Assembly (NCBI RefSeq): GCF_009695915.1
Contig: NZ_VUMZ01000005.1
Location: 1 to 64,000 of the forward strand
Length of the DNA: 64,000 nt
Source of the DNA: Hornefia butyriciproducens
GTDB lineage: Bacteria > Bacillota > Clostridia > Peptostreptococcales > Anaerovoracaceae
Direction of reading: 5' to 3'
A model generated the notes under the pieces. It saw only the letters and a program-made list of their open reading frames with translations, was not told the origin of the DNA and ran no database searches. The translations under genes and the position numbers were made by a program. Of the stretch, positions 1 through 64,000 are shown piece by piece (the stretch's first letter is position 1; each line of letters starts with the position of its first letter).

Positions 1-30
1 AAGGTGCATATCACTATTCTAAGAAAGGAT

Positions 31-127
31 ATTGGTGATTTCCATCTCTGGAATGCTGATTTCCGTTTGACCGGAATGGTGATTTCCAATGGCCGGACAG
101 GTGATGGATTTCACTCCGGAATACTCA
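31..127. mobile_element. IS21-like element end: tandem degenerate 22-bp repeats
   Basis: Four imperfect tandem units of about 22 bp follow one another. Each has the form GGTGATTTCC, about six variable bases, then CGGAAT or a near variant. The last unit ends in CA at 126-127. Arrays of short repeats at a terminus ending in CA are typical of IS21-family elements, where they bind the transposase. No istA or istB gene is inside the window, so the body of the element would lie to the left. The array runs into the start of the KamA-like gene. The family assignment rests on the repeat pattern only. Confidence 0.5.
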
Positions 128-1027
128 TATGATGTATGTAGCGATGAAATATATGATCCGATAGGTGACGATAACTATATGAAAGTCAGGGGGCTAATTC
201 ATCGTTATCCTGACAGAGTGTTATTGATACCTAGAAATGACTGTGCGGTGCAATGTCGTTTTTGTTTCAGAAAATGGAGATTACCTGAAAATGAATCTGA
301 GCTCAGCATAAAACAAATTGATGACGCATTAGATTATGTTGCAGAAGATGACAATATTTGGGAGGTAATTTTAACTGGTGGTGAACCTTTGCTTACAAAC
401 ATAGATAAATTGAATCACATTATTGACAGGATAAAGAAAATTGACCATGTTAAAGTTCTGAGAGTTCATTCACGACTTCCGATAGTCGATCCATCGTCAA
501 TAAACGAAGGAATATTGGAACTCTTTACTTCTATTACACCTGTTTATTTGGTATTGCATTGTAATCATCCTGCAGAACTAACCGATGAGGTATGTTCAGT
601 CATAAAAAAGATAGCTGATTCTGGAGTAGTTTTGCTCAGCCAAAGTGCACTATTGAGAGAAATTAATGATGATTCAAAGATATTAGAGCTTCTATTCAGA
701 AAGCTTATCGAAAATAGAGTTAAACCATACTATCTCCACCACTGCGACCTTGTTCCGGGAACTCGTTTCTATAGAACAAGCATAAAAGACGGACAGAAGC
801 TACTCAAGGGGATACGAGGCAAAGTATCCGGAATCTGCTGGCCAACGTACGTATTGGACATCCCAGAGGGATATGGAAAAGTTCCTCTTGGCCCTAATTA
901 CTATGAAAAAGACAGCGATGGTAATACCATAGTTACAGACTATAAAGGACAGCAACATGAGTATCCAGACATAGATAATTCTTCTTCGAGATATCCACAT
1001 ACTATGGCCCATTCAAATGAGGATTGA
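89..1027 (+). CDS. KamA/EpmB-family radical SAM aminomutase, N-terminally clipped
   Basis: The protein resembles lysine 2,3-aminomutase and EpmB, which use SAM, a [4Fe-4S] cluster and PLP to move an amino group. The cluster motif CAVQCRFC gives Cys52, Cys56 and Cys59. A GGEPL SAM-binding motif follows near residue 97, then HSRLPIV. The segment PEGYGKVPL near residue 275 matches the place of the PLP-lysine motif of the family. Length is 312 residues. In EpmB about 120 residues precede the cluster, here only 51, and the first 13 codons lie inside the IS21-like repeats. The original 5' end therefore seems to have been cut off and replaced by an ATG from the element. Base composition is AT-rich, unlike the core genes to the right. 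It may be inactive or its substrate may differ. The substrate cannot be told from sequence. Confidence 0.75.
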   Translation: MAGQVMDFTPEYSYDVCSDEIYDPIGDDNYMKVRGLIHRYPDRVLLIPRNDCAVQCRFCFRKWRLPENESELSIKQIDDALDYVAEDDNIWEVILTGGEPLLTNIDKLNHIIDRIKKIDHVKVLRVHSRLPIVDPSSINEGILELFTSITPVYLVLHCNHPAELTDEVCSVIKKIADSGVVLLSQSALLREINDDSKILELLFRKLIENRVKPYYLHHCDLVPGTRFYRTSIKDGQKLLKGIRGKVSGICWPTYVLDIPEGYGKVPLGPNYYEKDSDGNTIVTDYKGQQHEYPDIDNSSSRYPHTMAHSNED

Positions 1028-1077
1028 CAATCAACTACAGTTTAGAAATGTTGAAAAAAGTATTTGAATAATATGGG

Positions 1078-1144
1078 GGAGGTGAGCGATTAGTCGCTCA
1101 CCTCCTCTCACCACCGTACATACAGTTACTTTACACACGGTTCA
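1078..1144 (-). mobile_element. Group II intron 3'-end remnant (domain V/VI-like)
   Basis: Read on the minus strand, 1144-1111 is a 34-nt segment of the shape of intron domain V: it opens with ACCGT, closes with ACGGT and has a GTAAAGTAAC middle. It is followed by GTGAGAGG and then a perfect 12-bp stem with a 4-nt loop (1105-1078), as domain VI hairpins are in bacterial introns. No intact reverse transcriptase gene is present upstream on this strand (1145-1362), only stop-rich sequence, so this is a decayed copy. Alternatively the 1078-1105 stem could act as a terminator for the KamA-like gene, but it lacks a T-tract. The rest of 1028-1362 holds nothing else I recognise. Confidence 0.45.
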
Positions 1145-1362
1145 AAGCATACATTTGCTGTCAATCAGAGATACCAAGTTTCAAAACTCCTAGAGACTCA
1201 ATTCCTACGCAATTTCTCGCGGAGGAGGAGATTTCCACACAGGAAATAACTGACTATGGCTGACCAAAGTACTATTGATAAATTTCTTTAATATGGGCTT
1301 TTTTGTTTGTTTTTTTTCAGCTTGTATAAAATGTTTTCTAACAATTAGACTTATAAACCAAT

Positions 1363-1770
1363 TTAACGAGCGTCTATTGCTTTCACAAGTCTTTCTACAG
1401 ACAATGTTTGTTTATATACTCCTATATAAGGGCTTTCTAATAAGTTTTCTTTATTCTTTTGATAGAAATATATCTTTTTTGTTTCTTTTTCCATTTTAAG
1501 AGAAATCGTTCCGTATTTTTTTTCATCAGGTACATCATTTATGGATTCCGCTTTCCATTTTGCTTCATTTAAATACTCAATAATCGTTGAAATATCTTTC
1601 TCGTCTTTATAAGTCTTTAAAGAAATATCTTTAGATTCAATTGAAATTTCTTTCACACTTTCCTTTTTCTGGACTAATAAAGGAGATTTGTTTTTTGCAC
1701 AACTACAAAGAATAACGCTAAATATTAAGCAGATCAGTAAAAACAACGATTTTCTTTGTTTGTGATGCAT
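1363..1770 (-). CDS. Small lipoprotein of unknown function (DUF5301-like)
   Basis: A 135-residue protein with a basic start, a hydrophobic stretch at residues 9-22 and the lipobox LCSC, predicting lipid attachment at Cys24 and anchoring on the outer face of the membrane. The mature part is Lys/Glu/Ile-rich. It contains an IIEYLNEAKW segment and a later SPYIGVYK segment, which I associate with small Firmicutes lipoproteins of the DUF5301 type. That match is from memory. The gene is very AT-rich, unlike the core genes, and sits between mobile-element remnants, so horizontal acquisition is likely. No partner gene is adjacent and no function can be given. Confidence 0.6.
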   Translation of the reverse strand: MHHKQRKSLFLLICLIFSVILCSCAKNKSPLLVQKKESVKEISIESKDISLKTYKDEKDISTIIEYLNEAKWKAESINDVPDEKKYGTISLKMEKETKKIYFYQKNKENLLESPYIGVYKQTLSVERLVKAIDAR

Positions 1771-1874
1771 TATTTTTCACCAGCCTTTGAAGATTTTACA
1801 AGTTTACCATTTTTTGTAATTCTACATTTTCCTGCTCTAACTTTTGCTCTTGAAAGTAGAATGGTGACTGACTG

Positions 1875-1896
1875 CTCCCCACGGCAAGCCGTGGAG
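1875..1896. mobile_element. IS200/IS605-like end hairpin remnant
   Basis: CCACGGC, AA, GCCGTGG forms a perfect 7-bp stem, flanked by CTC and AG that can extend it. Subterminal hairpins of exactly this look mark IS200/IS605-family ends. There is no TnpA or TnpB coding sequence on either side. On the minus strand, 1880-1796 encodes a short Gln/Glu/Lys-rich helical stretch in a frame that ends at 1796, perhaps a fragment of a lost gene. This marks the border between AT-rich accessory DNA and the core genome. Confidence 0.35.
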
Positions 1897-1934
1897 TTTT
1901 CGCCGCAAATTTATAACTTGCAAAAGAAATTAAT

Positions 1935-2522
1935 TTATTCGGACTTAGTTCGCGCTGACGGCTGTTTATCTGTAGCGCCGCGGTCCACAATTCCCAGTTC
2001 CTCGGCTTCTTCCCGCAGCATGGAATAGCATCGGGAATCCCGGCAGACGCCGGTCCAGGTCTCATAAGAGTGGCGTATCGTCCCTTCGTATACAAAACCG
2101 CATTTTCGGATTACGCCCTGAGATCTTTCATTGTCCGGCGCGGTACAGATTCCCACCAGCGCAAGTCCCAGCTCCTCAAACGCGAAACGCAGCACTTCAC
2201 GGCATGCCTCCGTCATGAGGCCTCTGCCCCACATATCCTTCGCAAGAGAATAACCGATTTCCCTGGAATTCTCATCTCTGTGCCGATCATTCTCTAGCCC
2301 GATGGTTCCGATCAGTCTGCCGTCCTCCTTAAGGAAAATGGCCCAGGCCTCCACAGGCATAAACATTGTACGTATGATTTCCCGGGATCCCTCTGCACTT
2401 TCATGAGGTTTCCAGCCGGCGCGCGGCCCCACATCAGGATCCTTCGCATATTCGTAAAGCCCCTGCGCGTCCTCCTCCGTATAGGCCCTCAATATAAGTC
2501 TCTCTGTTTCCAGTGTTTTCAT
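1935..2522 (-). CDS. GNAT-family N-acetyltransferase (RimJ/RimL type)
   Basis: A 195-residue acetyltransferase of the ribosomal-protein alanine acetyltransferase type, transferring acetyl from acetyl-CoA to an amino group. The start LETERLILRAYTEED is the standard opening of this family. GTIGLEND and EIGYSLAKDMWGRGLMTEA carry the central strands and the CoA pyrophosphate-binding loop (variant GRGLMTEA). N-E-x-S-Q near residue 155 is the usual family motif. A longer frame reaches 2687, but the ATG at 2522 has AAGGAG about 10 nt upstream and matches the family start. It lies 38 bp downstream of the flavodoxin/ferredoxin gene and is probably co-transcribed with it. The substrate is unknown. Confidence 0.85.
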   Translation of the reverse strand: MKTLETERLILRAYTEEDAQGLYEYAKDPDVGPRAGWKPHESAEGSREIIRTMFMPVEAWAIFLKEDGRLIGTIGLENDRHRDENSREIGYSLAKDMWGRGLMTEACREVLRFAFEELGLALVGICTAPDNERSQGVIRKCGFVYEGTIRHSYETWTGVCRDSRCYSMLREEAEELGIVDRGATDKQPSARTKSE

Positions 2523-2560
2523 TTTCTTTCTCTCCTTGCTGTTACAGTGATTTCCGGATT

Positions 2561-3511
2561 CTACAGGAAAAATGCCGGTTCTGCCCGTCTCTGATAATGT
2601 TCCTCCAGGTACGCCACATGGGACAGAAAGGCGGGATCGCCAAAAAACTTTGCACCCTGAGGACAGTTCACCACACAGGCGTGGCATTTGATGCAGATTC
2701 CCGGCACTCGGGACGTCTCCATGACGTCTATGGATCCCAGAGGACAGACGCGGGCGCAGATTCCGCAGTCATCGCATTTGATAAGATTCGTCTGAACTTT
2801 AGCTTTCAGGAACTTCGCGGGCAGGCCGTCTCTCCCCAGGGGCGTATAATACGGACCCACCTCTTCACGCCCCGCAATAGATGCGATTTCCGCTGTATCC
2901 ATTCCGGTTTCTGACGCATCGTCTAATTTAGTTTTCACCTGTTCCGCAAACCTGTCCACCTTCGCCAGGTCCTCTGCATCCGGCCGTCCCGGAGCGATTT
3001 TTTTCGAGAAGACATGGCGGCACGCCACAGCGGCTCCCGCGACAGGAACAAAATCCAGTCCGCTGAGCTCCTGCGTCAGCTCTGTAAGCGAGCTGTCGAA
3101 ATTTCTGTTTCCGAAGGTGACCACCGCAACCGCCTGTGCCCCGTTACCTCTGAACAGATCACGAATCATGGGTAGGACCTTGTTAGGAACGCGGCCCGCA
3201 TAAGTGGGCGTACCGAATACTACCAGCGTCTCCCTGTCGAATACAAAGTTTTCTGTTCGAGCGCAGGGAAGCGTGAAATCAACGGTTCGCACCTCCGGAG
3301 CGCCGGTCTTGCCGGCGTCCGCGGCATATTCTCCGGCATCCCTATCCCCGATACCTCCGGCGTCCGCGGTGTCTCTTCCGGCGTTCTCATTCTCAGTACC
3401 GCCGGTGTCCGCGGCGTACTGCTCTGCAAGTTTCGCCGCGATGCGCTCTGTTACTTCCTTTGTTCCTCCCGCAGCGCTGAAATACACCGCCGCAATTTTT
3501 CTGATTACCAT
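2561..3511 (-). CDS. EFR1-type flavodoxin/2[4Fe-4S] ferredoxin fusion
   Basis: A 316-residue cytoplasmic electron-transfer protein. Residues 1-190 are a flavodoxin-like domain with the FMN phosphate loop YFSAAGGTKEV (10-20) and a second loop FGTPTYAGRVPN. The C-terminus carries two cluster motifs, CDDCGICARVCP and CIKCHACVVNCP. This arrangement is the EFR1 family, common in anaerobes, where the flavin and clusters pass electrons between unknown partners. Residues 31-75 are an insertion after the first helix built of three degenerate 15-residue repeats rich in Ala, Asp and Gly, coded by GC-rich 45-bp units. The start ATG has GAAGGAATGG-like purines just before it. The insertion may tolerate function because it lies in a surface loop. 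Confidence 0.85.
   Translation of the reverse strand: MVIRKIAAVYFSAAGGTKEVTERIAAKLAEQYAADTGGTENENAGRDTADAGGIGDRDAGEYAADAGKTGAPEVRTVDFTLPCARTENFVFDRETLVVFGTPTYAGRVPNKVLPMIRDLFRGNGAQAVAVVTFGNRNFDSSLTELTQELSGLDFVPVAGAAVACRHVFSKKIAPGRPDAEDLAKVDRFAEQVKTKLDDASETGMDTAEIASIAGREEVGPYYTPLGRDGLPAKFLKAKVQTNLIKCDDCGICARVCPLGSIDVMETSRVPGICIKCHACVVNCPQGAKFFGDPAFLSHVAYLEEHYQRRAEPAFFL
3287..3421 (-). repeat. Three degenerate 45-bp repeats inside the flavodoxin/ferredoxin gene
   Basis: The insertion encodes residues 31-45, 46-60 and 61-75, each of the general form x-Y/T-A-D-x-G-G-x-x-x-x-x-AG. On the plus strand the core CCGGCGTCCGCGG recurs with a period of 45 bp. The unit length is a multiple of three, so the reading frame survives copy-number change. 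Confidence 0.7.
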
Positions 3512-3642
3512 TCCTTCTCCTCTCTCTCCGCACGGACGAAAAAACCGTCGTCACAGCGCGGAAGATTTTCGCTGCGCACACTTCAGTTCTCTCAGGCGCT
3601 CTTCAGTGCCCTCCGGCGCCCGCCTGGCCGCCCGCGCGGATG

Positions 3643-3667
3643 AAAACGCCCCGACATTCGCCGGGGC
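3643..3667 (-). terminator. Rho-independent terminator after the LTA-synthase-like gene
   Basis: On the minus strand GCCCCGGCGAATGTCGGGGC forms a GC-rich stem followed by GTTTTC, 10 bp past the stop codon of the sulfatase gene. It ends the leftward transcript that comes from rsmA. The rest of 3512-3642 is GC-rich and holds nothing I recognise. Confidence 0.7.
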
Positions 3668-3676
3668 AATATTCTC

Positions 3677-5686
3677 CTACTCTGTGGTGCTGATAATCGA
3701 ATTGTTGCTCTTATCAATCTGGCTGACCTTCATCTTGGAAGCGTCGTTGGGATCGACCTCCTCCAGCAGACCCAGCAGGCTCGGACCCAGATAGACGGTC
3801 TTCAGCTGCTTTCCGTCCAGCGTAATCTTGCTCTGCTCCGTGAAGTTCTGGCCCTTGATATAATATTTTCCGCCCACATTGACCACCTTGGTGATCTTAA
3901 TTTTTTTGACACCCATCTTCATGCCGGCCTTCCTGAACGGATTCTTTCCGCCGTAGATGTACTCCTGTCCGTAGAGCATATCATATCCCAGAAGCTTCAG
4001 GTTCGGCAGGTAGGATGCGGACTTGTGGCTGACGTTCTGGTGGTATCTGAAAATCGTGCCGGTATGGATCCCCACACGGTTCAGCACATCGGCTGCCAGC
4101 TGATAGGCCGCTTGATCCTTGTCCTGCTTTTTCATCTTATAATTACTCCAGATTACATACTGAGTCTGGTAGAGATCCTTCGCCTTGTAGGTGTCCTCGG
4201 TGATGTTCAGTGCCGGAATATGGTCGCCGTACATGACCAGAACCACCTTTTCATCGTATCTGGAAAGAGTCTCCGTCAGTTTTTTTACAAACTGATCCAT
4301 CTCGTAAATCTGGTTGACGTAGTATTCATACTCGTTCTTCGCCTCTTCGCTGGGCGCCTTCGTTACCTTAATCCTGGGATCGGCGATCATCTTCTCACTA
4401 GGATACTTTCCGTGCCCCTGCACCGAAATCGTATAGATATAGTCCCGGCTCTTTGTGGATTTCATCGCATCCATAATCTGTGAAGTCAGTATTTTGTCCT
4501 TGGCCCAGTTCTTCGGCGTCTTCTCCGCACCGCTCATGTATTCCAGCGAGGTGAAGGTATCGTAGCCGATATTGTTGAACACCTCGTTGCGGTTATAGAA
4601 CATGGCTCTGTGATTATGTATCGCGTGAGTTCCGTAGCCGATATCTTTCAGATCCCAGGCCAAACTCTCCGCAGTCTTGTCCTTCAGGACAGATTTGAAC
4701 GGATATTCGCCCGGTCCGAAGAATTTGACCGATATTCCGGTCATCACCTCGAACTCCGTATTCGCCGTGCCGGCGCCGCAGGCCGGAACCGTCAGAGACC
4801 CGGAGGAGTACTTCTTCATCAGTGAACGATAGTACGGAATGGGATCCTGCGAATACTCAACATTGGTGAACAAAGTGGGGTCCACGAAGGATTCCAACTG
4901 CAGGAACAGGATGTTCGGCCCGTCCTCGCTGTCCCTGCTCTTTGTCTTCGTGATCTTCACCGTCCCGCTCTTGCTGATGCCGCTCTTCTTAATCACCTTC
5001 TTCACACTCTCCTCAGAATAGCCGGAAGGCTTGTGAATTCCCTGATTCAGCCAGGTGTTGACAAAGCAATACGCGACGCCGTAATCCCGGTACGCATAAG
5101 CAAGATTTCCGAAGAATGTACTGAGCACGTTGATTTTCAGGAGCCCGACTGTACTGCCAAAGGCTGTAAGGATAATCAGAATCACCACGAGGAGATTCCT
5201 CTTCAGCTTCAGCTTTCCCTTCTCTACTTTTGGTCCCTTGACGAACAGCCATACGAGCACGACTGCCATGATCACCAGGGAGGCGACCATCACAATCAGC
5301 TTTGTACGGGAAATATAGTTGGTCATGATCGTGGCACCATCCGTCATGGCACTGAGATCCTTCATCGTGAAGGGGGTCATTCTCTGCGTCAGAATCACAC
5401 CGTTTGCGATTCCGATGGCGATCCAGAGGCCGGATATGATCGTCGCGAGAAATATCCGCCGCCGGAACAGGAAGCAGACTGACAGCGTAGCGAAAATCAG
5501 CAGCGCGTTATAAAAAAAGAGCAGCGGATGTGTAAACACGAAAATAATTCCGCCCAGTACCGGGATGCTCTGGCGTTCCAGTGTCTCCAGAATCAGATTG
5601 ACGATGCAGGCCCATATCGCGTACCGCGCCATCCCATAGCGGATGCCTTTGTCTGAAACGATTTTCAAGTCCTTTATTTTCTTCAT
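3677..5686 (-). CDS. LTA synthase family membrane sulfatase/phosphotransferase
   Basis: A 669-residue polytopic enzyme of the LtaS group, which transfers glycerol-phosphate (or a related group) from phosphatidylglycerol onto an outside acceptor. Five hydrophobic helices lie in residues 20-185. The extracellular alkaline-phosphatase-fold domain follows, with metal ligand Glu265 in LQLES, the nucleophile Thr307 in GAGTANTEFE and the metal-binding YGDHIPAL segment. The last 80 residues form a small beta-rich module resembling an IPT/TIG fold, not usual for LtaS (inference). The ATG at 5686 has GAGG about 10 nt upstream. A TTG two codons earlier is less likely. It starts 26 bp after rsmA and ends at a terminator. 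Whether the polymer is true LTA is unknown. Confidence 0.8.
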   Translation of the reverse strand: MKKIKDLKIVSDKGIRYGMARYAIWACIVNLILETLERQSIPVLGGIIFVFTHPLLFFYNALLIFATLSVCFLFRRRIFLATIISGLWIAIGIANGVILTQRMTPFTMKDLSAMTDGATIMTNYISRTKLIVMVASLVIMAVVLVWLFVKGPKVEKGKLKLKRNLLVVILIILTAFGSTVGLLKINVLSTFFGNLAYAYRDYGVAYCFVNTWLNQGIHKPSGYSEESVKKVIKKSGISKSGTVKITKTKSRDSEDGPNILFLQLESFVDPTLFTNVEYSQDPIPYYRSLMKKYSSGSLTVPACGAGTANTEFEVMTGISVKFFGPGEYPFKSVLKDKTAESLAWDLKDIGYGTHAIHNHRAMFYNRNEVFNNIGYDTFTSLEYMSGAEKTPKNWAKDKILTSQIMDAMKSTKSRDYIYTISVQGHGKYPSEKMIADPRIKVTKAPSEEAKNEYEYYVNQIYEMDQFVKKLTETLSRYDEKVVLVMYGDHIPALNITEDTYKAKDLYQTQYVIWSNYKMKKQDKDQAAYQLAADVLNRVGIHTGTIFRYHQNVSHKSASYLPNLKLLGYDMLYGQEYIYGGKNPFRKAGMKMGVKKIKITKVVNVGGKYYIKGQNFTEQSKITLDGKQLKTVYLGPSLLGLLEEVDPNDASKMKVSQIDKSNNSIISTTE

Positions 5687-5712
5687 AAACAAGTTTCCTC
5701 TTTTGTATCTCC

Positions 5713-6579
5713 TTACCCGTTATCCCCTGTTACAAAGCCATTGGCAACGGCAGCGAAATCCTGCAGCGACAGAGTCTCGGCCCGCTGCCGGGGATCAATG
5801 CCGGCCTTCTCCAGGCACTCCCTTATGGCATCCTTGCTGAAGCCGGCTCCGGTCAGGGAATTAAGCAGAGTCTTCCGCCTCTGCCCGAAGCCTGCCCGGA
5901 CACAGCGGAAAAACATCGCCTCATCCAGCAGGCTCACCGGGGGCTCCGGGCGCATATCAAGACGCAGCACCGTAGAATCCACCTTCGGCGCCGGAAGAAA
6001 TACCTCTCTCGGAACTTCCTCAACCACGCTCACCTCGCAGTAATACTGCACCGCGACAGACAGCGCGCCGTAAGCGCGGGAGCCCGGCGGTTCTTTAATC
6101 CGCTCTGCCACCTCCTTCTGCATCATGACTGTGATGCTCTCCACAGGGAGGTGACTTTCCAGAAGCTTCATCAGAATCGTCGTCGTTATATAGTAGGGAA
6201 GATTTCCGATAATCTTCACATGTTTGTATTTTACACCCGCTTCCTCAGAAATCAAGGATGACAGGTCCATCTTCACAACATTTTCATTTATGATGCGGAT
6301 ATTGTCGTATCCGGCCAGTGTGTCCGCCAGAATCCGGATCAGTCTACGGTCGATCTCGATGGCAACCACACGGCCCGCTTTTTCCGCAGCGGCGCAGGTA
6401 AGCACGCCGATTCCCGGTCCGATTTCAATGACCAGATCCTCCGGTCCGATCTCCGCGCCGTCGACGATGCCGTCGATGACACCCTTATCCGTCAGGAAAT
6501 TCTGCCCCAGACTTCTGGAAAACTGAAAACCGTATTTATTCCGGATCGCCCGGATTACAGATGGATCGTACAGCTCCAT
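5713..6579 (-). CDS. rsmA: 16S rRNA dimethyladenosine transferase RsmA/KsgA
   Basis: This SAM-dependent enzyme dimethylates the two adjacent adenines near the 3' end of 16S rRNA. Length is 288 residues, typical. Visible are the QNFLTD opening (residues 26-31), SAM motif VIEIGPGIGVLT, the acidic VAIEID motif, and the catalytic NLPYYITTTI motif. The C-terminal helical domain contains FGQRRKTLLNSL. It overlaps the end of rnmV by 44 bp, which couples rRNA maturation (RNase M5) and modification in one transcript, an arrangement common in Firmicutes. Confidence 0.97.
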   Translation of the reverse strand: MELYDPSVIRAIRNKYGFQFSRSLGQNFLTDKGVIDGIVDGAEIGPEDLVIEIGPGIGVLTCAAAEKAGRVVAIEIDRRLIRILADTLAGYDNIRIINENVVKMDLSSLISEEAGVKYKHVKIIGNLPYYITTTILMKLLESHLPVESITVMMQKEVAERIKEPPGSRAYGALSVAVQYYCEVSVVEEVPREVFLPAPKVDSTVLRLDMRPEPPVSLLDEAMFFRCVRAGFGQRRKTLLNSLTGAGFSKDAIRECLEKAGIDPRQRAETLSLQDFAAVANGFVTGDNG

Positions 6580-7096
6580 AAAATTCCCCTCTCGTTATTC
6601 CAAATCCGTTCAGTCTCGACAGCATCCGTCTGCTGTTCCCGTAGCCGATTCCCAGAACGGCCGCAACCTTCTCCCGGCGAAGCCGGCTTCCTTCTGTGCC
6701 GCACAGACCCGCGGCCTCCAGGTCTTCCATAGTGAAGACCTCACTTTCATCCTGTTTGGTGCAGCGGGCCCGGGCAAGAGCCTCGCGGATCGCCTCCGGA
6801 GAAGCGTTCTCCACGCCTATATTCGTTCCCCGCAGTGCTTTATCTCTGGGCAGAAAGGCCTCTCCGGCTTCCGGAAACCGCTCCTTTACCTTGCGTCGGA
6901 TGTTTTCACCGGCTCGGTCCGGATCGGTGAAGATGATGATTCCACGCGTCCGTGCGGCAGTCCCAATCTGCTCCCACATCCGGTCACTCATTCCGAAACC
7001 GTGGGTCTCTATCGTCTGGGCATCCACCGCGCGGAGAACCGCTGCGGTATCATCCCGCCCCTCTACGATAATCACCTCTCGTATCTTACTTTTCAT
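6536..7096 (-). CDS. rnmV: Ribonuclease M5
   Basis: RNase M5 trims the 5S rRNA precursor in Gram-positive bacteria. The N-terminal Toprim domain shows IVEGRDD (acidic residue Glu) at residues 10-16 and the IIIFTDPDRAGENIR metal site. The C-terminal half carries the family's basic region. Length is 186 residues from the ATG at 7096, which has AAAGGA 7 nt upstream. A second ATG at 7117 in the same frame has its AGGAG only 3 nt away and is less likely. It overlaps divIC by 11 bp and rsmA by 44 bp. Confidence 0.93.
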   Translation of the reverse strand: MKSKIREVIIVEGRDDTAAVLRAVDAQTIETHGFGMSDRMWEQIGTAARTRGIIIFTDPDRAGENIRRKVKERFPEAGEAFLPRDKALRGTNIGVENASPEAIREALARARCTKQDESEVFTMEDLEAAGLCGTEGSRLRREKVAAVLGIGYGNSRRMLSRLNGFGITRGEFYGAVRSICNPGDPE

Positions 7097-7424
7097 TGGA
7101 TTTTCCTTTGTTGTCATCGTCTCCTGTGATATACAGGATCTCGCCCGGCTTGATCATGTTCAGCTGTGTGCGCGCCTGTTCTTCGATGTAGTTCTTGTCG
7201 TTGACATTCTTCAGCTCTGCCTCCAGCTTCTTCTTCTCTGCCTTCAGCTCCACGTTCTCTTTTTTCAGATTTTTCTGTTCGATGCGGAGATCCACGATGT
7301 TCTTGACCGAAAGCGCGAAAATTATCCCGACGATTAAAATTACCACGGTCAGCGCCATGCGGGTCTTGTTGATCCGCACTCTCTTTTTTCTTCTTCCGGT
7401 ATTTCTCCTAGTTTTCCTTTCCAT
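7086..7424 (-). CDS. divIC: Septum formation initiator, DivIC/FtsB family
   Basis: A 112-residue bitopic membrane protein: a strongly basic N-terminus (residues 1-22), one transmembrane helix (about 23-42) and an outside coiled coil (about 43-80) ending in a region with NYIEEQARTQLNMIKPGE, the usual FtsB/DivIC signature. Proteins of this family join FtsL and DivIB/FtsQ in the divisome. It overlaps the 3' end of the dnaD-like gene by 17 bp and rnmV by 11 bp, so it is translationally coupled on both sides. Confidence 0.85.
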   Translation of the reverse strand: MERKTRRNTGRRKKRVRINKTRMALTVVILIVGIIFALSVKNIVDLRIEQKNLKKENVELKAEKKKLEAELKNVNDKNYIEEQARTQLNMIKPGEILYITGDDDNKGKSNEK

Positions 7425-8706
7425 TTTCCATACCCGCTTTTTGTTTCAGCCAGATCTCAGCCTCTTCCATACGCTTCCCCCTGCAGGAACAAGGCTCTCC
7501 CATGTCAGTGATGCCTGTATCATGGCACTTGTTACAAAAATATCTCTTATCTGTATAGTCCAGCTCAAAATTATGGTCAGTCAGAAGAACCGCACGTTCT
7601 TCCTCCAGATCATCTCTCTCCTTATTGATTCCTGCGCCGACCTCGCTCTCCCGGCCTTCAATCAGTGCCTTGGAAAGTGCGGTTCCCAGCTGCTGCATCC
7701 GCTGGTCGATCTCGCGGATGCGCGGGATCTGCGCATACACCTCCTGTGTCCTGTTTTCTGCATCCCGTTCGGAGCGTTCCCGCAGGTACAAATAATATTC
7801 CTTCAGCTGCGCCTGAGTCACCGTGATTTTTTTGTTCACGTCGTTGTCGCCCCGGCGCTTTGCGTCCTCCTTCCAATTTTCCAGCACTTTGTTGACGTAG
7901 CTGAAATTCGGGTTCGTAATCCCGGTAGTCTTGCCGACGGCATCCAGAACGCGATCCATGCTGTATCCGTATACGTCAAACCAGCGGTCCATCATCTCCC
8001 GCTCCTTCTCTGTGGCGTTGCGGGTCAGACCCAGCGCCTGCAGAACCCGGCGGTACTGGTAGAATCTCTGGTCGATTTCCTCCAAATAATGGTTCACCTC
8101 GTCCACGGTGTACAGCCCGTTCTCCGTCCAGCGCCGTATGACACTCTCGATATACCGGAAGCTGTTTTTTCCCTTTTCTACGCAGTAGCCGATTCCGTAG
8201 GTGACAATTTCCGGCGGGATCCTGTCGTCCATGATCCAGGAGATTACGCTGCGGATCTCCGTAGAACTGAGACTGCGCCCCATAGTCTGCTCAATTTCAT
8301 CGAACAACTCGCGGAAGCGCTCATCGCCGAAGACCGCCTCCTGCTTCTCCGCACTGTCGGAAACCGCTTCGCCGCTGCCGTACATCAGTTCCTTCAGGCT
8401 CAGAAATTCCACTGCGTAATCAGCCTTCCCGGAAGCGCCGATGTAGTGCCTGCGGATAGCGCCCACCTCTTCCCAGTAGGTCCACGCCTCTGCCACCTTT
8501 TTCTCGGAAACACCCAGCTGCTTGGCGATTACTTTGTCCGTCATCTCCATACCGAACTCGGCGTACATATATGCGAACAGGTATACCTTGACAAAATCTC
8601 CCGGCGCCGCTGGCAGGTATTCATTGATAAAAATATTTTCTATCTGTGAATCGTGCAGATAGAAATCTGTGACTTTTCCTTTGATGAAACTCACGCTCTG
8701 CCTCAC
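7408..8706 (-). CDS. DnaD-domain replication initiation protein with helicase-loader-like zinc tail
   Basis: A 432-residue protein. Residues 1-120 resemble the winged-helix domain of DnaD-family proteins. Two DnaD/DnaB-II helical domains follow (about 120-200 and 215-300), the second containing YSMDRVLDAVGKTTGITNPNFSY-type sequence with the conserved YxxxIL-like/NPNFSYVNKVL ending. After a charged coiled-coil region, residues 380-415 read LDYTDKRYFCNKCHDTG and then CSC, with Cys391, Cys394, Cys406 and Cys408. This is very like the zinc-binding segment in the N-terminal part of clostridial DnaC/DnaI helicase loaders, but no AAA+ ATPase domain follows. dnaB is 5 bp upstream in the same operon. 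The role is probably to bring DnaB helicase to the origin (inference). Confidence 0.8.
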   Translation of the reverse strand: MRQSVSFIKGKVTDFYLHDSQIENIFINEYLPAAPGDFVKVYLFAYMYAEFGMEMTDKVIAKQLGVSEKKVAEAWTYWEEVGAIRRHYIGASGKADYAVEFLSLKELMYGSGEAVSDSAEKQEAVFGDERFRELFDEIEQTMGRSLSSTEIRSVISWIMDDRIPPEIVTYGIGYCVEKGKNSFRYIESVIRRWTENGLYTVDEVNHYLEEIDQRFYQYRRVLQALGLTRNATEKEREMMDRWFDVYGYSMDRVLDAVGKTTGITNPNFSYVNKVLENWKEDAKRRGDNDVNKKITVTQAQLKEYYLYLRERSERDAENRTQEVYAQIPRIREIDQRMQQLGTALSKALIEGRESEVGAGINKERDDLEEERAVLLTDHNFELDYTDKRYFCNKCHDTGITDMGEPCSCRGKRMEEAEIWLKQKAGMENGKEN

Positions 8707-8711
8707 CCCGA

Positions 8712-10025
8712 TTATGCCTTATCACTGAATTTAGTATACCGGGCCACCCATGTCAGCTCAATGGTTGCCGTCGGACCACTTCTGTGTTTGGCGAGATTGA
8801 CCTCACAGATTCCCGGTTTTTCGGATTCTTCGTTATAGTAATCGTCCCGATACAGGAAAATGACGATATCCGCGTCCTGCTCGATGGCGCCGGACTCTCT
8901 GAGGTCGGACAGCATCGGTCTGTGGTTCGGCCGCTGTTCCGGCATACGGGACAGCTGGGACAGAACCAGAACCGGACAGTCCATCTCCCTGGCAAGCAGT
9001 TTCAGGTACCGGGACAGATTGCTGATCTCCTGCTGCCTGCTCTCCGACCGTCCATCCGACTTCATCAGCTGGAGATAGTCGATGACCACCAGATCCAGAC
9101 CCTTCTCAGTCTTCAGTCGACGGCATTTGTTCTTAATCTCAAACACACTGAGATCCGGCGTATCATCGATGTTAATGTTCGCTTTGGACAAAGTATCCGC
9201 CGCAAGCATAATACGATCCCAGTCCTCCCGATCCAGATTTCCCTTCTTGATGTTCTCCATCTCCACCCGGGCTTCCATTGCCAGAAGTCTCTGCCCCAGC
9301 TGTTCCTTGGACATCTCAAGACTGAAGATCAGAACTGATGCACCGCCTTTCACCGCAGCATTCTGCGCAATGTTGAGGGCGAAGGCGGTTTTTCCCATCG
9401 CCGGACGCGCAGCCAGAATCACCAGATCGGACTTGTGCAGTCCATAGGTCACCTTATCCAGTTCTCTGAAGCCGGTCGTAACGCCGGTGATCTTGCCCTG
9501 ATTGCGTACCGCCTCGTCCAGCATGTCGATATCCGTGAACAGGACCTCTTTCAACGGCGTGTAATCGTGACTCTGCCTGGACTGGGCGATTCCGAATATA
9601 GACTGCTCCGCATAATTCAGAATTTCTCCCGGATCCTCGTTCTCATCGAAACCCTTCTCCCGAATCTCTTCTGCGGTCAGAATCAGTTTCCGCAGGGAAG
9701 CCTTTTCCGCAACAATCCGCGCATACTCTGATGCGTTGGTGGCGGAAGGGACCTCGCTGGAAAGAGACGCCACATAGCTTCGTCCGCCGGCCTTCTCCAG
9801 TATTTTCCGGTTCTTCATCTCATCGCACACTGTAACGATATCCACCGGCTTATCCTCCCGGAACAGATCCATCATCACGGTAAAGATATCTTTGTTCGCC
9901 CCGTCATAAAAATCCTCCGGGCGTACCAGTTCGATAATGTCTGAAAGAGCGTCCTTGCTCAGCATCGCCGCGCCCAGAACAGAGCGCTCCGCCTCGAGAT
10001 TATGAGGAGGGATCTTCTCGGCCAT
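8712..10025 (-). CDS. dnaB: Replicative DNA helicase DnaB (DnaC in Bacillus naming)
   Basis: Hexameric helicase that unwinds the chromosome at the fork. Length is 437 residues. The N-terminal domain (IPPHNLEAERSVLGAAM) is followed by the RecA-like motor with Walker A ARPAMGKTAFALN (about residue 205), Walker B LDLVVIDYLQLM, and the H3/H4 segments LSQLSRMPEQR and SDLRESGAIEQDADIV. Its ATG overlaps the last base of the rplI stop region (position 10025), and it stops 5 bp before the DnaD-like gene. Linking helicase and probable loader factor in one operon supports a shared job at oriC. Confidence 0.97.
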   Translation of the reverse strand: MAEKIPPHNLEAERSVLGAAMLSKDALSDIIELVRPEDFYDGANKDIFTVMMDLFREDKPVDIVTVCDEMKNRKILEKAGGRSYVASLSSEVPSATNASEYARIVAEKASLRKLILTAEEIREKGFDENEDPGEILNYAEQSIFGIAQSRQSHDYTPLKEVLFTDIDMLDEAVRNQGKITGVTTGFRELDKVTYGLHKSDLVILAARPAMGKTAFALNIAQNAAVKGGASVLIFSLEMSKEQLGQRLLAMEARVEMENIKKGNLDREDWDRIMLAADTLSKANINIDDTPDLSVFEIKNKCRRLKTEKGLDLVVIDYLQLMKSDGRSESRQQEISNLSRYLKLLAREMDCPVLVLSQLSRMPEQRPNHRPMLSDLRESGAIEQDADIVIFLYRDDYYNEESEKPGICEVNLAKHRSGPTATIELTWVARYTKFSDKA

Positions 10026-10468
10026 CAGTCTGTCACCTTCACATTCAGTTTAGCGGCCACCCCCGGATACAGTTTCACATTAATATCAAAGCTTCCCATC
10101 GCCTTAATCGGCTGGGGCAGCTGGATTTTTTTCTTGTCTACCGAGATGTCGTGCTGTTCCTTCAGCGCCTCCGCGATATCTCTGGATGTAATGCTGCCGA
10201 ACAGTCTTCCGCCTTCGCCGGCCTTGGTACGGATGACCACCTCCAGATCACGGAGCTTCTCAGCCGTCGATTCCGCTGCGGCTTTTCTCGCCGCTTCTTC
10301 TTCCGCCTGCTTCTCCTTCACCTTTTCCAGTGTATGCACGTTACCCTTCGTCGCCTCAATCGCCCATCCCTTCGGGATCAGCATATTCCGGGCGTAACCA
10401 TCGTTCACCTTAACAATATCACCGGCCTTGCCGCTGCCTTTTACATCTCTCTTGAGAATTACAATCAT
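10025..10468 (-). CDS. rplI: 50S ribosomal protein L9
   Basis: L9 binds 23S rRNA and helps keep the reading frame. The 147-residue length and the N-terminal signature LKRDVKGSGKAGDIVKVNDG with GYARN are standard, followed by the long helix (AEEEAARKAAAESTAEKL) and the C-terminal domain beginning LEVVIRTKAGEGGRLFGS. It sits 5 bp downstream of the gdpP-like gene and overlaps dnaB by one base, the usual gdpP-rplI-dnaB order of Firmicutes. Confidence 0.98.
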   Translation of the reverse strand: MIVILKRDVKGSGKAGDIVKVNDGYARNMLIPKGWAIEATKGNVHTLEKVKEKQAEEEAARKAAAESTAEKLRDLEVVIRTKAGEGGRLFGSITSRDIAEALKEQHDISVDKKKIQLPQPIKAMGSFDINVKLYPGVAAKLNVKVTD

Positions 10469-10473
10469 CTATG

Positions 10474-12234
10474 TCACTCCTTTTCCTCTGAAATAATGTG
10501 TTTAATCAGTTCTAGAACCTCTTCCGGGCTTTCCTCGACCTGTGCTCCCGCGGTGGTCAGATGTCCGCCGCCGCCCAGCTTCTCCATAATCACCTGTACG
10601 TTTAGTGCGCCCAGGGAACGGGCGCTCACAACCGTTTTTCCTGCATCGTTTCTGCTGGCGACAAAGGATGCCCGGACGCCTTTGATATTCAGCAACTCAT
10701 CCGCAACCTGCGAATTGATGATCTGTGCGTCCCGGTTGTAGCCCTCACAGACAGAGGTGGCGATGCCGTTATCATGCAGCTGCGCCGCCGCAATGCTCCT
10801 GGCCCGAACGCGGAATGCATCCATGTCAGTCTGGAAGAAACGCTTCACCTCTGTAGTATCCGCTCCGGAACGCCGCAGCCACGCCGCTGCTTCAAAGGTC
10901 CGGACGCCGGTCTTGACGGCAAACCGGTTGGTATCAATGGTAATTCCTCCCAAAAGCGCTTCTGCCTCTAATTTGGAGAGCGCACGCTTGCGTCCCGAAT
11001 ACTGAAGAATTTCCGATACCAGCTCCGACGCTGAAGATGCATAGGACTCAATATACGATAGATCCGCATCCTTAATGGCGTCGGCCGCCCGTCGGTGATG
11101 ATCGATAATGGCAATTTTTCCCACCTTGTCAATCAGCGGCCGGCAGGTCAGATATCCCGGCCTATGGGTATCTACGATGATCAGCAACGTGTCATCGCTT
11201 GCCAGTTCCTGTGCCCGCTCTCCGGAAATGAAACTGTATTTGGAAGACTCCTTGGCCTGTTTATAAATCACCCGGAGGGAATCATTGACCTCGTCCAGCA
11301 CGATGTGAGCTTCCTTGCCCTGCATCTTGCATACGCGTACCATTCCCAGCGCTGCGCCGAAGCAGTCCATATCCGGATTGGTATGTCCCATGATCATGAT
11401 CCGTCCAGCGTCCTCGATCATCTGGCGGAGGATGTGAGCGATTACTCTGGACTTTCCTTTGTTCGTCTTCTCCACAGTCTGGAGTTTTCCGCCATAGTAA
11501 TCGATCTGATTGTACCGCTTGACCACTGCCTGATCGCCGCCCCGCCCCAGCGCCAGATCCAGTGCCGCGCTGGCCGCCTCTTCCGTCTCCAGAATCGTCT
11601 CGCCTCCGTTTCCTACGCCGATGGAAAGGCTCATCGGGAAATCCGCCTCTGTTTCTATCTGCCGGATCTCATCGAGTATCGCGAATCTGCTGTCCACCAT
11701 ACCCTTCAGATAGGAATGCTGGAAGTACATCACGTACTCGTCGCTTTTGTTATTGATGATCGAAGCCCGGATGTCCGACGCCCATTTCCGGATCGTCTTG
11801 TCCACCTGCGTGGAAATCTGCATACGCATGTCCGGCAGTGTACTGGCAATCAGTTCATCGTAATTGTCAATGCGGATAATGCAGACACAGGTTCTCTCTT
11901 CCTCGTAAGTTTCCTTCAGAGACTCGTACCGGGTTATATCGTAAAAGTATACCAGCATATTGCTGGGAGGCGCCGTTCCGTTCAAACTGGAAAACAGCCG
12001 GAATTTCTTTCCGTTGCGCTCAATCGTTCGGTAGACATCGGTCTCCGCCGCCGTCATGAGATCATCAATACGGATTCCCGTCAGTGCGAAAAAATCGCTT
12101 CCGGTGATCTCGTCATATATAAAAACGTCACTGATCCGCGAGTTGAATCCAACGATCTTCCCTTTCTGATCCACAACACACATCGGAAAAGGCACGCTCT
12201 CCGTCAGTTTTTTTTCAAATATGGTTTCACTCAT
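10474..12234 (-). CDS. gdpP: GdpP-like cyclic-di-AMP phosphodiesterase lacking transmembrane helices
   Basis: GdpP hydrolyses c-di-AMP. Here 586 residues carry a PAS-like domain (about 1-80), a degenerate GGDEF domain (about 95-225), a DHH domain with MGHTNPDMDC and IIDHHRR, and a DHHA1 domain with GGGGH near the end. Bacillus GdpP is about 659 residues and begins with two membrane helices. This protein begins directly at the PAS domain, and an in-frame TAA stands immediately before the ATG at 12234, so no anchor is hidden upstream. It is probably cytosolic. Next to rplI and dnaB, as in other Firmicutes. Activity is likely, since all DHH/DHHA1 motifs are present. Confidence 0.85.
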   Translation of the reverse strand: MSETIFEKKLTESVPFPMCVVDQKGKIVGFNSRISDVFIYDEITGSDFFALTGIRIDDLMTAAETDVYRTIERNGKKFRLFSSLNGTAPPSNMLVYFYDITRYESLKETYEEERTCVCIIRIDNYDELIASTLPDMRMQISTQVDKTIRKWASDIRASIINNKSDEYVMYFQHSYLKGMVDSRFAILDEIRQIETEADFPMSLSIGVGNGGETILETEEAASAALDLALGRGGDQAVVKRYNQIDYYGGKLQTVEKTNKGKSRVIAHILRQMIEDAGRIMIMGHTNPDMDCFGAALGMVRVCKMQGKEAHIVLDEVNDSLRVIYKQAKESSKYSFISGERAQELASDDTLLIIVDTHRPGYLTCRPLIDKVGKIAIIDHHRRAADAIKDADLSYIESYASSASELVSEILQYSGRKRALSKLEAEALLGGITIDTNRFAVKTGVRTFEAAAWLRRSGADTTEVKRFFQTDMDAFRVRARSIAAAQLHDNGIATSVCEGYNRDAQIINSQVADELLNIKGVRASFVASRNDAGKTVVSARSLGALNVQVIMEKLGGGGHLTTAGAQVEESPEEVLELIKHIISEEKE

Positions 12235-12329
12235 TTACTCTTCCTCACATGATCCGGCAGCAGTTATTCTTCGACTGTTCTGTTCACTCGCACCGTTCCC
12301 CTCGCATCTCCGCCGCTGCGGCCGGAAAA

Positions 12330-12345
12330 TGTTTCACATGAAACA
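12330..12345. promoter_or_regulatory. parS-like site, one mismatch
   Basis: TGTTTCACATGAAACA differs from the consensus parS TGTTTCACGTGAAACA at one central base. It lies 7 bp past the parB stop, between parB and the gdpP-like gene. Such variants are still bound by ParB in other bacteria. Confidence 0.75.
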
Positions 12346-12352
12346 TTGCCCT

Positions 12353-13249
12353 CTACTCCACTGATTTCAATATATCGATAAGTCGGTTCAATTCCTCGCG
12401 ACTGTAAAATTCCAGTTCGATTGTTCCTTTCTTCCCCTTCTGATTGATGGAGACTCTCGTTCCGTATATTTCCTTCAGTTCATTTTCCACCGAAACGGTG
12501 TCCGGACTTTTCACTCTTCTCGCCGGAGTCTTTTTCCCCGGTTTTCCTCCGGAAGCCAGTTTCTCTGCTTCCCGGACAGAAATTCCCTCTCTGATAATTC
12601 TGTCGCAGATTTCCTTCTGCCGCGCTTCACTCTTCACTCCCAGAAGTGCCCGCGCGTGTCCCGTGGTAAGTCTGCCCGCTCTGACATGATCCCGAATCTC
12701 TTCCGGGAGCTTCAGCAATCGCAGGGAATTGGTAATATACGGTCTGCTTTTGCTGACGCTTCTGGAGACCTCCTCCTGAGTCAGACCATAGGCCTTGATC
12801 ATCTCGTTGAGGCCCATGGCTTCCTCGATGGGATTCAGGTCCTCCCGCTGCATGTTCTCTATAATCGCCACAAGCATGTTTTCTTCATCGGTAAACTCTC
12901 TGACGATACACGGAACTGTATCCAGATCTGCTTCCCTCGCGGCACGCCATCTTCGTTCACCGGCGACAATCTCATAATGACTGTCTGAGTGGCGAACGAC
13001 CAGAGGCTGAATAATACCGTGCTCGCGAATAGAGTCACTGAGCTCTGTGATCTTTTCAGGATCAAAGGTCTTTCTCGGCTGGTTGCGGTTGGGAATTATA
13101 TCATTAATATCAACATAGATGATACTGTTCTCATCCAAACCTTCTGCCATATTTTCATTATTTCTGCCCGGGTCGATGGGAGCCTGGTCCGCGAATAAAG
13201 CGTCCAGCCCCCTCCCCAGACCTCTGTTCTTAGGAGACTTCCCGCTCAT
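12353..13249 (-). CDS. parB: Chromosome partitioning protein ParB/Spo0J
   Basis: ParB binds parS, spreads as a CTP-dependent clamp and loads SMC. The 298-residue protein opens with RGLGRGLDALF, has the CTPase motifs GIIQPLVVR and GERRWRAAR, a helix-turn-helix around LTQEEVSRSVSKSRPYITN, and a C-terminal dimerisation domain. It shares one base with the parA stop region (13249). Two parS-like sites flank parA and parB, consistent with an origin-proximal centromere. Confidence 0.97.
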   Translation of the reverse strand: MSGKSPKNRGLGRGLDALFADQAPIDPGRNNENMAEGLDENSIIYVDINDIIPNRNQPRKTFDPEKITELSDSIREHGIIQPLVVRHSDSHYEIVAGERRWRAAREADLDTVPCIVREFTDEENMLVAIIENMQREDLNPIEEAMGLNEMIKAYGLTQEEVSRSVSKSRPYITNSLRLLKLPEEIRDHVRAGRLTTGHARALLGVKSEARQKEICDRIIREGISVREAEKLASGGKPGKKTPARRVKSPDTVSVENELKEIYGTRVSINQKGKKGTIELEFYSREELNRLIDILKSVE

Positions 13250-14022
13250 TATAAGACGCCCTCTCTTTCAAGAAATTCCTCTGCAAACTCACGATACGCC
13301 TCCGCTCCTTTGGACCGCGGATCGTATTCGACGATAGGCATTCCGAAACTCGGCGCTTCCGCAAGCCGGATGTTTCTGGGAATAACAGTGGAATAGACCT
13401 TTGCTCCGAAGTACTTCTTGACCTCCTGAACCACCTGAATCGAAAGATTGGTACGTCCGTCAAACATGCTGAGGACGACGCCCTCCACTTCCAGATCAGG
13501 CTTCAGATTCTTACGCACAAGTTCGATCGTGCTCATCAGCTGACTTACTCCCTCCAGCGCATAGAATTCGCACTGAATAGGAATCAGCACAGATTCCACC
13601 GCACTCAGAGAGTTGATGGTCAGCAGTCCGAGCGACGGCGGACAGTCGATGAAAATATAGTCGTAATCGTTCCGGATCTTGTCGATTGCTTTCTGCAGCC
13701 GTTTCTCGCGCCCTTCCAGCTGGACCATTTCAATTTCCGCTCCGGCCAGATCCACATTCGCCGGAATCAGGTCCAGGTTTTCTACACTGGTATGCAGCAC
13801 AGCGTCCCTCGGGTCGAAATTGTCCTCAATGAGGAGCTCGTAAACGGTATACTCCAGTTCCTTTTTTGAAACGCCGATACCGCTTGTGGTATTACCCTGA
13901 GGATCGATATCCAGCATCAGGACCCGTTTTCCTTTCAGCGCCAGACACGCTCCGAGATTGATGTTGGTCGTGGTTTTTCCAACGCCGCCCTTCTGATTAA
14001 AAATAGCGATTGCTTTACCCAA
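13249..14022 (-). CDS. parA: Chromosome partitioning ATPase ParA/Soj
   Basis: A 257-residue ParA ATPase that drives origin segregation with ParB and, in Bacillus, controls DnaA. Deviant Walker A FNQKGGVGKTTTNIN lies at residues 8-22, Walker B at DYIFIDCPPSLG, and DIDPQGN is the A' motif. I chose the TTG at 14022 as start: AGGAGG stands 6 nt upstream and the protein then begins MGKAIAIF, the usual start. A longer in-frame reading from 14085 would put that ribosome site inside codons for Arg-Arg. Confidence 0.95.
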   Translation of the reverse strand: MGKAIAIFNQKGGVGKTTTNINLGACLALKGKRVLMLDIDPQGNTTSGIGVSKKELEYTVYELLIEDNFDPRDAVLHTSVENLDLIPANVDLAGAEIEMVQLEGREKRLQKAIDKIRNDYDYIFIDCPPSLGLLTINSLSAVESVLIPIQCEFYALEGVSQLMSTIELVRKNLKPDLEVEGVVLSMFDGRTNLSIQVVQEVKKYFGAKVYSTVIPRNIRLAEAPSFGMPIVEYDPRSKGAEAYREFAEEFLEREGVL

Positions 14023-14062
14023 TTTTATCCTCCTCATTACTGACATGTTTACTTGTTCCTCT

Positions 14063-14091
14063 ATTATAATATACCCCCGTGACATTTGCCA
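14063..14091 (-). promoter_or_regulatory. Possible promoter of parA-parB
   Basis: On the minus strand TGGCAA (14091-14086), 17 bp, TATAAT (14068-14063). The -10 is perfect, the -35 weak. It lies 40 bp before the parA start and just downstream of the parS site. Confidence 0.4.
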
Positions 14092-14112
14092 TAGTTTCCG
14101 GTAAAAAATAAA

Positions 14113-14128
14113 TGTTTCACGTGAAACA
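14113..14128. promoter_or_regulatory. Perfect parS centromere site
   Basis: TGTTTCACGTGAAACA is the exact 16-bp parS consensus for ParB/Spo0J. It is extended to AAATGTTTCACGTGAAACATTT. It lies between parA and rsmG, in the 205-bp gap 14023-14227, which otherwise shows only a promoter for parA. Position about 8 kb left of dnaA is as expected. Confidence 0.95.
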
Positions 14129-14227
14129 TTTATTGTAAATCGCTGATTTTCAAGGATTTTCGGCTATCTGATGTGATCTTTTTCCCATCCGTTCTCTATC
14201 CCGGGTACGTAGCTGAGGATGACCGGT

Positions 14228-14971
14228 TTATCGTATCGGCGTTTTTTTCGGCTTGCCGGCCTGCCTTGGATATCGGGCGGGTGTGGAGGTTTCCTTTCGG
14301 ATTATAACAAAGTTATGCCCGAGTCCCTTTGTATTCACAGCCTCCACTCCGGCAATCCGCCCTCCCAGTACACGAATCGCTTTTTTCGCGGCACTGAGTT
14401 CTTCTTCTATGTCCGATCCTTTATAGGAAACAAAGTATCCTCCCGTCTTTACAAAGGGCAGGCAATATTCCGCAAGAACAGCCATATTGGCAACTGCTCT
14501 GGAAAGGCACAGGTCAAACTGCTCACGATACCGGGGATCTCTGCCGAGATCTTCCGCACGACCGTGCCGCAGATTCACATTTGTCAAAGCAATCTCCCCA
14601 CACATTTCCTCCACAACGCGGACTCTTTTCTGCAAGGAATCGATCAGAGTGAACTGTTTGCCCGGAGTCAGTATTGCCAGAGGAACGCCGGGAAACCCTC
14701 CGCCGGTTCCCAGATCGAGAACGGTATCTGCGGCTCCGTATTCCGGAAGCTTCATCACGGCGGCGGAATCCAAGAAATGCTTCAGAATAAATTCATTCGG
14801 GTCGGTGATGGATGTGAGATTGATATGCTGGTTCTTCTCCAGCACAAGTCGCATATATTCCATCAGTCTGCGGCTGTCTTCTTCTGTGCACCGGATCCCC
14901 ATCTCTCCGAGAGTATCCCGCATCATTTCTCTCTGTTTTTTCTTTGTCATCTCTTCAGCCATCATGTCCAT
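14228..14971 (-). CDS. rsmG: 16S rRNA (guanine-N7) methyltransferase RsmG/GidB
   Basis: Methylates G527 of 16S rRNA. The 247-residue protein has NLTSITDPNEFILKHFLDS, the SAM-binding motif VLDLGTGGGFPGVPLAI (about residues 84-100), LIDSLQKRV and the late SRAVANM motif, all standard. A basic proline-rich tail of about 20 residues follows the fold. Its first base is the last base of mnmG (14971), giving tight coupling in the mnmE-mnmG-rsmG transcript. Confidence 0.96.
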   Translation of the reverse strand: MDMMAEEMTKKKQREMMRDTLGEMGIRCTEEDSRRLMEYMRLVLEKNQHINLTSITDPNEFILKHFLDSAAVMKLPEYGAADTVLDLGTGGGFPGVPLAILTPGKQFTLIDSLQKRVRVVEEMCGEIALTNVNLRHGRAEDLGRDPRYREQFDLCLSRAVANMAVLAEYCLPFVKTGGYFVSYKGSDIEEELSAAKKAIRVLGGRIAGVEAVNTKGLGHNFVIIRKETSTPARYPRQAGKPKKTPIR

Positions 14972-16851
14972 CAGAGTCCTCCCCTCTTCTGCTTCTCAAG
15001 ATAGATCAGCAGAACATTTATATCTGCCGGCGAAACACCTGAGATTCTGGCGGCCTGGCCTACAGACAGCGGACGAATCCGGCCCAGCTTCTGAGCAGCC
15101 TCCAGGCGCAGCCCGCGGATACCGTCATAATCCAGATCCGGTGAAAGCTTTTTATCCTCCAGTTTTTTAAACCTCTCTATCTGCTGGAGCTGTTTGGTGA
15201 TGTAACCCTGATACTTGATACGGACCTGCACACAATCTCTGGCATGAGAGGAAAGCTGCGGGCGCTCCGGATCAATCTCAGTAAGCGAATCATAATCAAT
15301 TTCCGGTCTGCGGAGTAGATCGTAAAGCGAAACCCGGTTCTGCAGCGGAGAGCTGCCGCGTTCCTCCAGATACTGCGATGCGTCTGAAGGTGTAACCGAC
15401 GTGTTTTTCAGACGGCTGATCTCTCGTTCAACCTCCTGTTTTTTGGAAAGATAACGCTGATAACGCTCTTCTGACACAAGTCCCAGGGCGTATCCCTTCT
15501 CTGTCAAACGCTCGTCTGCGTTGTCCTGCCTCAGAACCAGCCTATATTCCGCTCTGCTCGTCATAATTCTGTAAGGTTCATTAGTACCTTTGGTCACGAG
15601 ATCGTCGATCAGAACGCCAATATAAGCCTCGCTTCTGTCTAGAATAAAGGATTTTCTTCCATTTATTTCCAGTGAAGCGTTGATTCCGGCCATCAGTCCC
15701 TGTGCAGCCGCCTCCTCATATCCGGAGCTACCGTTAAACTGACCGGCACAGAACAGCCCGCCGATATTCCTGTATTCCAGATTCAACTTCAATTCCTGAG
15801 GATCAATACAGTCATATTCGATTGCATAAGCCGCCCGCGTGATCCGTATATCCTCCAGTCCTTCAATCGTATGGTAAAATTCCCGCTGTACATCTTCAGG
15901 CATGCTTGAACTCATTCCCTGAATATACATTTCCTCTGTATCCAGCCCCTCCGGCTCGACGAAAAGCTGATGGCGCTTTTTATCCGCGAAACGTTTCACT
16001 TTGTCCTCAATGGAAGGACAATAACGGGGACCGACGCCCTCGATTTCTCCACCGAACAGTGCCGACCGGTGAAAATTCTCCCGGATGACACGGTGCGTCT
16101 CTTCATTTGTATACGTAAGCCAGCAGGGAACCTGCTCCCGCTCCAGATGCTCATTCATAAAGGAGAAAGGAACGATCTTCTCATCTCCGTCCTGACGAAT
16201 CATTTTGTCATAATGAAAGGTCGAGGCAAGAGCACGGGCCGGCGTGCCTGTCTTAAACCGTCGGAGTTTCATTCCGTGCTTCCGCAGATTTTCCGCCAGT
16301 TCTTCAGAAGGGGCAAGTCCGTTCGGACCGCCGGGGAAGCTGCTGTCGCCGATGAATATTTTTCCACGCAGGAATGTTCCCGTGGCGAGGATCACCGCCT
16401 TGCTCCGGTAAATGCAGTGAGTTCTGGTCACAACGCCGCAGACTCTGCCTTCTTCTGTCAGCAGATCCACAACCTCATCCTGTTTCATATCCAGATTCTT
16501 CTGCCTCTCCAGAGTCTTTTTCATCTCCAGATGATATTGATATTTATCCGCCTGCGCACGCAGCGAATGAACGGCCGGTCCCTTCGCTGTATTCAGCATT
16601 CGGCTCTGGATGAAAGTCTTATCGATATTGACACCCATTTCTCCGCCGAGCGCATCGATCTCTCTGACCAGATGTCCTTTGCCGGTTCCTCCGATAGACG
16701 GATTACACGGCATCATGGCAATAGCCTCAAGATTGATTGAAAAAATCATCGTTTTGTTTCCCATGCGCGCAGAAGCAAGCGCTGCCTCACAGCCGGCATG
16801 CCCTGCTCCCACGACGATAACATCGTACCGGTCCATTACGATCTGTTCCAT
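14971..16851 (-). CDS. mnmG: tRNA uridine 5-carboxymethylaminomethyl modification enzyme MnmG/GidA
   Basis: FAD-dependent partner of MnmE that modifies the wobble uridine of several tRNAs. The 626-residue length is normal. The FAD-binding motif [14 protein letters not shown] lies at residues 14-27. The conserved [13 protein letters not shown] follows near residue 49, and [21 protein letters not shown] lies in the second FAD region. The C-terminal helical domain ends in [11 protein letters not shown] second ATG five codons in is possible. It starts 6 bp after mnmE. Confidence 0.97.
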
Positions 16852-16857
16852 TGTTCC

Positions 16858-18228
16858 CTACTTTCCAAGACAGAATCTGGAGAAGACCTCGTTCAGAATA
16901 TCATCCGCAACCGCCTCTCCGATAATTTCACCCAGACGCTCATATGCGCTGTTCACATCAATTTCAATAATTTCCAGAGGTTCTTTTCTCAGAACCGCAT
17001 CGATGGCGTCGCAGAGGGACCTCATTCCTTCTTCCAGAAGATCGCGATGCCTGGCGTTTGTCACCAGTATACTTTCACGACGGGCGGACGTATCTGTTTC
17101 CACACGAGAAACGATGCAGTCCTCCAATGCTTTCAGTCCTTCTATATCCTTCATGCTCTCGGATACCGTCCGTGCTCCCTTCAGCGCCGATGAGATCTCC
17201 GAGGCAGACAGCACTTGAGGAAGATCGGATTTGTTGATGAGCACGATCGTGCGGGAAGGATTGACATGCTCCATGATGTCATAATCCTCCTGCTCCAGTT
17301 CCCTGCTCCCGTCAAGCACAAGAATCACAAGATCCGCCTCGTTGAAGGAGGCCTTGGACCGTTCGATTCCGATTGACTCTATCTTGTCATCCGTCCTGCG
17401 GATACCGGCCGTATCGGTAAGAATTACCGGGATACCGCGTATGCTCAGACTTTCCTCTATCGTATCTCTCGTCGTTCCGGGAATTTCTGTTACAATGGCC
17501 CGGGATTCCCGGAGCAGTCCGTTCATCAGCGAGGATTTTCCGACGTTCGGCTTTCCGATAATCGCTACCTTCAGTCCTTCCCTGAGAATCCGGCCGGTAT
17601 CGGCGCTGTCGATCAGCGTCTGAATCTGCTGACGGACAGAATCCAGCCCGGTGAAAAGTTTCCGGTAAGTCAGTTCCTCGATATCCTCATCCGGATAATC
17701 GATATTCACTGTCAGGTCCACGAGCACATCCAGCAGCATATTCCGGAGCATCCGGATCTTCCGGCTCAGTATTCCCTCCATCTGCTCCACGGCCACATCG
17801 TAGGTTCTGTCTGTCTTCGCGGAAATCAGGTCCATCACCGCCTCCGCCTGCGTCAGGTCAAGACGGCCGTTCAGAAAGGCTCTCTTTGTAAACTCGCCCC
17901 GCTCTGCTGCCCGTGCTCCCGATCGGAGCACCAGTTCCAGTGTTTTCCTCAGCGGAACCATCCCTCCGTGACAGTTTATCTCCACCACATCCTCTGCAGT
18001 ATAAGTCTTCGGTTTTTTCATCAGAACGCAAAGAACCTCGTCGACGATGTTCTGTTCCTCGTCCACAATATGACCGTATGTCATTCTTCTGTTAACGGGA
18101 TCCCCGGGCACTGCGGGAACAAAGATTTTCCGAAGGATTTCCTCCGCATTATCTCCGCTGATGCGTATGATCCCGACGCCGCCTTCTCCATAAGGCGTAG
18201 AAATTGCTGCAATTGTATTCTTCATCAT
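16858..18228 (-). CDS. mnmE: tRNA modification GTPase MnmE/TrmE
   Basis: GTPase that works with MnmG on wobble-uridine modification. The 456-residue protein begins NTIAAISTPYGEGGVGIIRISG, the tetrahydrofolate-binding N-terminal domain. The inserted G domain has G1 GKPNVGKSSLMN, G3 DTAGIRRT and G4 NKSD. The C-terminus FSRFCLGK gives the conserved C-x-GK tail with the catalytic Cys. A weak hairpin separates it from khpB upstream, so it could be read from the rpmH promoter at reduced level. Confidence 0.97.
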   Translation of the reverse strand: MMKNTIAAISTPYGEGGVGIIRISGDNAEEILRKIFVPAVPGDPVNRRMTYGHIVDEEQNIVDEVLCVLMKKPKTYTAEDVVEINCHGGMVPLRKTLELVLRSGARAAERGEFTKRAFLNGRLDLTQAEAVMDLISAKTDRTYDVAVEQMEGILSRKIRMLRNMLLDVLVDLTVNIDYPDEDIEELTYRKLFTGLDSVRQQIQTLIDSADTGRILREGLKVAIIGKPNVGKSSLMNGLLRESRAIVTEIPGTTRDTIEESLSIRGIPVILTDTAGIRRTDDKIESIGIERSKASFNEADLVILVLDGSRELEQEDYDIMEHVNPSRTIVLINKSDLPQVLSASEISSALKGARTVSESMKDIEGLKALEDCIVSRVETDTSARRESILVTNARHRDLLEEGMRSLCDAIDAVLRKEPLEIIEIDVNSAYERLGEIIGEAVADDILNEVFSRFCLGK

Positions 18229-18236
18229 AGTATAAA

Positions 18237-18255
18237 AGCCCGCAGGATGCGGGCT
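18237..18255 (-). terminator. Intergenic hairpin between khpB and mnmE
   Basis: On the minus strand AGCCCGCA, TCC, TGCGGGCT forms a perfect 8-bp stem followed by TTTAT. The T-tract is short, so partial termination or transcript stabilisation is likelier than a full stop. Confidence 0.5.
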
Positions 18256-18262
18256 ATGTCTC

Positions 18263-19120
18263 TCAATTCAGTTCTATGATAACCCTGCGATAAGGATCCT
18301 GTCCTTCGCTTCGCGTTGTTACACGAGGATCATCCTGCAGTGTAGCGTGAATGACTTTCCTCTCATATGGGTTCATAGGCTCAAGCTTCACGGAACGTCT
18401 GGTGCGAACAACTTTGTTCGCCAGCTTTCTGGCCAGCTGCTCCAATGTGCGTTCCCGCTTGGATCTGTAGTTTTCTGCGTCAACGACGACCTTAACGTAG
18501 TTGTCTCTGTCCTTGTTCACCACCAGGCTGGTCAGGTACTGAATCGCGTCCAGCGTCTGCCCTCTCTTCCCGATGATCGTGCCGGAATCGTTTCCGTCGA
18601 TATTTACGTAGACATTATTCTCATCCGCCCGGACAACCATGTTGAGTTTCAGCCCCATCTGTTCTGTAACTTCCTCCAGGAACTCCTTTGCCGGATGTTC
18701 TTCACAGATTGGAAGAACATCCATTGTCTTGTGGAAATCCAATTCTTCCAATTTGCTGCTCCGCTGTACGGGAGCTTCGTCAAGATCGTTGCGGGAGGAC
18801 TCAGCCTTCCGATGACGATTTTTCTTCTCAGACGGTTTCCGCGGAGACTGTTCAGAACGATTCCGGGTCGACGGCTTCTTTGTTTCAGACGCTGCGTCGA
18901 AGACTTTCGCCTTCTTTGTTTCAGGCTCAGGCTCTTCCTCCTCGGGTTTTTTCTTCTTTTCAACTCTGACCAGAGCAAGTTTGGAACCGATACCGAAGAA
19001 TCCCCGGCTTGGCTCTTCCAGAACAGTGACGTCAACCTCGTCTCTTGTGAGTTTGAGGTCCGCAAGAGCAAGCTCCACTGCGGAATCTACATCATCGCCC
19101 CATTTTTCTGTTACATCCAT
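18263..19120 (-). CDS. khpB: RNA-binding protein KhpB (Jag/EloR)
   Basis: A 285-residue cytoplasmic RNA-binding protein. Residues 1-55 are the Jag-N domain (AVELALADLKL, LEEPSRGFFGIGSKLALVRV). A charged linker of about 75 residues rich in Lys, Glu and Ser follows, then a KH domain with GTIIGKRGQTLDAIQYL and a C-terminal R3H domain with ERKVIH. Family members influence cell-wall synthesis and cell elongation. The ATG at 19120 has AAGGAG 5 nt upstream. A reading from 19147 adds nine residues and lacks that site. The neighbour yidC is the usual one. Confidence 0.93.
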   Translation of the reverse strand: MDVTEKWGDDVDSAVELALADLKLTRDEVDVTVLEEPSRGFFGIGSKLALVRVEKKKKPEEEEPEPETKKAKVFDAASETKKPSTRNRSEQSPRKPSEKKNRHRKAESSRNDLDEAPVQRSSKLEELDFHKTMDVLPICEEHPAKEFLEEVTEQMGLKLNMVVRADENNVYVNIDGNDSGTIIGKRGQTLDAIQYLTSLVVNKDRDNYVKVVVDAENYRSKRERTLEQLARKLANKVVRTRRSVKLEPMNPYERKVIHATLQDDPRVTTRSEGQDPYRRVIIELN

Positions 19121-19137
19121 ATTTACTCCTTGTATAA

Positions 19138-19160
19138 ATCCGCGCACCGCAGGCGCGGAT
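19138..19160 (-). terminator. Intergenic hairpin between yidC and khpB
   Basis: On the minus strand ATCCGCGC, a 7-nt loop, GCGCGGAT gives a perfect 8-bp stem followed by TTATAC. It lies 7 bp past the yidC stop and just before the khpB ribosome site. It could weaken transcription of downstream genes or protect the yidC 3' end. Confidence 0.45.
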
Positions 19161-19167
19161 CATGTCG

Positions 19168-19905
19168 CTACGTTCTGGCAACCGCCTTCGCGTGCTTCTT
19201 CCCTCTTTTCTTCGCCTCCGCTTCCTCTTTCATCTTCCTGCGAATCTGATTGAACCGGATATTATAGAAAATCTGGATAAACTGACTCAGGAACCAGTAG
19301 GTCGCCAGTCCTGCAGCGTAGGTCTTCGCCAGCCAGACGATCATGATCGGAAATCCGTATTTCATGACGTTCATCATGGCGTTGCTGCTGTTCGGAGCCT
19401 GTCCGGGCATCGCGCCATTCTGCTGTGACATATAGAAGGACGCAAATGTGGCGATTCCTGCCAGGATCGGAAGAATCCAGGGATCCGGCTGCGCCAGGTC
19501 ATTAATCCACAGAAAACTTTCGTGAACCGCGAAGTACATGCTTTCCGAAGGAACGTACTTCAAGGGATAACGAAGAAGTGTGAACAGACCCATAATCACG
19601 ATCATCTGGATGATCATCGGCAGGCATCCTGCCATCGGGTTGACTCCTTCCTCCTTATAAAGCTCGGTCATTTTCTGATTCATCATTTCCTTGTCGTCCG
19701 CGTACTGCCGCTGGATCGCCTGCAGCTTTGGACCCATTTCTGACATCCCTGCAGTGGAAAGAATCTGCTTCTTATAGAACGGATACAGACAGAGCTTCAC
19801 GATAACAGTCAGGATAATCAGTGCAATCGCATAATTTCCCACCATATCATACAGCCACGTCAAGATCCATCCTAACGGTGTAGCGAGTATACCAAAAAAA
19901 TCCAT
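19168..19905 (-). CDS. yidC: Membrane protein insertase YidC/OxaA
   Basis: Inserts membrane proteins with or without SecYEG. The 245-residue protein lacks the large periplasmic domain of Gram-negative YidC, as normal in Firmicutes. It shows five hydrophobic helices, the conserved groove Arg-type region in LTVIVKLCLYPFYKKQ, an amphipathic cytoplasmic loop (MGPKLQAIQRQYADDKEMM), and GCLPMIIQMIVIMGLF. No lipobox is present at the N-terminus. The tail is Lys-rich, ideal for ribosome contact. Upstream are yidD, rnpA and rpmH, the standard order. Confidence 0.96.
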   Translation of the reverse strand: MDFFGILATPLGWILTWLYDMVGNYAIALIILTVIVKLCLYPFYKKQILSTAGMSEMGPKLQAIQRQYADDKEMMNQKMTELYKEEGVNPMAGCLPMIIQMIVIMGLFTLLRYPLKYVPSESMYFAVHESFLWINDLAQPDPWILPILAGIATFASFYMSQQNGAMPGQAPNSSNAMMNVMKYGFPIMIVWLAKTYAAGLATYWFLSQFIQIFYNIRFNQIRRKMKEEAEAKKRGKKHAKAVART

Positions 19906-19917
19906 TCATTTCCTCCA

Positions 19918-20148
19918 TTACGGAACAGGATCGTATCCCCCCGGATTCCAGGGGTGACACCTCAAGATCCGCCGTATTCCTAAATATGTGCCCTTAATCG
20001 GCCCGTACTTCTCCAGCGCCTGGATAAAGTAAGTCGAACATGTAGGGTAGAATCGACATGTAGCCGGAAACAGCGGCGAAATACATATCTGATAAAATCG
20101 TATCAGCAATATAAATATCCTTCTTACAAAATTGCTAATATACTTCAT
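19918..20148 (-). CDS. yidD: Membrane protein insertion efficiency factor YidD
   Basis: A 76-residue protein with the family core [22 protein letters not shown] and the later [13 protein letters not shown]. It is associated with the membrane and helps YidC. I start it at the ATG at 20148, which overlaps the rnpA stop as ATGA. The frame stays open to 20214, but that part reads over rnpA and does not match the family. Proteins of the family are usually 70-90 residues. Confidence 0.95.
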
Positions 20149-20543
20149 TTCACTTCTTTCAATACCCCGGTTCTTCTGAACGCAGATTCCAGCGATTTCT
20201 GCACCTGCTGACACTTTGCTCCGTCGATCGTATTACGGGCGATGATTACAAAATCATATCCGCAGGGAAGGCGCATCCCGCTGAGGCGCATCGCCTCCTT
20301 CATCAGTCTGCGCGCCCTGTTGCGACGAACGCTGTTGCCAACCTTCTTGCTGGCCAGAAAGGATATTCTGTTGTGGTCCAGATTATTTTTCAGGCAAAAC
20401 ACGACGACATATCGATCGCCCACTGATTTGCCCTTTCTGTAAACCCTGTCAAAATCCTTCTGATATCGAAGTACGTCTTCCCGCCGTTTCTTCTTATGCG
20501 GAAAGCTTTTTTCTGCCTCTGGCTCTTCTTCTCTTGAGGACAT
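20145..20543 (-). CDS. rnpA: Ribonuclease P protein component, start inside rpmH
   Basis: Protein subunit of RNase P, which matures tRNA 5' ends. It has 132 residues including the RNR-type motif [17 protein letters not shown] and DFVIIARN. The recognisable fold begins around residue 20 ([16 protein letters not shown]). Between the ATG at 20543 and that point there is no ATG, GTG or TTG in frame, so initiation has to be at 20543, inside rpmH. That gives a 50-bp out-of-frame overlap and an acidic N-terminal extension of about 17 residues. GGAAG lies just upstream of the start. Confidence 0.93.
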
Positions 20544-20628
20544 TTCTTCCGTTTTTGGTGGCCATTCTTTTGCGAAAGCCGTGTTCTTTCTTTCTCTGTC
20601 TTTTCTTTGGCTGATATGTCTGTTTCAT
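20494..20628 (-). CDS. rpmH: 50S ribosomal protein L34
   Basis: A 44-residue very basic protein, too short for ordinary gene calling thresholds. It reads [20 protein letters not shown], then [20 protein letters not shown] and KLSA, the standard L34 sequence. GGGAGG stands 6 nt before the ATG. It is the first gene of the leftward operon rpmH-rnpA-yidD-yidC, has a strong promoter at 20703-20731, and its last 50 bp also code for the rnpA N-terminus in another frame. Confidence 0.98.
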
Positions 20629-20702
20629 GTTAACCTCCCGTTAATCATATAAATTTGATTTTTGCACAATCTAAATTACAATATGTGCACGCATATTGGT
20701 AT

Positions 20703-20731
20703 ATTATACTTTTATTATGTTTTTATGTCAA
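20703..20731 (-). promoter_or_regulatory. Strong sigma-A promoter of rpmH operon
   Basis: On the minus strand TTGACA (20731-20726), 17-bp AT-rich spacer, TATAAT (20708-20703). Both boxes match consensus exactly. The rpmH ATG is 75 bp downstream. Confidence 0.9.
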
Positions 20732-20768
20732 TACATCTTCACAAAAACTCATCTGTAACATGTCTGTC

Positions 20769-20798
20769 TTGACACATGATAAGACAACTTGCTATAAT
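20769..20798 (+). promoter_or_regulatory. Sigma-A promoter reading toward the PTS IIC-like gene
   Basis: TTGACA (20769-20774), 18-bp spacer, TATAAT (20793-20798). It is back to back with the rpmH promoter. About 105 bp of leader separate it from the ATG at 20912. I see no convincing coding sequence in the leader. Confidence 0.8.
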
Positions 20799-20911
20799 AT
20801 CTGCGATAACCCGTCGGACCGTCTCGTGCGCACCTTCGCGCCGGATGCCGGCACCGCATATTTTTTCTTTGTTAAACAAAGAGATATAGACATGACAGGA
20901 GAACATTTGAA

Positions 20912-21994
20912 ATGAATGAACAAACCGGCTTCAGAGCCTTTTGTAAAAGAAAAGATATTGAAATCAGTTTCAAACGCTATGTACAGGATGCACTGTCCGC
21001 CATGGGTCTCGGACTGTTCGCTTCACTTCTGATCGGGCTCATATTGAAAACAATCGGAGAACAGCTTTGTAATATCCCCGGAATCACAGAAAAATCCGCA
21101 ATACCCGCTTTTCTGATTTTAATCGGTACAGCCGCAATGAATATGATGGGGCCGGCAATCGGCGCAGCGGTAGCCCGGTCTCTGAAAGCTCCTCCGCTGG
21201 TACTGTTTTCCTGCATCGCTCTCGGTTATATGGGCGCCACATTCACCGGATTCGGAATCAAATTCACAGGCGGTCCCGCCGGTGCGTTTATCGCAGTGGC
21301 AGTAGGAGCGGAATTCGGAAAAATGATATCCAAAGAAACTAAAATCGATATCATCGTAACACCTGCAGTCACTCTTATTACAGGGGGACTGGCCGCCACT
21401 CTTATCGGCCCCGGAGTCGGCTGGCTGATGATGGAGCTGGGAGATTCCATCGTTGCCGCCTGTAACTGGCAGCCTTTCTGGTTCGGAATTTTCATTTCTG
21501 TCGTCGTCGGCCTGGTTCTTACCGCTCCCATTTCCTCCGCAGCTCTCTGCATCATGCTGGGTATTTCCGGTCTTGCAGCGGGCGCCGCAACAGCCGGATG
21601 CTGTGCACAGATGATCGGTTTCGCCGTCATCAGTTACAAAGAAAACGGTATCGGCGGTTTCTTCGCCCAGGGAATCGGTACTTCCATGCTGCAGGTTCCG
21701 AACATTGTACAGCACCCGTGGATTCTGGTACCTCCCACTCTTACGGCAGCCATTACCGGACCGATCAGTACCTGCATTTTCAAAATGACCAATAACGCTG
21801 CCGGTGCAGGTATGGGAACCTCCGGTCTTGTGGGACAGATCATGACACTGACGGATATGGGCTTTACTCTACCCGTATTCTTCAATATCCTTATCATACA
21901 GATAATAGCTCCCGCCATTATCTCATGGCTTATTTACAAAGTCATGTACAGAGCCGGACTCATTAAAGACGGAGATATGAAACTGGATCTGTGA
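20912..21994 (+). CDS. PTS system IIC-like membrane protein (PTS_EIIC_2 type)
   Basis: A 360-residue polytopic protein with about ten hydrophobic segments rich in Gly, Ala and Ile. Repeated patterns such as GPAIGAAVARSLKAPPLVLFS and AGAGMGTSGLVGQ match the PTS IIC family PF13303, whose members occur as single genes without IIA or IIB domains. No EIIA, EIIB or catabolic gene adjoins it, so substrate and even phosphotransfer are uncertain. It lies in the rpmH-dnaA interval, which is usually short and gene-free in Firmicutes, and has its own promoter. No clear terminator follows, so transcription may run into the origin and dnaA. Confidence 0.75.
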   Translation: MNEQTGFRAFCKRKDIEISFKRYVQDALSAMGLGLFASLLIGLILKTIGEQLCNIPGITEKSAIPAFLILIGTAAMNMMGPAIGAAVARSLKAPPLVLFSCIALGYMGATFTGFGIKFTGGPAGAFIAVAVGAEFGKMISKETKIDIIVTPAVTLITGGLAATLIGPGVGWLMMELGDSIVAACNWQPFWFGIFISVVVGLVLTAPISSAALCIMLGISGLAAGAATAGCCAQMIGFAVISYKENGIGGFFAQGIGTSMLQVPNIVQHPWILVPPTLTAAITGPISTCIFKMTNNAAGAGMGTSGLVGQIMTLTDMGFTLPVFFNILIIQIIAPAIISWLIYKVMYRAGLIKDGDMKLDL

Positions 21995-22081
21995 AAACAT
22001 CCGTAATATCATGAATATTTTCATCATATTCTGTAAAGCTCAGGTAAAATTAAAGTATTGATTTTATACTTATGAACAGTT

Positions 22082-22156
22082 TTATACACAACCTGTGGAT
22101 AAAGTTGGGAAATATTTATTTTCCAACTTTATTATTTTCCACTTGTATATGGATAA
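22082..22156. other. oriC, upstream DnaA-box cluster
   Basis: The 211-bp gap before dnaA contains TTATACACA (22082-22090, plus), TGTGGATAA (22094-22102, a perfect DnaA box on the minus strand) and TATGGATAA (22148-22156, minus, one mismatch). Between them lies an inverted repeat with AAAGTTGG and CCAACTTT arms (about 22102-22130) around an AT-rich centre. This matches the upstream half of a bipartite Firmicutes origin, which also represses dnaA. Confidence 0.8.
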
Positions 22157-22205
22157 CTTATTAGTTAAAATATGAATTAATCACTGTTTAATCAAAGAGG
22201 GAAAC

Positions 22206-23585
22206 ATGAACGACAATCATCAGACCTGGGAAAAGGTCTTGGCTATCATTAAAGAGGAAACAACGACGCCCAGCTTTAATCACTGGTTCGCTTCCGCTCA
22301 TCTTCATTCTCTGGATGACACCGCGAAAATCGCTTATCTGGAGACACAGGATGAATTTAATGTGAGAATCCTGAACAACCGTTATAAGACCATGCTGGAA
22401 AATACCTTCAAAACGGTTCTTCAGGAGGACTACCGTGTTATCGTGCGAAAAACCACGGATTATGAAAATGAGCCGGAAAAGCCGGAAGCAGTCATCAGAA
22501 AAGAAAAGGCTAAGGTGACCTATGTCAATAAAGAATTCAGAAACCAGAGGATTTTCAACCCGAAATTCAACTTTGACAATTTTGTAGTAGGAGAAAGCAA
22601 TGAGCTCGCCTACGCTGTCGCCAAGGCAGTGGCGGAATATCCGGCCCAATCTTATAATCCTTTGTTCCTTCACGGAAAATCAGGACTCGGAAAAACCCAT
22701 CTGATGCACGCCATCGGAATCTATCTTCTGGAAAATAACAATGATCTCAACGTTCTCTACGTTTCATCGGAGATGTTCACAAACGAGCTCATCAAAGCTC
22801 TGGGAGAGAAAAACGGAACCAGAGAATTTAAAAACAAATACCGGAAGGTGGACGTTCTCCTGATTGACGACATCCAGTTCCTGGAGGGAAAGGAGTCCAC
22901 ACAGATGGAATTTTTCAATACCTTCAACGAGCTGTACGCGAACAATAAGCAGATTGTCATTTCCTCGGACAGACCGCCGGATCAGCTGGTACGGCTCGAC
23001 GAGCGGCTGCGTTCCCGTTTCTACTGGAAAATGGTGGCGGAACTTATGCCGGCAGACTATGAAACCCGCGTGGCGATTCTGCAGAAAAAGGCTGAGAATG
23101 AAAATCTGACTATGGACAGCGACCTCTACGAGGTAATACAGTTAATTGCGGAACGGATCTCGGATAATATTCGTGTGCTGGAAGGCGCGTTTTACCGTGT
23201 TATCTCCTTCTCCAACCTAATGGATAAGAAAATCGACAAGTCATTTGCGAAGAGGGTTCTTAAAGATATCATCATCAACGGAAGCAACAACCCTACCCCG
23301 GTACAGATAAAGAATGTGGTCAGCAAACATTTCAATATTAAAATCAACGATCTGGAATCCTCCAAACGGACTAATCAGATCGCTTATCCGCGCCAGATTG
23401 CAATGTATCTCTGCCGGACCATGACCGACTTCTCTTTTCCTCAGATCGGACAGCTTTTCGGAGGAAAGCATTATACAACCGTAATGCACGCCTGCGACAA
23501 AATACAGAAACAGCTGAGAACCGATCCGAACCTGAAGGATGTCATCGATGAGCTGAAGAAGGAAATAAACAATGTTAACAATTAA
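22206..23585 (+). CDS. dnaA: Chromosomal replication initiator DnaA
   Basis: AAA+ initiator that opens oriC. The 459-residue protein has domain I (residues 1-90, WEKVLAIIKEETTTPSFNHWF), a short linker, and domain III from FNPKFNFDNFVVGESN with Walker A GKSGLGKTHLMHA and Walker B VLLIDDIQFLEGKE. Domain IV has the DNA-binding signature FPQIGQLFGGKHYTTVMHA. AGAGG precedes the ATG. DnaA boxes lie on both sides of the gene. Confidence 0.99.
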   Translation: MNDNHQTWEKVLAIIKEETTTPSFNHWFASAHLHSLDDTAKIAYLETQDEFNVRILNNRYKTMLENTFKTVLQEDYRVIVRKTTDYENEPEKPEAVIRKEKAKVTYVNKEFRNQRIFNPKFNFDNFVVGESNELAYAVAKAVAEYPAQSYNPLFLHGKSGLGKTHLMHAIGIYLLENNNDLNVLYVSSEMFTNELIKALGEKNGTREFKNKYRKVDVLLIDDIQFLEGKESTQMEFFNTFNELYANNKQIVISSDRPPDQLVRLDERLRSRFYWKMVAELMPADYETRVAILQKKAENENLTMDSDLYEVIQLIAERISDNIRVLEGAFYRVISFSNLMDKKIDKSFAKRVLKDIIINGSNNPTPVQIKNVVSKHFNIKINDLESSKRTNQIAYPRQIAMYLCRTMTDFSFPQIGQLFGGKHYTTVMHACDKIQKQLRTDPNLKDVIDELKKEINNVNN

Positions 23586-23601
23586 GAACAACTTTTACAG
23601 A

Positions 23602-23698
23602 TTATCCTTATTTCAAAAACAACTGTTTTTGTTAAAAAATAGAGTTGCTCTGAAGTTATCCATATAATCCACAGGCTCTACTACTAATACTACTAAAA
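23602..23698 (+). other. oriC, downstream DnaA boxes and DnaA-trio element
   Basis: In the dnaA-dnaN gap are TTATCCTTA (23602-23610), TTATCCATA (23656-23664) and TAATCCACA (23665-23673), the last two abutting head to tail. Four bases later 23678-23698 reads CTA CTA CTA ATA CTA CTA AAA, a run of the 3-bp DnaA-trio repeats, then an AT-rich stretch. Boxes followed directly by trios and an unwinding element is the basal unwinding design worked out in Bacillus subtilis. This is the most likely melting site. Confidence 0.85.
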
Positions 23699-23735
23699 TA
23701 ATTATAAGTAAAAAAACGTATTTCGGAGGTCAATT

Positions 23736-24845
23736 ATGAAATTTTCATGCGATCAGCAAAAGCTGTCGAAAGCTCTCAACATCGTGTCCAGGGCTGTAAC
23801 TTCCAGGACGACAATGCCTGTCCTGAAAGGAATTCTGCTTGAGGTCAGAGAAGGAAAGCTCACGATGTCAGCATCCGATCTTGATATTTCCATACAGAAT
23901 ACCATCGACGTTGATTCTCCGGAAGACGGATCCGTCATCGTAATGGCCAAGCTGTTCGGAGATATCATCCGCAAACTTCCGTCCACAGATGTGAAAGTAA
24001 TCTGCGATGACGAATACAATGTAACTGTCAAGTGTATGAACTCCAATTTCAAAATTATGGGAATGTCCGCAGACGAATTCCCCAGCATCAATACACTGGA
24101 GGAAGAAAGCAGATTTGCCGAGTTTGACAAGGATGTTCTCCGCAGTATGATTGAAAAGACATCCTTTGCGGCCAGTATAGACGAATCCAGAGGAATCATT
24201 ACCGGCGTTCTGATTGAAATAGAGAACGATCAGATAAACATGGTGGCGATTGACGGCTATCGCATGGCGATTAACAGAAAGAACAAAGTAAATCCGCAGC
24301 AGAAAAAGATTATCGTTTCTGCCCGGACACTGACGGATATCGGACGTATTTTAGGAGAGACGGACAGCAGCGAGAAAACAGGAACCCTTTATCTCAGCAG
24401 TAAGAAGGCTGTACTGAGAATGGACAATGTACAGGCGGAAATGAAACTGATGGAAGGCGAATTCATCGGATACAGAGACATCATTCCCAGGGAAAGCAAA
24501 ATCATCATGAAGGTGAACCGCGGTATGCTTCTGGAAAGTATAGAGAGAGCGTCTCTTCTGTCCCGCGCCGGAAAGAACAATCTGATCCGGATGAACATTC
24601 AGGATACGATTATGACCCTGACCTCCAATTCCGATGAGGGAAATGTAAGGGAGGAGATTCCCGTAACAAAAGAAGGCGAAGATCTGACCATCGGATTTAA
24701 TGCACAGTATGTTATCGATGTGCTGAAGGCGGTGGAGGATGATGAAGTGAAGATGCTCTTTAATACTCCTGTCAATCCCTGCCTGATTCAGCCGCTGAGC
24801 GGGGATGAATACGAATATCTTGTCCTGCCGGTAAGAATAAACTGA
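23736..24845 (+). CDS. dnaN: DNA polymerase III beta subunit (sliding clamp)
   Basis: Ring-shaped clamp that tethers polymerases. The 369-residue length is normal. It begins MKFSCDQQKLSKALNIVSRA and ends with the family tail EYEYLVLPVRIN, with three repeated clamp domains between. CGGAGG stands 7 nt before the ATG. recF begins one base after the stop. The small S4-domain gene (yaaA) often found here is absent. Confidence 0.98.
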   Translation: MKFSCDQQKLSKALNIVSRAVTSRTTMPVLKGILLEVREGKLTMSASDLDISIQNTIDVDSPEDGSVIVMAKLFGDIIRKLPSTDVKVICDDEYNVTVKCMNSNFKIMGMSADEFPSINTLEEESRFAEFDKDVLRSMIEKTSFAASIDESRGIITGVLIEIENDQINMVAIDGYRMAINRKNKVNPQQKKIIVSARTLTDIGRILGETDSSEKTGTLYLSSKKAVLRMDNVQAEMKLMEGEFIGYRDIIPRESKIIMKVNRGMLLESIERASLLSRAGKNNLIRMNIQDTIMTLTSNSDEGNVREEIPVTKEGEDLTIGFNAQYVIDVLKAVEDDEVKMLFNTPVNPCLIQPLSGDEYEYLVLPVRIN

Positions 24846-24846
24846 T

Positions 24847-25962
24847 ATGTATATAACAGAGCTGGAACTGAAAAACTTCAGAAATTATAAAGAACTAACC
24901 ATTCAATTTGATAAGAATGTAAATATTATCGTTGGGAGGAATGCACAGGGAAAGACAAACCTCATTGAGGCTGTCTTTCTCTCTTCTATTGGAAGATCCT
25001 TCCGTACTTCACATGACAGCGATTTAATCCGCTTTGGTCAGGAGGAGGCCTTTGTTCGTGTAAAGGCAGAAAAAGAAGTCATCGACACGAAGGTGGAAAT
25101 AAAAATCAACAGACATCATAAAAAGTCAATACAGAAAGACGGGAACACTGTTCACAGGACATCGCAGCTGATTGACAACATCATTATTGTGATTTTTTCA
25201 CCGGACGATCTGAAAATTGTAAAAGAGGAGCCGGAAAAAAGAAGAAAATTTATCGACCGGGAGCTCGCTCAGATTAAACCGGCCTATTACGACTGTCTTT
25301 CCAATTACAAAAAAACGCTGCAGCAGAGAAACGCTTGTCTGAAAGAGGATTATGTGGAGCCGTCTCTTCTGAGCCTGTGGGATGAGCAGATGATTATTTA
25401 CGGAAGTGATATCATACGGATGAGGAAGGATTTCATCGACAGAATCAATGAATATTCGTCGAGGATTCATCGGGGTATCACCAACAGAAGTGAGGATCTC
25501 TCTCTGCAGTATGATCCCAACATTCGCTTTTGTGAGACAAAGGAAGAGCAGCAGGAAGTGTACAGGAAGGAACTGATGAAATCCGCCGCCTCTGATCTGC
25601 GGATGCGCACGACAACCAGAGGACCTCAGAAGGATGATCTGCAGTTCTTTGTAAACGGCGTAAATGCGCGAAGCTTCGGCTCACAGGGACAGCAGCGAAC
25701 CTGTGCCCTGTCACTGAAACTTGCGGAGCTCGACTTCATCAGAGAGGAAACAGGAGAAAAAGGAATCCTTCTGCTGGATGACGTCATGAGCGAACTAGAT
25801 GAAAGCAGAAGAGATTATCTGGTGAAAACTCTTCACGAAAATCAGCTGTTTATCACTACGACTGACATAGATCCCGGAATACTGGAATATTATCCGCAGG
25901 CGAGAATTATAGAGATAGAAAAAGGGGAATGTGTGAATTTGGAAAAACCTGCTAATTTATAA
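24847..25962 (+). CDS. recF: DNA replication and repair protein RecF
   Basis: SMC-like ATPase that helps load RecA at gaps. The 371-residue protein has Walker A VGRNAQGKTNLIEAV (residues 30-44), the signature region GSQGQQRTCALSLKLAEL, and Walker B ILLLDDVMSELDESRR. It starts one base after dnaN. Its stop codon lies in the 5' arm of a terminator stem, so the last codons are also regulatory DNA. Confidence 0.97.
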   Translation: MYITELELKNFRNYKELTIQFDKNVNIIVGRNAQGKTNLIEAVFLSSIGRSFRTSHDSDLIRFGQEEAFVRVKAEKEVIDTKVEIKINRHHKKSIQKDGNTVHRTSQLIDNIIIVIFSPDDLKIVKEEPEKRRKFIDRELAQIKPAYYDCLSNYKKTLQQRNACLKEDYVEPSLLSLWDEQMIIYGSDIIRMRKDFIDRINEYSSRIHRGITNRSEDLSLQYDPNIRFCETKEEQQEVYRKELMKSAASDLRMRTTTRGPQKDDLQFFVNGVNARSFGSQGQQRTCALSLKLAELDFIREETGEKGILLLDDVMSELDESRRDYLVKTLHENQLFITTTDIDPGILEYYPQARIIEIEKGECVNLEKPANL

Positions 25963-25993
25963 TACTTAAGTAAAGAAAAATTAGCGGGTTTTT
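25944..25993 (+). terminator. Terminator overlapping the recF stop
   Basis: AAAACCTGCTAATTT (25944-25958) pairs with AAATTAGCGGGTTTTT (25978-25993) across a 19-nt loop. The 3' arm ends in a T-tract. It separates dnaA-dnaN-recF from gyrB. Confidence 0.75.
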
Positions 25994-26065
25994 AAGTACA
26001 AAACAATTGATTTAACGGATTTTTTCTTTGTTAAATGATAATTTAATTAAAAATACCTTAAAATC

Positions 26066-26094
26066 TTGCTAAAACGCTGATTTTGTTATATAAT
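26066..26094 (+). promoter_or_regulatory. Promoter of gyrB-gyrA
   Basis: TTGCTA (26066-26071), 17-bp spacer, TATAAT (26089-26094), 65 bp before the gyrB ATG. The -10 is perfect and the -35 has two mismatches, which suits a supercoiling-sensitive gyrase promoter, though the sequence cannot show that. Confidence 0.7.
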
Positions 26095-26158
26095 AAAGGC
26101 TGATGCCATATCAAAGTATGGAAAATAATGGATAAGAACACATAAAAGGTGGGATTAA

Positions 26159-28075
<1,917 letters not shown>

Positions 28076-28104
28076 ACCTACGGAAGACATGAAAGGAAAC
28101 AGTA

Positions 28105-30588
28105 TTGGATACTTTATTGGAAGATAAAAACATCATACAGCACGAAATCCATAACGAGATGAAGAATTCCTACATCGACTACGCCATGAGTGTCATTGTC
28201 GGGAGAGCGCTTCCGGATGTGCGGGATGGTATGAAGCCGGTGCACAGAAGAATTCTCTATGGAATGTCTCAGCTTGGAGTCACGCCTGATAAACCCTATA
28301 AAAAATCGGCCAGAATCGTCGGTGAAGTCATGGGTAAATATCATCCCCACGGAGATAGTTCCATCTACGACGCCATGGTGCGTATGGCTCAGGATTTCTC
28401 CATGCGTTATCCGCTGGTTGACGGACATGGAAACTTCGGTTCCATCGACGGCGACGGTGCGGCCGCGCAGCGTTATACAGAGGCGAGGATGAGTCCGTTC
28501 TCCCTGCAGATGCTCAGGGATATCGACAAAGATACAGTCGATTTTATTCCGAACTTCGACGGCGAGGAAAAAGAGCCGGTGGTTCTTCCCAGCCGCTATC
28601 CGAACCTCCTTGTAAACGGATCCAACGGAATTGCCGTCGGAATGGCGACTTCGATTCCGCCTCATAATCTCGGCGAGGTCATTGATGCGACAGTGAAGAT
28701 TATCGATAATCCTGAGGTCAGCATCGACGAACTGATGAAAATTGTCAAGGGTCCGGACTTTCCGACGGGAGCTCAGATCCTCGGAAAGAGCGGAATTAGG
28801 GACGCGTACAGAACCGGTCAGGGAAAAATCAAAGTTCGTGCCATCTGTGAGATTGAAGAGACGAACCGGGGAAAATCTCAGATTATTGTTTCGGAAATTC
28901 CCTATGCAGTTAATAAGGCGAGACTGATTGAAAAAATCGCGGAACTGATCAAGCTGAAAAAGATAGACGGTATTTCCGATATCCGGGACGAATCCAGCCG
29001 TGAGGGAATGCGTATCGTCATTGAGCTGAAGCGGGATGCTAATCCTCAGATCACGCTGAATCAGCTGTATAAACATACGCAGCTTCAGGATAATTTCAGC
29101 TGTATCATGATCGCATTGGTGGATGGACAGCCGAAGCTTCTGAATCTCTATCAGATTCTGGATGAATATATTAAATTCCAGAAGGAAGTTGTGACAAGAA
29201 GGACCCAGTTTGATCTGGCCAAGGCGGAAGCGAGGGCTCATATTCTGGAAGGTCTGCGTATCGCTCTCGACAATATCGACGAAATCATCAAAATTATCCG
29301 CAGCGCGTACAACGACGCGAAGGAGAAACTGATGGAGCGTTTCGGACTCTCTGAAATCCAGGCGCAGGCGATTCTCGACATGAGACTCGCCAGACTGCAG
29401 GGACTGGAACGTGAGAAAATCGAAAAGGAATACGAGGAGCTGATGGACCGCATCGCATACTATAAGGCAGTTCTTTCCGATGAGGGAATGCTGATGGGAG
29501 TCATCAAGGCTGAGCTTCTTGAAATCAAAGACAAATGGAACGACAAAAGAAGAACCAGACTGGCTCCTGACGCTTCAGAATTCGAGGACGAAGATCTGAT
29601 CGAGGAGGAGCAGGTCGCCGTTACTCTGACTCATCTCGGATACATCAAGAGAGTGCCGGCAGATACCTACAAGGCGCAGCGCCGGGGCGGCAAGGGCATC
29701 ATGGGAATCACCACGCGTGACAATGATTTTGTAAAAGACTTAATCATGACATCCACTCACGATCAGCTGATGTTCTTCACTAACACAGGGAAAGCCCACA
29801 GAATGAAGGCGTTCCAGATTCCGGAGGCTTCCAGAACTGCCAAGGGTACGCCGGCCGTCAATTTCCTGAGTCTGATGCAGCGCGAGAGAATTACCTCCAT
29901 CATTCCGGTAAAGAATTTCGAGGAAGAGAAGTATCTTGTAGCTGTTACAAAGTTCGGTACTATCAAGAAAACAGCCATTTCGGAATATAATACGAACCGC
30001 AGCAGCGGCATCATCGCCATCAAACTGAAGGATGGCGATCAGCTGATCGATATCAAGCAGACGACAGGAAAAGACAATATTATCATCGTCACCCGAAAGG
30101 GTAAATGCATCTGCTTCTCCGAGGACGACGTGCGGCCGATGGGACGCATCGCCGGCGGAGTGCGGGCTATCAAGCTGGAAAAGGATGACGAGGTAGTATC
30201 CATGTCACTGGTTCAGCCGGGTCAGGAACTTCTGGTCGTCACGGAAAATGGTTACGGAAAACGGACTCCGGTGAAGGAGTATAAAATTCAGGTCAGAGGA
30301 GGCAAAGGACTTCTGACTTACGATAAGAGCAAATTCTCCAAGACCGGTCCGCTGATTGGCGCTATGGTAGTCGATGAGGATGACGAGGTTCTTCTGATAA
30401 ACTCTGACGGTATCATCATCCGTATACGTGCGGAGGAGGTTTCCGAACTAGGAAGAGCGACTCAGGGAGTCAAGATCATGAAGGTCGAGGACGGAACCAG
30501 GATAGTCGCAATGGCGAAGGCGATCCGGGAAGAGGACGCGGAGAAACAGGCGGAGAAATCAGACGCCGGAGAACAGATAAAGATTTAA
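28105..30588 (+). CDS. gyrA: DNA gyrase subunit A
   Basis: Cleavage and wrapping subunit of gyrase, 827 residues. The catalytic Tyr is Tyr124 in [13 protein letters not shown]. The quinolone region reads [17 protein letters not shown], with the Ser and Asp positions of susceptible enzymes. The C-terminal beta-pinwheel contains the GyrA box QRRGGKG, which distinguishes gyrase from topoisomerase IV. The start is TTG at 28105, with AAAGGAAAC just upstream; no nearby ATG fits better. A clean terminator follows. Confidence 0.98.
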
Positions 30589-30611
30589 TCCCGGAAAACA
30601 GGGTATAAAGG

Positions 30612-30641
30612 TTCTGAGCGAGAACATCGCTCAGAATTTTT
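30612..30641 (+). terminator. Rho-independent terminator after gyrA
   Basis: TTCTGAGCGA, loop GAACA, TCGCTCAGAA, then TTTTTAT. A perfect 10-bp stem 23 bp after the gyrA stop. Confidence 0.9.
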
Positions 30642-30709
30642 ATACTATGGCGCTTGCATCTTAGGAAGAGGTATATTAAGATGGTGATGTAAGCCAGAAG
30701 GAGTCAAGG

Positions 30710-31108
30710 ATGGATAATATCAAATTTATTATTCCCGGAAAGCCGGAGTATCTTACAATGGTGCGGCTTGCGATCAGTTCCATTGCCACGACGGCGGGAT
30801 TTGATCTGGAGGCGGTCGAGGACATGAAGACGGCGGTGAGCGAAGCGTGTAAGAACATTTCCTGTCACGGATACAGTGGATTTGCAGACAAATATGATGT
30901 AGAATGTAACGTGGAGCAGGGAATGATCGAAATTACAGTGAGAGATGATTGTGATTCTCATTCCATTGCCAAGACACATAAGCCGTGCGAGATGTGCCCA
31001 AGCGAGGGAGACCTCGGCATTTATGTGATTGAAACGCTGATGAACAAAGTAGAGTTTGGCAGGGGAGAGGATGAACGCAAGTTTATCAGAATGGTGAAGA
31101 AGGTATGA
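30710..31108 (+). CDS. rsbW: Anti-sigma factor kinase RsbW/SpoIIAB family
   Basis: A 132-residue HATPase-fold serine kinase of the kind that binds and holds a sigma-B/F-type factor. Visible are the N box EDMKTAVSEACKNI and the G boxes RDDCD and EGDLGIYVIETLM. AAGGAG lies 8 nt before the ATG. It overlaps the sigma gene by 4 bp (ATGA), so the two are made in fixed ratio. No RsbV/SpoIIAA antagonist gene precedes it here, which is unusual for the pair. A cluster CEMCP near residue 90 gives two closely spaced Cys not typical of the family. Confidence 0.88.
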   Translation: MDNIKFIIPGKPEYLTMVRLAISSIATTAGFDLEAVEDMKTAVSEACKNISCHGYSGFADKYDVECNVEQGMIEITVRDDCDSHSIAKTHKPCEMCPSEGDLGIYVIETLMNKVEFGRGEDERKFIRMVKKV

Positions 31109-31845
31109 CGGACAGGGATCAGTTTATCGAATATAAGAAGCATCCTACAATTGAATTAAGAAATAAAATCGTGGAGGATCATCTTTACATGGTAGATATT
31201 CTGATCCGCAAGTACCTGAACAAGGGCGTCGAGTACGACGATCTTTATCAGGTGGGCGCGTTGGCGCTGGTGCAGGCTGTGGAGCGTTTTGATCCGGATA
31301 AAGGTTATGAGTTCAGTTCCTTCGCCACGCCGACAATTCTCGGGGAAATCAAGAAATATTTCCGGGACAAGCAGTGGAGCCTGAAGGTACCCCGCCGCCT
31401 GAAGGAAATTTCGACCAAGGTTCAGGAGGTCAGAGACGATCTCTTTCTGAAATATCACCGCAACCCCACCGCGGCGGAAATCGCGGAGGCTACCGGTTTT
31501 ACCGAGGAGCAGATCATTGAAGCGATGGAAAGTTCGCAGGCGTATGGAACCTATTCGCTGGACAAGACATTTGATGACGCCGGAGAAGATGGGGAAAGCT
31601 CCTTTCTGGAAAGGTACACAGGCTTTGATGACAAAGGCTTTGAACGGGTGGAAACTGCAGAGATTATTAACAAGGTCATGAATGAGCTCAGCGATCAGAA
31701 CCGGTATATCTTCCGAGAACGCTTCATTTACAACCGATCTCAGGCAGACATTGCCAAAACACTCGGAGTCAGTCAGATGACCATTTCCCGTGCGGAGCGC
31801 AATATCATCCGCCAGTTCCAGAATGAGCTCCACAGATCCTCATAA
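31105..31845 (+). CDS. sigB: RNA polymerase sigma factor, SigB/SigF/SigG subfamily
   Basis: A 246-residue group 3 sigma factor. Region 2 shows DLYQVGALALVQAVERFDPDKGYEFSSFATPTI, with core and -10 contacts. Region 3 has VPRRLKEIS. Region 4 ends with the helix-turn-helix RSQADIAKTLGVSQMTISRAER. It follows its presumed anti-sigma kinase with a 4-bp overlap. Which stress or stage it serves is not evident; the lack of spoIIAA and of sporulation genes nearby favours a general stress sigma-B role. Confidence 0.88.
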   Translation: MTDRDQFIEYKKHPTIELRNKIVEDHLYMVDILIRKYLNKGVEYDDLYQVGALALVQAVERFDPDKGYEFSSFATPTILGEIKKYFRDKQWSLKVPRRLKEISTKVQEVRDDLFLKYHRNPTAAEIAEATGFTEEQIIEAMESSQAYGTYSLDKTFDDAGEDGESSFLERYTGFDDKGFERVETAEIINKVMNELSDQNRYIFRERFIYNRSQADIAKTLGVSQMTISRAERNIIRQFQNELHRSS

Positions 31846-31849
31846 AAAT

Positions 31850-31891
31850 AATCGCCGAACCGCAGAGGAAGCGCGGACAGCGATTTTTTTA
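31850..31891. terminator. Bidirectional terminator between sigB and the DUF47 gene
   Basis: AATCGC pairs with GCGATT around an inner CCGC/GCGG stem. TTTTTTT follows on the plus strand, and on the minus strand the stem is followed by ATTTTTATG. It serves both convergent genes. Confidence 0.75.
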
Positions 31892-31901
31892 TTTGATGGT
31901 T

Positions 31902-32537
31902 TTATTTGATGGACTTTATTTTCAGATCCCCCAACCGATCCGCGACTTTTCCTGTTTTATTGGCCAGCGAGTTCAGATCCCGGCAGAATTCCCTGGAAGA
32001 AATGATGTCGCGGATGGAATCTTCTCCTTCGATTTCCCGGATGTTTTCCCAGAACAGCCGTTTGACTTTATTCTCATTCTTCTTTATCCGTATCATTCCC
32101 TTCCAGAACCGGTCGTCGTCGCTGCTGATCCAGGCGCCTACGGATTCCTCCAGGATGTGAATGGAATCCCGGTTGATTTCAGCCATTTCAATATTCTTGG
32201 GGGTCGGTCGATAATCGAAAAACTGAATAAAATCCTTCAGATCCTTGATTTCATCCGTCAGGTCGTCGATGACCCGGGAAAGATTGAACAGATAGTGACG
32301 CGAGACCGGAGTAATAAAGGTGTTTTCCACATAATAGATGAGAGTTTCCCGTTTCCGGTCTGCGGTCTTCTCTGCCTCTTCAATGCGGTCTGCGGTGTCA
32401 GGATCCAGCGTGTGCATGAACTGCACGAAAAGGTCGGCGCTCAGGCTGCCCTGTGCGCACTGTCCTTTCAGCAGATCATATACCTCAGTATCCGGGCAGC
32501 TCCTGAAAAAACTTTTTTTCTTTATTTTCTCTGTCAT
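31902..32537 (-). CDS. DUF47/PhoU-like phosphate transport accessory protein
   Basis: A 211-residue all-helical protein with many acidic and basic residues, of the DUF47 (PhoU-like) family whose genes go with Pit transporters. It includes DLTDEIKDLKDFIQFF and the closing DLNSLANKTGKVADRLGDL, typical metal-binding helical hairpins. It likely controls the Pit permease encoded 55 bp upstream. The ATG at 32537 has GGAGG 8 nt before it. A TTG two codons earlier is possible. Confidence 0.85.
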   Translation of the reverse strand: MTEKIKKKSFFRSCPDTEVYDLLKGQCAQGSLSADLFVQFMHTLDPDTADRIEEAEKTADRKRETLIYYVENTFITPVSRHYLFNLSRVIDDLTDEIKDLKDFIQFFDYRPTPKNIEMAEINRDSIHILEESVGAWISSDDDRFWKGMIRIKKNENKVKRLFWENIREIEGEDSIRDIISSREFCRDLNSLANKTGKVADRLGDLKIKSIK

Positions 32538-32592
32538 GAACAAAACCTCCGGTTTTTTTCTTTTCTGTGTTCCGTTCCGATGAAGACACGGG

Positions 32593-33612
32593 TTATACGG
32601 GAATAAGTATCATAAGTCTGATTACAACTGCACCGGTCAGGCCTGCCGCCGGAAGGGTCAGGATCCAGGCCGCCAGTATTTTGTACAATATCTCCCAGTT
32701 CATCGACCGGGGACGGTCTTCGGTTCCGACGCCCATGACGGATCCGGTGATGACCTGCGTGGAACTGATGGGAAGTCCCGCTGCATTGGCGATTTCCACC
32801 ACGAGTATGGATGAGAGCTGAGATACAAAGGCCCGATCTGTATTGATTTTCACAATGTCGCGGCCGACAGTGCGCATCATGTTGAAGCCGCCTGTCATGG
32901 CTCCGATGGCCAGTGCCAGACCGCAAAGGGAGGTAATCGACACCGGAAGATAAGGCAGAGTCAGACTGTCCGACGGAGAGCCGCCGCCTGATGCCAGAGC
33001 GCCGAGGCATATCACGCCGGCAACCTTTTGTGCCTCGTTGCTCCCATACGATAAAGCCAGCAGAAATGTGCTCACAATGTCCAGTGCACGAACTCTCTGT
33101 GTCCAGACGATCGTTCCCCGCCGCAGGATACGATTCTGAAGTTTCAGCAGCAGAAAACCCAGTGCGAAGCCTGTCAGAGGCGAGAGAATCATGGCTGCGA
33201 CGACCCGCAGCATCACGCTGCTCCATATGACTGAATCCATACCGCAGACCGCCATGGAACAGCCGATCATGGAGCCTATCAGCGAATGGGAGGCACTGGA
33301 AGGAAGACGTCCTGCCCAGGTAATCAGATTCCATACCATGCTTCCCAGGAAGGCGGAGACGGCGAAGAGAGCGGCCTGTTTCCCTCCGCCCGCAAGGATG
33401 GCACCGCTGTTCACGATTCCGTTTACCATAGTGGTTTGAACCGCACTTCCGAGCAGAACGGATCCCATCAGGCAGGCGAGACCGGCCAACAGAATTGCGG
33501 ACCGGGGTTTCATAATCCGGGAGGTGACGGTGGTAGCGACAATGGTTCCCCCGTCGTGCATGCCGTTTACATATGCAGTTGCAAGTCCGATGATAACAGT
33601 CAGTACTAACAT
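32593..33612 (-). CDS. pit: Inorganic phosphate transporter, PiT family
   Basis: A 339-residue membrane protein with about ten hydrophobic segments. The two inverted PiT signatures are seen as YVNGMHDGGTIVAT near the start and SYGSNEAQKVAGVICLG in the second half, with TQVITGSVMGVG near the end. Transport of metal-phosphate with protons or sodium is the family function. It stands upstream of the DUF47 gene in one transcript. Its ribosome site is weak (GGTAATATATCATT before the ATG). Confidence 0.9.
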   Translation of the reverse strand: MLVLTVIIGLATAYVNGMHDGGTIVATTVTSRIMKPRSAILLAGLACLMGSVLLGSAVQTTMVNGIVNSGAILAGGGKQAALFAVSAFLGSMVWNLITWAGRLPSSASHSLIGSMIGCSMAVCGMDSVIWSSVMLRVVAAMILSPLTGFALGFLLLKLQNRILRRGTIVWTQRVRALDIVSTFLLALSYGSNEAQKVAGVICLGALASGGGSPSDSLTLPYLPVSITSLCGLALAIGAMTGGFNMMRTVGRDIVKINTDRAFVSQLSSILVVEIANAAGLPISSTQVITGSVMGVGTEDRPRSMNWEILYKILAAWILTLPAAGLTGAVVIRLMILIPV

Positions 33613-33825
33613 AATGATATATTACCACAGAAACCGGAAAACCGCGCGGTATTTTCCGACTCAGCCGGATGATCGTTCAGAAGTGTTGATGCGGAAAATA
33701 TGGGTATAATACATCTATCCGCAGATCGGAGGCATCAGTGCTGTGCTGTCCGGCAGAGAGCGGATGAGGCGAAGAACGAAGAACGGAGCGTAATAAAAGA
33801 CTCCGGTAAAAACAGGAGGAAAAAA

Positions 33826-34080
33826 ATGAAACTGGAATTGTATAAATTTGAAGGATGTCCCTTCTGCATGAGGGTGATGAATGAAATCCGGGAAGAAGGA
33901 AGAAATGATGTGGAGTTCCACGATATCCATCAGAACGAGGATGATCGGCAGCGTCTGGTCCGCGACGGAGGCGTGGAACAGGTTCCCTGTCTGTTCATCG
34001 ACGGCAGACCTCTGTATGAAAGTGCAGACATCATCGAATGGCTGCGGGCCAATCCCGCTTCCGTCGATTCCCGCGGATAA
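33826..34080 (+). CDS. Glutaredoxin-like thioredoxin-fold protein
   Basis: An 84-residue protein with the dithiol motif CPFC at residues 11-14, the cis-proline segment VEQVPCLFIDG and the GRPLYESADIIEWL helix, so a complete glutaredoxin fold. The ATG at 33826 has AGGAGG immediately upstream with a run of A. The reading frame is open back to 33700 but only the 3' part matches the family. It faces away from pit. The extra Cys in VPCL beside the cis-Pro is a small oddity. Confidence 0.88.
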   Translation: MKLELYKFEGCPFCMRVMNEIREEGRNDVEFHDIHQNEDDRQRLVRDGGVEQVPCLFIDGRPLYESADIIEWLRANPASVDSRG

Positions 34081-34103
34081 TAGAGGAAAATCGAATGGAA
34101 AAC

Positions 34104-34163
34104 GGCGCATAGAGCGCCGGACAGAAACAGAAGAGCCGTTTCCCGAACCTCTCGGGAAACGGC
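34104..34163. other. Two tandem hairpins between glutaredoxin and a membrane-protein gene
   Basis: GGCGC, ATAGA, GCGCC is followed 16 bp later by GCCGTTTCCCGA, ACCTC, TCGGGAAACGGC, a perfect 12-bp stem (34135-34163). No T-tract follows on either strand, so classical termination is not shown. The genes on both sides converge here. It may shield 3' ends. Confidence 0.5.
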
Positions 34164-34230
34164 CGATATTCAGATACGTCCGGGGAGCACATGTTCTGAC
34201 AGGTGAAAGTCTCAAACCCGGCCGAGTTGT

Positions 34231-34788
34231 TCAGCGTTTCTTCGACGCTGTTTTTTTCTTTTTGTTTTTCTTCCTCGGTGTGCTGATGTTGTACTTCAGG
34301 CGGATGCCCTGCATCATGGCGATTACGCTGAAGATGGCCGCGATCAGCATCAGTGCCAGCCAGATTCTGTTGTAGAATGTAAAGTCGTGGATTTTGTTAT
34401 TCTCGTCTACATAAAACCGGATGTGCTGTGTAATGGTATAGAGTCCCCAGTAGACGAAGGTAAAGATGTTGCAGATCATGACTCCCTGAGAGCCGGAAAT
34501 ATAGCGTTCCGACTGAATGCGGAAGTTTACGCCGCCCTCCTCGACCGTCTTCGGATCGAGCGCCCTCATGTTGAGCAGGCAGATGAATGCGTAGGCGCAT
34601 CCTATCGCCGCGGAAAAGATAATGACATTCAATCCGTAAAGGCTGTTTTTTTCCACGCCTTCTGCAGAGACCATGGGGCCTGTGAAGAAATTGACGAAAA
34701 AGAAAAACGCGATGACCAGAGCACCGCTGATTCCGGTGGCCGCCAGTCCGATTTCATACTTTCTCAAAAGTTCTTTTCTCTGTTCCAT
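34231..34788 (-). CDS. Uncharacterised four-helix membrane protein
   Basis: A 185-residue protein I do not recognise. Hydrophobic segments lie at about residues 15-37, 52-72, 103-122 and 140-160. A loop of about 30 residues between helices 2 and 3 and another of 20 between 3 and 4 are polar. The last 18 residues are almost all Lys, Arg, Ser and Thr, placing the tail in the cytoplasm near acidic membrane lipid or nucleic acid. GAGG stands 9 nt before the ATG. It ends convergently with the glutaredoxin gene. The codon use is like its neighbours. Confidence 0.6.
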   Translation of the reverse strand: MEQRKELLRKYEIGLAATGISGALVIAFFFFVNFFTGPMVSAEGVEKNSLYGLNVIIFSAAIGCAYAFICLLNMRALDPKTVEEGGVNFRIQSERYISGSQGVMICNIFTFVYWGLYTITQHIRFYVDENNKIHDFTFYNRIWLALMLIAAIFSVIAMMQGIRLKYNISTPRKKNKKKKTASKKR

Positions 34789-34900
34789 AATCTGATTCCT
34801 CGTATTCTGAATGTTGCTGTGGTGAAGAGTGTCTTCGCATTAAATTACCGTCGGATTTAACGGGCATTGACGCAGTTTGTCAGCAGTGCCGCTGCGCGGG

Positions 34901-35455
34901 TTATTCAGCCTGCCTGATCTCGTCGATCCCGATATTCGCCAGCTCGTCCGCACGGTTGTTCATTTCCGTGATATACAGAAAATCTTCGAAGCTGAAGCCG
35001 GTGCCGTTCCATCGGACGAATTTCTCATAGAGCCGATCCATATTGGTGGAGGGATGATCGGGATTCACATGCCCCTTGACCCGGTAGAAGTTCACGTCAT
35101 GTCTGCGCACCAGCGCCAGAAGTGTCTGCCAGAGTTCCTGATTCTCGACAGGCTTTTTCTGAGAAGTTTTCCATCCGTTCTTCTCCCAGTTCACATACCA
35201 TTTTTTCCGAAAGCAGTCCGCCACATAGGAGCTGTCTGTGAAGACCCGAACGGTCAGACCTTCCCGATTCAGTGCCGAAAAGGCGGAAATCACCGCCGTC
35301 AGTTCCATTCGGTTATTGGTGGTGTCTGCCTCGCTGCCGTGAAGCTCTTTTTTGTGATCTCCGAATTCCAGAATCGCTCCCCAGCCTCCCAGATTCTTAT
35401 CGTTCTGGTTGCCGGCACATCCTCCGTCGGAATAAATGTTCAGTATCTGTGCCAT
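34901..35455 (-). CDS. rnhA: Ribonuclease HI
   Basis: Cleaves RNA in RNA-DNA hybrids. The 184-residue protein shows the four acidic active-site positions: Asp10 in YSDGGCAGN, Glu in NNRMELTAV, Asp in FTDSSYVADC and the last Asp in NNRADELAN. It has the basic handle region (KKWYVNWEKNGWKTSQKKPV). About 30 residues of extra sequence before the last motif make it longer than the 155-residue E. coli enzyme. It is divergent from walJ. Confidence 0.92.
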   Translation of the reverse strand: MAQILNIYSDGGCAGNQNDKNLGGWGAILEFGDHKKELHGSEADTTNNRMELTAVISAFSALNREGLTVRVFTDSSYVADCFRKKWYVNWEKNGWKTSQKKPVENQELWQTLLALVRRHDVNFYRVKGHVNPDHPSTNMDRLYEKFVRWNGTGFSFEDFLYITEMNNRADELANIGIDEIRQAE

Positions 35456-35475
35456 AAATCTTTTACCTCGGTACT

Positions 35476-35504
35476 ATTATGCCTTATTTTCCGGGAAACG
35501 TAAA
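35476..35504 (-). promoter_or_regulatory. Promoter of rnhA
   Basis: On the minus strand TTTACG (35504-35499), 17 bp, CATAAT (35481-35476), 20 bp before the rnhA start. Confidence 0.5.
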
Positions 35505-35519
35505 GAGAATAACATCATC

Positions 35520-35547
35520 TTGCCATTTCCGAGTTTCGTGATATAAT
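35520..35547 (+). promoter_or_regulatory. Promoter of walJ-rlmH
   Basis: TTGCCA (35520-35525), 16 bp, TATAAT (35542-35547), 45 bp before the walJ ATG. Confidence 0.6.
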
Positions 35548-35592
35548 CTTATCAACTGAAACGACAACAAGACTGAGCAAGAAGGGAAATGA

Positions 35593-36393
35593 ATGGGATT
35601 ATCGTTCTGTTCTTTTGCCAGCGGCAGTTCGGGCAACTGTTATCTGGTGGAAAGTGAGAATACAGTAATATTAATTGACGTAGGGATCACGGGCAAGCGG
35701 ATTCTGGCCGGGCTTGAGGAAAACGGTCTGAAAGCGGAAGACGTGGACGCGATCCTTCTGACCCATGAACACATCGACCACGTGCGGAGTATCCGGATGA
35801 TCGGCCGCAAGGCCGGCCACGCGGAAGTTTATGCTTCCGGGGGAACGTTTGCGGGAATTGAAGAGAAGCTTTTGCCCAGGGGACGCTGGAGTCCCGTTCC
35901 CGACGAGGAGTTTGCCATAGGAGATATTGCGGTCAGAGCCTTCAGCCTTTCCCATGATGCAATTGAACCTACGGGATATACATTGCGGAGCGGCGGACGA
36001 CAGGTGACGGTCGTTACGGACACAGGCGTCATTACGGAAGAGATTTTCGAGCAGATGAAGACTGCCGATCTTCTGGTACTGGAGGCTAACCACGAGGTGA
36101 ATATTCTGCGGATGGGGTCCTATCCGTATCCGCTGCAGCAGCGGATTCTGGGAGATGAGGGTCATCTCTCCAACGAGACGGCGGGCCGGATTTTGTGCTC
36201 GCTTCTGGATCAGATGCACGGAGAAAGGGTTCCCCGGGTTCTGCTGGCACATCTTTCTCATGAGAACAACACTCCGCAGCAGGCATATCTGACGGTGAAA
36301 AACATACTATTCGAAAGGGATTACTTTGTTGACCGGGATGTGAAGCTGGCCGTGATCCGCCGGGATGAGACAAGCCCCCTATTGGAGGTATAG
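35593..36393 (+). CDS. walJ: WalJ/YycJ-type metallo-beta-lactamase-fold hydrolase
   Basis: A 266-residue metal hydrolase. The N-terminus GLSFCSFASGSSGNCYLVE is the family opening and the zinc motif is THEHIDHVRS (residues 57-66). A later SHDAIEP and LAHLSHENNT supply further ligands. In Bacillus the homologue affects DNA-repair and cell-wall homeostasis and behaves as a nuclease. The neighbour rlmH is the usual one. No walRK genes are in the window. Confidence 0.88.
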   Translation: MGLSFCSFASGSSGNCYLVESENTVILIDVGITGKRILAGLEENGLKAEDVDAILLTHEHIDHVRSIRMIGRKAGHAEVYASGGTFAGIEEKLLPRGRWSPVPDEEFAIGDIAVRAFSLSHDAIEPTGYTLRSGGRQVTVVTDTGVITEEIFEQMKTADLLVLEANHEVNILRMGSYPYPLQQRILGDEGHLSNETAGRILCSLLDQMHGERVPRVLLAHLSHENNTPQQAYLTVKNILFERDYFVDRDVKLAVIRRDETSPLLEV

Positions 36394-36396
36394 AAA

Positions 36397-36876
36397 ATGA
36401 ATATAACGGTGATATGCATCGGCAAGCTGAAGGAAAGATACTGGCGTGAGGCCGTCGGCGAATACAGCAAGCGGCTGGGAAGCTACTGCAGTCTGCGGAT
36501 TCAGGAACTGAAGGAGGCGAGACTGCCTGCCGGCGCGGGGCCTGCGGAGGAAGAAGCTGTGAAGATTGCGGAGGGCGAGGAGATCCTCTCCCGGGTGAAT
36601 AAAGATATGTTCGTCGTGTCTCTGGAAATCCGTGGAAAGCGGATGAGCTCAGAAACGCTGGCGGAAAAACTCCGGAGTCTGGCACTGGAGGGGCGGAACG
36701 AAATTGCCTTTGTTATAGGAGGAAGCCTTGGACTGTCTGAAGCGGTGAGCCGGAGAGCGGACCTGAAGCTGTCCTTCTCCGATATGACTTTTCCGCATCA
36801 GATGATGCGCGTGATTTTGCTGGAGCAGATTTACCGCTCTTTTCGGATTATCCGCGGGGAGCCTTATCACAAATGA
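36397..36876 (+). CDS. rlmH: 23S rRNA pseudouridine1915-N3-methyltransferase RlmH
   Basis: SPOUT-class methyltransferase, 159 residues. It begins MNITVICIGKLKERYWREAV, has the SAM knot FVIGGSLGLSEAV, and ends LLEQIYRSFRIIRGEPYHK, the highly conserved tail. GAGG lies upstream of the ATG, which is only 3 bp after the walJ stop. Confidence 0.97.
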   Translation: MNITVICIGKLKERYWREAVGEYSKRLGSYCSLRIQELKEARLPAGAGPAEEEAVKIAEGEEILSRVNKDMFVVSLEIRGKRMSSETLAEKLRSLALEGRNEIAFVIGGSLGLSEAVSRRADLKLSFSDMTFPHQMMRVILLEQIYRSFRIIRGEPYHK

Positions 36877-36958
36877 AACCGGGCCGGCCGGAAAGCGGAG
36901 AAGAAAAAAGACTGAAAATACCGATAGAATACAATGGAAATTGATAAAAGATCTGTAC

Positions 36959-36987
36959 TTGATTTTTGACGGATTTCGGAATATATT
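36959..36987 (+). promoter_or_regulatory. Possible promoter of the atp operon
   Basis: TTGATT (36959-36964), 17 bp, TATATT (36982-36987). The predicted start would be only about 8 nt before the ATG at 37002, so either the leader is nearly absent or atpI begins at 37008. There is no other good candidate in 36877-37001. Confidence 0.4.
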
Positions 36988-37001
36988 TATGTGATAAAGT
37001 T

Positions 37002-37376
37002 ATGAACATGACGCAATTCAGGACAACAGAGAAAAAAGTATGCATAACCTGCGTGCTGTTCAGTGTGATATGCGCGATCACCTTTTCTTTAGTGAAGGGG
37101 ATCAGCAGCGCCTTTTTTATCGGAATCGCGCTGGGAACTGTGCTGATGCTGCTGAATTTTCATCTGCTGGGAATTGTGGTCAGCAGATTTTTCGACAGAT
37201 CGGGGATGGGAATTCCCGTTATGTTATATGTGCTCCGGCTGCTCATTTATGCCGCGGGCGCGGTGTTCTGCTTTCGGGTGGGAATGACCTGCCTGCTGGC
37301 GTATGCGCTGGGCGTTCTGGGGCTTGTTGCGGGAGCACTTTTAAACTTTGGTAAAGGAGGAGGTAAGGACCAATGA
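37002..37376 (+). CDS. atpI: ATP synthase subunit I-like protein
   Basis: A 124-residue membrane protein with four hydrophobic segments (about residues 14-32, 36-58, 70-90 and 92-112). Its place at the head of the atp operon and its size fit AtpI, which helps assemble the c-ring. Sequence similarity within this family is low, so position is the main evidence. The start is uncertain: ATGs at 37002 and 37008 both lack a good ribosome site. It overlaps atpB by 4 bp. Confidence 0.75.
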   Translation: MNMTQFRTTEKKVCITCVLFSVICAITFSLVKGISSAFFIGIALGTVLMLLNFHLLGIVVSRFFDRSGMGIPVMLYVLRLLIYAAGAVFCFRVGMTCLLAYALGVLGLVAGALLNFGKGGGKDQ

Positions 37377-38158
37377 TTCAATTCAGTGAATTGGGTCCAA
37401 GGATCATTCTGTATTTCGGGAGCGGCGGTAAGGTTTTCCTGACGGAAAGCACCTGCTTCGAGATCATCCTCGCCGTGATTCTGGCTGTCGTCGGAATCTG
37501 GCTGGGAAGCGGTCTGGAGAAGGTTCCCAGGGGGAAACAGATCGTTGCGGAAGTCCTGGTCGGCTGGGTGTATAATTTTGCTCAGCAGAATCTGGGAAAA
37601 ATCCGGGGTGAGAAATTCGCACCTTATCTGGGATCACTTATCGTGTGGCTTGTATTCGCCAACAGCCTCGGGCTGATCGGACTCAGGCCGATCACGGCGG
37701 ATCTCAATGTGACGGCGGCGCTGGCAGTGATGTCATTCGTCCTGATTCAGGGATTTGCGATTAAGGAACTGGGCGTCAGGGGAAGAATCGACGAGCTGGG
37801 GGATCCCTACTATGCGATTCTGCCGATGAATGTGATCAGTGAGCTGATTCTGCCGGTTACGCTGGCTCTTCGACTGTTCGGAAACATCTTCGGCGGCATG
37901 GTGGTCGTCGATCTGTGGATGCACCTGATGGAATTCCTGAGCTACAAATTCTGTGCAGTTCCGATTCTGCGGTGCATTACAGTCATTCCGCTGAATCTGT
38001 TCTTCGATATGTTTGAACCTGTGATTCAGGCATACATATTCACCATTCTGACTGCGGTCAATCTGGAGGAAGGTATGTCTGGCATGCGGGAGGATACAGC
38101 AGAGAAGAGACGACTGAAGAGAGAGAAGAAGAAACAGAAACTTATTAAAGAAGCCTGA
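37373..38158 (+). CDS. atpB: F1Fo ATP synthase subunit a
   Basis: Channel subunit of Fo, 261 residues. The essential Arg is in LALRLFGNIFGGMVV. LIVWLVFANSLGLIGLRP and the other helices give five or six membrane spans. A basic tail rich in Arg and Lys (RRLKREKKKQK) is longer than usual. AAGGAGG stands before the ATG. The 52-bp gap to atpE holds a good ribosome site. Confidence 0.95.
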   Translation: MIQFSELGPRIILYFGSGGKVFLTESTCFEIILAVILAVVGIWLGSGLEKVPRGKQIVAEVLVGWVYNFAQQNLGKIRGEKFAPYLGSLIVWLVFANSLGLIGLRPITADLNVTAALAVMSFVLIQGFAIKELGVRGRIDELGDPYYAILPMNVISELILPVTLALRLFGNIFGGMVVVDLWMHLMEFLSYKFCAVPILRCITVIPLNLFFDMFEPVIQAYIFTILTAVNLEEGMSGMREDTAEKRRLKREKKKQKLIKEA

Positions 38159-38209
38159 TGAAAAGAACTCAGGCACAGAAAAACCACGTATTTTAGGGAG
38201 GTAAAGAAA

Positions 38210-38431
38210 ATGGGACTTATTGCAATCGGAGCAGGACTTGCTATGGGATTGGCGGCACTCGGCGTAGGCATCGGCCAGGGAATTCTGGCGAATGGAGCGA
38301 TGCACGGAATGTCCAGGCAGCCGGAGATCGCCGGTAAAATCACCGGAAATATGATTCTGGCTATGGCTATCATGGAGACCGCGCTGGTCCTGTCCTTCGT
38401 TATCGCGATTATGCTTTACAGTAAGCTTTAA
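38210..38431 (+). CDS. atpE: F1Fo ATP synthase subunit c
   Basis: The 73-residue hairpin protein forms the c-ring. The ion-binding carboxylate is Glu56 in AIMETALVL, and the polar loop is SRQPE (35-39). Gln23 in GIGQG is exactly 33 residues before Glu56, the spacing of the Gln and Glu of sodium-binding c-subunits. Thr57 follows the Glu, as Ser/Thr does in sodium types. The next Thr and the Tyr of the full sodium site are Ala58 and Leu61. Ion type is therefore open. AGGGAGG lies before the ATG. Confidence 0.96.
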   Translation: MGLIAIGAGLAMGLAALGVGIGQGILANGAMHGMSRQPEIAGKITGNMILAMAIMETALVLSFVIAIMLYSKL

Positions 38432-38468
38432 TCAGGGGAAGAAATACAGAGAAAGGAGGGAATAAAAC

Positions 38469-38978
38469 ATGCACGGGTATCAGGCACTGTTTAATCTGAA
38501 CTGGAACTTTCTGTTCTCGATCATAACGTTTATTGTTTTATTCTTGATCTTGAAGCATTTCTTCTTTGAAAAGGTCCATGACTTTATGATGAAGCGTCAG
38601 CAGGAGGTGGAGGATTCCCTGAATAATGCGGCGGAAACCAGCCGTATTGCCGACGCGAAACTCGCCGACTATGAGGAGCGTATCGCCAATGTAGAAACAG
38701 AGAGCCGCGCGATTATCAAGAAAGCCAGAGATGAAGCGAAGATCCAGGCGGACGGCATTATCGACGCTGCCAATGAGAAGGCTAAGGCCGCGATTACACG
38801 CTCTCAGGAGGAGATCCGGCGGGAGAAATTCAACGCCCGCAAGGAGCTTAAGGAAGAGGTGGGATCGCTGGCTGTTCTCGCCGCGGAGAAAATCATGGAA
38901 CGGGAAATCGATGCGGACAGGCAGAAGGATATCGTTGACCGGATCATTGAGGAAGCTGAGGAGAAGACATGGAAATAG
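38469..38978 (+). CDS. atpF: F1Fo ATP synthase subunit b
   Basis: Peripheral-stalk subunit with one N-terminal membrane helix (about residues 8-30, WNFLFSIITFIVLFLIL) and a long helical coiled coil. Length is 169 residues, normal. AAGGAGGG stands before the ATG. It overlaps atpH by 10 bp. Confidence 0.95.
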   Translation: MHGYQALFNLNWNFLFSIITFIVLFLILKHFFFEKVHDFMMKRQQEVEDSLNNAAETSRIADAKLADYEERIANVETESRAIIKKARDEAKIQADGIIDAANEKAKAAITRSQEEIRREKFNARKELKEEVGSLAVLAAEKIMEREIDADRQKDIVDRIIEEAEEKTWK

Positions 38979-39505
38979 AAGTCGCAATGGTCTATGCCGA
39001 AGCGCTTTACGGTGCGGCGAAGGATCTCGGCGAGGTGGAAGAGATCCGGGACGAGATCACGCAGATCGACCAGATCCTCCGGAAAAGCAGAGACTTCTCG
39101 GAGCTTTTTCTGAATCCGGCTATTTCGGCTGCCGAAAAGAAGAACATACTGAAGAATGTGTTCGATGGCCGTGTGCAGAAAGAGGTCCTGAATTTCATGT
39201 ACATTCTGGTGGACAAAGGCAGGACGACAGGTTTTCACGAGATGGTCCGCCAGTACTGCAGACTGATGGACGATGCGGAAGGAATCAGCGAAGGCGTAAT
39301 CTATTCCGCTTATCCTGTGACGGATGAGCAGCTTCAGAAATTTGAAGCGGAGACCAGCCGGCTGTTCCGCAGAAAGGTGCATCTGAAAAACAGGGTGGAC
39401 AAAAGTCTTCTGGGAGGCGTCCGGCTTTTTGTCGACGGGAAAATGATCGACGCATCCGCACAGCATAAGCTGGAACAGATGGCAAATGAGATCAGAGTAT
39501 ACTAA
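38969..39505 (+). CDS. atpH: F1Fo ATP synthase subunit delta
   Basis: Stalk subunit joining b to the top of F1, 178 residues. It begins VAMVYAEALYGAAKDLGEVE and ends GGVRLFVDGKMIDASAQHKLEQM, the typical OSCP closing motif. It lies between atpF (10-bp overlap) and atpA (12-bp gap). Confidence 0.95.
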   Translation: MEIEVAMVYAEALYGAAKDLGEVEEIRDEITQIDQILRKSRDFSELFLNPAISAAEKKNILKNVFDGRVQKEVLNFMYILVDKGRTTGFHEMVRQYCRLMDDAEGISEGVIYSAYPVTDEQLQKFEAETSRLFRRKVHLKNRVDKSLLGGVRLFVDGKMIDASAQHKLEQMANEIRVY

Positions 39506-39517
39506 GGAGAATTTTCA

Positions 39518-41024
39518 ATGAATTTAAAACCGGATGAAATAAGCGGTTTGATCAAAGACCAGATCAAGAATTACAGAAATGAAATGGAAATCTCCGATTT
39601 CGGTACTGTCATGCAGGTGGGCGACGGAATTGCCCGGGTCTACGGACTCAACCACTGCATGTCCGGAGAGCTGCTGGAATTTCCGAATAATGTTTACGGA
39701 ATGGCACTGAACCTGGAGGAAGACAACGTGGGTGTCGTCATCCTGGGTCCATACAGGGAAATCGGAGAAGGCGATATTGTAAAACCGACCGGCCGGGTCG
39801 TTGAAGTCCCGGTGGGCGAGAATATGATTGGAAGAGTCGTGGATCCGTTGGGTCATCCCATCGACGGAAAGGGAGCCATTGAAACAAGCGAGACACGGCC
39901 CATCGAGTACCCCGCGCCGGGGGTGCTGCGCAGGCAGCCGGTCAAGGAGCCGCTGCAGACTGGAATCAAGGCAATCGACTCTATGATTCCTATCGGAAAG
40001 GGTCAGCGTGAGCTGATCATCGGGGACCGTCAGACCGGGAAAACGGCAATAGCGGTAGACACGATTCTGAACCAGAAGGGCAAGGATGTGATCTGTGTCT
40101 ACGTCGCGATCGGGCAGAAGCAGTCCACCGTAGCGCAGCTGGTCAGCACACTGGAACAGAAGGAAGCCATGAATTACACCATCGTGGTGTCAGCGACTGC
40201 CAGTGCCGTCGCACCGATGCAGTACATCGCACCCTACGCCGGCTGTGCGATGGCGGAGTACTTTATGTATCAGGGCAAGCATGTGCTGATTATCTATGAC
40301 GATCTGTCCAAGCATGCGGTGGCGTACCGAGCCATGTCGCTGCTTCTGCGCAGACCGCCGGGGCGAGAGGCGTTCCCCGGAGATGTATTCTATCTTCATT
40401 CCAGACTTCTGGAGAGAGCCGCGAAGCTGTCTGAGGAGCTGGGAGGCGGATCGATTACGGCGCTGCCTATCATCGAGACTCAGGCGAACGATATTTCCGC
40501 ATACATTCCGACAAATGTCATCTCCATCACCGACGGACAGATCTTCCTGGAGACGGAGCTGTTCTTCGCAGGACAGCGGCCGGCGATTAACGCCGGAATT
40601 TCCGTATCCCGTGTCGGCGGAAGCGCTCAGATAAAAGCGATGAAGAGAGTTTCCAGCAAAATCAAGCTGATGCTGGCGCAGTACAGAGAACTTCAGAACT
40701 TCTCTCAGTTCGGCTCCGATATTGATGCGGATACAAAGAAGAGACTGGATCACGGACGTATTCTGATGGAGATCCTCAAGCAGGGACAGTACGGTCCGCT
40801 GGATGTCGCTGATCAGGTAATGATCATCTACGCCGCCTCCAACGGCATGCTGGATGATATCCCGGTAACCTCCGTCAAGGAGTTTGAGCGGCAGTTCTAC
40901 GTCTATATGGACGACCATTATCCGGAGGTCAAGAGAGAGATCCACACAACCGGCGATTTCTCTGAGGAATCGGAGAAACTGATGCGGAAGGGAATTGAAG
41001 AATTCAAGAAAGTAGGGTTTATCA

Positions 41025-41032
<8 letters not shown>
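39518..41032 (+). CDS. atpA: F1Fo ATP synthase subunit alpha
   Basis: Non-catalytic nucleotide-binding subunit, 504 residues. Walker A is [13 protein letters not shown] (about residues 169-181). The [16 protein letters not shown] signature of alpha subunits is intact. AAGGAG precedes the ATG at 39518. It overlaps atpG by 8 bp. Confidence 0.99.
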
Positions 41033-43561
<2,529 letters not shown>

Positions 43562-43565
<4 letters not shown>

Positions 43566-45079
43566 AACGAACCTATATTGCGATTGATCTGAAATCGTTT
43601 TACGCCTCGGTGGAATGCCGGGAGCGCGGGCTTGATCCGCTGACCACGAATCTTGTGGTGGCGGACGCCGCCCGAACAGAGAAAACAATCTGCCTTGCCG
43701 TATCCCCCTCCCTGAAATCCATGGGAGTGCCGGGACGGGCAAGGCTGTTTGAGGTAATTTCCGTCATGAGGCAGGTCAATGCCCGCCGCCGTGCTGCGGC
43801 AGGCGTCGGTCTGAAGGGAGAGTCTTCGGATATCGAAGAACTTGCTGCTGATCCTGAGCTGAAGGCGGGCTGGATTACGGCGGTCCCACGTATGGCGCTG
43901 TATATGGAGTACAGCAGCCGCATTTATGATATCTATCTGAATTACGTGGCGGCAGAGGATATTCATGTCTATTCCATCGACGAGGTCTTCATGGACGTAA
44001 CGGATTATCTTCCACTCTACGGAATGACGCCGCATCAGTTTGCCCGGGCGATTATTGATGAGGTTCTCGCGCAGACCGGTATTACCGCGACAGTGGGAAT
44101 CGGTCCGAATCTTTTTTTGTGCAAGATCGCCATGGATCTCGAGGCCAAGCACTGCCCGCCGGATGAAGACGGCGTGCGGATTGCCGAGCTGGATGAGATG
44201 AGCTATCGCAGAAGCCTGTGGGAGCACAGGCCCCTGACGGACTTCTGGCGGGTCGGCCCCGGATACGCCCGCAAGCTGGCGTCTGTGGGGCTTTATACTA
44301 TGGGGGATGTGGCCCGCTGCTCTCTGGGCGCACCCGGCGAGTTCTACAACGAGGATCTGCTGTATCGCCTGTTCGGCGTCAACGCGGAGCTTCTCATCGA
44401 TCATGCATGGGGATGGGAGCCCTGCACCATTGCGGATATCAAGGCGTACCGGCCGCGAACGGAGAGTGTCGGCACCGGTCAGGTTCTGCAGTCTGCCTAT
44501 GAGGGGGAAAAGGCGAGGCTTGTGGCCTGGGAGATGGCGGATCAGCTGGCGCTGGATCTGGTGTCCAGAGGACTTACCACAGATCAGATTGTGCTCAATG
44601 TCGGCTATGATATTGAGAATCTGCAGAACCCGGTGCTTCGGGCGGCATATAAGGGGCCGGTGACGACGGATCACTACGGGCGGCAGGTTCCGAAGGCGGC
44701 GCATGGAACCATCAGTCTCGGGGATGCGACCTCCTCCACAAAGGATATTCTGGAGGCGTCGATGACGCTTTACGACCGCATTGTGGATCCGCGGCTGCTG
44801 GTGCGGCGGATCACAATCACGGCGGGTCATGTGGCGCCGGAGCAAACAGAGCCGCCGGCGCCGGAACCGGAGCAGCTGGACATGTTCACGGATTACGCCG
44901 CCAGAGAAGAGGAAGCGCGGCAGAGACAGGCGGAACGGAGCCGTGAGAAGAAGGTTCAGAAGACGATTCTGGAGATTAAGGGGAAATTCGGGAAAAACGC
45001 GATTCTCAAGGGTGCGAACCTAGAGGAGGGCGCTACGGCGCAGAGCCGGAACAAACAGATCGGAGGGCACAAGGCGTGA
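43562..45079 (+). CDS. Y-family DNA polymerase (UmuC/UvrX-like)
   Basis: A 505-residue translesion polymerase. The catalytic motifs are IAIDLKSFYASVECRERG (first Asp at residue 9), the YSIDEVFMDVTDYL palm motif, and the helix-hairpin-helix region WRVGPGYARKLASVGLYTMGD. It is longer than DinB and matches the UmuC/UvrX type of Firmicutes. A charged C-terminal tail includes EQLDMFTDY, matching the beta-clamp binding consensus QLxxLF. The start is TTG at 43562, overlapping the atpC stop by 4 bp, an unexpected coupling to ATP synthase. It overlaps the YolD-like gene by 4 bp. Confidence 0.9.
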
Positions 45080-45321
45080 GCAGATACGACGACATTATCG
45101 GGCTTCCTCATCATGTGTCGAGCCGTCATCCTCATATGTCCATGAAAGAGCGGGCGGCGCAGTTTTCACCTTTTGCGGCGCTGACGGGCTACGGGGATAC
45201 AGTGAGGGAAACGGCGAAGCAGCATATTCGGGAGACTGAAGAGAAGAACAGTAACAGTACGCTGATGGATGACGAATATGAGATTCATCTGGAGGATATG
45301 AAAGAATTATGGAACGACTGA
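45076..45321 (+). CDS. YolD-like small protein
   Basis: An 81-residue protein of the YolD type, which in Firmicutes is nearly always adjacent to a UmuC-like polymerase and is thought to be a functional counterpart of UmuD. Seen here are YDDIIGLPHHVSSRHPHMSM and RAAQFSPFAALTGYGDTV, conserved in clostridial members. It starts at GTG (45076) overlapping the polymerase stop. It overlaps the next gene by 13 bp. Fold and activity are not known from sequence. Confidence 0.8.
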   Translation: MSRYDDIIGLPHHVSSRHPHMSMKERAAQFSPFAALTGYGDTVRETAKQHIRETEEKNSNSTLMDDEYEIHLEDMKELWND

Positions 45322-46679
45322 GCATGAAGGATAAACTGGGATACGGGTCGGCCTCGCTGGCGGACTCGCTCTCGTATAATTTCATCGCGACATATTTCAT
45401 GTTCTTTCTGACGACCGCGGTGGGCATCCGGCCGGCGACGGCGGGAATGATCACTGTGATCGGAGCGGTCTGGAACGGTTTTATCAATCCGGTAATCGGG
45501 TATTTCGCCGATCATATACGGACCTCACGGGGCCGCCGCCGGCCTCTGATTTTGTTTTCCTCGATACCGCTTGCGCTGACGCTGCTGTTCGCATTCACAG
45601 ACTTTCCCTTTGTTTCCGCGGAGGGAAAGCCGTTTTACTACGGGATTCTGCTGATGCTGTTCTGGCTCAGCTATACCGGGTTTCTGGTGCCGTATCTGGC
45701 GCTTGCCTCGGAGTACACGACGGACTATGACCAGAGGACGATCCTGCGGTTCTTCGCGTCCATGTTCAATATGGCGGGAGCGCTGGTAAACTTCCTGATT
45801 CCTTCGGTGGCGGTGGAATGGCTGCAGGATGCGGGCGTTCCGCTGTCTCTTGCCTGGAGTCTGGTGGGAGGAATGGTCGGTGCGGTCTGTTTCATTTCAA
45901 TCCTTCTGACGTTTTTGTCGTCAAAGAAAAAGGATCCGCCCTGTGTGGATTCCGGCGCTCGCCCGGGGTTTAATCCTGCGGATGTTTTTCGGGAGTATGT
46001 TTCTCTGTTTACGCTGGGACCCATCCGGCAGCTGATTGTTGCCAGCATTGCCACTCTGATCTGTTACAGTATCATGCTTGCGGATATGGTATATTTTCTG
46101 ACATATAATATGAAGTGTACTGCGCTTCAGATGTCTTTATTCATGTCTCTGCGGGCGGTATTCGGGATTCTGCTGATTCCGCTGGTGGCAAGACTGACCG
46201 TTCGGTTCGATAAGAGGGGAGCGTTCGGGCTGCTCTCTGTAATCGGCATAGCCGGCATGGTGGTTCTGAGAATGACCGGCGTCGGGTCTACAGGCGGAAT
46301 CATCTGCTATATGCTGATGGTTACTCTTTGTACGGCGATCTACTGGAGTCTGATGCCGTCGATGTATCTGGATGTCTGCGACTATGACAGGCTGAAGACG
46401 GGAAAGCGGCGGCAGGCCACAATTGTTTCGTTTCAGGGGCTGGTGGAGGCTGTGTCCGGAGGAATCGGCACCATGCTGCTGGGGTTTCTGTTACAAAATG
46501 CAGGGTTCGACGGCGGCGCGCCGGTACAGACAGCGTCCGCCTGCGAGTGGATATTCAACTGCACAACGGTAATTCCCGGCGCGTTCCTGGCAATCGCGAT
46601 TATCGCCGTGTGGCGGTATCCGCTGACCCGCTCCGTCCATCGGGAAATTATGGAGAAAATCGGAGAGACCGGGGAGTAA
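45309..46679 (+). CDS. GPH/MelB-type sugar:cation symporter
   Basis: A 456-residue transporter of about 12 membrane helices in the glycoside-pentoside-hexuronide branch of the major facilitator group. KLGYGSASLADSLSYNF at the start, PVIGYFADHIRTSRGRRRP after helix 2 and DVCDYDRLKTGKRRQATI near residue 355 are the family signatures. No glycosidase or sugar kinase is close, so the substrate is unknown. The ATG at 45309 lies in the end of the YolD-like gene; an internal ATG at 45324 has no ribosome site. Confidence 0.85.
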   Translation: MERLSMKDKLGYGSASLADSLSYNFIATYFMFFLTTAVGIRPATAGMITVIGAVWNGFINPVIGYFADHIRTSRGRRRPLILFSSIPLALTLLFAFTDFPFVSAEGKPFYYGILLMLFWLSYTGFLVPYLALASEYTTDYDQRTILRFFASMFNMAGALVNFLIPSVAVEWLQDAGVPLSLAWSLVGGMVGAVCFISILLTFLSSKKKDPPCVDSGARPGFNPADVFREYVSLFTLGPIRQLIVASIATLICYSIMLADMVYFLTYNMKCTALQMSLFMSLRAVFGILLIPLVARLTVRFDKRGAFGLLSVIGIAGMVVLRMTGVGSTGGIICYMLMVTLCTAIYWSLMPSMYLDVCDYDRLKTGKRRQATIVSFQGLVEAVSGGIGTMLLGFLLQNAGFDGGAPVQTASACEWIFNCTTVIPGAFLAIAIIAVWRYPLTRSVHREIMEKIGETGE

Positions 46680-46763
46680 GGCAGTCGGACTTAGACGGGA
46701 ATTTAATGAGCAGATACTGATTAAAAGGGAACCGAGGTCAGCATATTTGGAAATGCCTTAATA

Positions 46764-46792
46764 TTGACAATGCTATATATACACTGTACAAT
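46764..46792 (+). promoter_or_regulatory. Sigma-A promoter of the ABC exporter operon
   Basis: TTGACA (46764-46769), 17-bp AT-rich spacer, TACAAT (46787-46792), 64 bp before the ATG at 46856. I see no terminator for the preceding gene in 46680-46763. Confidence 0.75.
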
Positions 46793-46855
46793 AAAGAGCA
46801 AAGTGTTGGAGTTCCGTAACAGAAGTACAATTATAATTGGGTATATCTCTAGACT

Positions 46856-47914
46856 ATGCGAGGGATTTTCTACAAGTCGAAACTGATTTTTACAATTTTC
46901 GTTGCAGTCGCTGTGCTGTTTACACTGGCGGGGGTTTCCTTTGCTGAACAAAGAAAGAATGCCAGGCCGGCTGACTTTCTGTCGGATCAGTTTGTCGTGT
47001 TTGAAATATATAATGCGGCGAATTTTACAGAGCAGGATCTGCTGCGGATTATGGAGCGGAACTGTGGCGACGGAGGTTTTCTGTGTATGAAAAAGTATAC
47101 GGCGAAAGAAGGCTGCTCTATATATTTCAGTCCAGGGATGAACTGCAAAATCAGGGTTACAGAGGGCAGGTCCTTTTCCCGGAAGGATTTCGACGAAGGG
47201 AAAAATGTCGCCATTGTGACCGGTGACCGGCAGAATCAGCCATCCCATATCTCTGTCAGCCAGAAAAGATACGATGTGATCGGAAGCTGCTCCTCGCAAA
47301 GGGCAGGACAGGCTTCCGACTGGTTCATCAATATGAATGCAGAAAATCTGAAGAATAAGAGAGTGTACGGCTACTATTTTTTCGATACCGACAGGCAGGA
47401 CTGCCTTGGAACAGCAAAGAAAATTGCTGGAGCTGTGAAGGACGCCTGCCCCACAGCATCAGTGGCGGCAGAAAAGGGAATGAGCAGAATCGGGCGGGGT
47501 ATGCGGCCGGAAAAGACAAATTATACGAATATGCTGGGATTCCTTATCGCTACGGCTGTCCTTGTTTTGCTCAATTCCTTTTCTGCGTGTTATTACTGGC
47601 TTGAGACACGGAAAAAAGAAATTGCGATTCGGAAGATGGCGGGAGCGCGAGGCAGGAATATCGTTGCATGGCTCTGCAGAGAATACGTCGTAATTCTGTT
47701 GCTGGCCTTTTTTACCGGTGTGGTGCTGTCTGAGTTATTCCTGCGGATTGCAGTATATCTGCCTGTGGCAAATTCCGTTGAACTGATGTTTGGAACGCAT
47801 ATTTCACTGCCGGGCACACTGTCCGGGATGGCGCTGCTTGCACTGATCGGTGCAGTTGTCATCACTGCGACTCTGAAGCGGTTCGGCAGAAATGCGATTG
47901 CGAGTAGATTATAG
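46856..47914 (+). CDS. ABC transporter permease, FtsX/MacB type (first)
   Basis: A 352-residue protein with one membrane helix at residues 9-30, an extracytoplasmic domain (about 31-220) and three C-terminal helices (about 225-247, 273-297, 318-340). The motif ETRKKEIAIRKMAGARGRNI after the second helix is the FtsX coupling segment. Its own permease partner is 2 bp downstream and its ATPase follows. The gene is somewhat AT-richer than its neighbours. Such triads export peptides or sense envelope damage. The substrate is unknown. Confidence 0.85.
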   Translation: MRGIFYKSKLIFTIFVAVAVLFTLAGVSFAEQRKNARPADFLSDQFVVFEIYNAANFTEQDLLRIMERNCGDGGFLCMKKYTAKEGCSIYFSPGMNCKIRVTEGRSFSRKDFDEGKNVAIVTGDRQNQPSHISVSQKRYDVIGSCSSQRAGQASDWFINMNAENLKNKRVYGYYFFDTDRQDCLGTAKKIAGAVKDACPTASVAAEKGMSRIGRGMRPEKTNYTNMLGFLIATAVLVLLNSFSACYYWLETRKKEIAIRKMAGARGRNIVAWLCREYVVILLLAFFTGVVLSELFLRIAVYLPVANSVELMFGTHISLPGTLSGMALLALIGAVVITATLKRFGRNAIASRL

Positions 47915-47916
47915 AA

Positions 47917-49095
47917 ATGAGAAGAAATTTTTTTACATTCTTTTGGCAGGATATAAGGCGGAACCTGCTTAATTACCTTGTCATTCTGGTTCAGATCGTT
48001 CTGGCTGCGGTGGTTTTGTGCTATGCGCTGACACTGGCCTGTAACGGATGGGTTGCGACGAAGAAGTTTGAAAACCTCAACGACAGGAGCAGCATATATA
48101 AGCTGTCTGCGGATCTCGAAGAATCGGAAATGGACGAACTTTCCAACAGCAGGGCAGAAGCCCGTGCCCTGTATCGCCTTATTCAGGATATGTATGCATC
48201 AGACAGCCTGGAATGTGTGACAGCCGATGACTCTATGGATTTTACCTTCGGAAAACACCGGAAGGAGTATGCCGGACTCGACAAAAAACTGCGGGTTCCA
48301 AGTGATAGAACGGTTTCGGTAGATATGGCGGTTGTCAGCAGCAATTTTTTTCGTTTTTTCGGGATAAAGGGGAAGTATGATCTGCGCCCGGAAGGGAAGC
48401 GCCAGTCGCTGATACTGGGAAATGACTTCAGAAAATACTATCGTGTCGGAGATGTCCTTCATGATTCAGTTGATGATGAATATGTTGTGAAGGGGTTTCT
48501 TCCGAAAGGCGCGTACTATGTGAATCCATTTGAGAAGAACGAACCATTTTATCTGGATCGCTATTTTATCACCGCTGTTCTCCCGCAGCGCGATGACGCC
48601 ATGGGGTCGTTTATCACCGTCATGAGTACTTTTGTTGTTGAAAAAAAGAAGAATGCGCTCCATGAGATGATGAGCAGGGAAAGCATGAAGAAACTGGATT
48701 TTCTCTACACGGAAAACTATACTGATGAGATCCGGGAATCCGTCACGGATATTCTGAACAGCGTAATGACGATGGCTTCAATCGCGGTCATTATTCTTAT
48801 CTTTTGTTCCGTAGGACTCATCGCGAATTTACTGCATTTTATGGAAAGCAGCATGAAGGAGTTCGCCGTCAATATGCTGTGCGGGGCACGGCGCAGAGAT
48901 ATTATCCTTCGTCTTGTCGCGCAGGTTGGAAGTATGACCGTAATTGCAGGCTTTGTAACGCTTTTCGTATGGCAATTCTCAGGACTGGCAGTGGTGACGC
49001 TCCTTATTCTGGTGATTTATGCATTTATTGCGCTGGCTTATCCAGTCCGTCAGCTGAAGAAAATCGAAATAATTGAAATCATAAGGAGAAAATAG
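47917..49095 (+). CDS. ABC transporter permease, FtsX/MacB type (second)
   Basis: A 392-residue partner permease with a first helix at residues 17-40, an outside domain of about 240 residues, and three C-terminal helices from about residue 285. The coupling sequence SSMKEFAVNMLCGARRRDII resembles that of the first permease, so the two likely form a heterodimer. It stands 2 bp after the first gene and directly abuts the ATPase gene. Confidence 0.85.
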   Translation: MRRNFFTFFWQDIRRNLLNYLVILVQIVLAAVVLCYALTLACNGWVATKKFENLNDRSSIYKLSADLEESEMDELSNSRAEARALYRLIQDMYASDSLECVTADDSMDFTFGKHRKEYAGLDKKLRVPSDRTVSVDMAVVSSNFFRFFGIKGKYDLRPEGKRQSLILGNDFRKYYRVGDVLHDSVDDEYVVKGFLPKGAYYVNPFEKNEPFYLDRYFITAVLPQRDDAMGSFITVMSTFVVEKKKNALHEMMSRESMKKLDFLYTENYTDEIRESVTDILNSVMTMASIAVIILIFCSVGLIANLLHFMESSMKEFAVNMLCGARRRDIILRLVAQVGSMTVIAGFVTLFVWQFSGLAVVTLLILVIYAFIALAYPVRQLKKIEIIEIIRRK

Positions 49096-49770
49096 GTGGC
49101 ATACAGTATAGAAATTGATCAGATCTGCAAGACGTACCGCGGGGTGGGCTATGAGGTAAAAGCGCTCCGGAATGTATCGATGAAAATCAATACGGGAGAG
49201 ATGACTGCAGTCGTGGGTACCTCTGGTTCCGGAAAAACAACGCTGCTGAATATTCTGGGGCTCATCGATTCACCGGATTCCGGGACATATCGGCTGGGAG
49301 ACATTGATACAGGAGAGTGTACGGAAACTGAGCGTGCGGGCCTCAGAAATTCCAGACTGGGGTTTATTTTGCAGGAATTTGCGCTAATCGACCGATATAC
49401 TGTGGAGCAGAATATAAAAATCCCTCTGCTTTACTCCAACGTTCCGAAAAGGGAGTGGAATATGAGAATTGATGCGATGCTGGATAAGCTGGGAATAGCA
49501 GAGAAGAAAAAAAGGCGGCCGGCAGAATTGTCGGGAGGGCAGAAGCAGCGAGTGGCAATCGCACGAGCACTGATCAGTCAGGGAGACGTGATATTGGCAG
49601 ATGAACCGACAGGAGCGCTGGATTCCCGAACTTCATTAGAAATAATAGATCTGTTCCAGAGGATTAAAAGCGAAAATAAAACAATTGTTCTGGTAACGCA
49701 TGATCACGATATTGCAGCCGAATGCGACAGAATTCTGCATATTGAAGACGGCAGATTATATGAAGATTGA
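49096..49770 (+). CDS. ABC transporter ATP-binding protein, MacB/LolD type
   Basis: A 224-residue ATPase. Walker A GTSGSGKTTLLN lies at residues 41-52, the signature LSGGQKQRVAIARAL near 142, Walker B ILADEPTGALD near 162, and the switch His in LVTHDHD. It begins directly after the second permease with GTG at 49096. It completes the exporter triad and ends convergently with the arsR-type gene, 12 bp away, without a visible terminator. Confidence 0.93.
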   Translation: MAYSIEIDQICKTYRGVGYEVKALRNVSMKINTGEMTAVVGTSGSGKTTLLNILGLIDSPDSGTYRLGDIDTGECTETERAGLRNSRLGFILQEFALIDRYTVEQNIKIPLLYSNVPKREWNMRIDAMLDKLGIAEKKKRRPAELSGGQKQRVAIARALISQGDVILADEPTGALDSRTSLEIIDLFQRIKSENKTIVLVTHDHDIAAECDRILHIEDGRLYED

Positions 49771-49782
49771 CGCCTCGGGGAG

Positions 49783-50115
49783 CTACAGCACGCTGAATTT
49801 CCGTGTTGCGTCGATGTATCTGGCGAGAACGCCCAGATTAGCGTAGAAGTAGGAGAATTTCTCGACCCGGCGGACCTCCACCAGCCCGGATTTGACAAGC
49901 CGCTTCATGTGCTGGGAGATTGTGGCCTGCGCATAGTCAAAAACCTGCACCAGATCCTTGGTGCAGACAGGCTGCATTTCCTTATTACAGTGCATGATGT
50001 AGCGGAACAGCGCCAGACGGACAGGGTGCGCCAGAGCATCTGAAACGGTTGCGATCAGCTCTGTATCTAATCCCTGAAGTTCCTCACTGACACCTTTGTC
50101 TCTTCTGATTCTCAT
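49783..50115 (-). CDS. ArsR-family transcriptional regulator
   Basis: A 111-residue winged-helix repressor. The HTH region reads VFDYAQATISQHMKRLVKSGLVEVRRV, preceded by LAHPVRLALFRYIM. Cys residues in MHCNKEMQPVCTKDL are a possible ligand site. The ATG at 50115 has GGGAGG 11 nt upstream; the frame stays open to 50268 but only this part fits. It is divergent from the sigma-54 activator gene, with a shared 143-bp control region. It may act on the neighbouring ABC genes or on the activator; the sequence does not decide. Confidence 0.8.
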   Translation of the reverse strand: MRIRRDKGVSEELQGLDTELIATVSDALAHPVRLALFRYIMHCNKEMQPVCTKDLVQVFDYAQATISQHMKRLVKSGLVEVRRVEKFSYFYANLGVLARYIDATRKFSVL

Positions 50116-50148
50116 GAATGAGTATACCTCCCCGGCGAAAAAACGCCA

Positions 50149-50177
50149 TATATCAATATACAGGATTTCTGCGTCAA
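50149..50177 (-). promoter_or_regulatory. Possible promoter and operator of the ArsR-type gene
   Basis: On the minus strand TTGACG (50177-50172), 17 bp, GATATA (50154-50149). The -10 overlaps the palindrome TATATCAATATA (50149-50160), the kind of site an ArsR dimer binds, so self-repression is plausible. A GGCG/CGCC hairpin (50134-50147) lies just downstream. Confidence 0.4.
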
Positions 50178-50197
50178 TTTCAACCTCTCCGATAGGT

Positions 50198-50211
50198 GCA
50201 AAAATATTTGC
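50198..50211. promoter_or_regulatory. Palindrome GCAAAAATATTTGC, copy 1 (activator promoter)
   Basis: A perfect 14-bp palindrome between the divergent genes. Its right half overlaps the -35 box of the activator gene (50208-50213), a position for negative autoregulation. Two identical copies lie beyond the 3' end of the same gene. Confidence 0.8.
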
Positions 50212-50236
50212 ATTCAAGCGGGAAATAGTGTAAAAT
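50208..50236 (+). promoter_or_regulatory. Sigma-A promoter of the sigma-54 activator gene
   Basis: TTGCAT (50208-50213), 17 bp, TAAAAT (50231-50236), 22 bp before the ATG at 50259. The -35 overlaps the palindrome. Confidence 0.65.
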
Positions 50237-50258
50237 ACAGGTAGCGGAGGTATCAGGA

Positions 50259-51656
50259 ATGGACGCAATGTGCTATAAAAAAATAATCGAGGAACTGATC
50301 GATCTGATCGACGAGGGCGTTTACATCGTGGACAGCGACGGTGTCGGTCTCTTCTACAATGAAGAGATGGCGGAAAATGAGAAGATTAACGTTACCGATG
50401 TTATCGGAAGGGATTTTCACACGGCATTCCCGGGAATCAAGCTCAATGAAAGCACCATGTACCAGGCCCTGCACAAAGGGATCGCCACGAGGAACAAGCA
50501 GCAGACCTATACGAACCTGTACGGAAAAGAGGTCACAACCGTCAACAGCACCGTACCTGTAGAGCTGGACGGCCAGCGTATCGCCGCGATTGAAGTGGCC
50601 CGTGACATCACCAATATCCGTTCCCTGAGCGACACCATTCTTCAGCTGCGGGAGGACAGAAATCCCCCGGAAAAGGCCGCCAAGGCCAGTATCAAACGCT
50701 ACAATTTCAACGATTTAGTCGGAGAAAATCTGCGTTTCCGAAGCGTCGTAAACAGAGCCAGGAGAGCGGCCGGGAACAACGCCTCAGTGTTCATCTATGG
50801 CGAGACGGGAACCGGCAAGGAACTCTTCGCACAAAGCATTCATTACGAGAGCCGGCGGAAGGACAAGCCGTTTCTGGCACAGAACTGTGCGGCTCTACCG
50901 GAATCCCTGCTGGAAGGAATTCTTTTCGGGACGGCCAGAGGCGGATTCACCGGAGCCGTTGATCGTGCGGGACTGTTTGAACAGGCTAACGGCGGAACGC
51001 TTCTGCTTGATGAGCTCAGTGCTATGCCCTATGATCTGCAGAGCAAGCTTCTGCGTGTGCTTCAGGAGGATTACATCCGCCGTGTCGGTGGAACAAAGGA
51101 TATTCCCATCGATGTCCGCATCATCGCAACCGTCAACGAAGCGCCGGAAAAACTGATTGCGGAGGGTCTTCTGAGAAAGGACCTCTATTACAGACTGAAT
51201 GTCGTGGGAATTTCCATTCCTCCGCTGCGGGAGCGTAAGGATGACATTCCGGTTCTGGTGGATTCCTTTCTTGAGAAATATAACAAAAAATATGACAAGC
51301 AGATCTGGATGGTGTCAGAGAACGCTCTCCAGAGACTCTGTGCCTACAACTATCCGGGAAATGTACGGGAGCTGGAGAACATCATCATTCAGTCTGTGGC
51401 CATGGCGGAAACGGAACACGTTCTGACGGAGCGTCTGCTCCAGATGCCGATTCATGTCGATGAGATCGGCCGGAGCGCGGAGAAGTGGGACGGACGTGCG
51501 CCCCTGAACGAATATATGGCAGAAATGGAGAAGATGATTATTCAGGGCGCATTGATCGACGCCGACGGAAATGTGACGAAGGCCGCCGCGATGCTGCAGA
51601 TCAAACGGCAGACACTCCAGCATAAGCTGAAGAAGTATGGACTGACCCCACAATAG
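50259..51656 (+). CDS. Sigma-54-dependent transcriptional activator with PAS domain
   Basis: A 465-residue enhancer-binding protein. Residues 1-120 form a PAS-like sensor. The AAA+ domain (about 150-390) has Walker A GETGTGKE (181-188), the sigma-54 contact loop GGFTGA (228-233, consensus GAFTGA with Ala changed to Gly), Walker B TLLLDELSA, and the arginine-finger region DLYYRLNVV. The C-terminal Fis-type HTH is GNVTKAAAMLQIKRQTLQHKL. No receiver domain is present, so the PAS domain likely senses a small molecule. It stands directly upstream of the sigma-54-promoted ornithine genes, and is the obvious activator. Its stop overlaps the first base of palindrome copy 2. Confidence 0.93.
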   Translation: MDAMCYKKIIEELIDLIDEGVYIVDSDGVGLFYNEEMAENEKINVTDVIGRDFHTAFPGIKLNESTMYQALHKGIATRNKQQTYTNLYGKEVTTVNSTVPVELDGQRIAAIEVARDITNIRSLSDTILQLREDRNPPEKAAKASIKRYNFNDLVGENLRFRSVVNRARRAAGNNASVFIYGETGTGKELFAQSIHYESRRKDKPFLAQNCAALPESLLEGILFGTARGGFTGAVDRAGLFEQANGGTLLLDELSAMPYDLQSKLLRVLQEDYIRRVGGTKDIPIDVRIIATVNEAPEKLIAEGLLRKDLYYRLNVVGISIPPLRERKDDIPVLVDSFLEKYNKKYDKQIWMVSENALQRLCAYNYPGNVRELENIIIQSVAMAETEHVLTERLLQMPIHVDEIGRSAEKWDGRAPLNEYMAEMEKMIIQGALIDADGNVTKAAAMLQIKRQTLQHKLKKYGLTPQ

Positions 51657-51692
51657 CAAAAATATTTGCAGAAAAAGAGCAAAAATATTTGC
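51656..51692. promoter_or_regulatory. Two copies of GCAAAAATATTTGC, candidate upstream activating sequence
   Basis: Perfect copies at 51656-51669 and 51679-51692, 23 bp centre to centre (about two helical turns). A degenerate third, GCAAAAAGCAAATG, lies at 51698. They sit 160-190 bp before the -24/-12 promoter, the normal distance for enhancer sites of sigma-54 activators. Confidence 0.8.
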
Positions 51693-51762
51693 ATCGAGCA
51701 AAAAGCAAATGACAAAAAATTACAGTATTTTTCTGATAATTCATAATTTCGAAAGATATATT

Positions 51763-51803
51763 GTGGTTTTAAAGGGTTTTTCTTTGTAAAACCACTTTTT
51801 TTT
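51763..51803 (+). terminator. Rho-independent terminator of the activator gene
   Basis: GTGGTTTT pairs with AAAACCAC around a 17-nt loop and is followed by eight T. It lies between the enhancer sites and the sigma-54 promoter and stops read-through from the activator into ord. Next to it ATTCTTG/CAAGAAT (51811-51842) forms a wider inverted repeat. Confidence 0.85.
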
Positions 51804-51846
51804 GTATAAAATTCTTGAAGACTGTATTGTGTATACAAGAATTGCG

Positions 51847-51865
51847 TTGGCATAAGGCTTGCTTT
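51847..51865 (+). promoter_or_regulatory. Sigma-54 (RpoN) -24/-12 promoter of the ornithine operon
   Basis: TTGGCATAAGGCTTGCTTT contains the invariant GG (51849-51850) and GC (51861-51862) separated by exactly 10 bp, matching TGGCAN7TTGC. Transcription would start near 51874. The roughly 90-nt leader to ord has a GGCAC/GTGCC pairing region. Confidence 0.9.
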
Positions 51866-51962
51866 GTACTATAGGCACGGGATTGTTTCCCTATGGGGTG
51901 CCGTAAGGCAGGCCATTTCGGATAAGGTTAACTATTTGTTATGAAGAAAAGGAGAAAAGCAA

Positions 51963-53024
51963 ATGAAAAATGTACAGGTAATCCTTTGGGGATTAGGCGC
52001 TATGGGCGGCGGAATCGGAAAAATGCTGGCAAAGAAAAAGGGCGTTGATATCGTTGGCGGAATCGACATCGGCGACAAGATCGGCAAAAACCTCTATGAC
52101 GTCGTTCCCGGCATTGAGCAGGGCGACAGACCGGACGTTATCGTAGGAACTCCGGAAGACGTCATCAAGCCGGGCGCTGCAGACATCGTTGTCGTTTGCA
52201 CAAATTCGTTCACAAAGGATGTTTACGAGAAGCTCGTTTTCGTTATGGAGCGCGGCATCAACGTGATCACCTCCGCAGAAGAAATGGCATATCCGCAGGC
52301 ACAGGAGCCTGAACTGGCGAAGAAACTGGATGAATGCGCCAAGAAGAACGGCGTTACCGTACTGGGAACAGGAATCAACCCGGGCCTCATCATGGACCTG
52401 CTGGTCATCCTCTGGACCGCGGCCTGCGAGGATGTGAACCACATCACCTCCAGAAGAGTCAACTCTCTGTCACCGTTCGGACCTGCCGTTATGGAAGAGC
52501 AGGGCATCGGTATCTCTGTTGAGGACTTCAACAAGAGAAAGGCAGAAGGAACGATGGCCGGCCACGTCGGATTCGCAGAGTCTGTCGGCATGATGTGCGA
52601 AGCTCTGGGCTGGAAGCTGGATGAGTTCGGACAGGACATGGAGCCGATCGTTACAGATGTAGACAGAAAGTCCCCGTATGGATTCGCTCCTGCGGGCAGC
52701 GTTGCAGGTGTTGCCATGAAGGGCTGGGGAATCATCGACGGCGAGAGAAAGATCGATATGGATCATCCGCAGCAGATCGAGCCTGAGCAGGTTGGCGTAC
52801 ACACCGGTGACTATGTCATTCTGGATTCTGTACCGCCGGTCAACATGGCTAACAATCCGGAGATCGAGGGCGGCATCGGAACCATGGCGATGATCATGAA
52901 CTGCATTCCGCACGTAATCAATGCGAACCCGGGTCTGAAGACCATGATCGACATCCCTGTTCCGCATGCAATTATGGGCGACTTCAGAGATCAGATCGAC
53001 GAAGAGAAAAAACTGGTTAAATAA
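51963..53024 (+). CDS. ord: 2,4-diaminopentanoate dehydrogenase
   Basis: NAD(P)-dependent oxidative deamination of 2,4-diaminopentanoate to 2-amino-4-oxopentanoate, second step of ornithine oxidation. The 353-residue protein has the Rossmann motif VILWGLGAMGGGIGKML (residues 6-22) and a dihydrodipicolinate-reductase-like second domain with GTGINPGLIMDLLVIL. AAGGAG lies before the ATG. It is the first gene after the sigma-54 promoter. Downstream, a 171-bp spacer with imperfect hairpins (CCTTCG/CGAAGG) leads to ortA. Confidence 0.95.
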   Translation: MKNVQVILWGLGAMGGGIGKMLAKKKGVDIVGGIDIGDKIGKNLYDVVPGIEQGDRPDVIVGTPEDVIKPGAADIVVVCTNSFTKDVYEKLVFVMERGINVITSAEEMAYPQAQEPELAKKLDECAKKNGVTVLGTGINPGLIMDLLVILWTAACEDVNHITSRRVNSLSPFGPAVMEEQGIGISVEDFNKRKAEGTMAGHVGFAESVGMMCEALGWKLDEFGQDMEPIVTDVDRKSPYGFAPAGSVAGVAMKGWGIIDGERKIDMDHPQQIEPEQVGVHTGDYVILDSVPPVNMANNPEIEGGIGTMAMIMNCIPHVINANPGLKTMIDIPVPHAIMGDFRDQIDEEKKLVK

Positions 53025-53195
53025 GAACCGCAGTGTCCTGACTCCGGTGACGGCCGGAGAAGCAGGAACAGAGCTGTCCCTTCGGCGGCATGCTCCGGCG
53101 AAGGAGGAACGGACGCGGACAAAAACACAAAATATCTGGGCGGGACGGGAAGCCGTTTCCCGCTCAGTCATTCATGAAAAAAGGAGAACCAAGCA

Positions 53196-53495
53196 ATGGC
53201 AAAAAAAGGAGACTGGGTACGTATTCACAGTATCGTTCTCAAGGCCGAAGAAAGAACCGGAAAGATCCCGGAAGATACGCAGAAATGCGATCTGGAAATG
53301 TGGACCAAAGGGAGTCTTCTGGCTGATGCAGAGATCGGCGATACAGTTGAAGTAGAAACAGCGGTGGGCCGTATTGAGAAGGGCACACTGATCGAGGTAG
53401 GCCCCTACTACACCCACAGCTACGGAAAATTTGTTCCTGAGATTATCGAGATCGATAAGCAGCTGCGTAAAATCACGAGAGGAGGGGACAAATAA
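53196..53495 (+). CDS. ortA: 2-amino-4-oxopentanoate thiolase, alpha subunit
   Basis: The 99-residue small subunit of the thiolase that splits 2-amino-4-oxopentanoate with CoA to acetyl-CoA and alanine. It begins AKKGDWVRIHSIVLKAEERT and is basic and beta-rich. AAGGAG stands before the ATG. Its stop overlaps the ortB start by one base, as expected for a heteromeric enzyme. Confidence 0.93.
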   Translation: MAKKGDWVRIHSIVLKAEERTGKIPEDTQKCDLEMWTKGSLLADAEIGDTVEVETAVGRIEKGTLIEVGPYYTHSYGKFVPEIIEIDKQLRKITRGGDK

Positions 53496-54901
53496 TGGCA
53501 CTGGCGAAAGATTATGATTCCGTAATGGGAAGATCCAATGAAATTCAGAAGAAGGCGCTGGGTCTTGACTATGAGAAATATGAATCCGGTTCCATCGCCT
53601 TCGATTATGAAGCCCTGATGAAGGATACAGGATATACGCTGGACGAGATCACCAAGATTCAGTCCAGAACCGCGGTAGGAAACACACCGCTCATCGAGCT
53701 GAGAAACATCAGCAAGCTGGCGAGAAAATACGCGAAGCCGGGCTACGGCGCAAGAATTTTTGCGAAGGATGAGGCTGCTAATGCTTCCGGAAGCTTCAAG
53801 GCCAGAAGAGCCGCATGTGCAGTGGCACACGCCAAGAAGCTGGGCTACAAGGGTGTTATCGCCGCAACCTCCGGAAACTACGGTGCGGCAGTTGCGTCCC
53901 AGGCGGCGATGCAGGGACTGGACTGCATCATCGTTCAGGAGTGCTATGACTCCAACGGAGTCGGACAGCCGGAAATTGTAGAGAAGGCAAGAAAATGCGA
54001 AGCCTACGGCGCAGAGGTTATTCAGCTGACTGTAGGACCTGAACTGTTCTACACCTTCCTGTCCGTTCTGGAGGACACCGGATATTTCAATGCGTCTCTG
54101 TACTCCCCCTTCGGTATTGCCGGAATCGAGACTCTGGGTTACGAGATCGCGATGCAGTGCCGCGAGAGAGTGGGCAAGGATCCGGATATGGTAGTCTGCA
54201 CCAACGCGGGCGGCGGAATGATGACCGGTACGGCGAGAGGTCTGCTGAAGGCGGGCGCTGTTGATACCAAAATGGTCGCGGCGTCCATCGATCTGACCGG
54301 ACTGTCCATGGCTTCCGACAAGCAGTTCAACCTGAAGTCCTGCACCACCGGACATACCGGATTCGGCGTTCCTTACGCGACTGATCCGGATCACTCCGAC
54401 GTTCCGAGGAGTGCGGCGAGACCGCTGCGTTACATGGATCGTTACGTTACGGTCAAGCAGGGCGAGGTTATGTACATGACAGAAGCTCTGGCACAGCTGG
54501 AGGGAATCGAAAGAGGACCTGCGGGCAACACAGCGCTGGCCGCGGCGTTCTCCCTGGCACAGGAGCTGCCGGAGGATGCAGTTCTGGTCATCAGTGAGAC
54601 AGAGTATACCGGAGCCGGAAAACACATCCAGCCGCAGCTGTCCTTCGCGAGAGACAACGGCATTGAAATCAAGTTCGGAAATCCGACTGAGGAAGACAAG
54701 CCGGGCGTGAACGTCGTTCTGCCGGCAGACCCCGGTCTGATCCAGTGCCACGACGCAGATCTGCACCACTTCAGACAGTCCCTGATCAGAAAGGCTGTCA
54801 AAAAGGCGGGCGGTGTAACGCCGACAGATGCGGATCTTCAGTTCCTCGCAGAGGAGACCAAGACCGATGTTGCGTTCGTAAAGGAGACGCTGGGACTTTA
54901 A
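53495..54901 (+). CDS. ortB: 2-amino-4-oxopentanoate thiolase, beta subunit (PLP)
   Basis: A 468-residue fold-type II PLP protein related to threonine synthase. The Schiff-base lysine is Lys102 in ASGSFKARRA. The phosphate-binding loop is NAGGGMMTGTARGLL, and SGNYGAAVASQ provides substrate contacts. It carries out the CoA-dependent cleavage together with OrtA. GGAGG in the ortA end serves as its ribosome site. A hairpin follows in the spacer to oraS. Confidence 0.95.
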   Translation: MALAKDYDSVMGRSNEIQKKALGLDYEKYESGSIAFDYEALMKDTGYTLDEITKIQSRTAVGNTPLIELRNISKLARKYAKPGYGARIFAKDEAANASGSFKARRAACAVAHAKKLGYKGVIAATSGNYGAAVASQAAMQGLDCIIVQECYDSNGVGQPEIVEKARKCEAYGAEVIQLTVGPELFYTFLSVLEDTGYFNASLYSPFGIAGIETLGYEIAMQCRERVGKDPDMVVCTNAGGGMMTGTARGLLKAGAVDTKMVAASIDLTGLSMASDKQFNLKSCTTGHTGFGVPYATDPDHSDVPRSAARPLRYMDRYVTVKQGEVMYMTEALAQLEGIERGPAGNTALAAAFSLAQELPEDAVLVISETEYTGAGKHIQPQLSFARDNGIEIKFGNPTEEDKPGVNVVLPADPGLIQCHDADLHHFRQSLIRKAVKKAGGVTPTDADLQFLAEETKTDVAFVKETLGL

Positions 54902-54911
54902 TGGATATAAC

Positions 54912-54943
54912 GCCTGTCTCCGTCGGGAACGTCGGAGGCAGGC
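54912..54943 (+). other. Spacer hairpin between ortB and oraS
   Basis: GCCTGTCTCCG pairs with CGGAGGCAGGC over an 11-bp stem with one G-T pair and a 10-nt loop. ATATATTGG follows instead of a T-tract, so stabilising the upstream message is likelier than full termination. The 123-bp spacer 54902-55024 has no gene. Confidence 0.5.
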
Positions 54944-55024
54944 ATATATTGGAAGACCGACACTCATAACTGGGCGCCCGTTTCACCGACAGAGGGCGGG
55001 GCTCAGGGAAAGGTAGAAAAGAGA

Positions 55025-55396
55025 ATGATAAGAGAAGACGATTTTGAAAAAAGAAGAGTTGAAAAAGGTATCGCCGATCTTACAGACGAGCAGCTGTACG
55101 ACAAGTTCTGGGAGCTGTGCACACAAGTTGTGGATCCGCTCATCGAGCTGGGCAGAAAGAACACGACTCCTTCCGTAGAGAGAGCCGTTCTTCTGCGTAT
55201 GGGAGTATCCTCCCTTGACACACAGAAAATCGTAGAGGGCGCTATGGACAGAGGCCTTATGGGTCACGGCACCGGCCACATCGTCTACAGAATTTCCAAG
55301 GACAAGGGAATTTCTATCCGCGAAGCTTCACAGGCATTGGCTCAGGGTGAATACTGGGATGATGCAGTAGCTATTTTCGGCAAGGAGGAGAAGTAA
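55025..55396 (+). CDS. oraS: D-ornithine 4,5-aminomutase, S subunit
   Basis: The 123-residue small subunit of the B12- and PLP-dependent aminomutase that turns D-ornithine into 2,4-diaminopentanoate, near the 121 residues known for Clostridium sticklandii. It shows the segment RMGVSSLDTQKIVEGAMDRGL and a helical, charged structure. It sits one base before oraE, giving matched synthesis. Confidence 0.95.
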   Translation: MIREDDFEKRRVEKGIADLTDEQLYDKFWELCTQVVDPLIELGRKNTTPSVERAVLLRMGVSSLDTQKIVEGAMDRGLMGHGTGHIVYRISKDKGISIREASQALAQGEYWDDAVAIFGKEEK

Positions 55397-55397
55397 G

Positions 55398-57650
55398 ATG
55401 GCAGATATGGTACTGAATAAGAATGAAAAACTGGACGTAAGAGAAATCCTGAAGGATCTCGAAAACTACGCCCCGAGAAGACATGGATGGCACTGGAGAG
55501 AGCCGGCCCCGAATCTTGAGATGGGACCCTTCACGTTCCACGACATGTCCAAGCCGCTGAAACAGAGCATCGGCCTTCCGCCGGCGAAGTTCTTCGGCGA
55601 CATCGATCCGCAGCCGCAGCCGGTCATCACCACAGAGATCGCTTCCGGAAGATTCGAGGACGATATCAGAAGAATGAGAATGGCGGCATGGCACGGCGCT
55701 GACCATATCATGGTTATCCGTCATATGGGCCAGTCTCATATCGACGGCCTGATGGAAGGTACTCCCCAGGGAATCGGCGGCGTTCCTATCACCAGAAAAC
55801 AGGTCAGATGCCAGAGAAAGGCTCTGGATCTCATCGAGGATGAGGTCGGCCGTCCGCTGAACTACCACTCCTACGTATCCGGAGTAGCCGGACCGGACGT
55901 TGCGGTCATGTTCGCAGAGGAGGGCATCAACGGCGCTCACCAGGATCCGCAGTATAACGTTCTGTACAGAGACATCAACTGTGTAAGATCCTTTGTTGAC
56001 GCCTGCGAATCCAAGAAGGTTCTGGCATGGGCAGAGATCCTGCAGATCGATGGTGCGCACAATGCGAACGCTACCGCTAGAGAAGCATGGAAGGTTATGC
56101 CTGAGCTGATCGTGCAGCACGCCATCAACTCCCTGTTCTCGGAGAAGGTCGGAATCAAGCCGGAGAACATCTCCCTGTCCACCGTACCGCCGGATGCGGC
56201 TCCTGCCCCGGCGATGTACCTCGACCTGCCTTACGCGGTCGCGCTGAGAGACATCTGCGGCAGATACAAAATGAGAGCCCAGCAGACAACCAAATACGTC
56301 TGCTCCTCCGTCAGAGAAGCGACGGTAACACACGTGATGAACATGGTCATCTCCAAGCTGACCAGCGCGGACATTCAGTCCACCATCACACCGGACGAGG
56401 GAAGAAACGTTCCCTGGCACATTTACAACATGGAAGCCATCGACAACGCCAAGCAGGCCTTCGTATACATGGACGGCTTCAACGAGCTGGTTGAACTGAA
56501 GAAGGACGGACCGCTCCGCGAGATGGCGAGAGAGATCAAGGAAAGAGCGACACTGTTCATGGAGGAGATCGTCGAGGTCGGCGGTTACTTCAACGCAGTT
56601 GAGCAGGGATTCTTCGTTGATTCTGCGAAATACCCCGCCAGAAACGGTGACGGAATTGCCAGAAAGATCAAGGGCGGCGTCGGCTACGGATTCATCTTCC
56701 CGAGAGAGGATGACTACATGGCTCCTGTTACGGCGCACTTCGGATACAACAACGTGGAGCAGTACGGCGGCGACCCGGAGAATCCGAGCGCGCTGATCGG
56801 CGGCTGCACATTCGAGGACAGAAGCAAGATCGTCTATATCGACGAGCTGGATGAAGTCGACAACGTCAACGTGAGACTTGAGAAGGTCAAGAAGTATCTT
56901 GACGGCGAGGCGATCAAGCCTGAGATGGAATGGTGCGGAGACGGCGTCGTCATGCTGACCATGATGGTGCCGGCGAACGTGAGAACCGCAGAGGCTACCG
57001 GTCTGCAGATCGCGGAGAAGATGGGTCTGGATTCACCGGAGGTCATCTCCAAGGAAATCATGCACCCGGCCGAGGGTACAAGAATCGAGATCAAGGGCAA
57101 ACTGACCTTCGATGTCGATCCGAAGTCCCTGGTACTGCCTCCGCCGCCGCATCATCTGCCGGATGAGGTTCTGTACAAGGAATTCAAGGATCATCACATG
57201 AGAGTCGTCTGCGGAACCGTCGGTGACGACGAGCACTCCGTCGGACTCCGTGAGATCATCAACATCAAGCACGGCGGAATCGAGAAATGGGGAATCGAGG
57301 TTAACTACCTGGGTACCTCAGTACCGGTAGAAAAACTGGTAGACGCGGCAGTCGAGCTGGATGCTGACGCAATCCTGGCTTCCACGATCATCTCTCATGA
57401 CAACATCCACTACAAGAACATGAAGAGGATCAACGAGCTGGCCATCGAAAAGGGTATCCGCGACAAGGTTATCATCGCGGCAGGCGGAACACAGGTATCC
57501 CCGGAGGATGCACGCGCCACCGGAATCGATGAAGGCTTCGGAAGAGACTCCCACGGTATCGACGTAGCGACATACCTCTGCGAAGAGGCGATGAGACGCC
57601 GCGGCGAACTGCCCCCGGGAGGACACCTGAAGGGCATCGACGAAGACTGA
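55398..57650 (+). CDS. oraE: D-ornithine 4,5-aminomutase, E subunit (B12, PLP)
   Basis: The 750-residue large subunit. An N-terminal TIM barrel binds PLP and substrate. The C-terminal B12 domain has DxHxxG as D611-E-H613-S-V-G616, with His613 the cobalt ligand. The Schiff-base lysine should be Lys624 (NIKHGG), 11 residues after the His, the same spacing as His618 and Lys629 in the C. sticklandii enzyme. GGAGG precedes the ATG. A terminator follows 67 bp after the stop, before the next gene of the cluster. Confidence 0.97.
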   Translation: MADMVLNKNEKLDVREILKDLENYAPRRHGWHWREPAPNLEMGPFTFHDMSKPLKQSIGLPPAKFFGDIDPQPQPVITTEIASGRFEDDIRRMRMAAWHGADHIMVIRHMGQSHIDGLMEGTPQGIGGVPITRKQVRCQRKALDLIEDEVGRPLNYHSYVSGVAGPDVAVMFAEEGINGAHQDPQYNVLYRDINCVRSFVDACESKKVLAWAEILQIDGAHNANATAREAWKVMPELIVQHAINSLFSEKVGIKPENISLSTVPPDAAPAPAMYLDLPYAVALRDICGRYKMRAQQTTKYVCSSVREATVTHVMNMVISKLTSADIQSTITPDEGRNVPWHIYNMEAIDNAKQAFVYMDGFNELVELKKDGPLREMAREIKERATLFMEEIVEVGGYFNAVEQGFFVDSAKYPARNGDGIARKIKGGVGYGFIFPREDDYMAPVTAHFGYNNVEQYGGDPENPSALIGGCTFEDRSKIVYIDELDEVDNVNVRLEKVKKYLDGEAIKPEMEWCGDGVVMLTMMVPANVRTAEATGLQIAEKMGLDSPEVISKEIMHPAEGTRIEIKGKLTFDVDPKSLVLPPPPHHLPDEVLYKEFKDHHMRVVCGTVGDDEHSVGLREIINIKHGGIEKWGIEVNYLGTSVPVEKLVDAAVELDADAILASTIISHDNIHYKNMKRINELAIEKGIRDKVIIAAGGTQVSPEDARATGIDEGFGRDSHGIDVATYLCEEAMRRRGELPPGGHLKGIDED

Positions 57651-57717
57651 TAACTGCAGCGCCGGCGTAAAAGACGCGGCACAGCGGGTAAGGCTTTGTA
57701 CGAATACAGCAGATACA

Positions 57718-57751
57718 CCGGGGCGGGCATGAACCCGTCCCGGATTTTTTT
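57718..57751 (+). terminator. Terminator inside the ornithine cluster, after oraE
   Basis: CCGGGGCGGG, loop CATGAA, CCCGTCCCGG (10 bp with one G-T pair), then ATTTTTTT. It separates ord-ortAB-oraSE from the reactivator-like gene, orr, nfo and buk, which would then be made from read-through or an unseen promoter. I see no clear promoter between 57752 and 57845. Confidence 0.85.
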
Positions 57752-57845
57752 AGAGCAGAGCTTTCACAAAGCAGGCAAAGAGCAAGCAAACGGAGGAATC
57801 TGCGGGAAACCGGCAGATCATCAGGACATTGGAGGACAGAAACAA

Positions 57846-59582
57846 ATGAATGTAGACGTATTGGTAGCGGAAATCGGATCCACAACGACAGTGGTCAACG
57901 CATTCACGGATCTGGATACCGATCATCCGTGCTTCTGGGGGCAGGGTCAGGCACCGACTTCTGTACTCGACGGAGACGTGAGGGTCGGACTTCAGGGCGC
58001 TGTCGACGACCTTTGTAAGAACAAAGGAATAAGCAGCATTGAATACGGACAGATGCTGGCGACTTCTTCCGCGGCCGGCGGACTGAAGATGACCGTGCAC
58101 GGACTGGTTTATGATATGACAGCCAAGGCTGCGAAGGAAGCGGCGCTGGGTGCGGGCGGAATCATTCATTATGTGACCAGCGGACGGCTTCGCCGGACTG
58201 ACCTGAAGAAGATCCGGGAAATTCAGCCGAATCTGATTCTTATCGCGGGCGGCGTGGATTACGGCGAGCGGGATACCGCACTGGACAATGCCGAGATGAT
58301 CCGCGGCATGGGACTGAAGGTTCCGGTCATCTATGCGGGCAACGTCGAGAACAAGGAGGAAATCAAACTGATTTTCGAGGACAGTGAGCAGGAGCTGTAT
58401 ATCGTCGAGAATGTGTATCCTAAAATCGATGCGCTGAATGTAGAGCCCTGCCGGAAGGTGATTCAGCAGGCCTTTGAGCAGCATATTACTCATGCACCGG
58501 GGATGGAGCACGTCCGCGACATGGTCAGCGGCCCCATCATTCCTACGCCGGGTGCGGTGATGGAGTGTACAAAGGTGCTGTACGACTGCATCGGGGACTT
58601 AATCGTTCTGGACGTGGGCGGAGCGACTACGGATCTGCATTCCGTTGCGGTGGAATCGGACAAGGTCGCCAGAATCATGACTTCTCCGGAACCGAAGGCC
58701 AAGCGGACGGTGGAGGGCGATCTGGGCGTTTTCGTAAATCGCTACAAGGTAATCGAATCCATCGGTGAGGAAAAACTGAGAGAGGAATGCGAGAATGAGC
58801 TCCATATCGATCTTGATAAGACACTGGAGACATACTACGCGATTCCGAAGAACGAGGATGAAATAAAACTGGTTGAGAGGCTGACCCGTGAGGCCGTGTT
58901 CCGGGCGACGGAGCGGCACGCCGGACAGCTCCGGTATATCTATGGACCCTCCGGCCGAAGCACTGTGGCAGAAGGTAAAGATCTGACACAGGTCAAATAC
59001 ATTGTGGGAACCGGAGGCGCGCTGACACGGCTGCCACACCGGGTGGAAATCATGGAAGAGATTCCGGGAGAGAATATCACCGGCATGAGGCTGTTCCCGA
59101 CTGACCACGCAAAGGTTCTGGTGGATAATGATTACATCATGGCGTCTCTGGGCGTTCTGTCCAAGACCAACCGTGAAGCGGCAATTAAGCTGCTGGAAAA
59201 GAGTCTTGATTTTGAATTCCCGGAGAAGGTTGAGAATGAGATCTATAAGTCCTCAATCAAGGCGATGGAGGATGTCGAAGCCGAATATGAGGCGAAGAAG
59301 AAAAAGGAAGAGGAGTATGCGGAGCACATCCGGGAAATGGAAGAAATGGGCTATGATATGAGCGCGTACAAGGAAGAGGAGCCCATCGGCGGTGCCAATG
59401 CCAGAGGTCCGGAGGGAAGCCACCATGATCCCGCCAAGGAAGGCATCGAGGCAGGCGGCGGTCTGCAGCCCGGCTGGAACCGGGAGAAGCAGGAAGACAT
59501 CTCCAAGCCATGGAACAACTGCAACCGCGAGTGTGACATCTGCACTCATACCCACTGCCCCAACAACCAGAGCAGACGATGA
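57846..59582 (+). CDS. MutL/GlmL-family protein of the ornithine aminomutase cluster
   Basis: A 578-residue ASKHA-fold ATPase. The phosphate-1 motif is VAEIGSTTTVVNAF (residues 6-19), and the second acidic site is IVLDVGGATTDLHSV. GlmL-type proteins accompany B12-dependent mutases and are thought to reactivate them; a service role for OraSE is likely (inference). The core ends near residue 460. A further 115 residues follow: a Lys/Glu-rich helix, a Gly/Pro/His region, and a tail with Cys spaced C-x3-C-x2-C-x4-C (CNRECDICTHTHC). GGAGGAC stands before the ATG at 57846. A reading open from 57696 lacks a ribosome site. Confidence 0.85.
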   Translation: MNVDVLVAEIGSTTTVVNAFTDLDTDHPCFWGQGQAPTSVLDGDVRVGLQGAVDDLCKNKGISSIEYGQMLATSSAAGGLKMTVHGLVYDMTAKAAKEAALGAGGIIHYVTSGRLRRTDLKKIREIQPNLILIAGGVDYGERDTALDNAEMIRGMGLKVPVIYAGNVENKEEIKLIFEDSEQELYIVENVYPKIDALNVEPCRKVIQQAFEQHITHAPGMEHVRDMVSGPIIPTPGAVMECTKVLYDCIGDLIVLDVGGATTDLHSVAVESDKVARIMTSPEPKAKRTVEGDLGVFVNRYKVIESIGEEKLREECENELHIDLDKTLETYYAIPKNEDEIKLVERLTREAVFRATERHAGQLRYIYGPSGRSTVAEGKDLTQVKYIVGTGGALTRLPHRVEIMEEIPGENITGMRLFPTDHAKVLVDNDYIMASLGVLSKTNREAAIKLLEKSLDFEFPEKVENEIYKSSIKAMEDVEAEYEAKKKKEEEYAEHIREMEEMGYDMSAYKEEEPIGGANARGPEGSHHDPAKEGIEAGGGLQPGWNREKQEDISKPWNNCNRECDICTHTHCPNNQSRR

Positions 59583-59603
59583 GAATGAATGGAGAGTGAA
59601 ACG

Positions 59604-60695
59604 ATGTATCCGAAACTGGTAATAGATCTGAAAAAACTGCAGGGTAATCTCGACGCTGTCGCGGAGATTACAAAAGACCGCGGAGGATGTTCGCTGATGA
59701 TCGTCACCAAGGGACTCTGCGCCGATCCGGAAATGGCCGGGCTGGTGGCGAGGGATCCGAAGGTGGATTACATGGCAGACTCCCGGGTGAAGAACCTGGC
59801 AAGCTACGCCGATATGGCGCGTGCCAACGGCAAGAAAACGGTGCTTCTGCGCATTCCGATGCACGATGAGGTGGAGGGCGTCATTCAATATGCGGACATT
59901 TCCTTCAACTCGGAGCTTTCCACCATCCGACTGCTGAACGAGGAAGCGGGCAGAGTCGGAAAAGTTCACGACATCGTTCTGATGATCGACCTGGGCGATC
60001 TGCGGGAAGGTATCTTTTTCCGGAATGAAGATCTGATCTGGGAGACCGTGGAGGAAATCCTGCAGATGGAGAACATCAACCTCTACGGTATCGCTGTGAA
60101 CCTGACGTGCTACGGAGCGATTATTCCGAAGTATGACAATCTTTCTCAGCTGGTGGATATCGCAAGGAAGATTGAGGAGAAGTACGACATCCGTCTGCAG
60201 ATGGTGTCAGGAGGGAATTCCAGCTCGATCTATCTGATCGACAAAGGTGAACTGCCGGAGGGTATCAACAACCTGCGTCTCGGAGAAGCGTTCCTGCTGG
60301 GAAATGATACTGCCTACGAGACAGATCTTCCCGGCACGGTCGGCGATACGGTGACGCTGCAGGCGCAGATCGTGGAGCTGAAGGAAAAACCTTCGCTGCC
60401 CATCGGCGAGGTCGGAGTGGACGCCTTCGGCCAGAAGCCGTACTATGAGGACCGCGGAATCATGAAGCGTGCGATTATCGCAGTCGGAAAACAGGATACG
60501 GATCTGGGCAGCATGACGCCGACGGATCCGCAGATTGAAATCATGGGCGGAAGCTCCGACCATACTATTCTGGACGTTACACACTGCGACAGAGACTACA
60601 AGGTCGGGGATGTTGTCACCTTCGAGCTGGGATACGGCGGTATGCTCAAGGTAGCGACCAGTCCCTATGTGGAGAGGGAATATGTCCGCGGATAA
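59604..60695 (+). CDS. orr: Ornithine racemase
   Basis: PLP enzyme that makes D-ornithine from L-ornithine, feeding OraSE. The 363-residue protein has an alanine-racemase-like barrel with the PLP lysine Lys36 in [12 protein letters not shown], then NLTCYGAI and [11 protein letters not shown] phosphate contacts. The ATG at 59604 has GGAGAG 8 nt upstream. It overlaps the nfo start by 14 bp. Confidence 0.95.
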
Positions 60696-61530
60696 CAGAA
60701 TATACCTCGGATGCCATCTGTCTTCGGCAGATGGCTTTGAAGTAATGGGGCGAAACGCCGTGAGCATCGGCGCTAATACCTTCGCCTTTTTCACCCGGAA
60801 TCCCAGAGGCGGAAAAGCGAAGGACATCGATCCGGAGGATGCGGCCGCCCTTCGGCACATAATGAAGGAGCAGGAGTTCGGCAGACTGGTGGCTCACGCG
60901 CCCTACACGCTGAATCCCTGTTCTGCGACTGCCCGCGTCCGTGAATTCGCCCACATGGTTATGGAGGATGACCTCAGACGGATGGAATATCTGCCGGGAA
61001 ATTATTACAATTTCCATCCCGGCAGCCACGTCGGACAGGGGACGGAAACGGGGATAAGGTTGATTTACAGCCTTCTTAATGATATTATATCTAAAGACCA
61101 GACAACCACGGTACTGCTGGAAACCATGGCAGGAAAGGGAAGCGAGGTCGGCAGCAGGTTCGAAGAGCTTGCGCAGATCATAGAGAGAATCCGCATTGAC
61201 GAAAAGGTCGGCGTCTGCATGGATACCTGCCACGTCAGTGATGCAGGATACGATATTGTCAATGATCTGGACGGCGTGCTGGAAGAGTTTGACCGGATAA
61301 TCGGATTGGACCGGCTTAAGGCACTTCACATCAACGACAGTATGAATCCGCCGGGTTCTCATAAGGACCGCCATGCGCGAATCGGAGAGGGAACTCTCGG
61401 ACTGGAAGCCATACGCAAATTCATACATCATCCTGCTCTTGAGGGACTGCCCTGCATACTGGAAACACCGCAGGACAGTATCAGAGGATATGGAAAGGAA
61501 ATCGCAGTTTTAAAGAGAAAAGGAGATTAG
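60682..61530 (+). CDS. nfo: Endonuclease IV (AP endonuclease)
   Basis: Zinc-dependent endonuclease of base-excision repair, 282 residues. The metal ligands are seen in [58 protein letters not shown] with [11 protein letters not shown], and ILETP, all standard. The ATG at 60682 has GGAGAGGG upstream and is 14 bp inside orr, so expression is tied to ornithine fermentation. Longer reading from 60667 is less likely. Confidence 0.93.
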
Positions 61531-61536
61531 ACAGAC

Positions 61537-62616
61537 ATGAATGCAAGTGAAGTAAAAGACATTTTGGTAATTAATCCTGGTTCGACCTCGACGAAAATCA
61601 CGATCTATACCAAGCAGAATACAGAGATTCTGTATGAGAACAACATCGTGCATGATGAGCAGAAGATTCTGGAGTTCCCGACAGTCGCCTCCCAGAAGAA
61701 CTACAGAAAGGGCATCATTCTGGATGAACTGAATGACAAGGGCTATGATCTTAAGAATCTGACAGCTGTTGTAGGAAGAGGCGGTATGCTGTTCGGCCTG
61801 AAGGGCGGCGGCTACAAAATCAACGATAAGATGTATAACGAGATGGCGAGCTCAAAACTCCCTCAGCACGCCTCCTCGCTGGGAGCGCTGCTGGCGTATT
61901 CCATCGCACAGCCTCTGGGGATCCCGTCGTTCATCTATGACTCTACCATGGGCTGCGACCTGCTGGATATCGCCAAGGTTACCGGAATTTCCGAAATTGA
62001 GAAGTACGGTGCCACGCATCTGCTGAATTCCCGGGCACAGGCGATTAAATACGCTAAGTCCAAGGGGAAGGACTACAAGGAGATGAACTTCATCAACTGC
62101 CATATGGGCGGCGGCATTACCGCAAACGCCATGAAAGGCGGAAAGGTCATCGACACCGCAGCCTATGACGACGGCCCGATGGCACCGGAACGCTCCGGCG
62201 GCGTGCCCCTGCTTTTGTTCAAGCAGCTGTGCTTCGACGGAAAGCACACAGAAGAGGATATGGAGAAGCTGATCGCAGGCAAGGGCGGACTCTACTCCTA
62301 TCTGGGAACAAAGGACGCTAGAGAAGTGGAGAAGATGATCGAGGAAGGCGACAGTTATGCGGCCATGGTCTATGAGGCGATGGGCTTCCAGGTGGCAAAG
62401 GCGATTGCGGGGCTGTCCTGCGCGCTGGAGGGCAAAGTTGATGTCATCATTCTGACCGGCGGCGTGGCGTATTCTAAATGGCTGACCGAGAAGATCAAGA
62501 AGTACTGCGGACACATCGCGCCGATCGAGGTTATGCCCGGTGAGAGCGAGATGGAGGCATTGGCGGCCGGAACGCTGCGGATGCTGACCGGTGAAGAGGA
62601 AATCAAAGAGCTGTAG
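61537..62616 (+). CDS. buk: Butyrate kinase
   Basis: Makes ATP from butyryl-phosphate, 359 residues. The acetate-kinase-fold motifs are LVINPGSTSTKI (residues 10-21), INCHMGGGITANA near 185 and LTGGVAYSK near 310. It fits the end of butyrate fermentation from acetyl-CoA, which the ornithine pathway supplies. Its partner phosphotransbutyrylase is not in the window. Branched-chain acyl-phosphates could also be substrates. AAAGGAG lies 9 nt before the ATG. Confidence 0.94.
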   Translation: MNASEVKDILVINPGSTSTKITIYTKQNTEILYENNIVHDEQKILEFPTVASQKNYRKGIILDELNDKGYDLKNLTAVVGRGGMLFGLKGGGYKINDKMYNEMASSKLPQHASSLGALLAYSIAQPLGIPSFIYDSTMGCDLLDIAKVTGISEIEKYGATHLLNSRAQAIKYAKSKGKDYKEMNFINCHMGGGITANAMKGGKVIDTAAYDDGPMAPERSGGVPLLLFKQLCFDGKHTEEDMEKLIAGKGGLYSYLGTKDAREVEKMIEEGDSYAAMVYEAMGFQVAKAIAGLSCALEGKVDVIILTGGVAYSKWLTEKIKKYCGHIAPIEVMPGESEMEALAAGTLRMLTGEEEIKEL

Positions 62617-62697
62617 AGGCGGCTTTCTGTGAATTCTCCGTCGGTCTGATACTGCCTTGATGGGCGCTGACAAAGGTCGGTTAACCGCGCCGCGGAG

Positions 62698-62715
62698 CGC
62701 ACACCGGAGTGTGCG
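62698..62715. other. Perfect 7-bp hairpin after buk
   Basis: CGCACAC, CGGA, GTGTGCG within the 301-bp gap 62617-62917. No T-tract follows. The gap also has two terminators, given separately, and no gene that I can see. Confidence 0.45.
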
Positions 62716-62752
62716 TTATAGTAACTCAGGGCGGATTTCCTACCACTCAGGC

Positions 62753-62804
62753 AAAAAAAGACCACTTTCTCCGGAATCTGATTATACTGAAGGTGAAAGT
62801 GGTT
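62753..62804 (-). terminator. Terminator for the phosphohexomutase gene
   Basis: Read on the minus strand CCACTTTC pairs with GAAAGTGG around a 25-nt loop and is followed by TCTTTTTTT. The gene's stop is at 62918. Confidence 0.65.
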
Positions 62805-62820
62805 AAGATAATAACATGAA

Positions 62821-62856
62821 AACCGGCAGGCGCCAGGCGAAGCCTACCGGTTTTTT
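62821..62856 (+). terminator. Terminator of the buk transcript
   Basis: AACCGGCAGGC pairs with GCCTACCGGTT (one mismatch) and is followed by TTTTTT. It ends rightward transcription, facing the convergent phosphohexomutase gene. Confidence 0.8.
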
Positions 62857-62917
62857 CATGCGTGTTTGTCGTATGCCCGCCGAGCGCCTCGCGAAAAACG
62901 CGGAACAGCAGAACCGT

Positions 62918-64000
62918 TTATAATCCGGACGTGTCCAGACCGTCGATGTCTGCGAGACAGCCGGACAGCAGGCGGCGTATCAGGCTGCATCCGCCTGTCT
63001 GAGCGGACTCAATGTTCAGCGGCATGATGGGATCGTGAAGAGATTTCCGAAGCAGGAACCATCCGCTGTATGCTCCGCGGTAAGCCACCCGGATTCCTTC
63101 ATAGTTCGGCTGTACGATTTCCAGAGAGAGTCCTGCGTCCCGGGCGGAGGCAGGATCAGAAGCCCAATGCCGGACCGCTTCAAGCGCACTGTCCGCGCAG
63201 GCAGAGAAGTCCTCTGCACTGATGGGCAGGCGTACCTCCTCGGATTCAGCCGGCTCAGAAAGAGCGGCGATGACGGAGGAAATTCCAAGCCCTTTTTTCT
63301 TCAGGACAGCGGCGCGGATAACGATGCGGGTCGCAAGGAATGCGCCGTCGTCCAGGAAATAGTTGTCCCGGTAGGCTGCATGTCCGCTGGTTTCGATAGC
63401 AAGCTGAGCATCTGTCCCTTCATTGTTTAGTTCGATGGCTTTGTTGATGACATTGCGGTAGCCTCGTCTGAAGCGCAGATGTTTCAGGCCGAGACTGTCC
63501 TCCAGATAGGTGTGGAGTTCGTCGCTGGTGACGCTGTCAGTGACCACGGTGGTACCGGGATGTTCGTCCGCGATCAGCGCCGCGGCCATTGCGACGATTC
63601 CGTTGCGGCTGATTTCGCGCCCTTCTTCATCCACAGCTGAGGAACGGTCCACATCAGTATCGAAGATAATGCCGAGGTCGCACCGGCTGTCAGTGACCGC
63701 GGCACTGATGGATTTCATCGCATCCCTGTTTTCCGGATTCGGGGCGTGGTTCGGGAAGGTTCCGTCCGGCTCCAGGAACTGACTGGCGGATACATCCGCA
63801 CCCAGAGGAGCCAGAACCTGTTTCGCATAGAAACCGCCGGCGCCGTTCCCTGCGTCCACGCAGATCTTCAGCCCCTCCAGGGGGTGGGGATCGCCGGAGC
63901 CGGCCGCAGTTCCGGTTTCGGCCGCTGCATCGGCGCTGCTCGCGGCAGCAGGATCGTCCTTTGTCCCCGCGGCCTTCGCCACGCCTCTGCAGATAAGATC
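62918..64000 (-). CDS. Phosphoglucomutase/phosphomannomutase, C-terminal part (runs off window)
   Basis: Alpha-D-phosphohexomutase. The frame is open past 64000, so the start and the phosphoserine domain I are missing. Domain II begins at LKICVDAGNGAGG and holds the metal loop FDTDVDRSS, a variant of DGDGDR. Domain III has ETSGHAAYRDNYFLDDG, and domain IV ends GWFLLRKSLHDPIMPLNIES, which I associate with the PMM/PGM proteins of Clostridia. Before domain II lies an Ala/Thr/Gly/Asp-rich stretch of about 30 residues, longer than a normal linker. Only 360 residues are inside the window. Confidence 0.85.
   Translation of the reverse strand, partial: DLICRGVAKAAGTKDDPAAASSADAAAETGTAAGSGDPHPLEGLKICVDAGNGAGGFYAKQVLAPLGADVSASQFLEPDGTFPNHAPNPENRDAMKSISAAVTDSRCDLGIIFDTDVDRSSAVDEEGREISRNGIVAMAAALIADEHPGTTVVTDSVTSDELHTYLEDSLGLKHLRFRRGYRNVINKAIELNNEGTDAQLAIETSGHAAYRDNYFLDDGAFLATRIVIRAAVLKKKGLGISSVIAALSEPAESEEVRLPISAEDFSACADSALEAVRHWASDPASARDAGLSLEIVQPNYEGIRVAYRGAYSGWFLLRKSLHDPIMPLNIESAQTGGCSLIRRLLSGCLADIDGLDTSGL

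Follow-up and report, generated by a model that had tools for sequence, protein, structure and literature searches.

Previously, sigma-54 regulons were reconstructed in 57 Clostridiales species by Nie, Dong and Yang in 2019 (PMC6615313), who gave OrdR its name and predicted that OrdR and sigma-54 control ord-ortBA-oraSEF-orr-nhaC in five species. According to the main text of that work, OrdR belongs to the groups with a distinct upstream activating sequence (UAS) motif, whose letters are placed in Fig. 3 and Table S3; the UASs lie mostly 100 to 250 bp before a TTGGCATN5TTGCT promoter, and 32 of 39 groups have multiple UASs. In C. difficile 630, OrdR is CD0441 and a -24/-12 promoter has been reported at ord (PMC7438776); in the sigL-mutant table of that report, the ord row is marked NR, and its promoter is printed with letters identical to those of the hadA row. 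Gut anaerobes, C. difficile among them, make use of ornithine Stickland oxidation. The present study provides an operator sequence and a geometry for a regulator that we found in print only as a prediction, and the circuit thereby becomes directly testable.

The window analysed here is a stretch of 64,000 nucleotides of Hornefia butyriciproducens (contig NZ_VUMZ01000005.1, positions 1 to 64,000). A first-pass annotation of this DNA had described a palindrome present in three perfect copies, once at the promoter of a PAS/AAA+/Fis-type activator gene and twice 160 to 190 bp before a textbook -24/-12 promoter in front of ord. Our window scan recovered three exact copies of GCAAAAATATTTGC, all on the plus strand (table below). 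The word, however, is an imperfect dyad, as its symmetry is broken at 2 of 14 positions, and its conserved part is GCAAA-N4-TTTGC. With up to two mismatches to GCAAAAATATTTGC allowed, the window holds 8 strand-matches where 0.47 were expected, a number reached in none of 100 shuffles. One copy with two mismatches lies at 53750, inside ortB. In the whole genome (2,438,520 bases, 98.46% complete), GCAAANATNTTTGC occurs at only three places, the same as the three window copies, and its reversed control occurs nowhere. The looser GCAAAN4TTTGC has 7 places in the genome versus 2 for its control. A wider regulon in the source genome was considered and rejected: of the four other GCAAAN4TTTGC places, none is paired and 3 are inside open frames, while the place at C24:158892 is intergenic and its only sigma-54-like match (one mismatch) overlaps the site itself.

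Operator 1 begins 61 bp upstream of the ordR ATG, and operators 2 and 3 follow directly downstream of ordR. The centres of the latter two are ~162 and ~185 bp upstream of the -24/-12 promoter, in keeping with both the distance first claimed and the 100 to 250 bp of the OrdR group. TGGCATAAGGCTTGCT, a perfect -24/-12 element, is alone in the window in matching TGGCAYN5TTGCW exactly (expected number 0.12; such a match arose in 12 of 100 shuffles). From its position, the ord transcript is predicted to start near 51874. The genome also carries the sigma-54 gene (rpoN). Downstream, we take the second thiolase gene to be ortB from its place in the operon, the start codon of or-4 at 57846 was chosen within a listed open frame beginning at 57696, and the gene after orr encodes an AP endonuclease family protein.

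Features of the ordR-ord region in window coordinates
Feature	Position	Strand	Evidence or remark
Divergent ArsR/SmtB-type regulator gene	49783..50118	-	HTH_20 8.4e-11, HTH_5 2.6e-7; probably outside the circuit
Operator 1, GCAAAAATATTTGC	50198..50211	+	Overlaps predicted ordR promoter; upstream site conserved in relatives
Predicted sigma-A promoter of ordR, TTTGCA-18 bp-TAAAAT	50207..50236	+	Promoter scan, 9/12 matches; -10 position conserved; -35 lies within operator 1 plus one base beyond
ordR, 465 aa, PAS sensor + AAA+ + Fis-type HTH	50259..51656	+	PF08448/PF00989, PF00158, PF25601, PF02954
Operator 2 (predicted UAS)	51656..51669	+	First base is last base of ordR stop codon
Operator 3 (predicted UAS)	51679..51692	+	23 bp from operator 2
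-24/-12 sigma-54 promoter of ord operon, TGGCATAAGGCTTGCT	51848..51863	+	Counterpart in 61/61 related gaps
ord, 2,4-diaminopentanoate dehydrogenase	51963..53024	+	PF19328 3.3e-85
ortA, AKP thiolase subunit	53196..53495	+	PF22010 2.3e-42
ortB, PLP-dependent AKP thiolase subunit	53495..54901	+	PF00291 1.8e-54
oraS, D-ornithine 4,5-aminomutase small subunit	55025..55396	+	PF16552 1.3e-49
oraE, D-ornithine 4,5-aminomutase large subunit (B12)	55398..57650	+	PF09043, PF16554, PF02310
or-4, GlmL-related ornithine degradation protein	57846..59582	+	NF040744 2.4e-219, above cut-off
orr, ornithine racemase	59589..60695	+	NF040742 7.3e-156, above cut-off

The gene between the copies encodes an activator of the kind first described, with PAS, Sigma54_activat, AAA lid and HTH_8 domains (PF00158 6.6e-61, PF02954 4.1e-11, PAS_4 2.3e-8, PAS 2e-6). 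It has the marks of a sigma-54 enhancer-binding protein, namely a sensor, a Fis-type HTH, and an AAA+ domain with Walker A (GETGTGKE), a GAFTGA-type loop (GGFTGA) and Walker B (LLLDE); the GGFTGA variant is common to 44 of 78 family rows, duplicates kept in. Its gene adjoins ord-ort-ora-orr, as in the OrdR group. In a tree of 32 rows, built without a published OrdR sequence, the window protein falls in a 16-row family clade with a support of 100/100, and the other ord-linked activators fall outside that clade. The protein is not a PrdR by NCBIfam NF041552, as it reaches 381 bits against a cut-off of 795, and the genes downstream of it are ord/ort/ora rather than the roc arginine-catabolic genes controlled by RocR. 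It may work like RocR, but we do not file it as one.

The arrangement was followed through relatives, for which we used the best 80 of 110 species-collection loci with an activator relative, 30 loci taken from a family search of 197 genomes, 47 further family loci added later, and a class search of 391 genomes, 35 of which have ord. By shared 12-mers, 96 rows reduced to 73 non-redundant ones. The first-pass annotation had proposed a search for the site near other ord loci, and among 61 non-redundant activator-ord gaps, 57 carry an exact site and 41 carry at least two; if one arm mismatch is allowed, only a single gap is without a site. Where the activator is at least 54% identical to that of the window (47 gaps), two exact sites are found in 31, one in 12 and none in 4. 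The 14 more distant gaps have two exact sites in nine cases, one in four and three in one; locus L045 is counted as distant here by identity, yet the tree puts it in the family clade. The distance between neighbouring exact sites is 23 bp in 30 pairs, 22 bp in 9, 21 bp in 2 and 71 bp in 1, which places 41 of 42 pairs at 21 to 23 bp. A sigma-54 promoter (no more than one mismatch over 11 positions) is present in all 61 gaps, and in the 57 that have a site the nearer one precedes it by a median of 162 bp (range 67 to 332). When these gaps were dinucleotide-shuffled, one site arose in 0.3 to 0.4% and two sites in none.

Among the 47 further family loci, ord follows the activator in 36, and 5 of the other 11 meet a contig end within 1 kb. 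A hand tally of these 36 ord-bearing loci gave two exact sites in 24, one in 7 and none in 5 (31/36 with a site). Class-wide, an exact upstream site is present at 26 of 30 ord loci, a set that includes the window's own and four other family loci and overlaps with the species-collection loci; 6 more matches came without a locus. Two of the four class-wide loci lacking the site also lack ortA, and two have a short upstream region (805 and 1232 bp). The loci without an exact site in the three sets (4 of 47 close gaps, 5 of 36, and 4 of 30) count against the proposal. We chose 20 OrdR-positive family genomes by hand; they hold 62 GCAAAW4TTTGC places, of which 44 belong to the OrdR locus (one of these at a distance of 1.2 kb), and the 18 off-locus places are about the background of genomes without OrdR. 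The latter was taken from 20 relatives with the ArsR gene and without a close OrdR (some of these genomes are 72 to 80% complete), which hold 16 scattered places and no tandem site pair. Sensor, enhancer, promoter and pathway had been proposed to form a single unit, and the conservation of the same arrangement in Clostridia supports this.

The third copy had been placed at the activator's own promoter, and operator 1 indeed overlaps the predicted sigma-A promoter of ordR, which a promoter scan blind to the operator reported. The same scan gave 8 sigma-A-like matches in the region versus 2.6 expected. An exact site within 220 bp upstream of the activator is present at 50 of 53 non-redundant family loci versus 1 of 18 distant loci, counts from which L067 and L068 were excluded, and the sole distant locus, L045, is the one that joins the family clade. 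By eye, two of the three family loci without the exact site (L021 and L044) show a version with one mismatch. For the third, L015, the own-promoter site lies upstream of two inserted genes, as seen at L203 of the same genome. There, the two genes separate the site from ordR, and the site is at the head of the operon, 19 nt before TATACT; these genes (L203:910-2066) are ThiF/MoeB-like and rhodanese-like, the latter named by eye.

A -10 hexamer was defined as a TAnnnT downstream of the site that agrees with TATAAT at four or more of its six positions. In the 50 closer loci, the distance from the site to this hexamer is exactly 19 nt in 42 cases and exactly 7 nt in 6. Over 500 sets of base-shuffled tails, no offset had a count above 7, a level that the six 7-nt cases by themselves do not surpass; offset 14 scores 13 of 50, with hexamers that overlap the 19-nt ones. 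The 47 further loci are more diverged, and some are near-duplicates of the first set. Of these, 38 have a site upstream, 6 have one confined to the first codons (+29) and 3 lack it altogether. Among the 32 non-duplicate further loci with an upstream site, the hexamer follows after 19 nt in 17, 18 nt in 3 and 31 nt in 3, and 9 have no hexamer (shuffle maximum of 6 in 500 shuffled sets). Thus, the 19-nt register recurs in loci outside the set that revealed it, although not in every locus. The 31-nt register would leave the -35 free of the operator. Loci of the 19-nt register have TTTGCA as the hexamer 18 bp upstream of the -10 in 41 of 42 cases, where only the final A is informative because the search pattern already dictates TTTGC. 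For the window and its closer relatives, therefore, the operator and the predicted sigma-A promoter of the activator overlap.

Because of this overlap, negative autoregulation of ordR from operator 1 suggests itself, and we lean towards it; we rate it lower than we otherwise might because the 19-nt register is less frequent in the 47 further loci. The operator word was also seen in the first codons of ordR at +29 at L170, L183, L185, L188, L189 and L192, and also at L167 and L178; it could act as a coding-region operator or simply follow from the LQ..LQ peptide encoded there.

Operator 1 might instead be activating or neutral, with OrdR bound there activating the sigma-A promoter of ordR or the site serving as a remote extra enhancer of ord from ~1.6 kb away. 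In the 19-nt register, the centre of the site is near -38, close to the classical positions of class II activators, which argues for this reading, as does the 31-nt register (3 of 32 loci), where the site is upstream of the -35. Distant action also has a precedent, since the rocG promoter is described with a RocR site 1.5 kb, and even as much as 15 kb, away (PMC4941409). Activation is implausible, however, in the six relatives with the 7-nt register, where the site lies between -35 and -10, and in the six relatives with the site in the first codons. Besides that of ord, the window has no second exact sigma-54 promoter, which also weighs against activation, and at L203 the site, together with a sigma-A -10 box, still heads the lengthened operon. 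Moreover, SoxR of B. thuringiensis, a sigma-54 activator, is described as repressing its own gene from its UAS (PMC4941409). Taken together, we regard an activating or neutral role as unlikely, and the third site is probably not activating. The site at 50198 sits between two divergent genes and might belong to the ArsR-type regulator rather than to OrdR; in 64 of 94 family rows, counted with duplicates, an ArsR gene and ordR lie no more than ~5 kb apart (56 divergent and 8 in the same direction). The same site, however, recurs on the ord side of ordR and in distant Clostridia with no ArsR homologue found in the fetched flanks, and the ArsR-bearing genomes without a close OrdR have only the unpaired sites noted above. 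We therefore hold this assignment to be very improbable. The ArsR-type gene was also dropped as a dedicated partner, since 145 of 197 family genomes carry it, some of them lacking OrdR. Its product has conserved SDALAHPxR and VCxKDLV...YAQAT.SQH motifs.

A mainly sigma-A-driven ord operon with minor sigma-54 elements would find some support in the sigma-A-like hexamers upstream of ord at 51784-51812 (9/12 in the promoter scan), but the -24/-12 element is present in every related gap and is reported for C. difficile ord as well (PMC7438776), which leaves this reading hardly credible. Activation of ord by OrdR from the paired sites through sigma-54 is, on the layout of the locus, what we consider highly likely. 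Small hairpins occur at 51874-51930, near the start of many ord leaders, and their sequence is not conserved. A search of 46000-64000 gave no Rfam match for a conserved leader RNA before ord. Folding of the ord leader gave a mean z of -1.1 in 47 family loci (16 below -1.5) and of -0.2 in 9 distant loci (1 below -1.5), and a conserved leader RNA is unproven.

Other loci indicate that the sites go with the targets. At L044, a site pair and a sigma-54 promoter stand before oraS-oraE, and at L201 (1017-2842), a basic amino acid antiporter gene is preceded by a -24/-12 promoter and by a pair of operators with a spacing of 22 bp. The best model for this antiporter is an arginine-ornithine antiporter (519 bits against a cut-off of 591), and a wider antiporter subfamily is matched above its cut-off; judged by this arrangement, the antiporter is likely a second OrdR target. 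An off-locus site pair in genome G086 (L202) has no sigma-54 promoter nearby, which counts against the rule. Orn/Lys/Arg decarboxylase-like genes were seen beside OrdR-like activators at L044 (6120-7715) and, by eye only, at L045 (1079-2524). Furthermore, in a UBA3871 assembly (L041:4917-9008; by sequence, L166 and L200 duplicate this locus), argC-argJ is preceded by an activator 60% identical to that of the window, the activator's own-promoter site, a pair of operators at a 22-bp spacing and a sigma-54 promoter. A search for Ord in this genome, which is ~70% complete, gave no match, an outcome that carries no weight alone, and the other two genomes of the genus (78% and 67% complete) gave no activator match at E 1e-120. 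In this case, which comes from one assembly, a switch for ornithine catabolism has apparently been attached to arginine biosynthesis and, if so, would drive it. The Ord proteins beside family activators fall into two classes of identity to that of the window, about 64 to 68% and 82 to 94%, a split that suggests the exchange of two ord lineages at the ordR locus.

A regulatory unit of OrdR, sigma-54 and ord with an autorepressing third site is, as a whole, the best explanation of these data, and we consider it quite probable. Here, the PAS domain of OrdR would sense a signal, for which ornithine or a close metabolite is the most plausible candidate by comparison with RocR (PMC4348106) and from the targets. 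OrdR, the putative binder of the sites, would then occupy the two GCAAA-N4-TTTGC enhancers 23 bp apart and contact the sigma-54 polymerase waiting at the -24/-12 promoter, which its AAA+ ATPase would open, so that ord-ortAB-oraSE-or4-orr would be transcribed. On operator 1, OrdR would hinder the polymerase at its own sigma-A promoter, and its own level would be held down. We infer the direction of regulation at each site from position and sequence. A broader proposal, that an Anaerovoracaceae-like lineage has recruited the operator onto the activator's own sigma-A promoter, mostly with the operator end as the -35, and that the module is portable, seems to us evenly poised; if true, the same protein would act through identical sites as a repressor of its own housekeeping promoter and as an activator of the ornithine sigma-54 promoter.

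Homologues in Bacillales, 43 to 48% identical, offer a more remote comparison. Similar GCAAA...TTTGC half-sites are found near three of the four (L065, L066 and L068), and no GCAAA-N5-TTTGC site is found near L064. Their spacer is 5 bp in contrast to 4 bp in the window, and they accompany roc rather than ord/ora genes. The recognition helix RQxLQ is common to OrdR and these homologues, and the outgroup is without it. Since the L065 homologue is divergent from an ornithine aminotransferase gene, we read the Bacillales proteins, from position and homology, as probable RocR. SoxR of Bacillus thuringiensis comes close in described behaviour: it is a sigma-54 activator with negative autoregulation through its own UAS and without -12/-24 elements at its own gene, and its targets, unlike those here, are sarcosine genes (PMC4941409).

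The C. difficile operon ord-ortAB-oraSEF-orr-nhaC is like that of the window in its -24/-12 promoter and in having OrdR as the associated activator (PMC7438776). In contrast to the window, its promoter as printed, TTGGCACGATTTATGCTTT, has ATGC at -12, and the operon ends in nhaC where the window has the AP endonuclease family gene (PMC7438776). A promoter at L146 differs by one base from the printed C. difficile one. With the OrdR regulon of Nie et al., the window shares a sigma-54 activator with a Fis-type HTH that would control ord-ort-ora-orr; the published set covers Clostridioides, Clostridium, Geosporobacter and Romboutsia, whereas the window is from another family (PMC6615313). The first-pass annotation knew of no described operator of this sequence for ornithine genes. 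A distinct UAS motif had, however, been predicted for OrdR (PMC6615313), to which the present operator may correspond. A literature search for OrdR with ornithine gave no further title on this regulator. Thus, the circuit is already known as a prediction, and the window is a new example of it from another family. In the main text of Nie et al., a term search for autoregulation gave no match (PMC6615313); the extra feature here is the third site on the activator's own promoter, of which the published text consulted makes no mention. To the known system, our study therefore adds a lineage-specific, probably autoregulatory element, which is useful rather than surprising.
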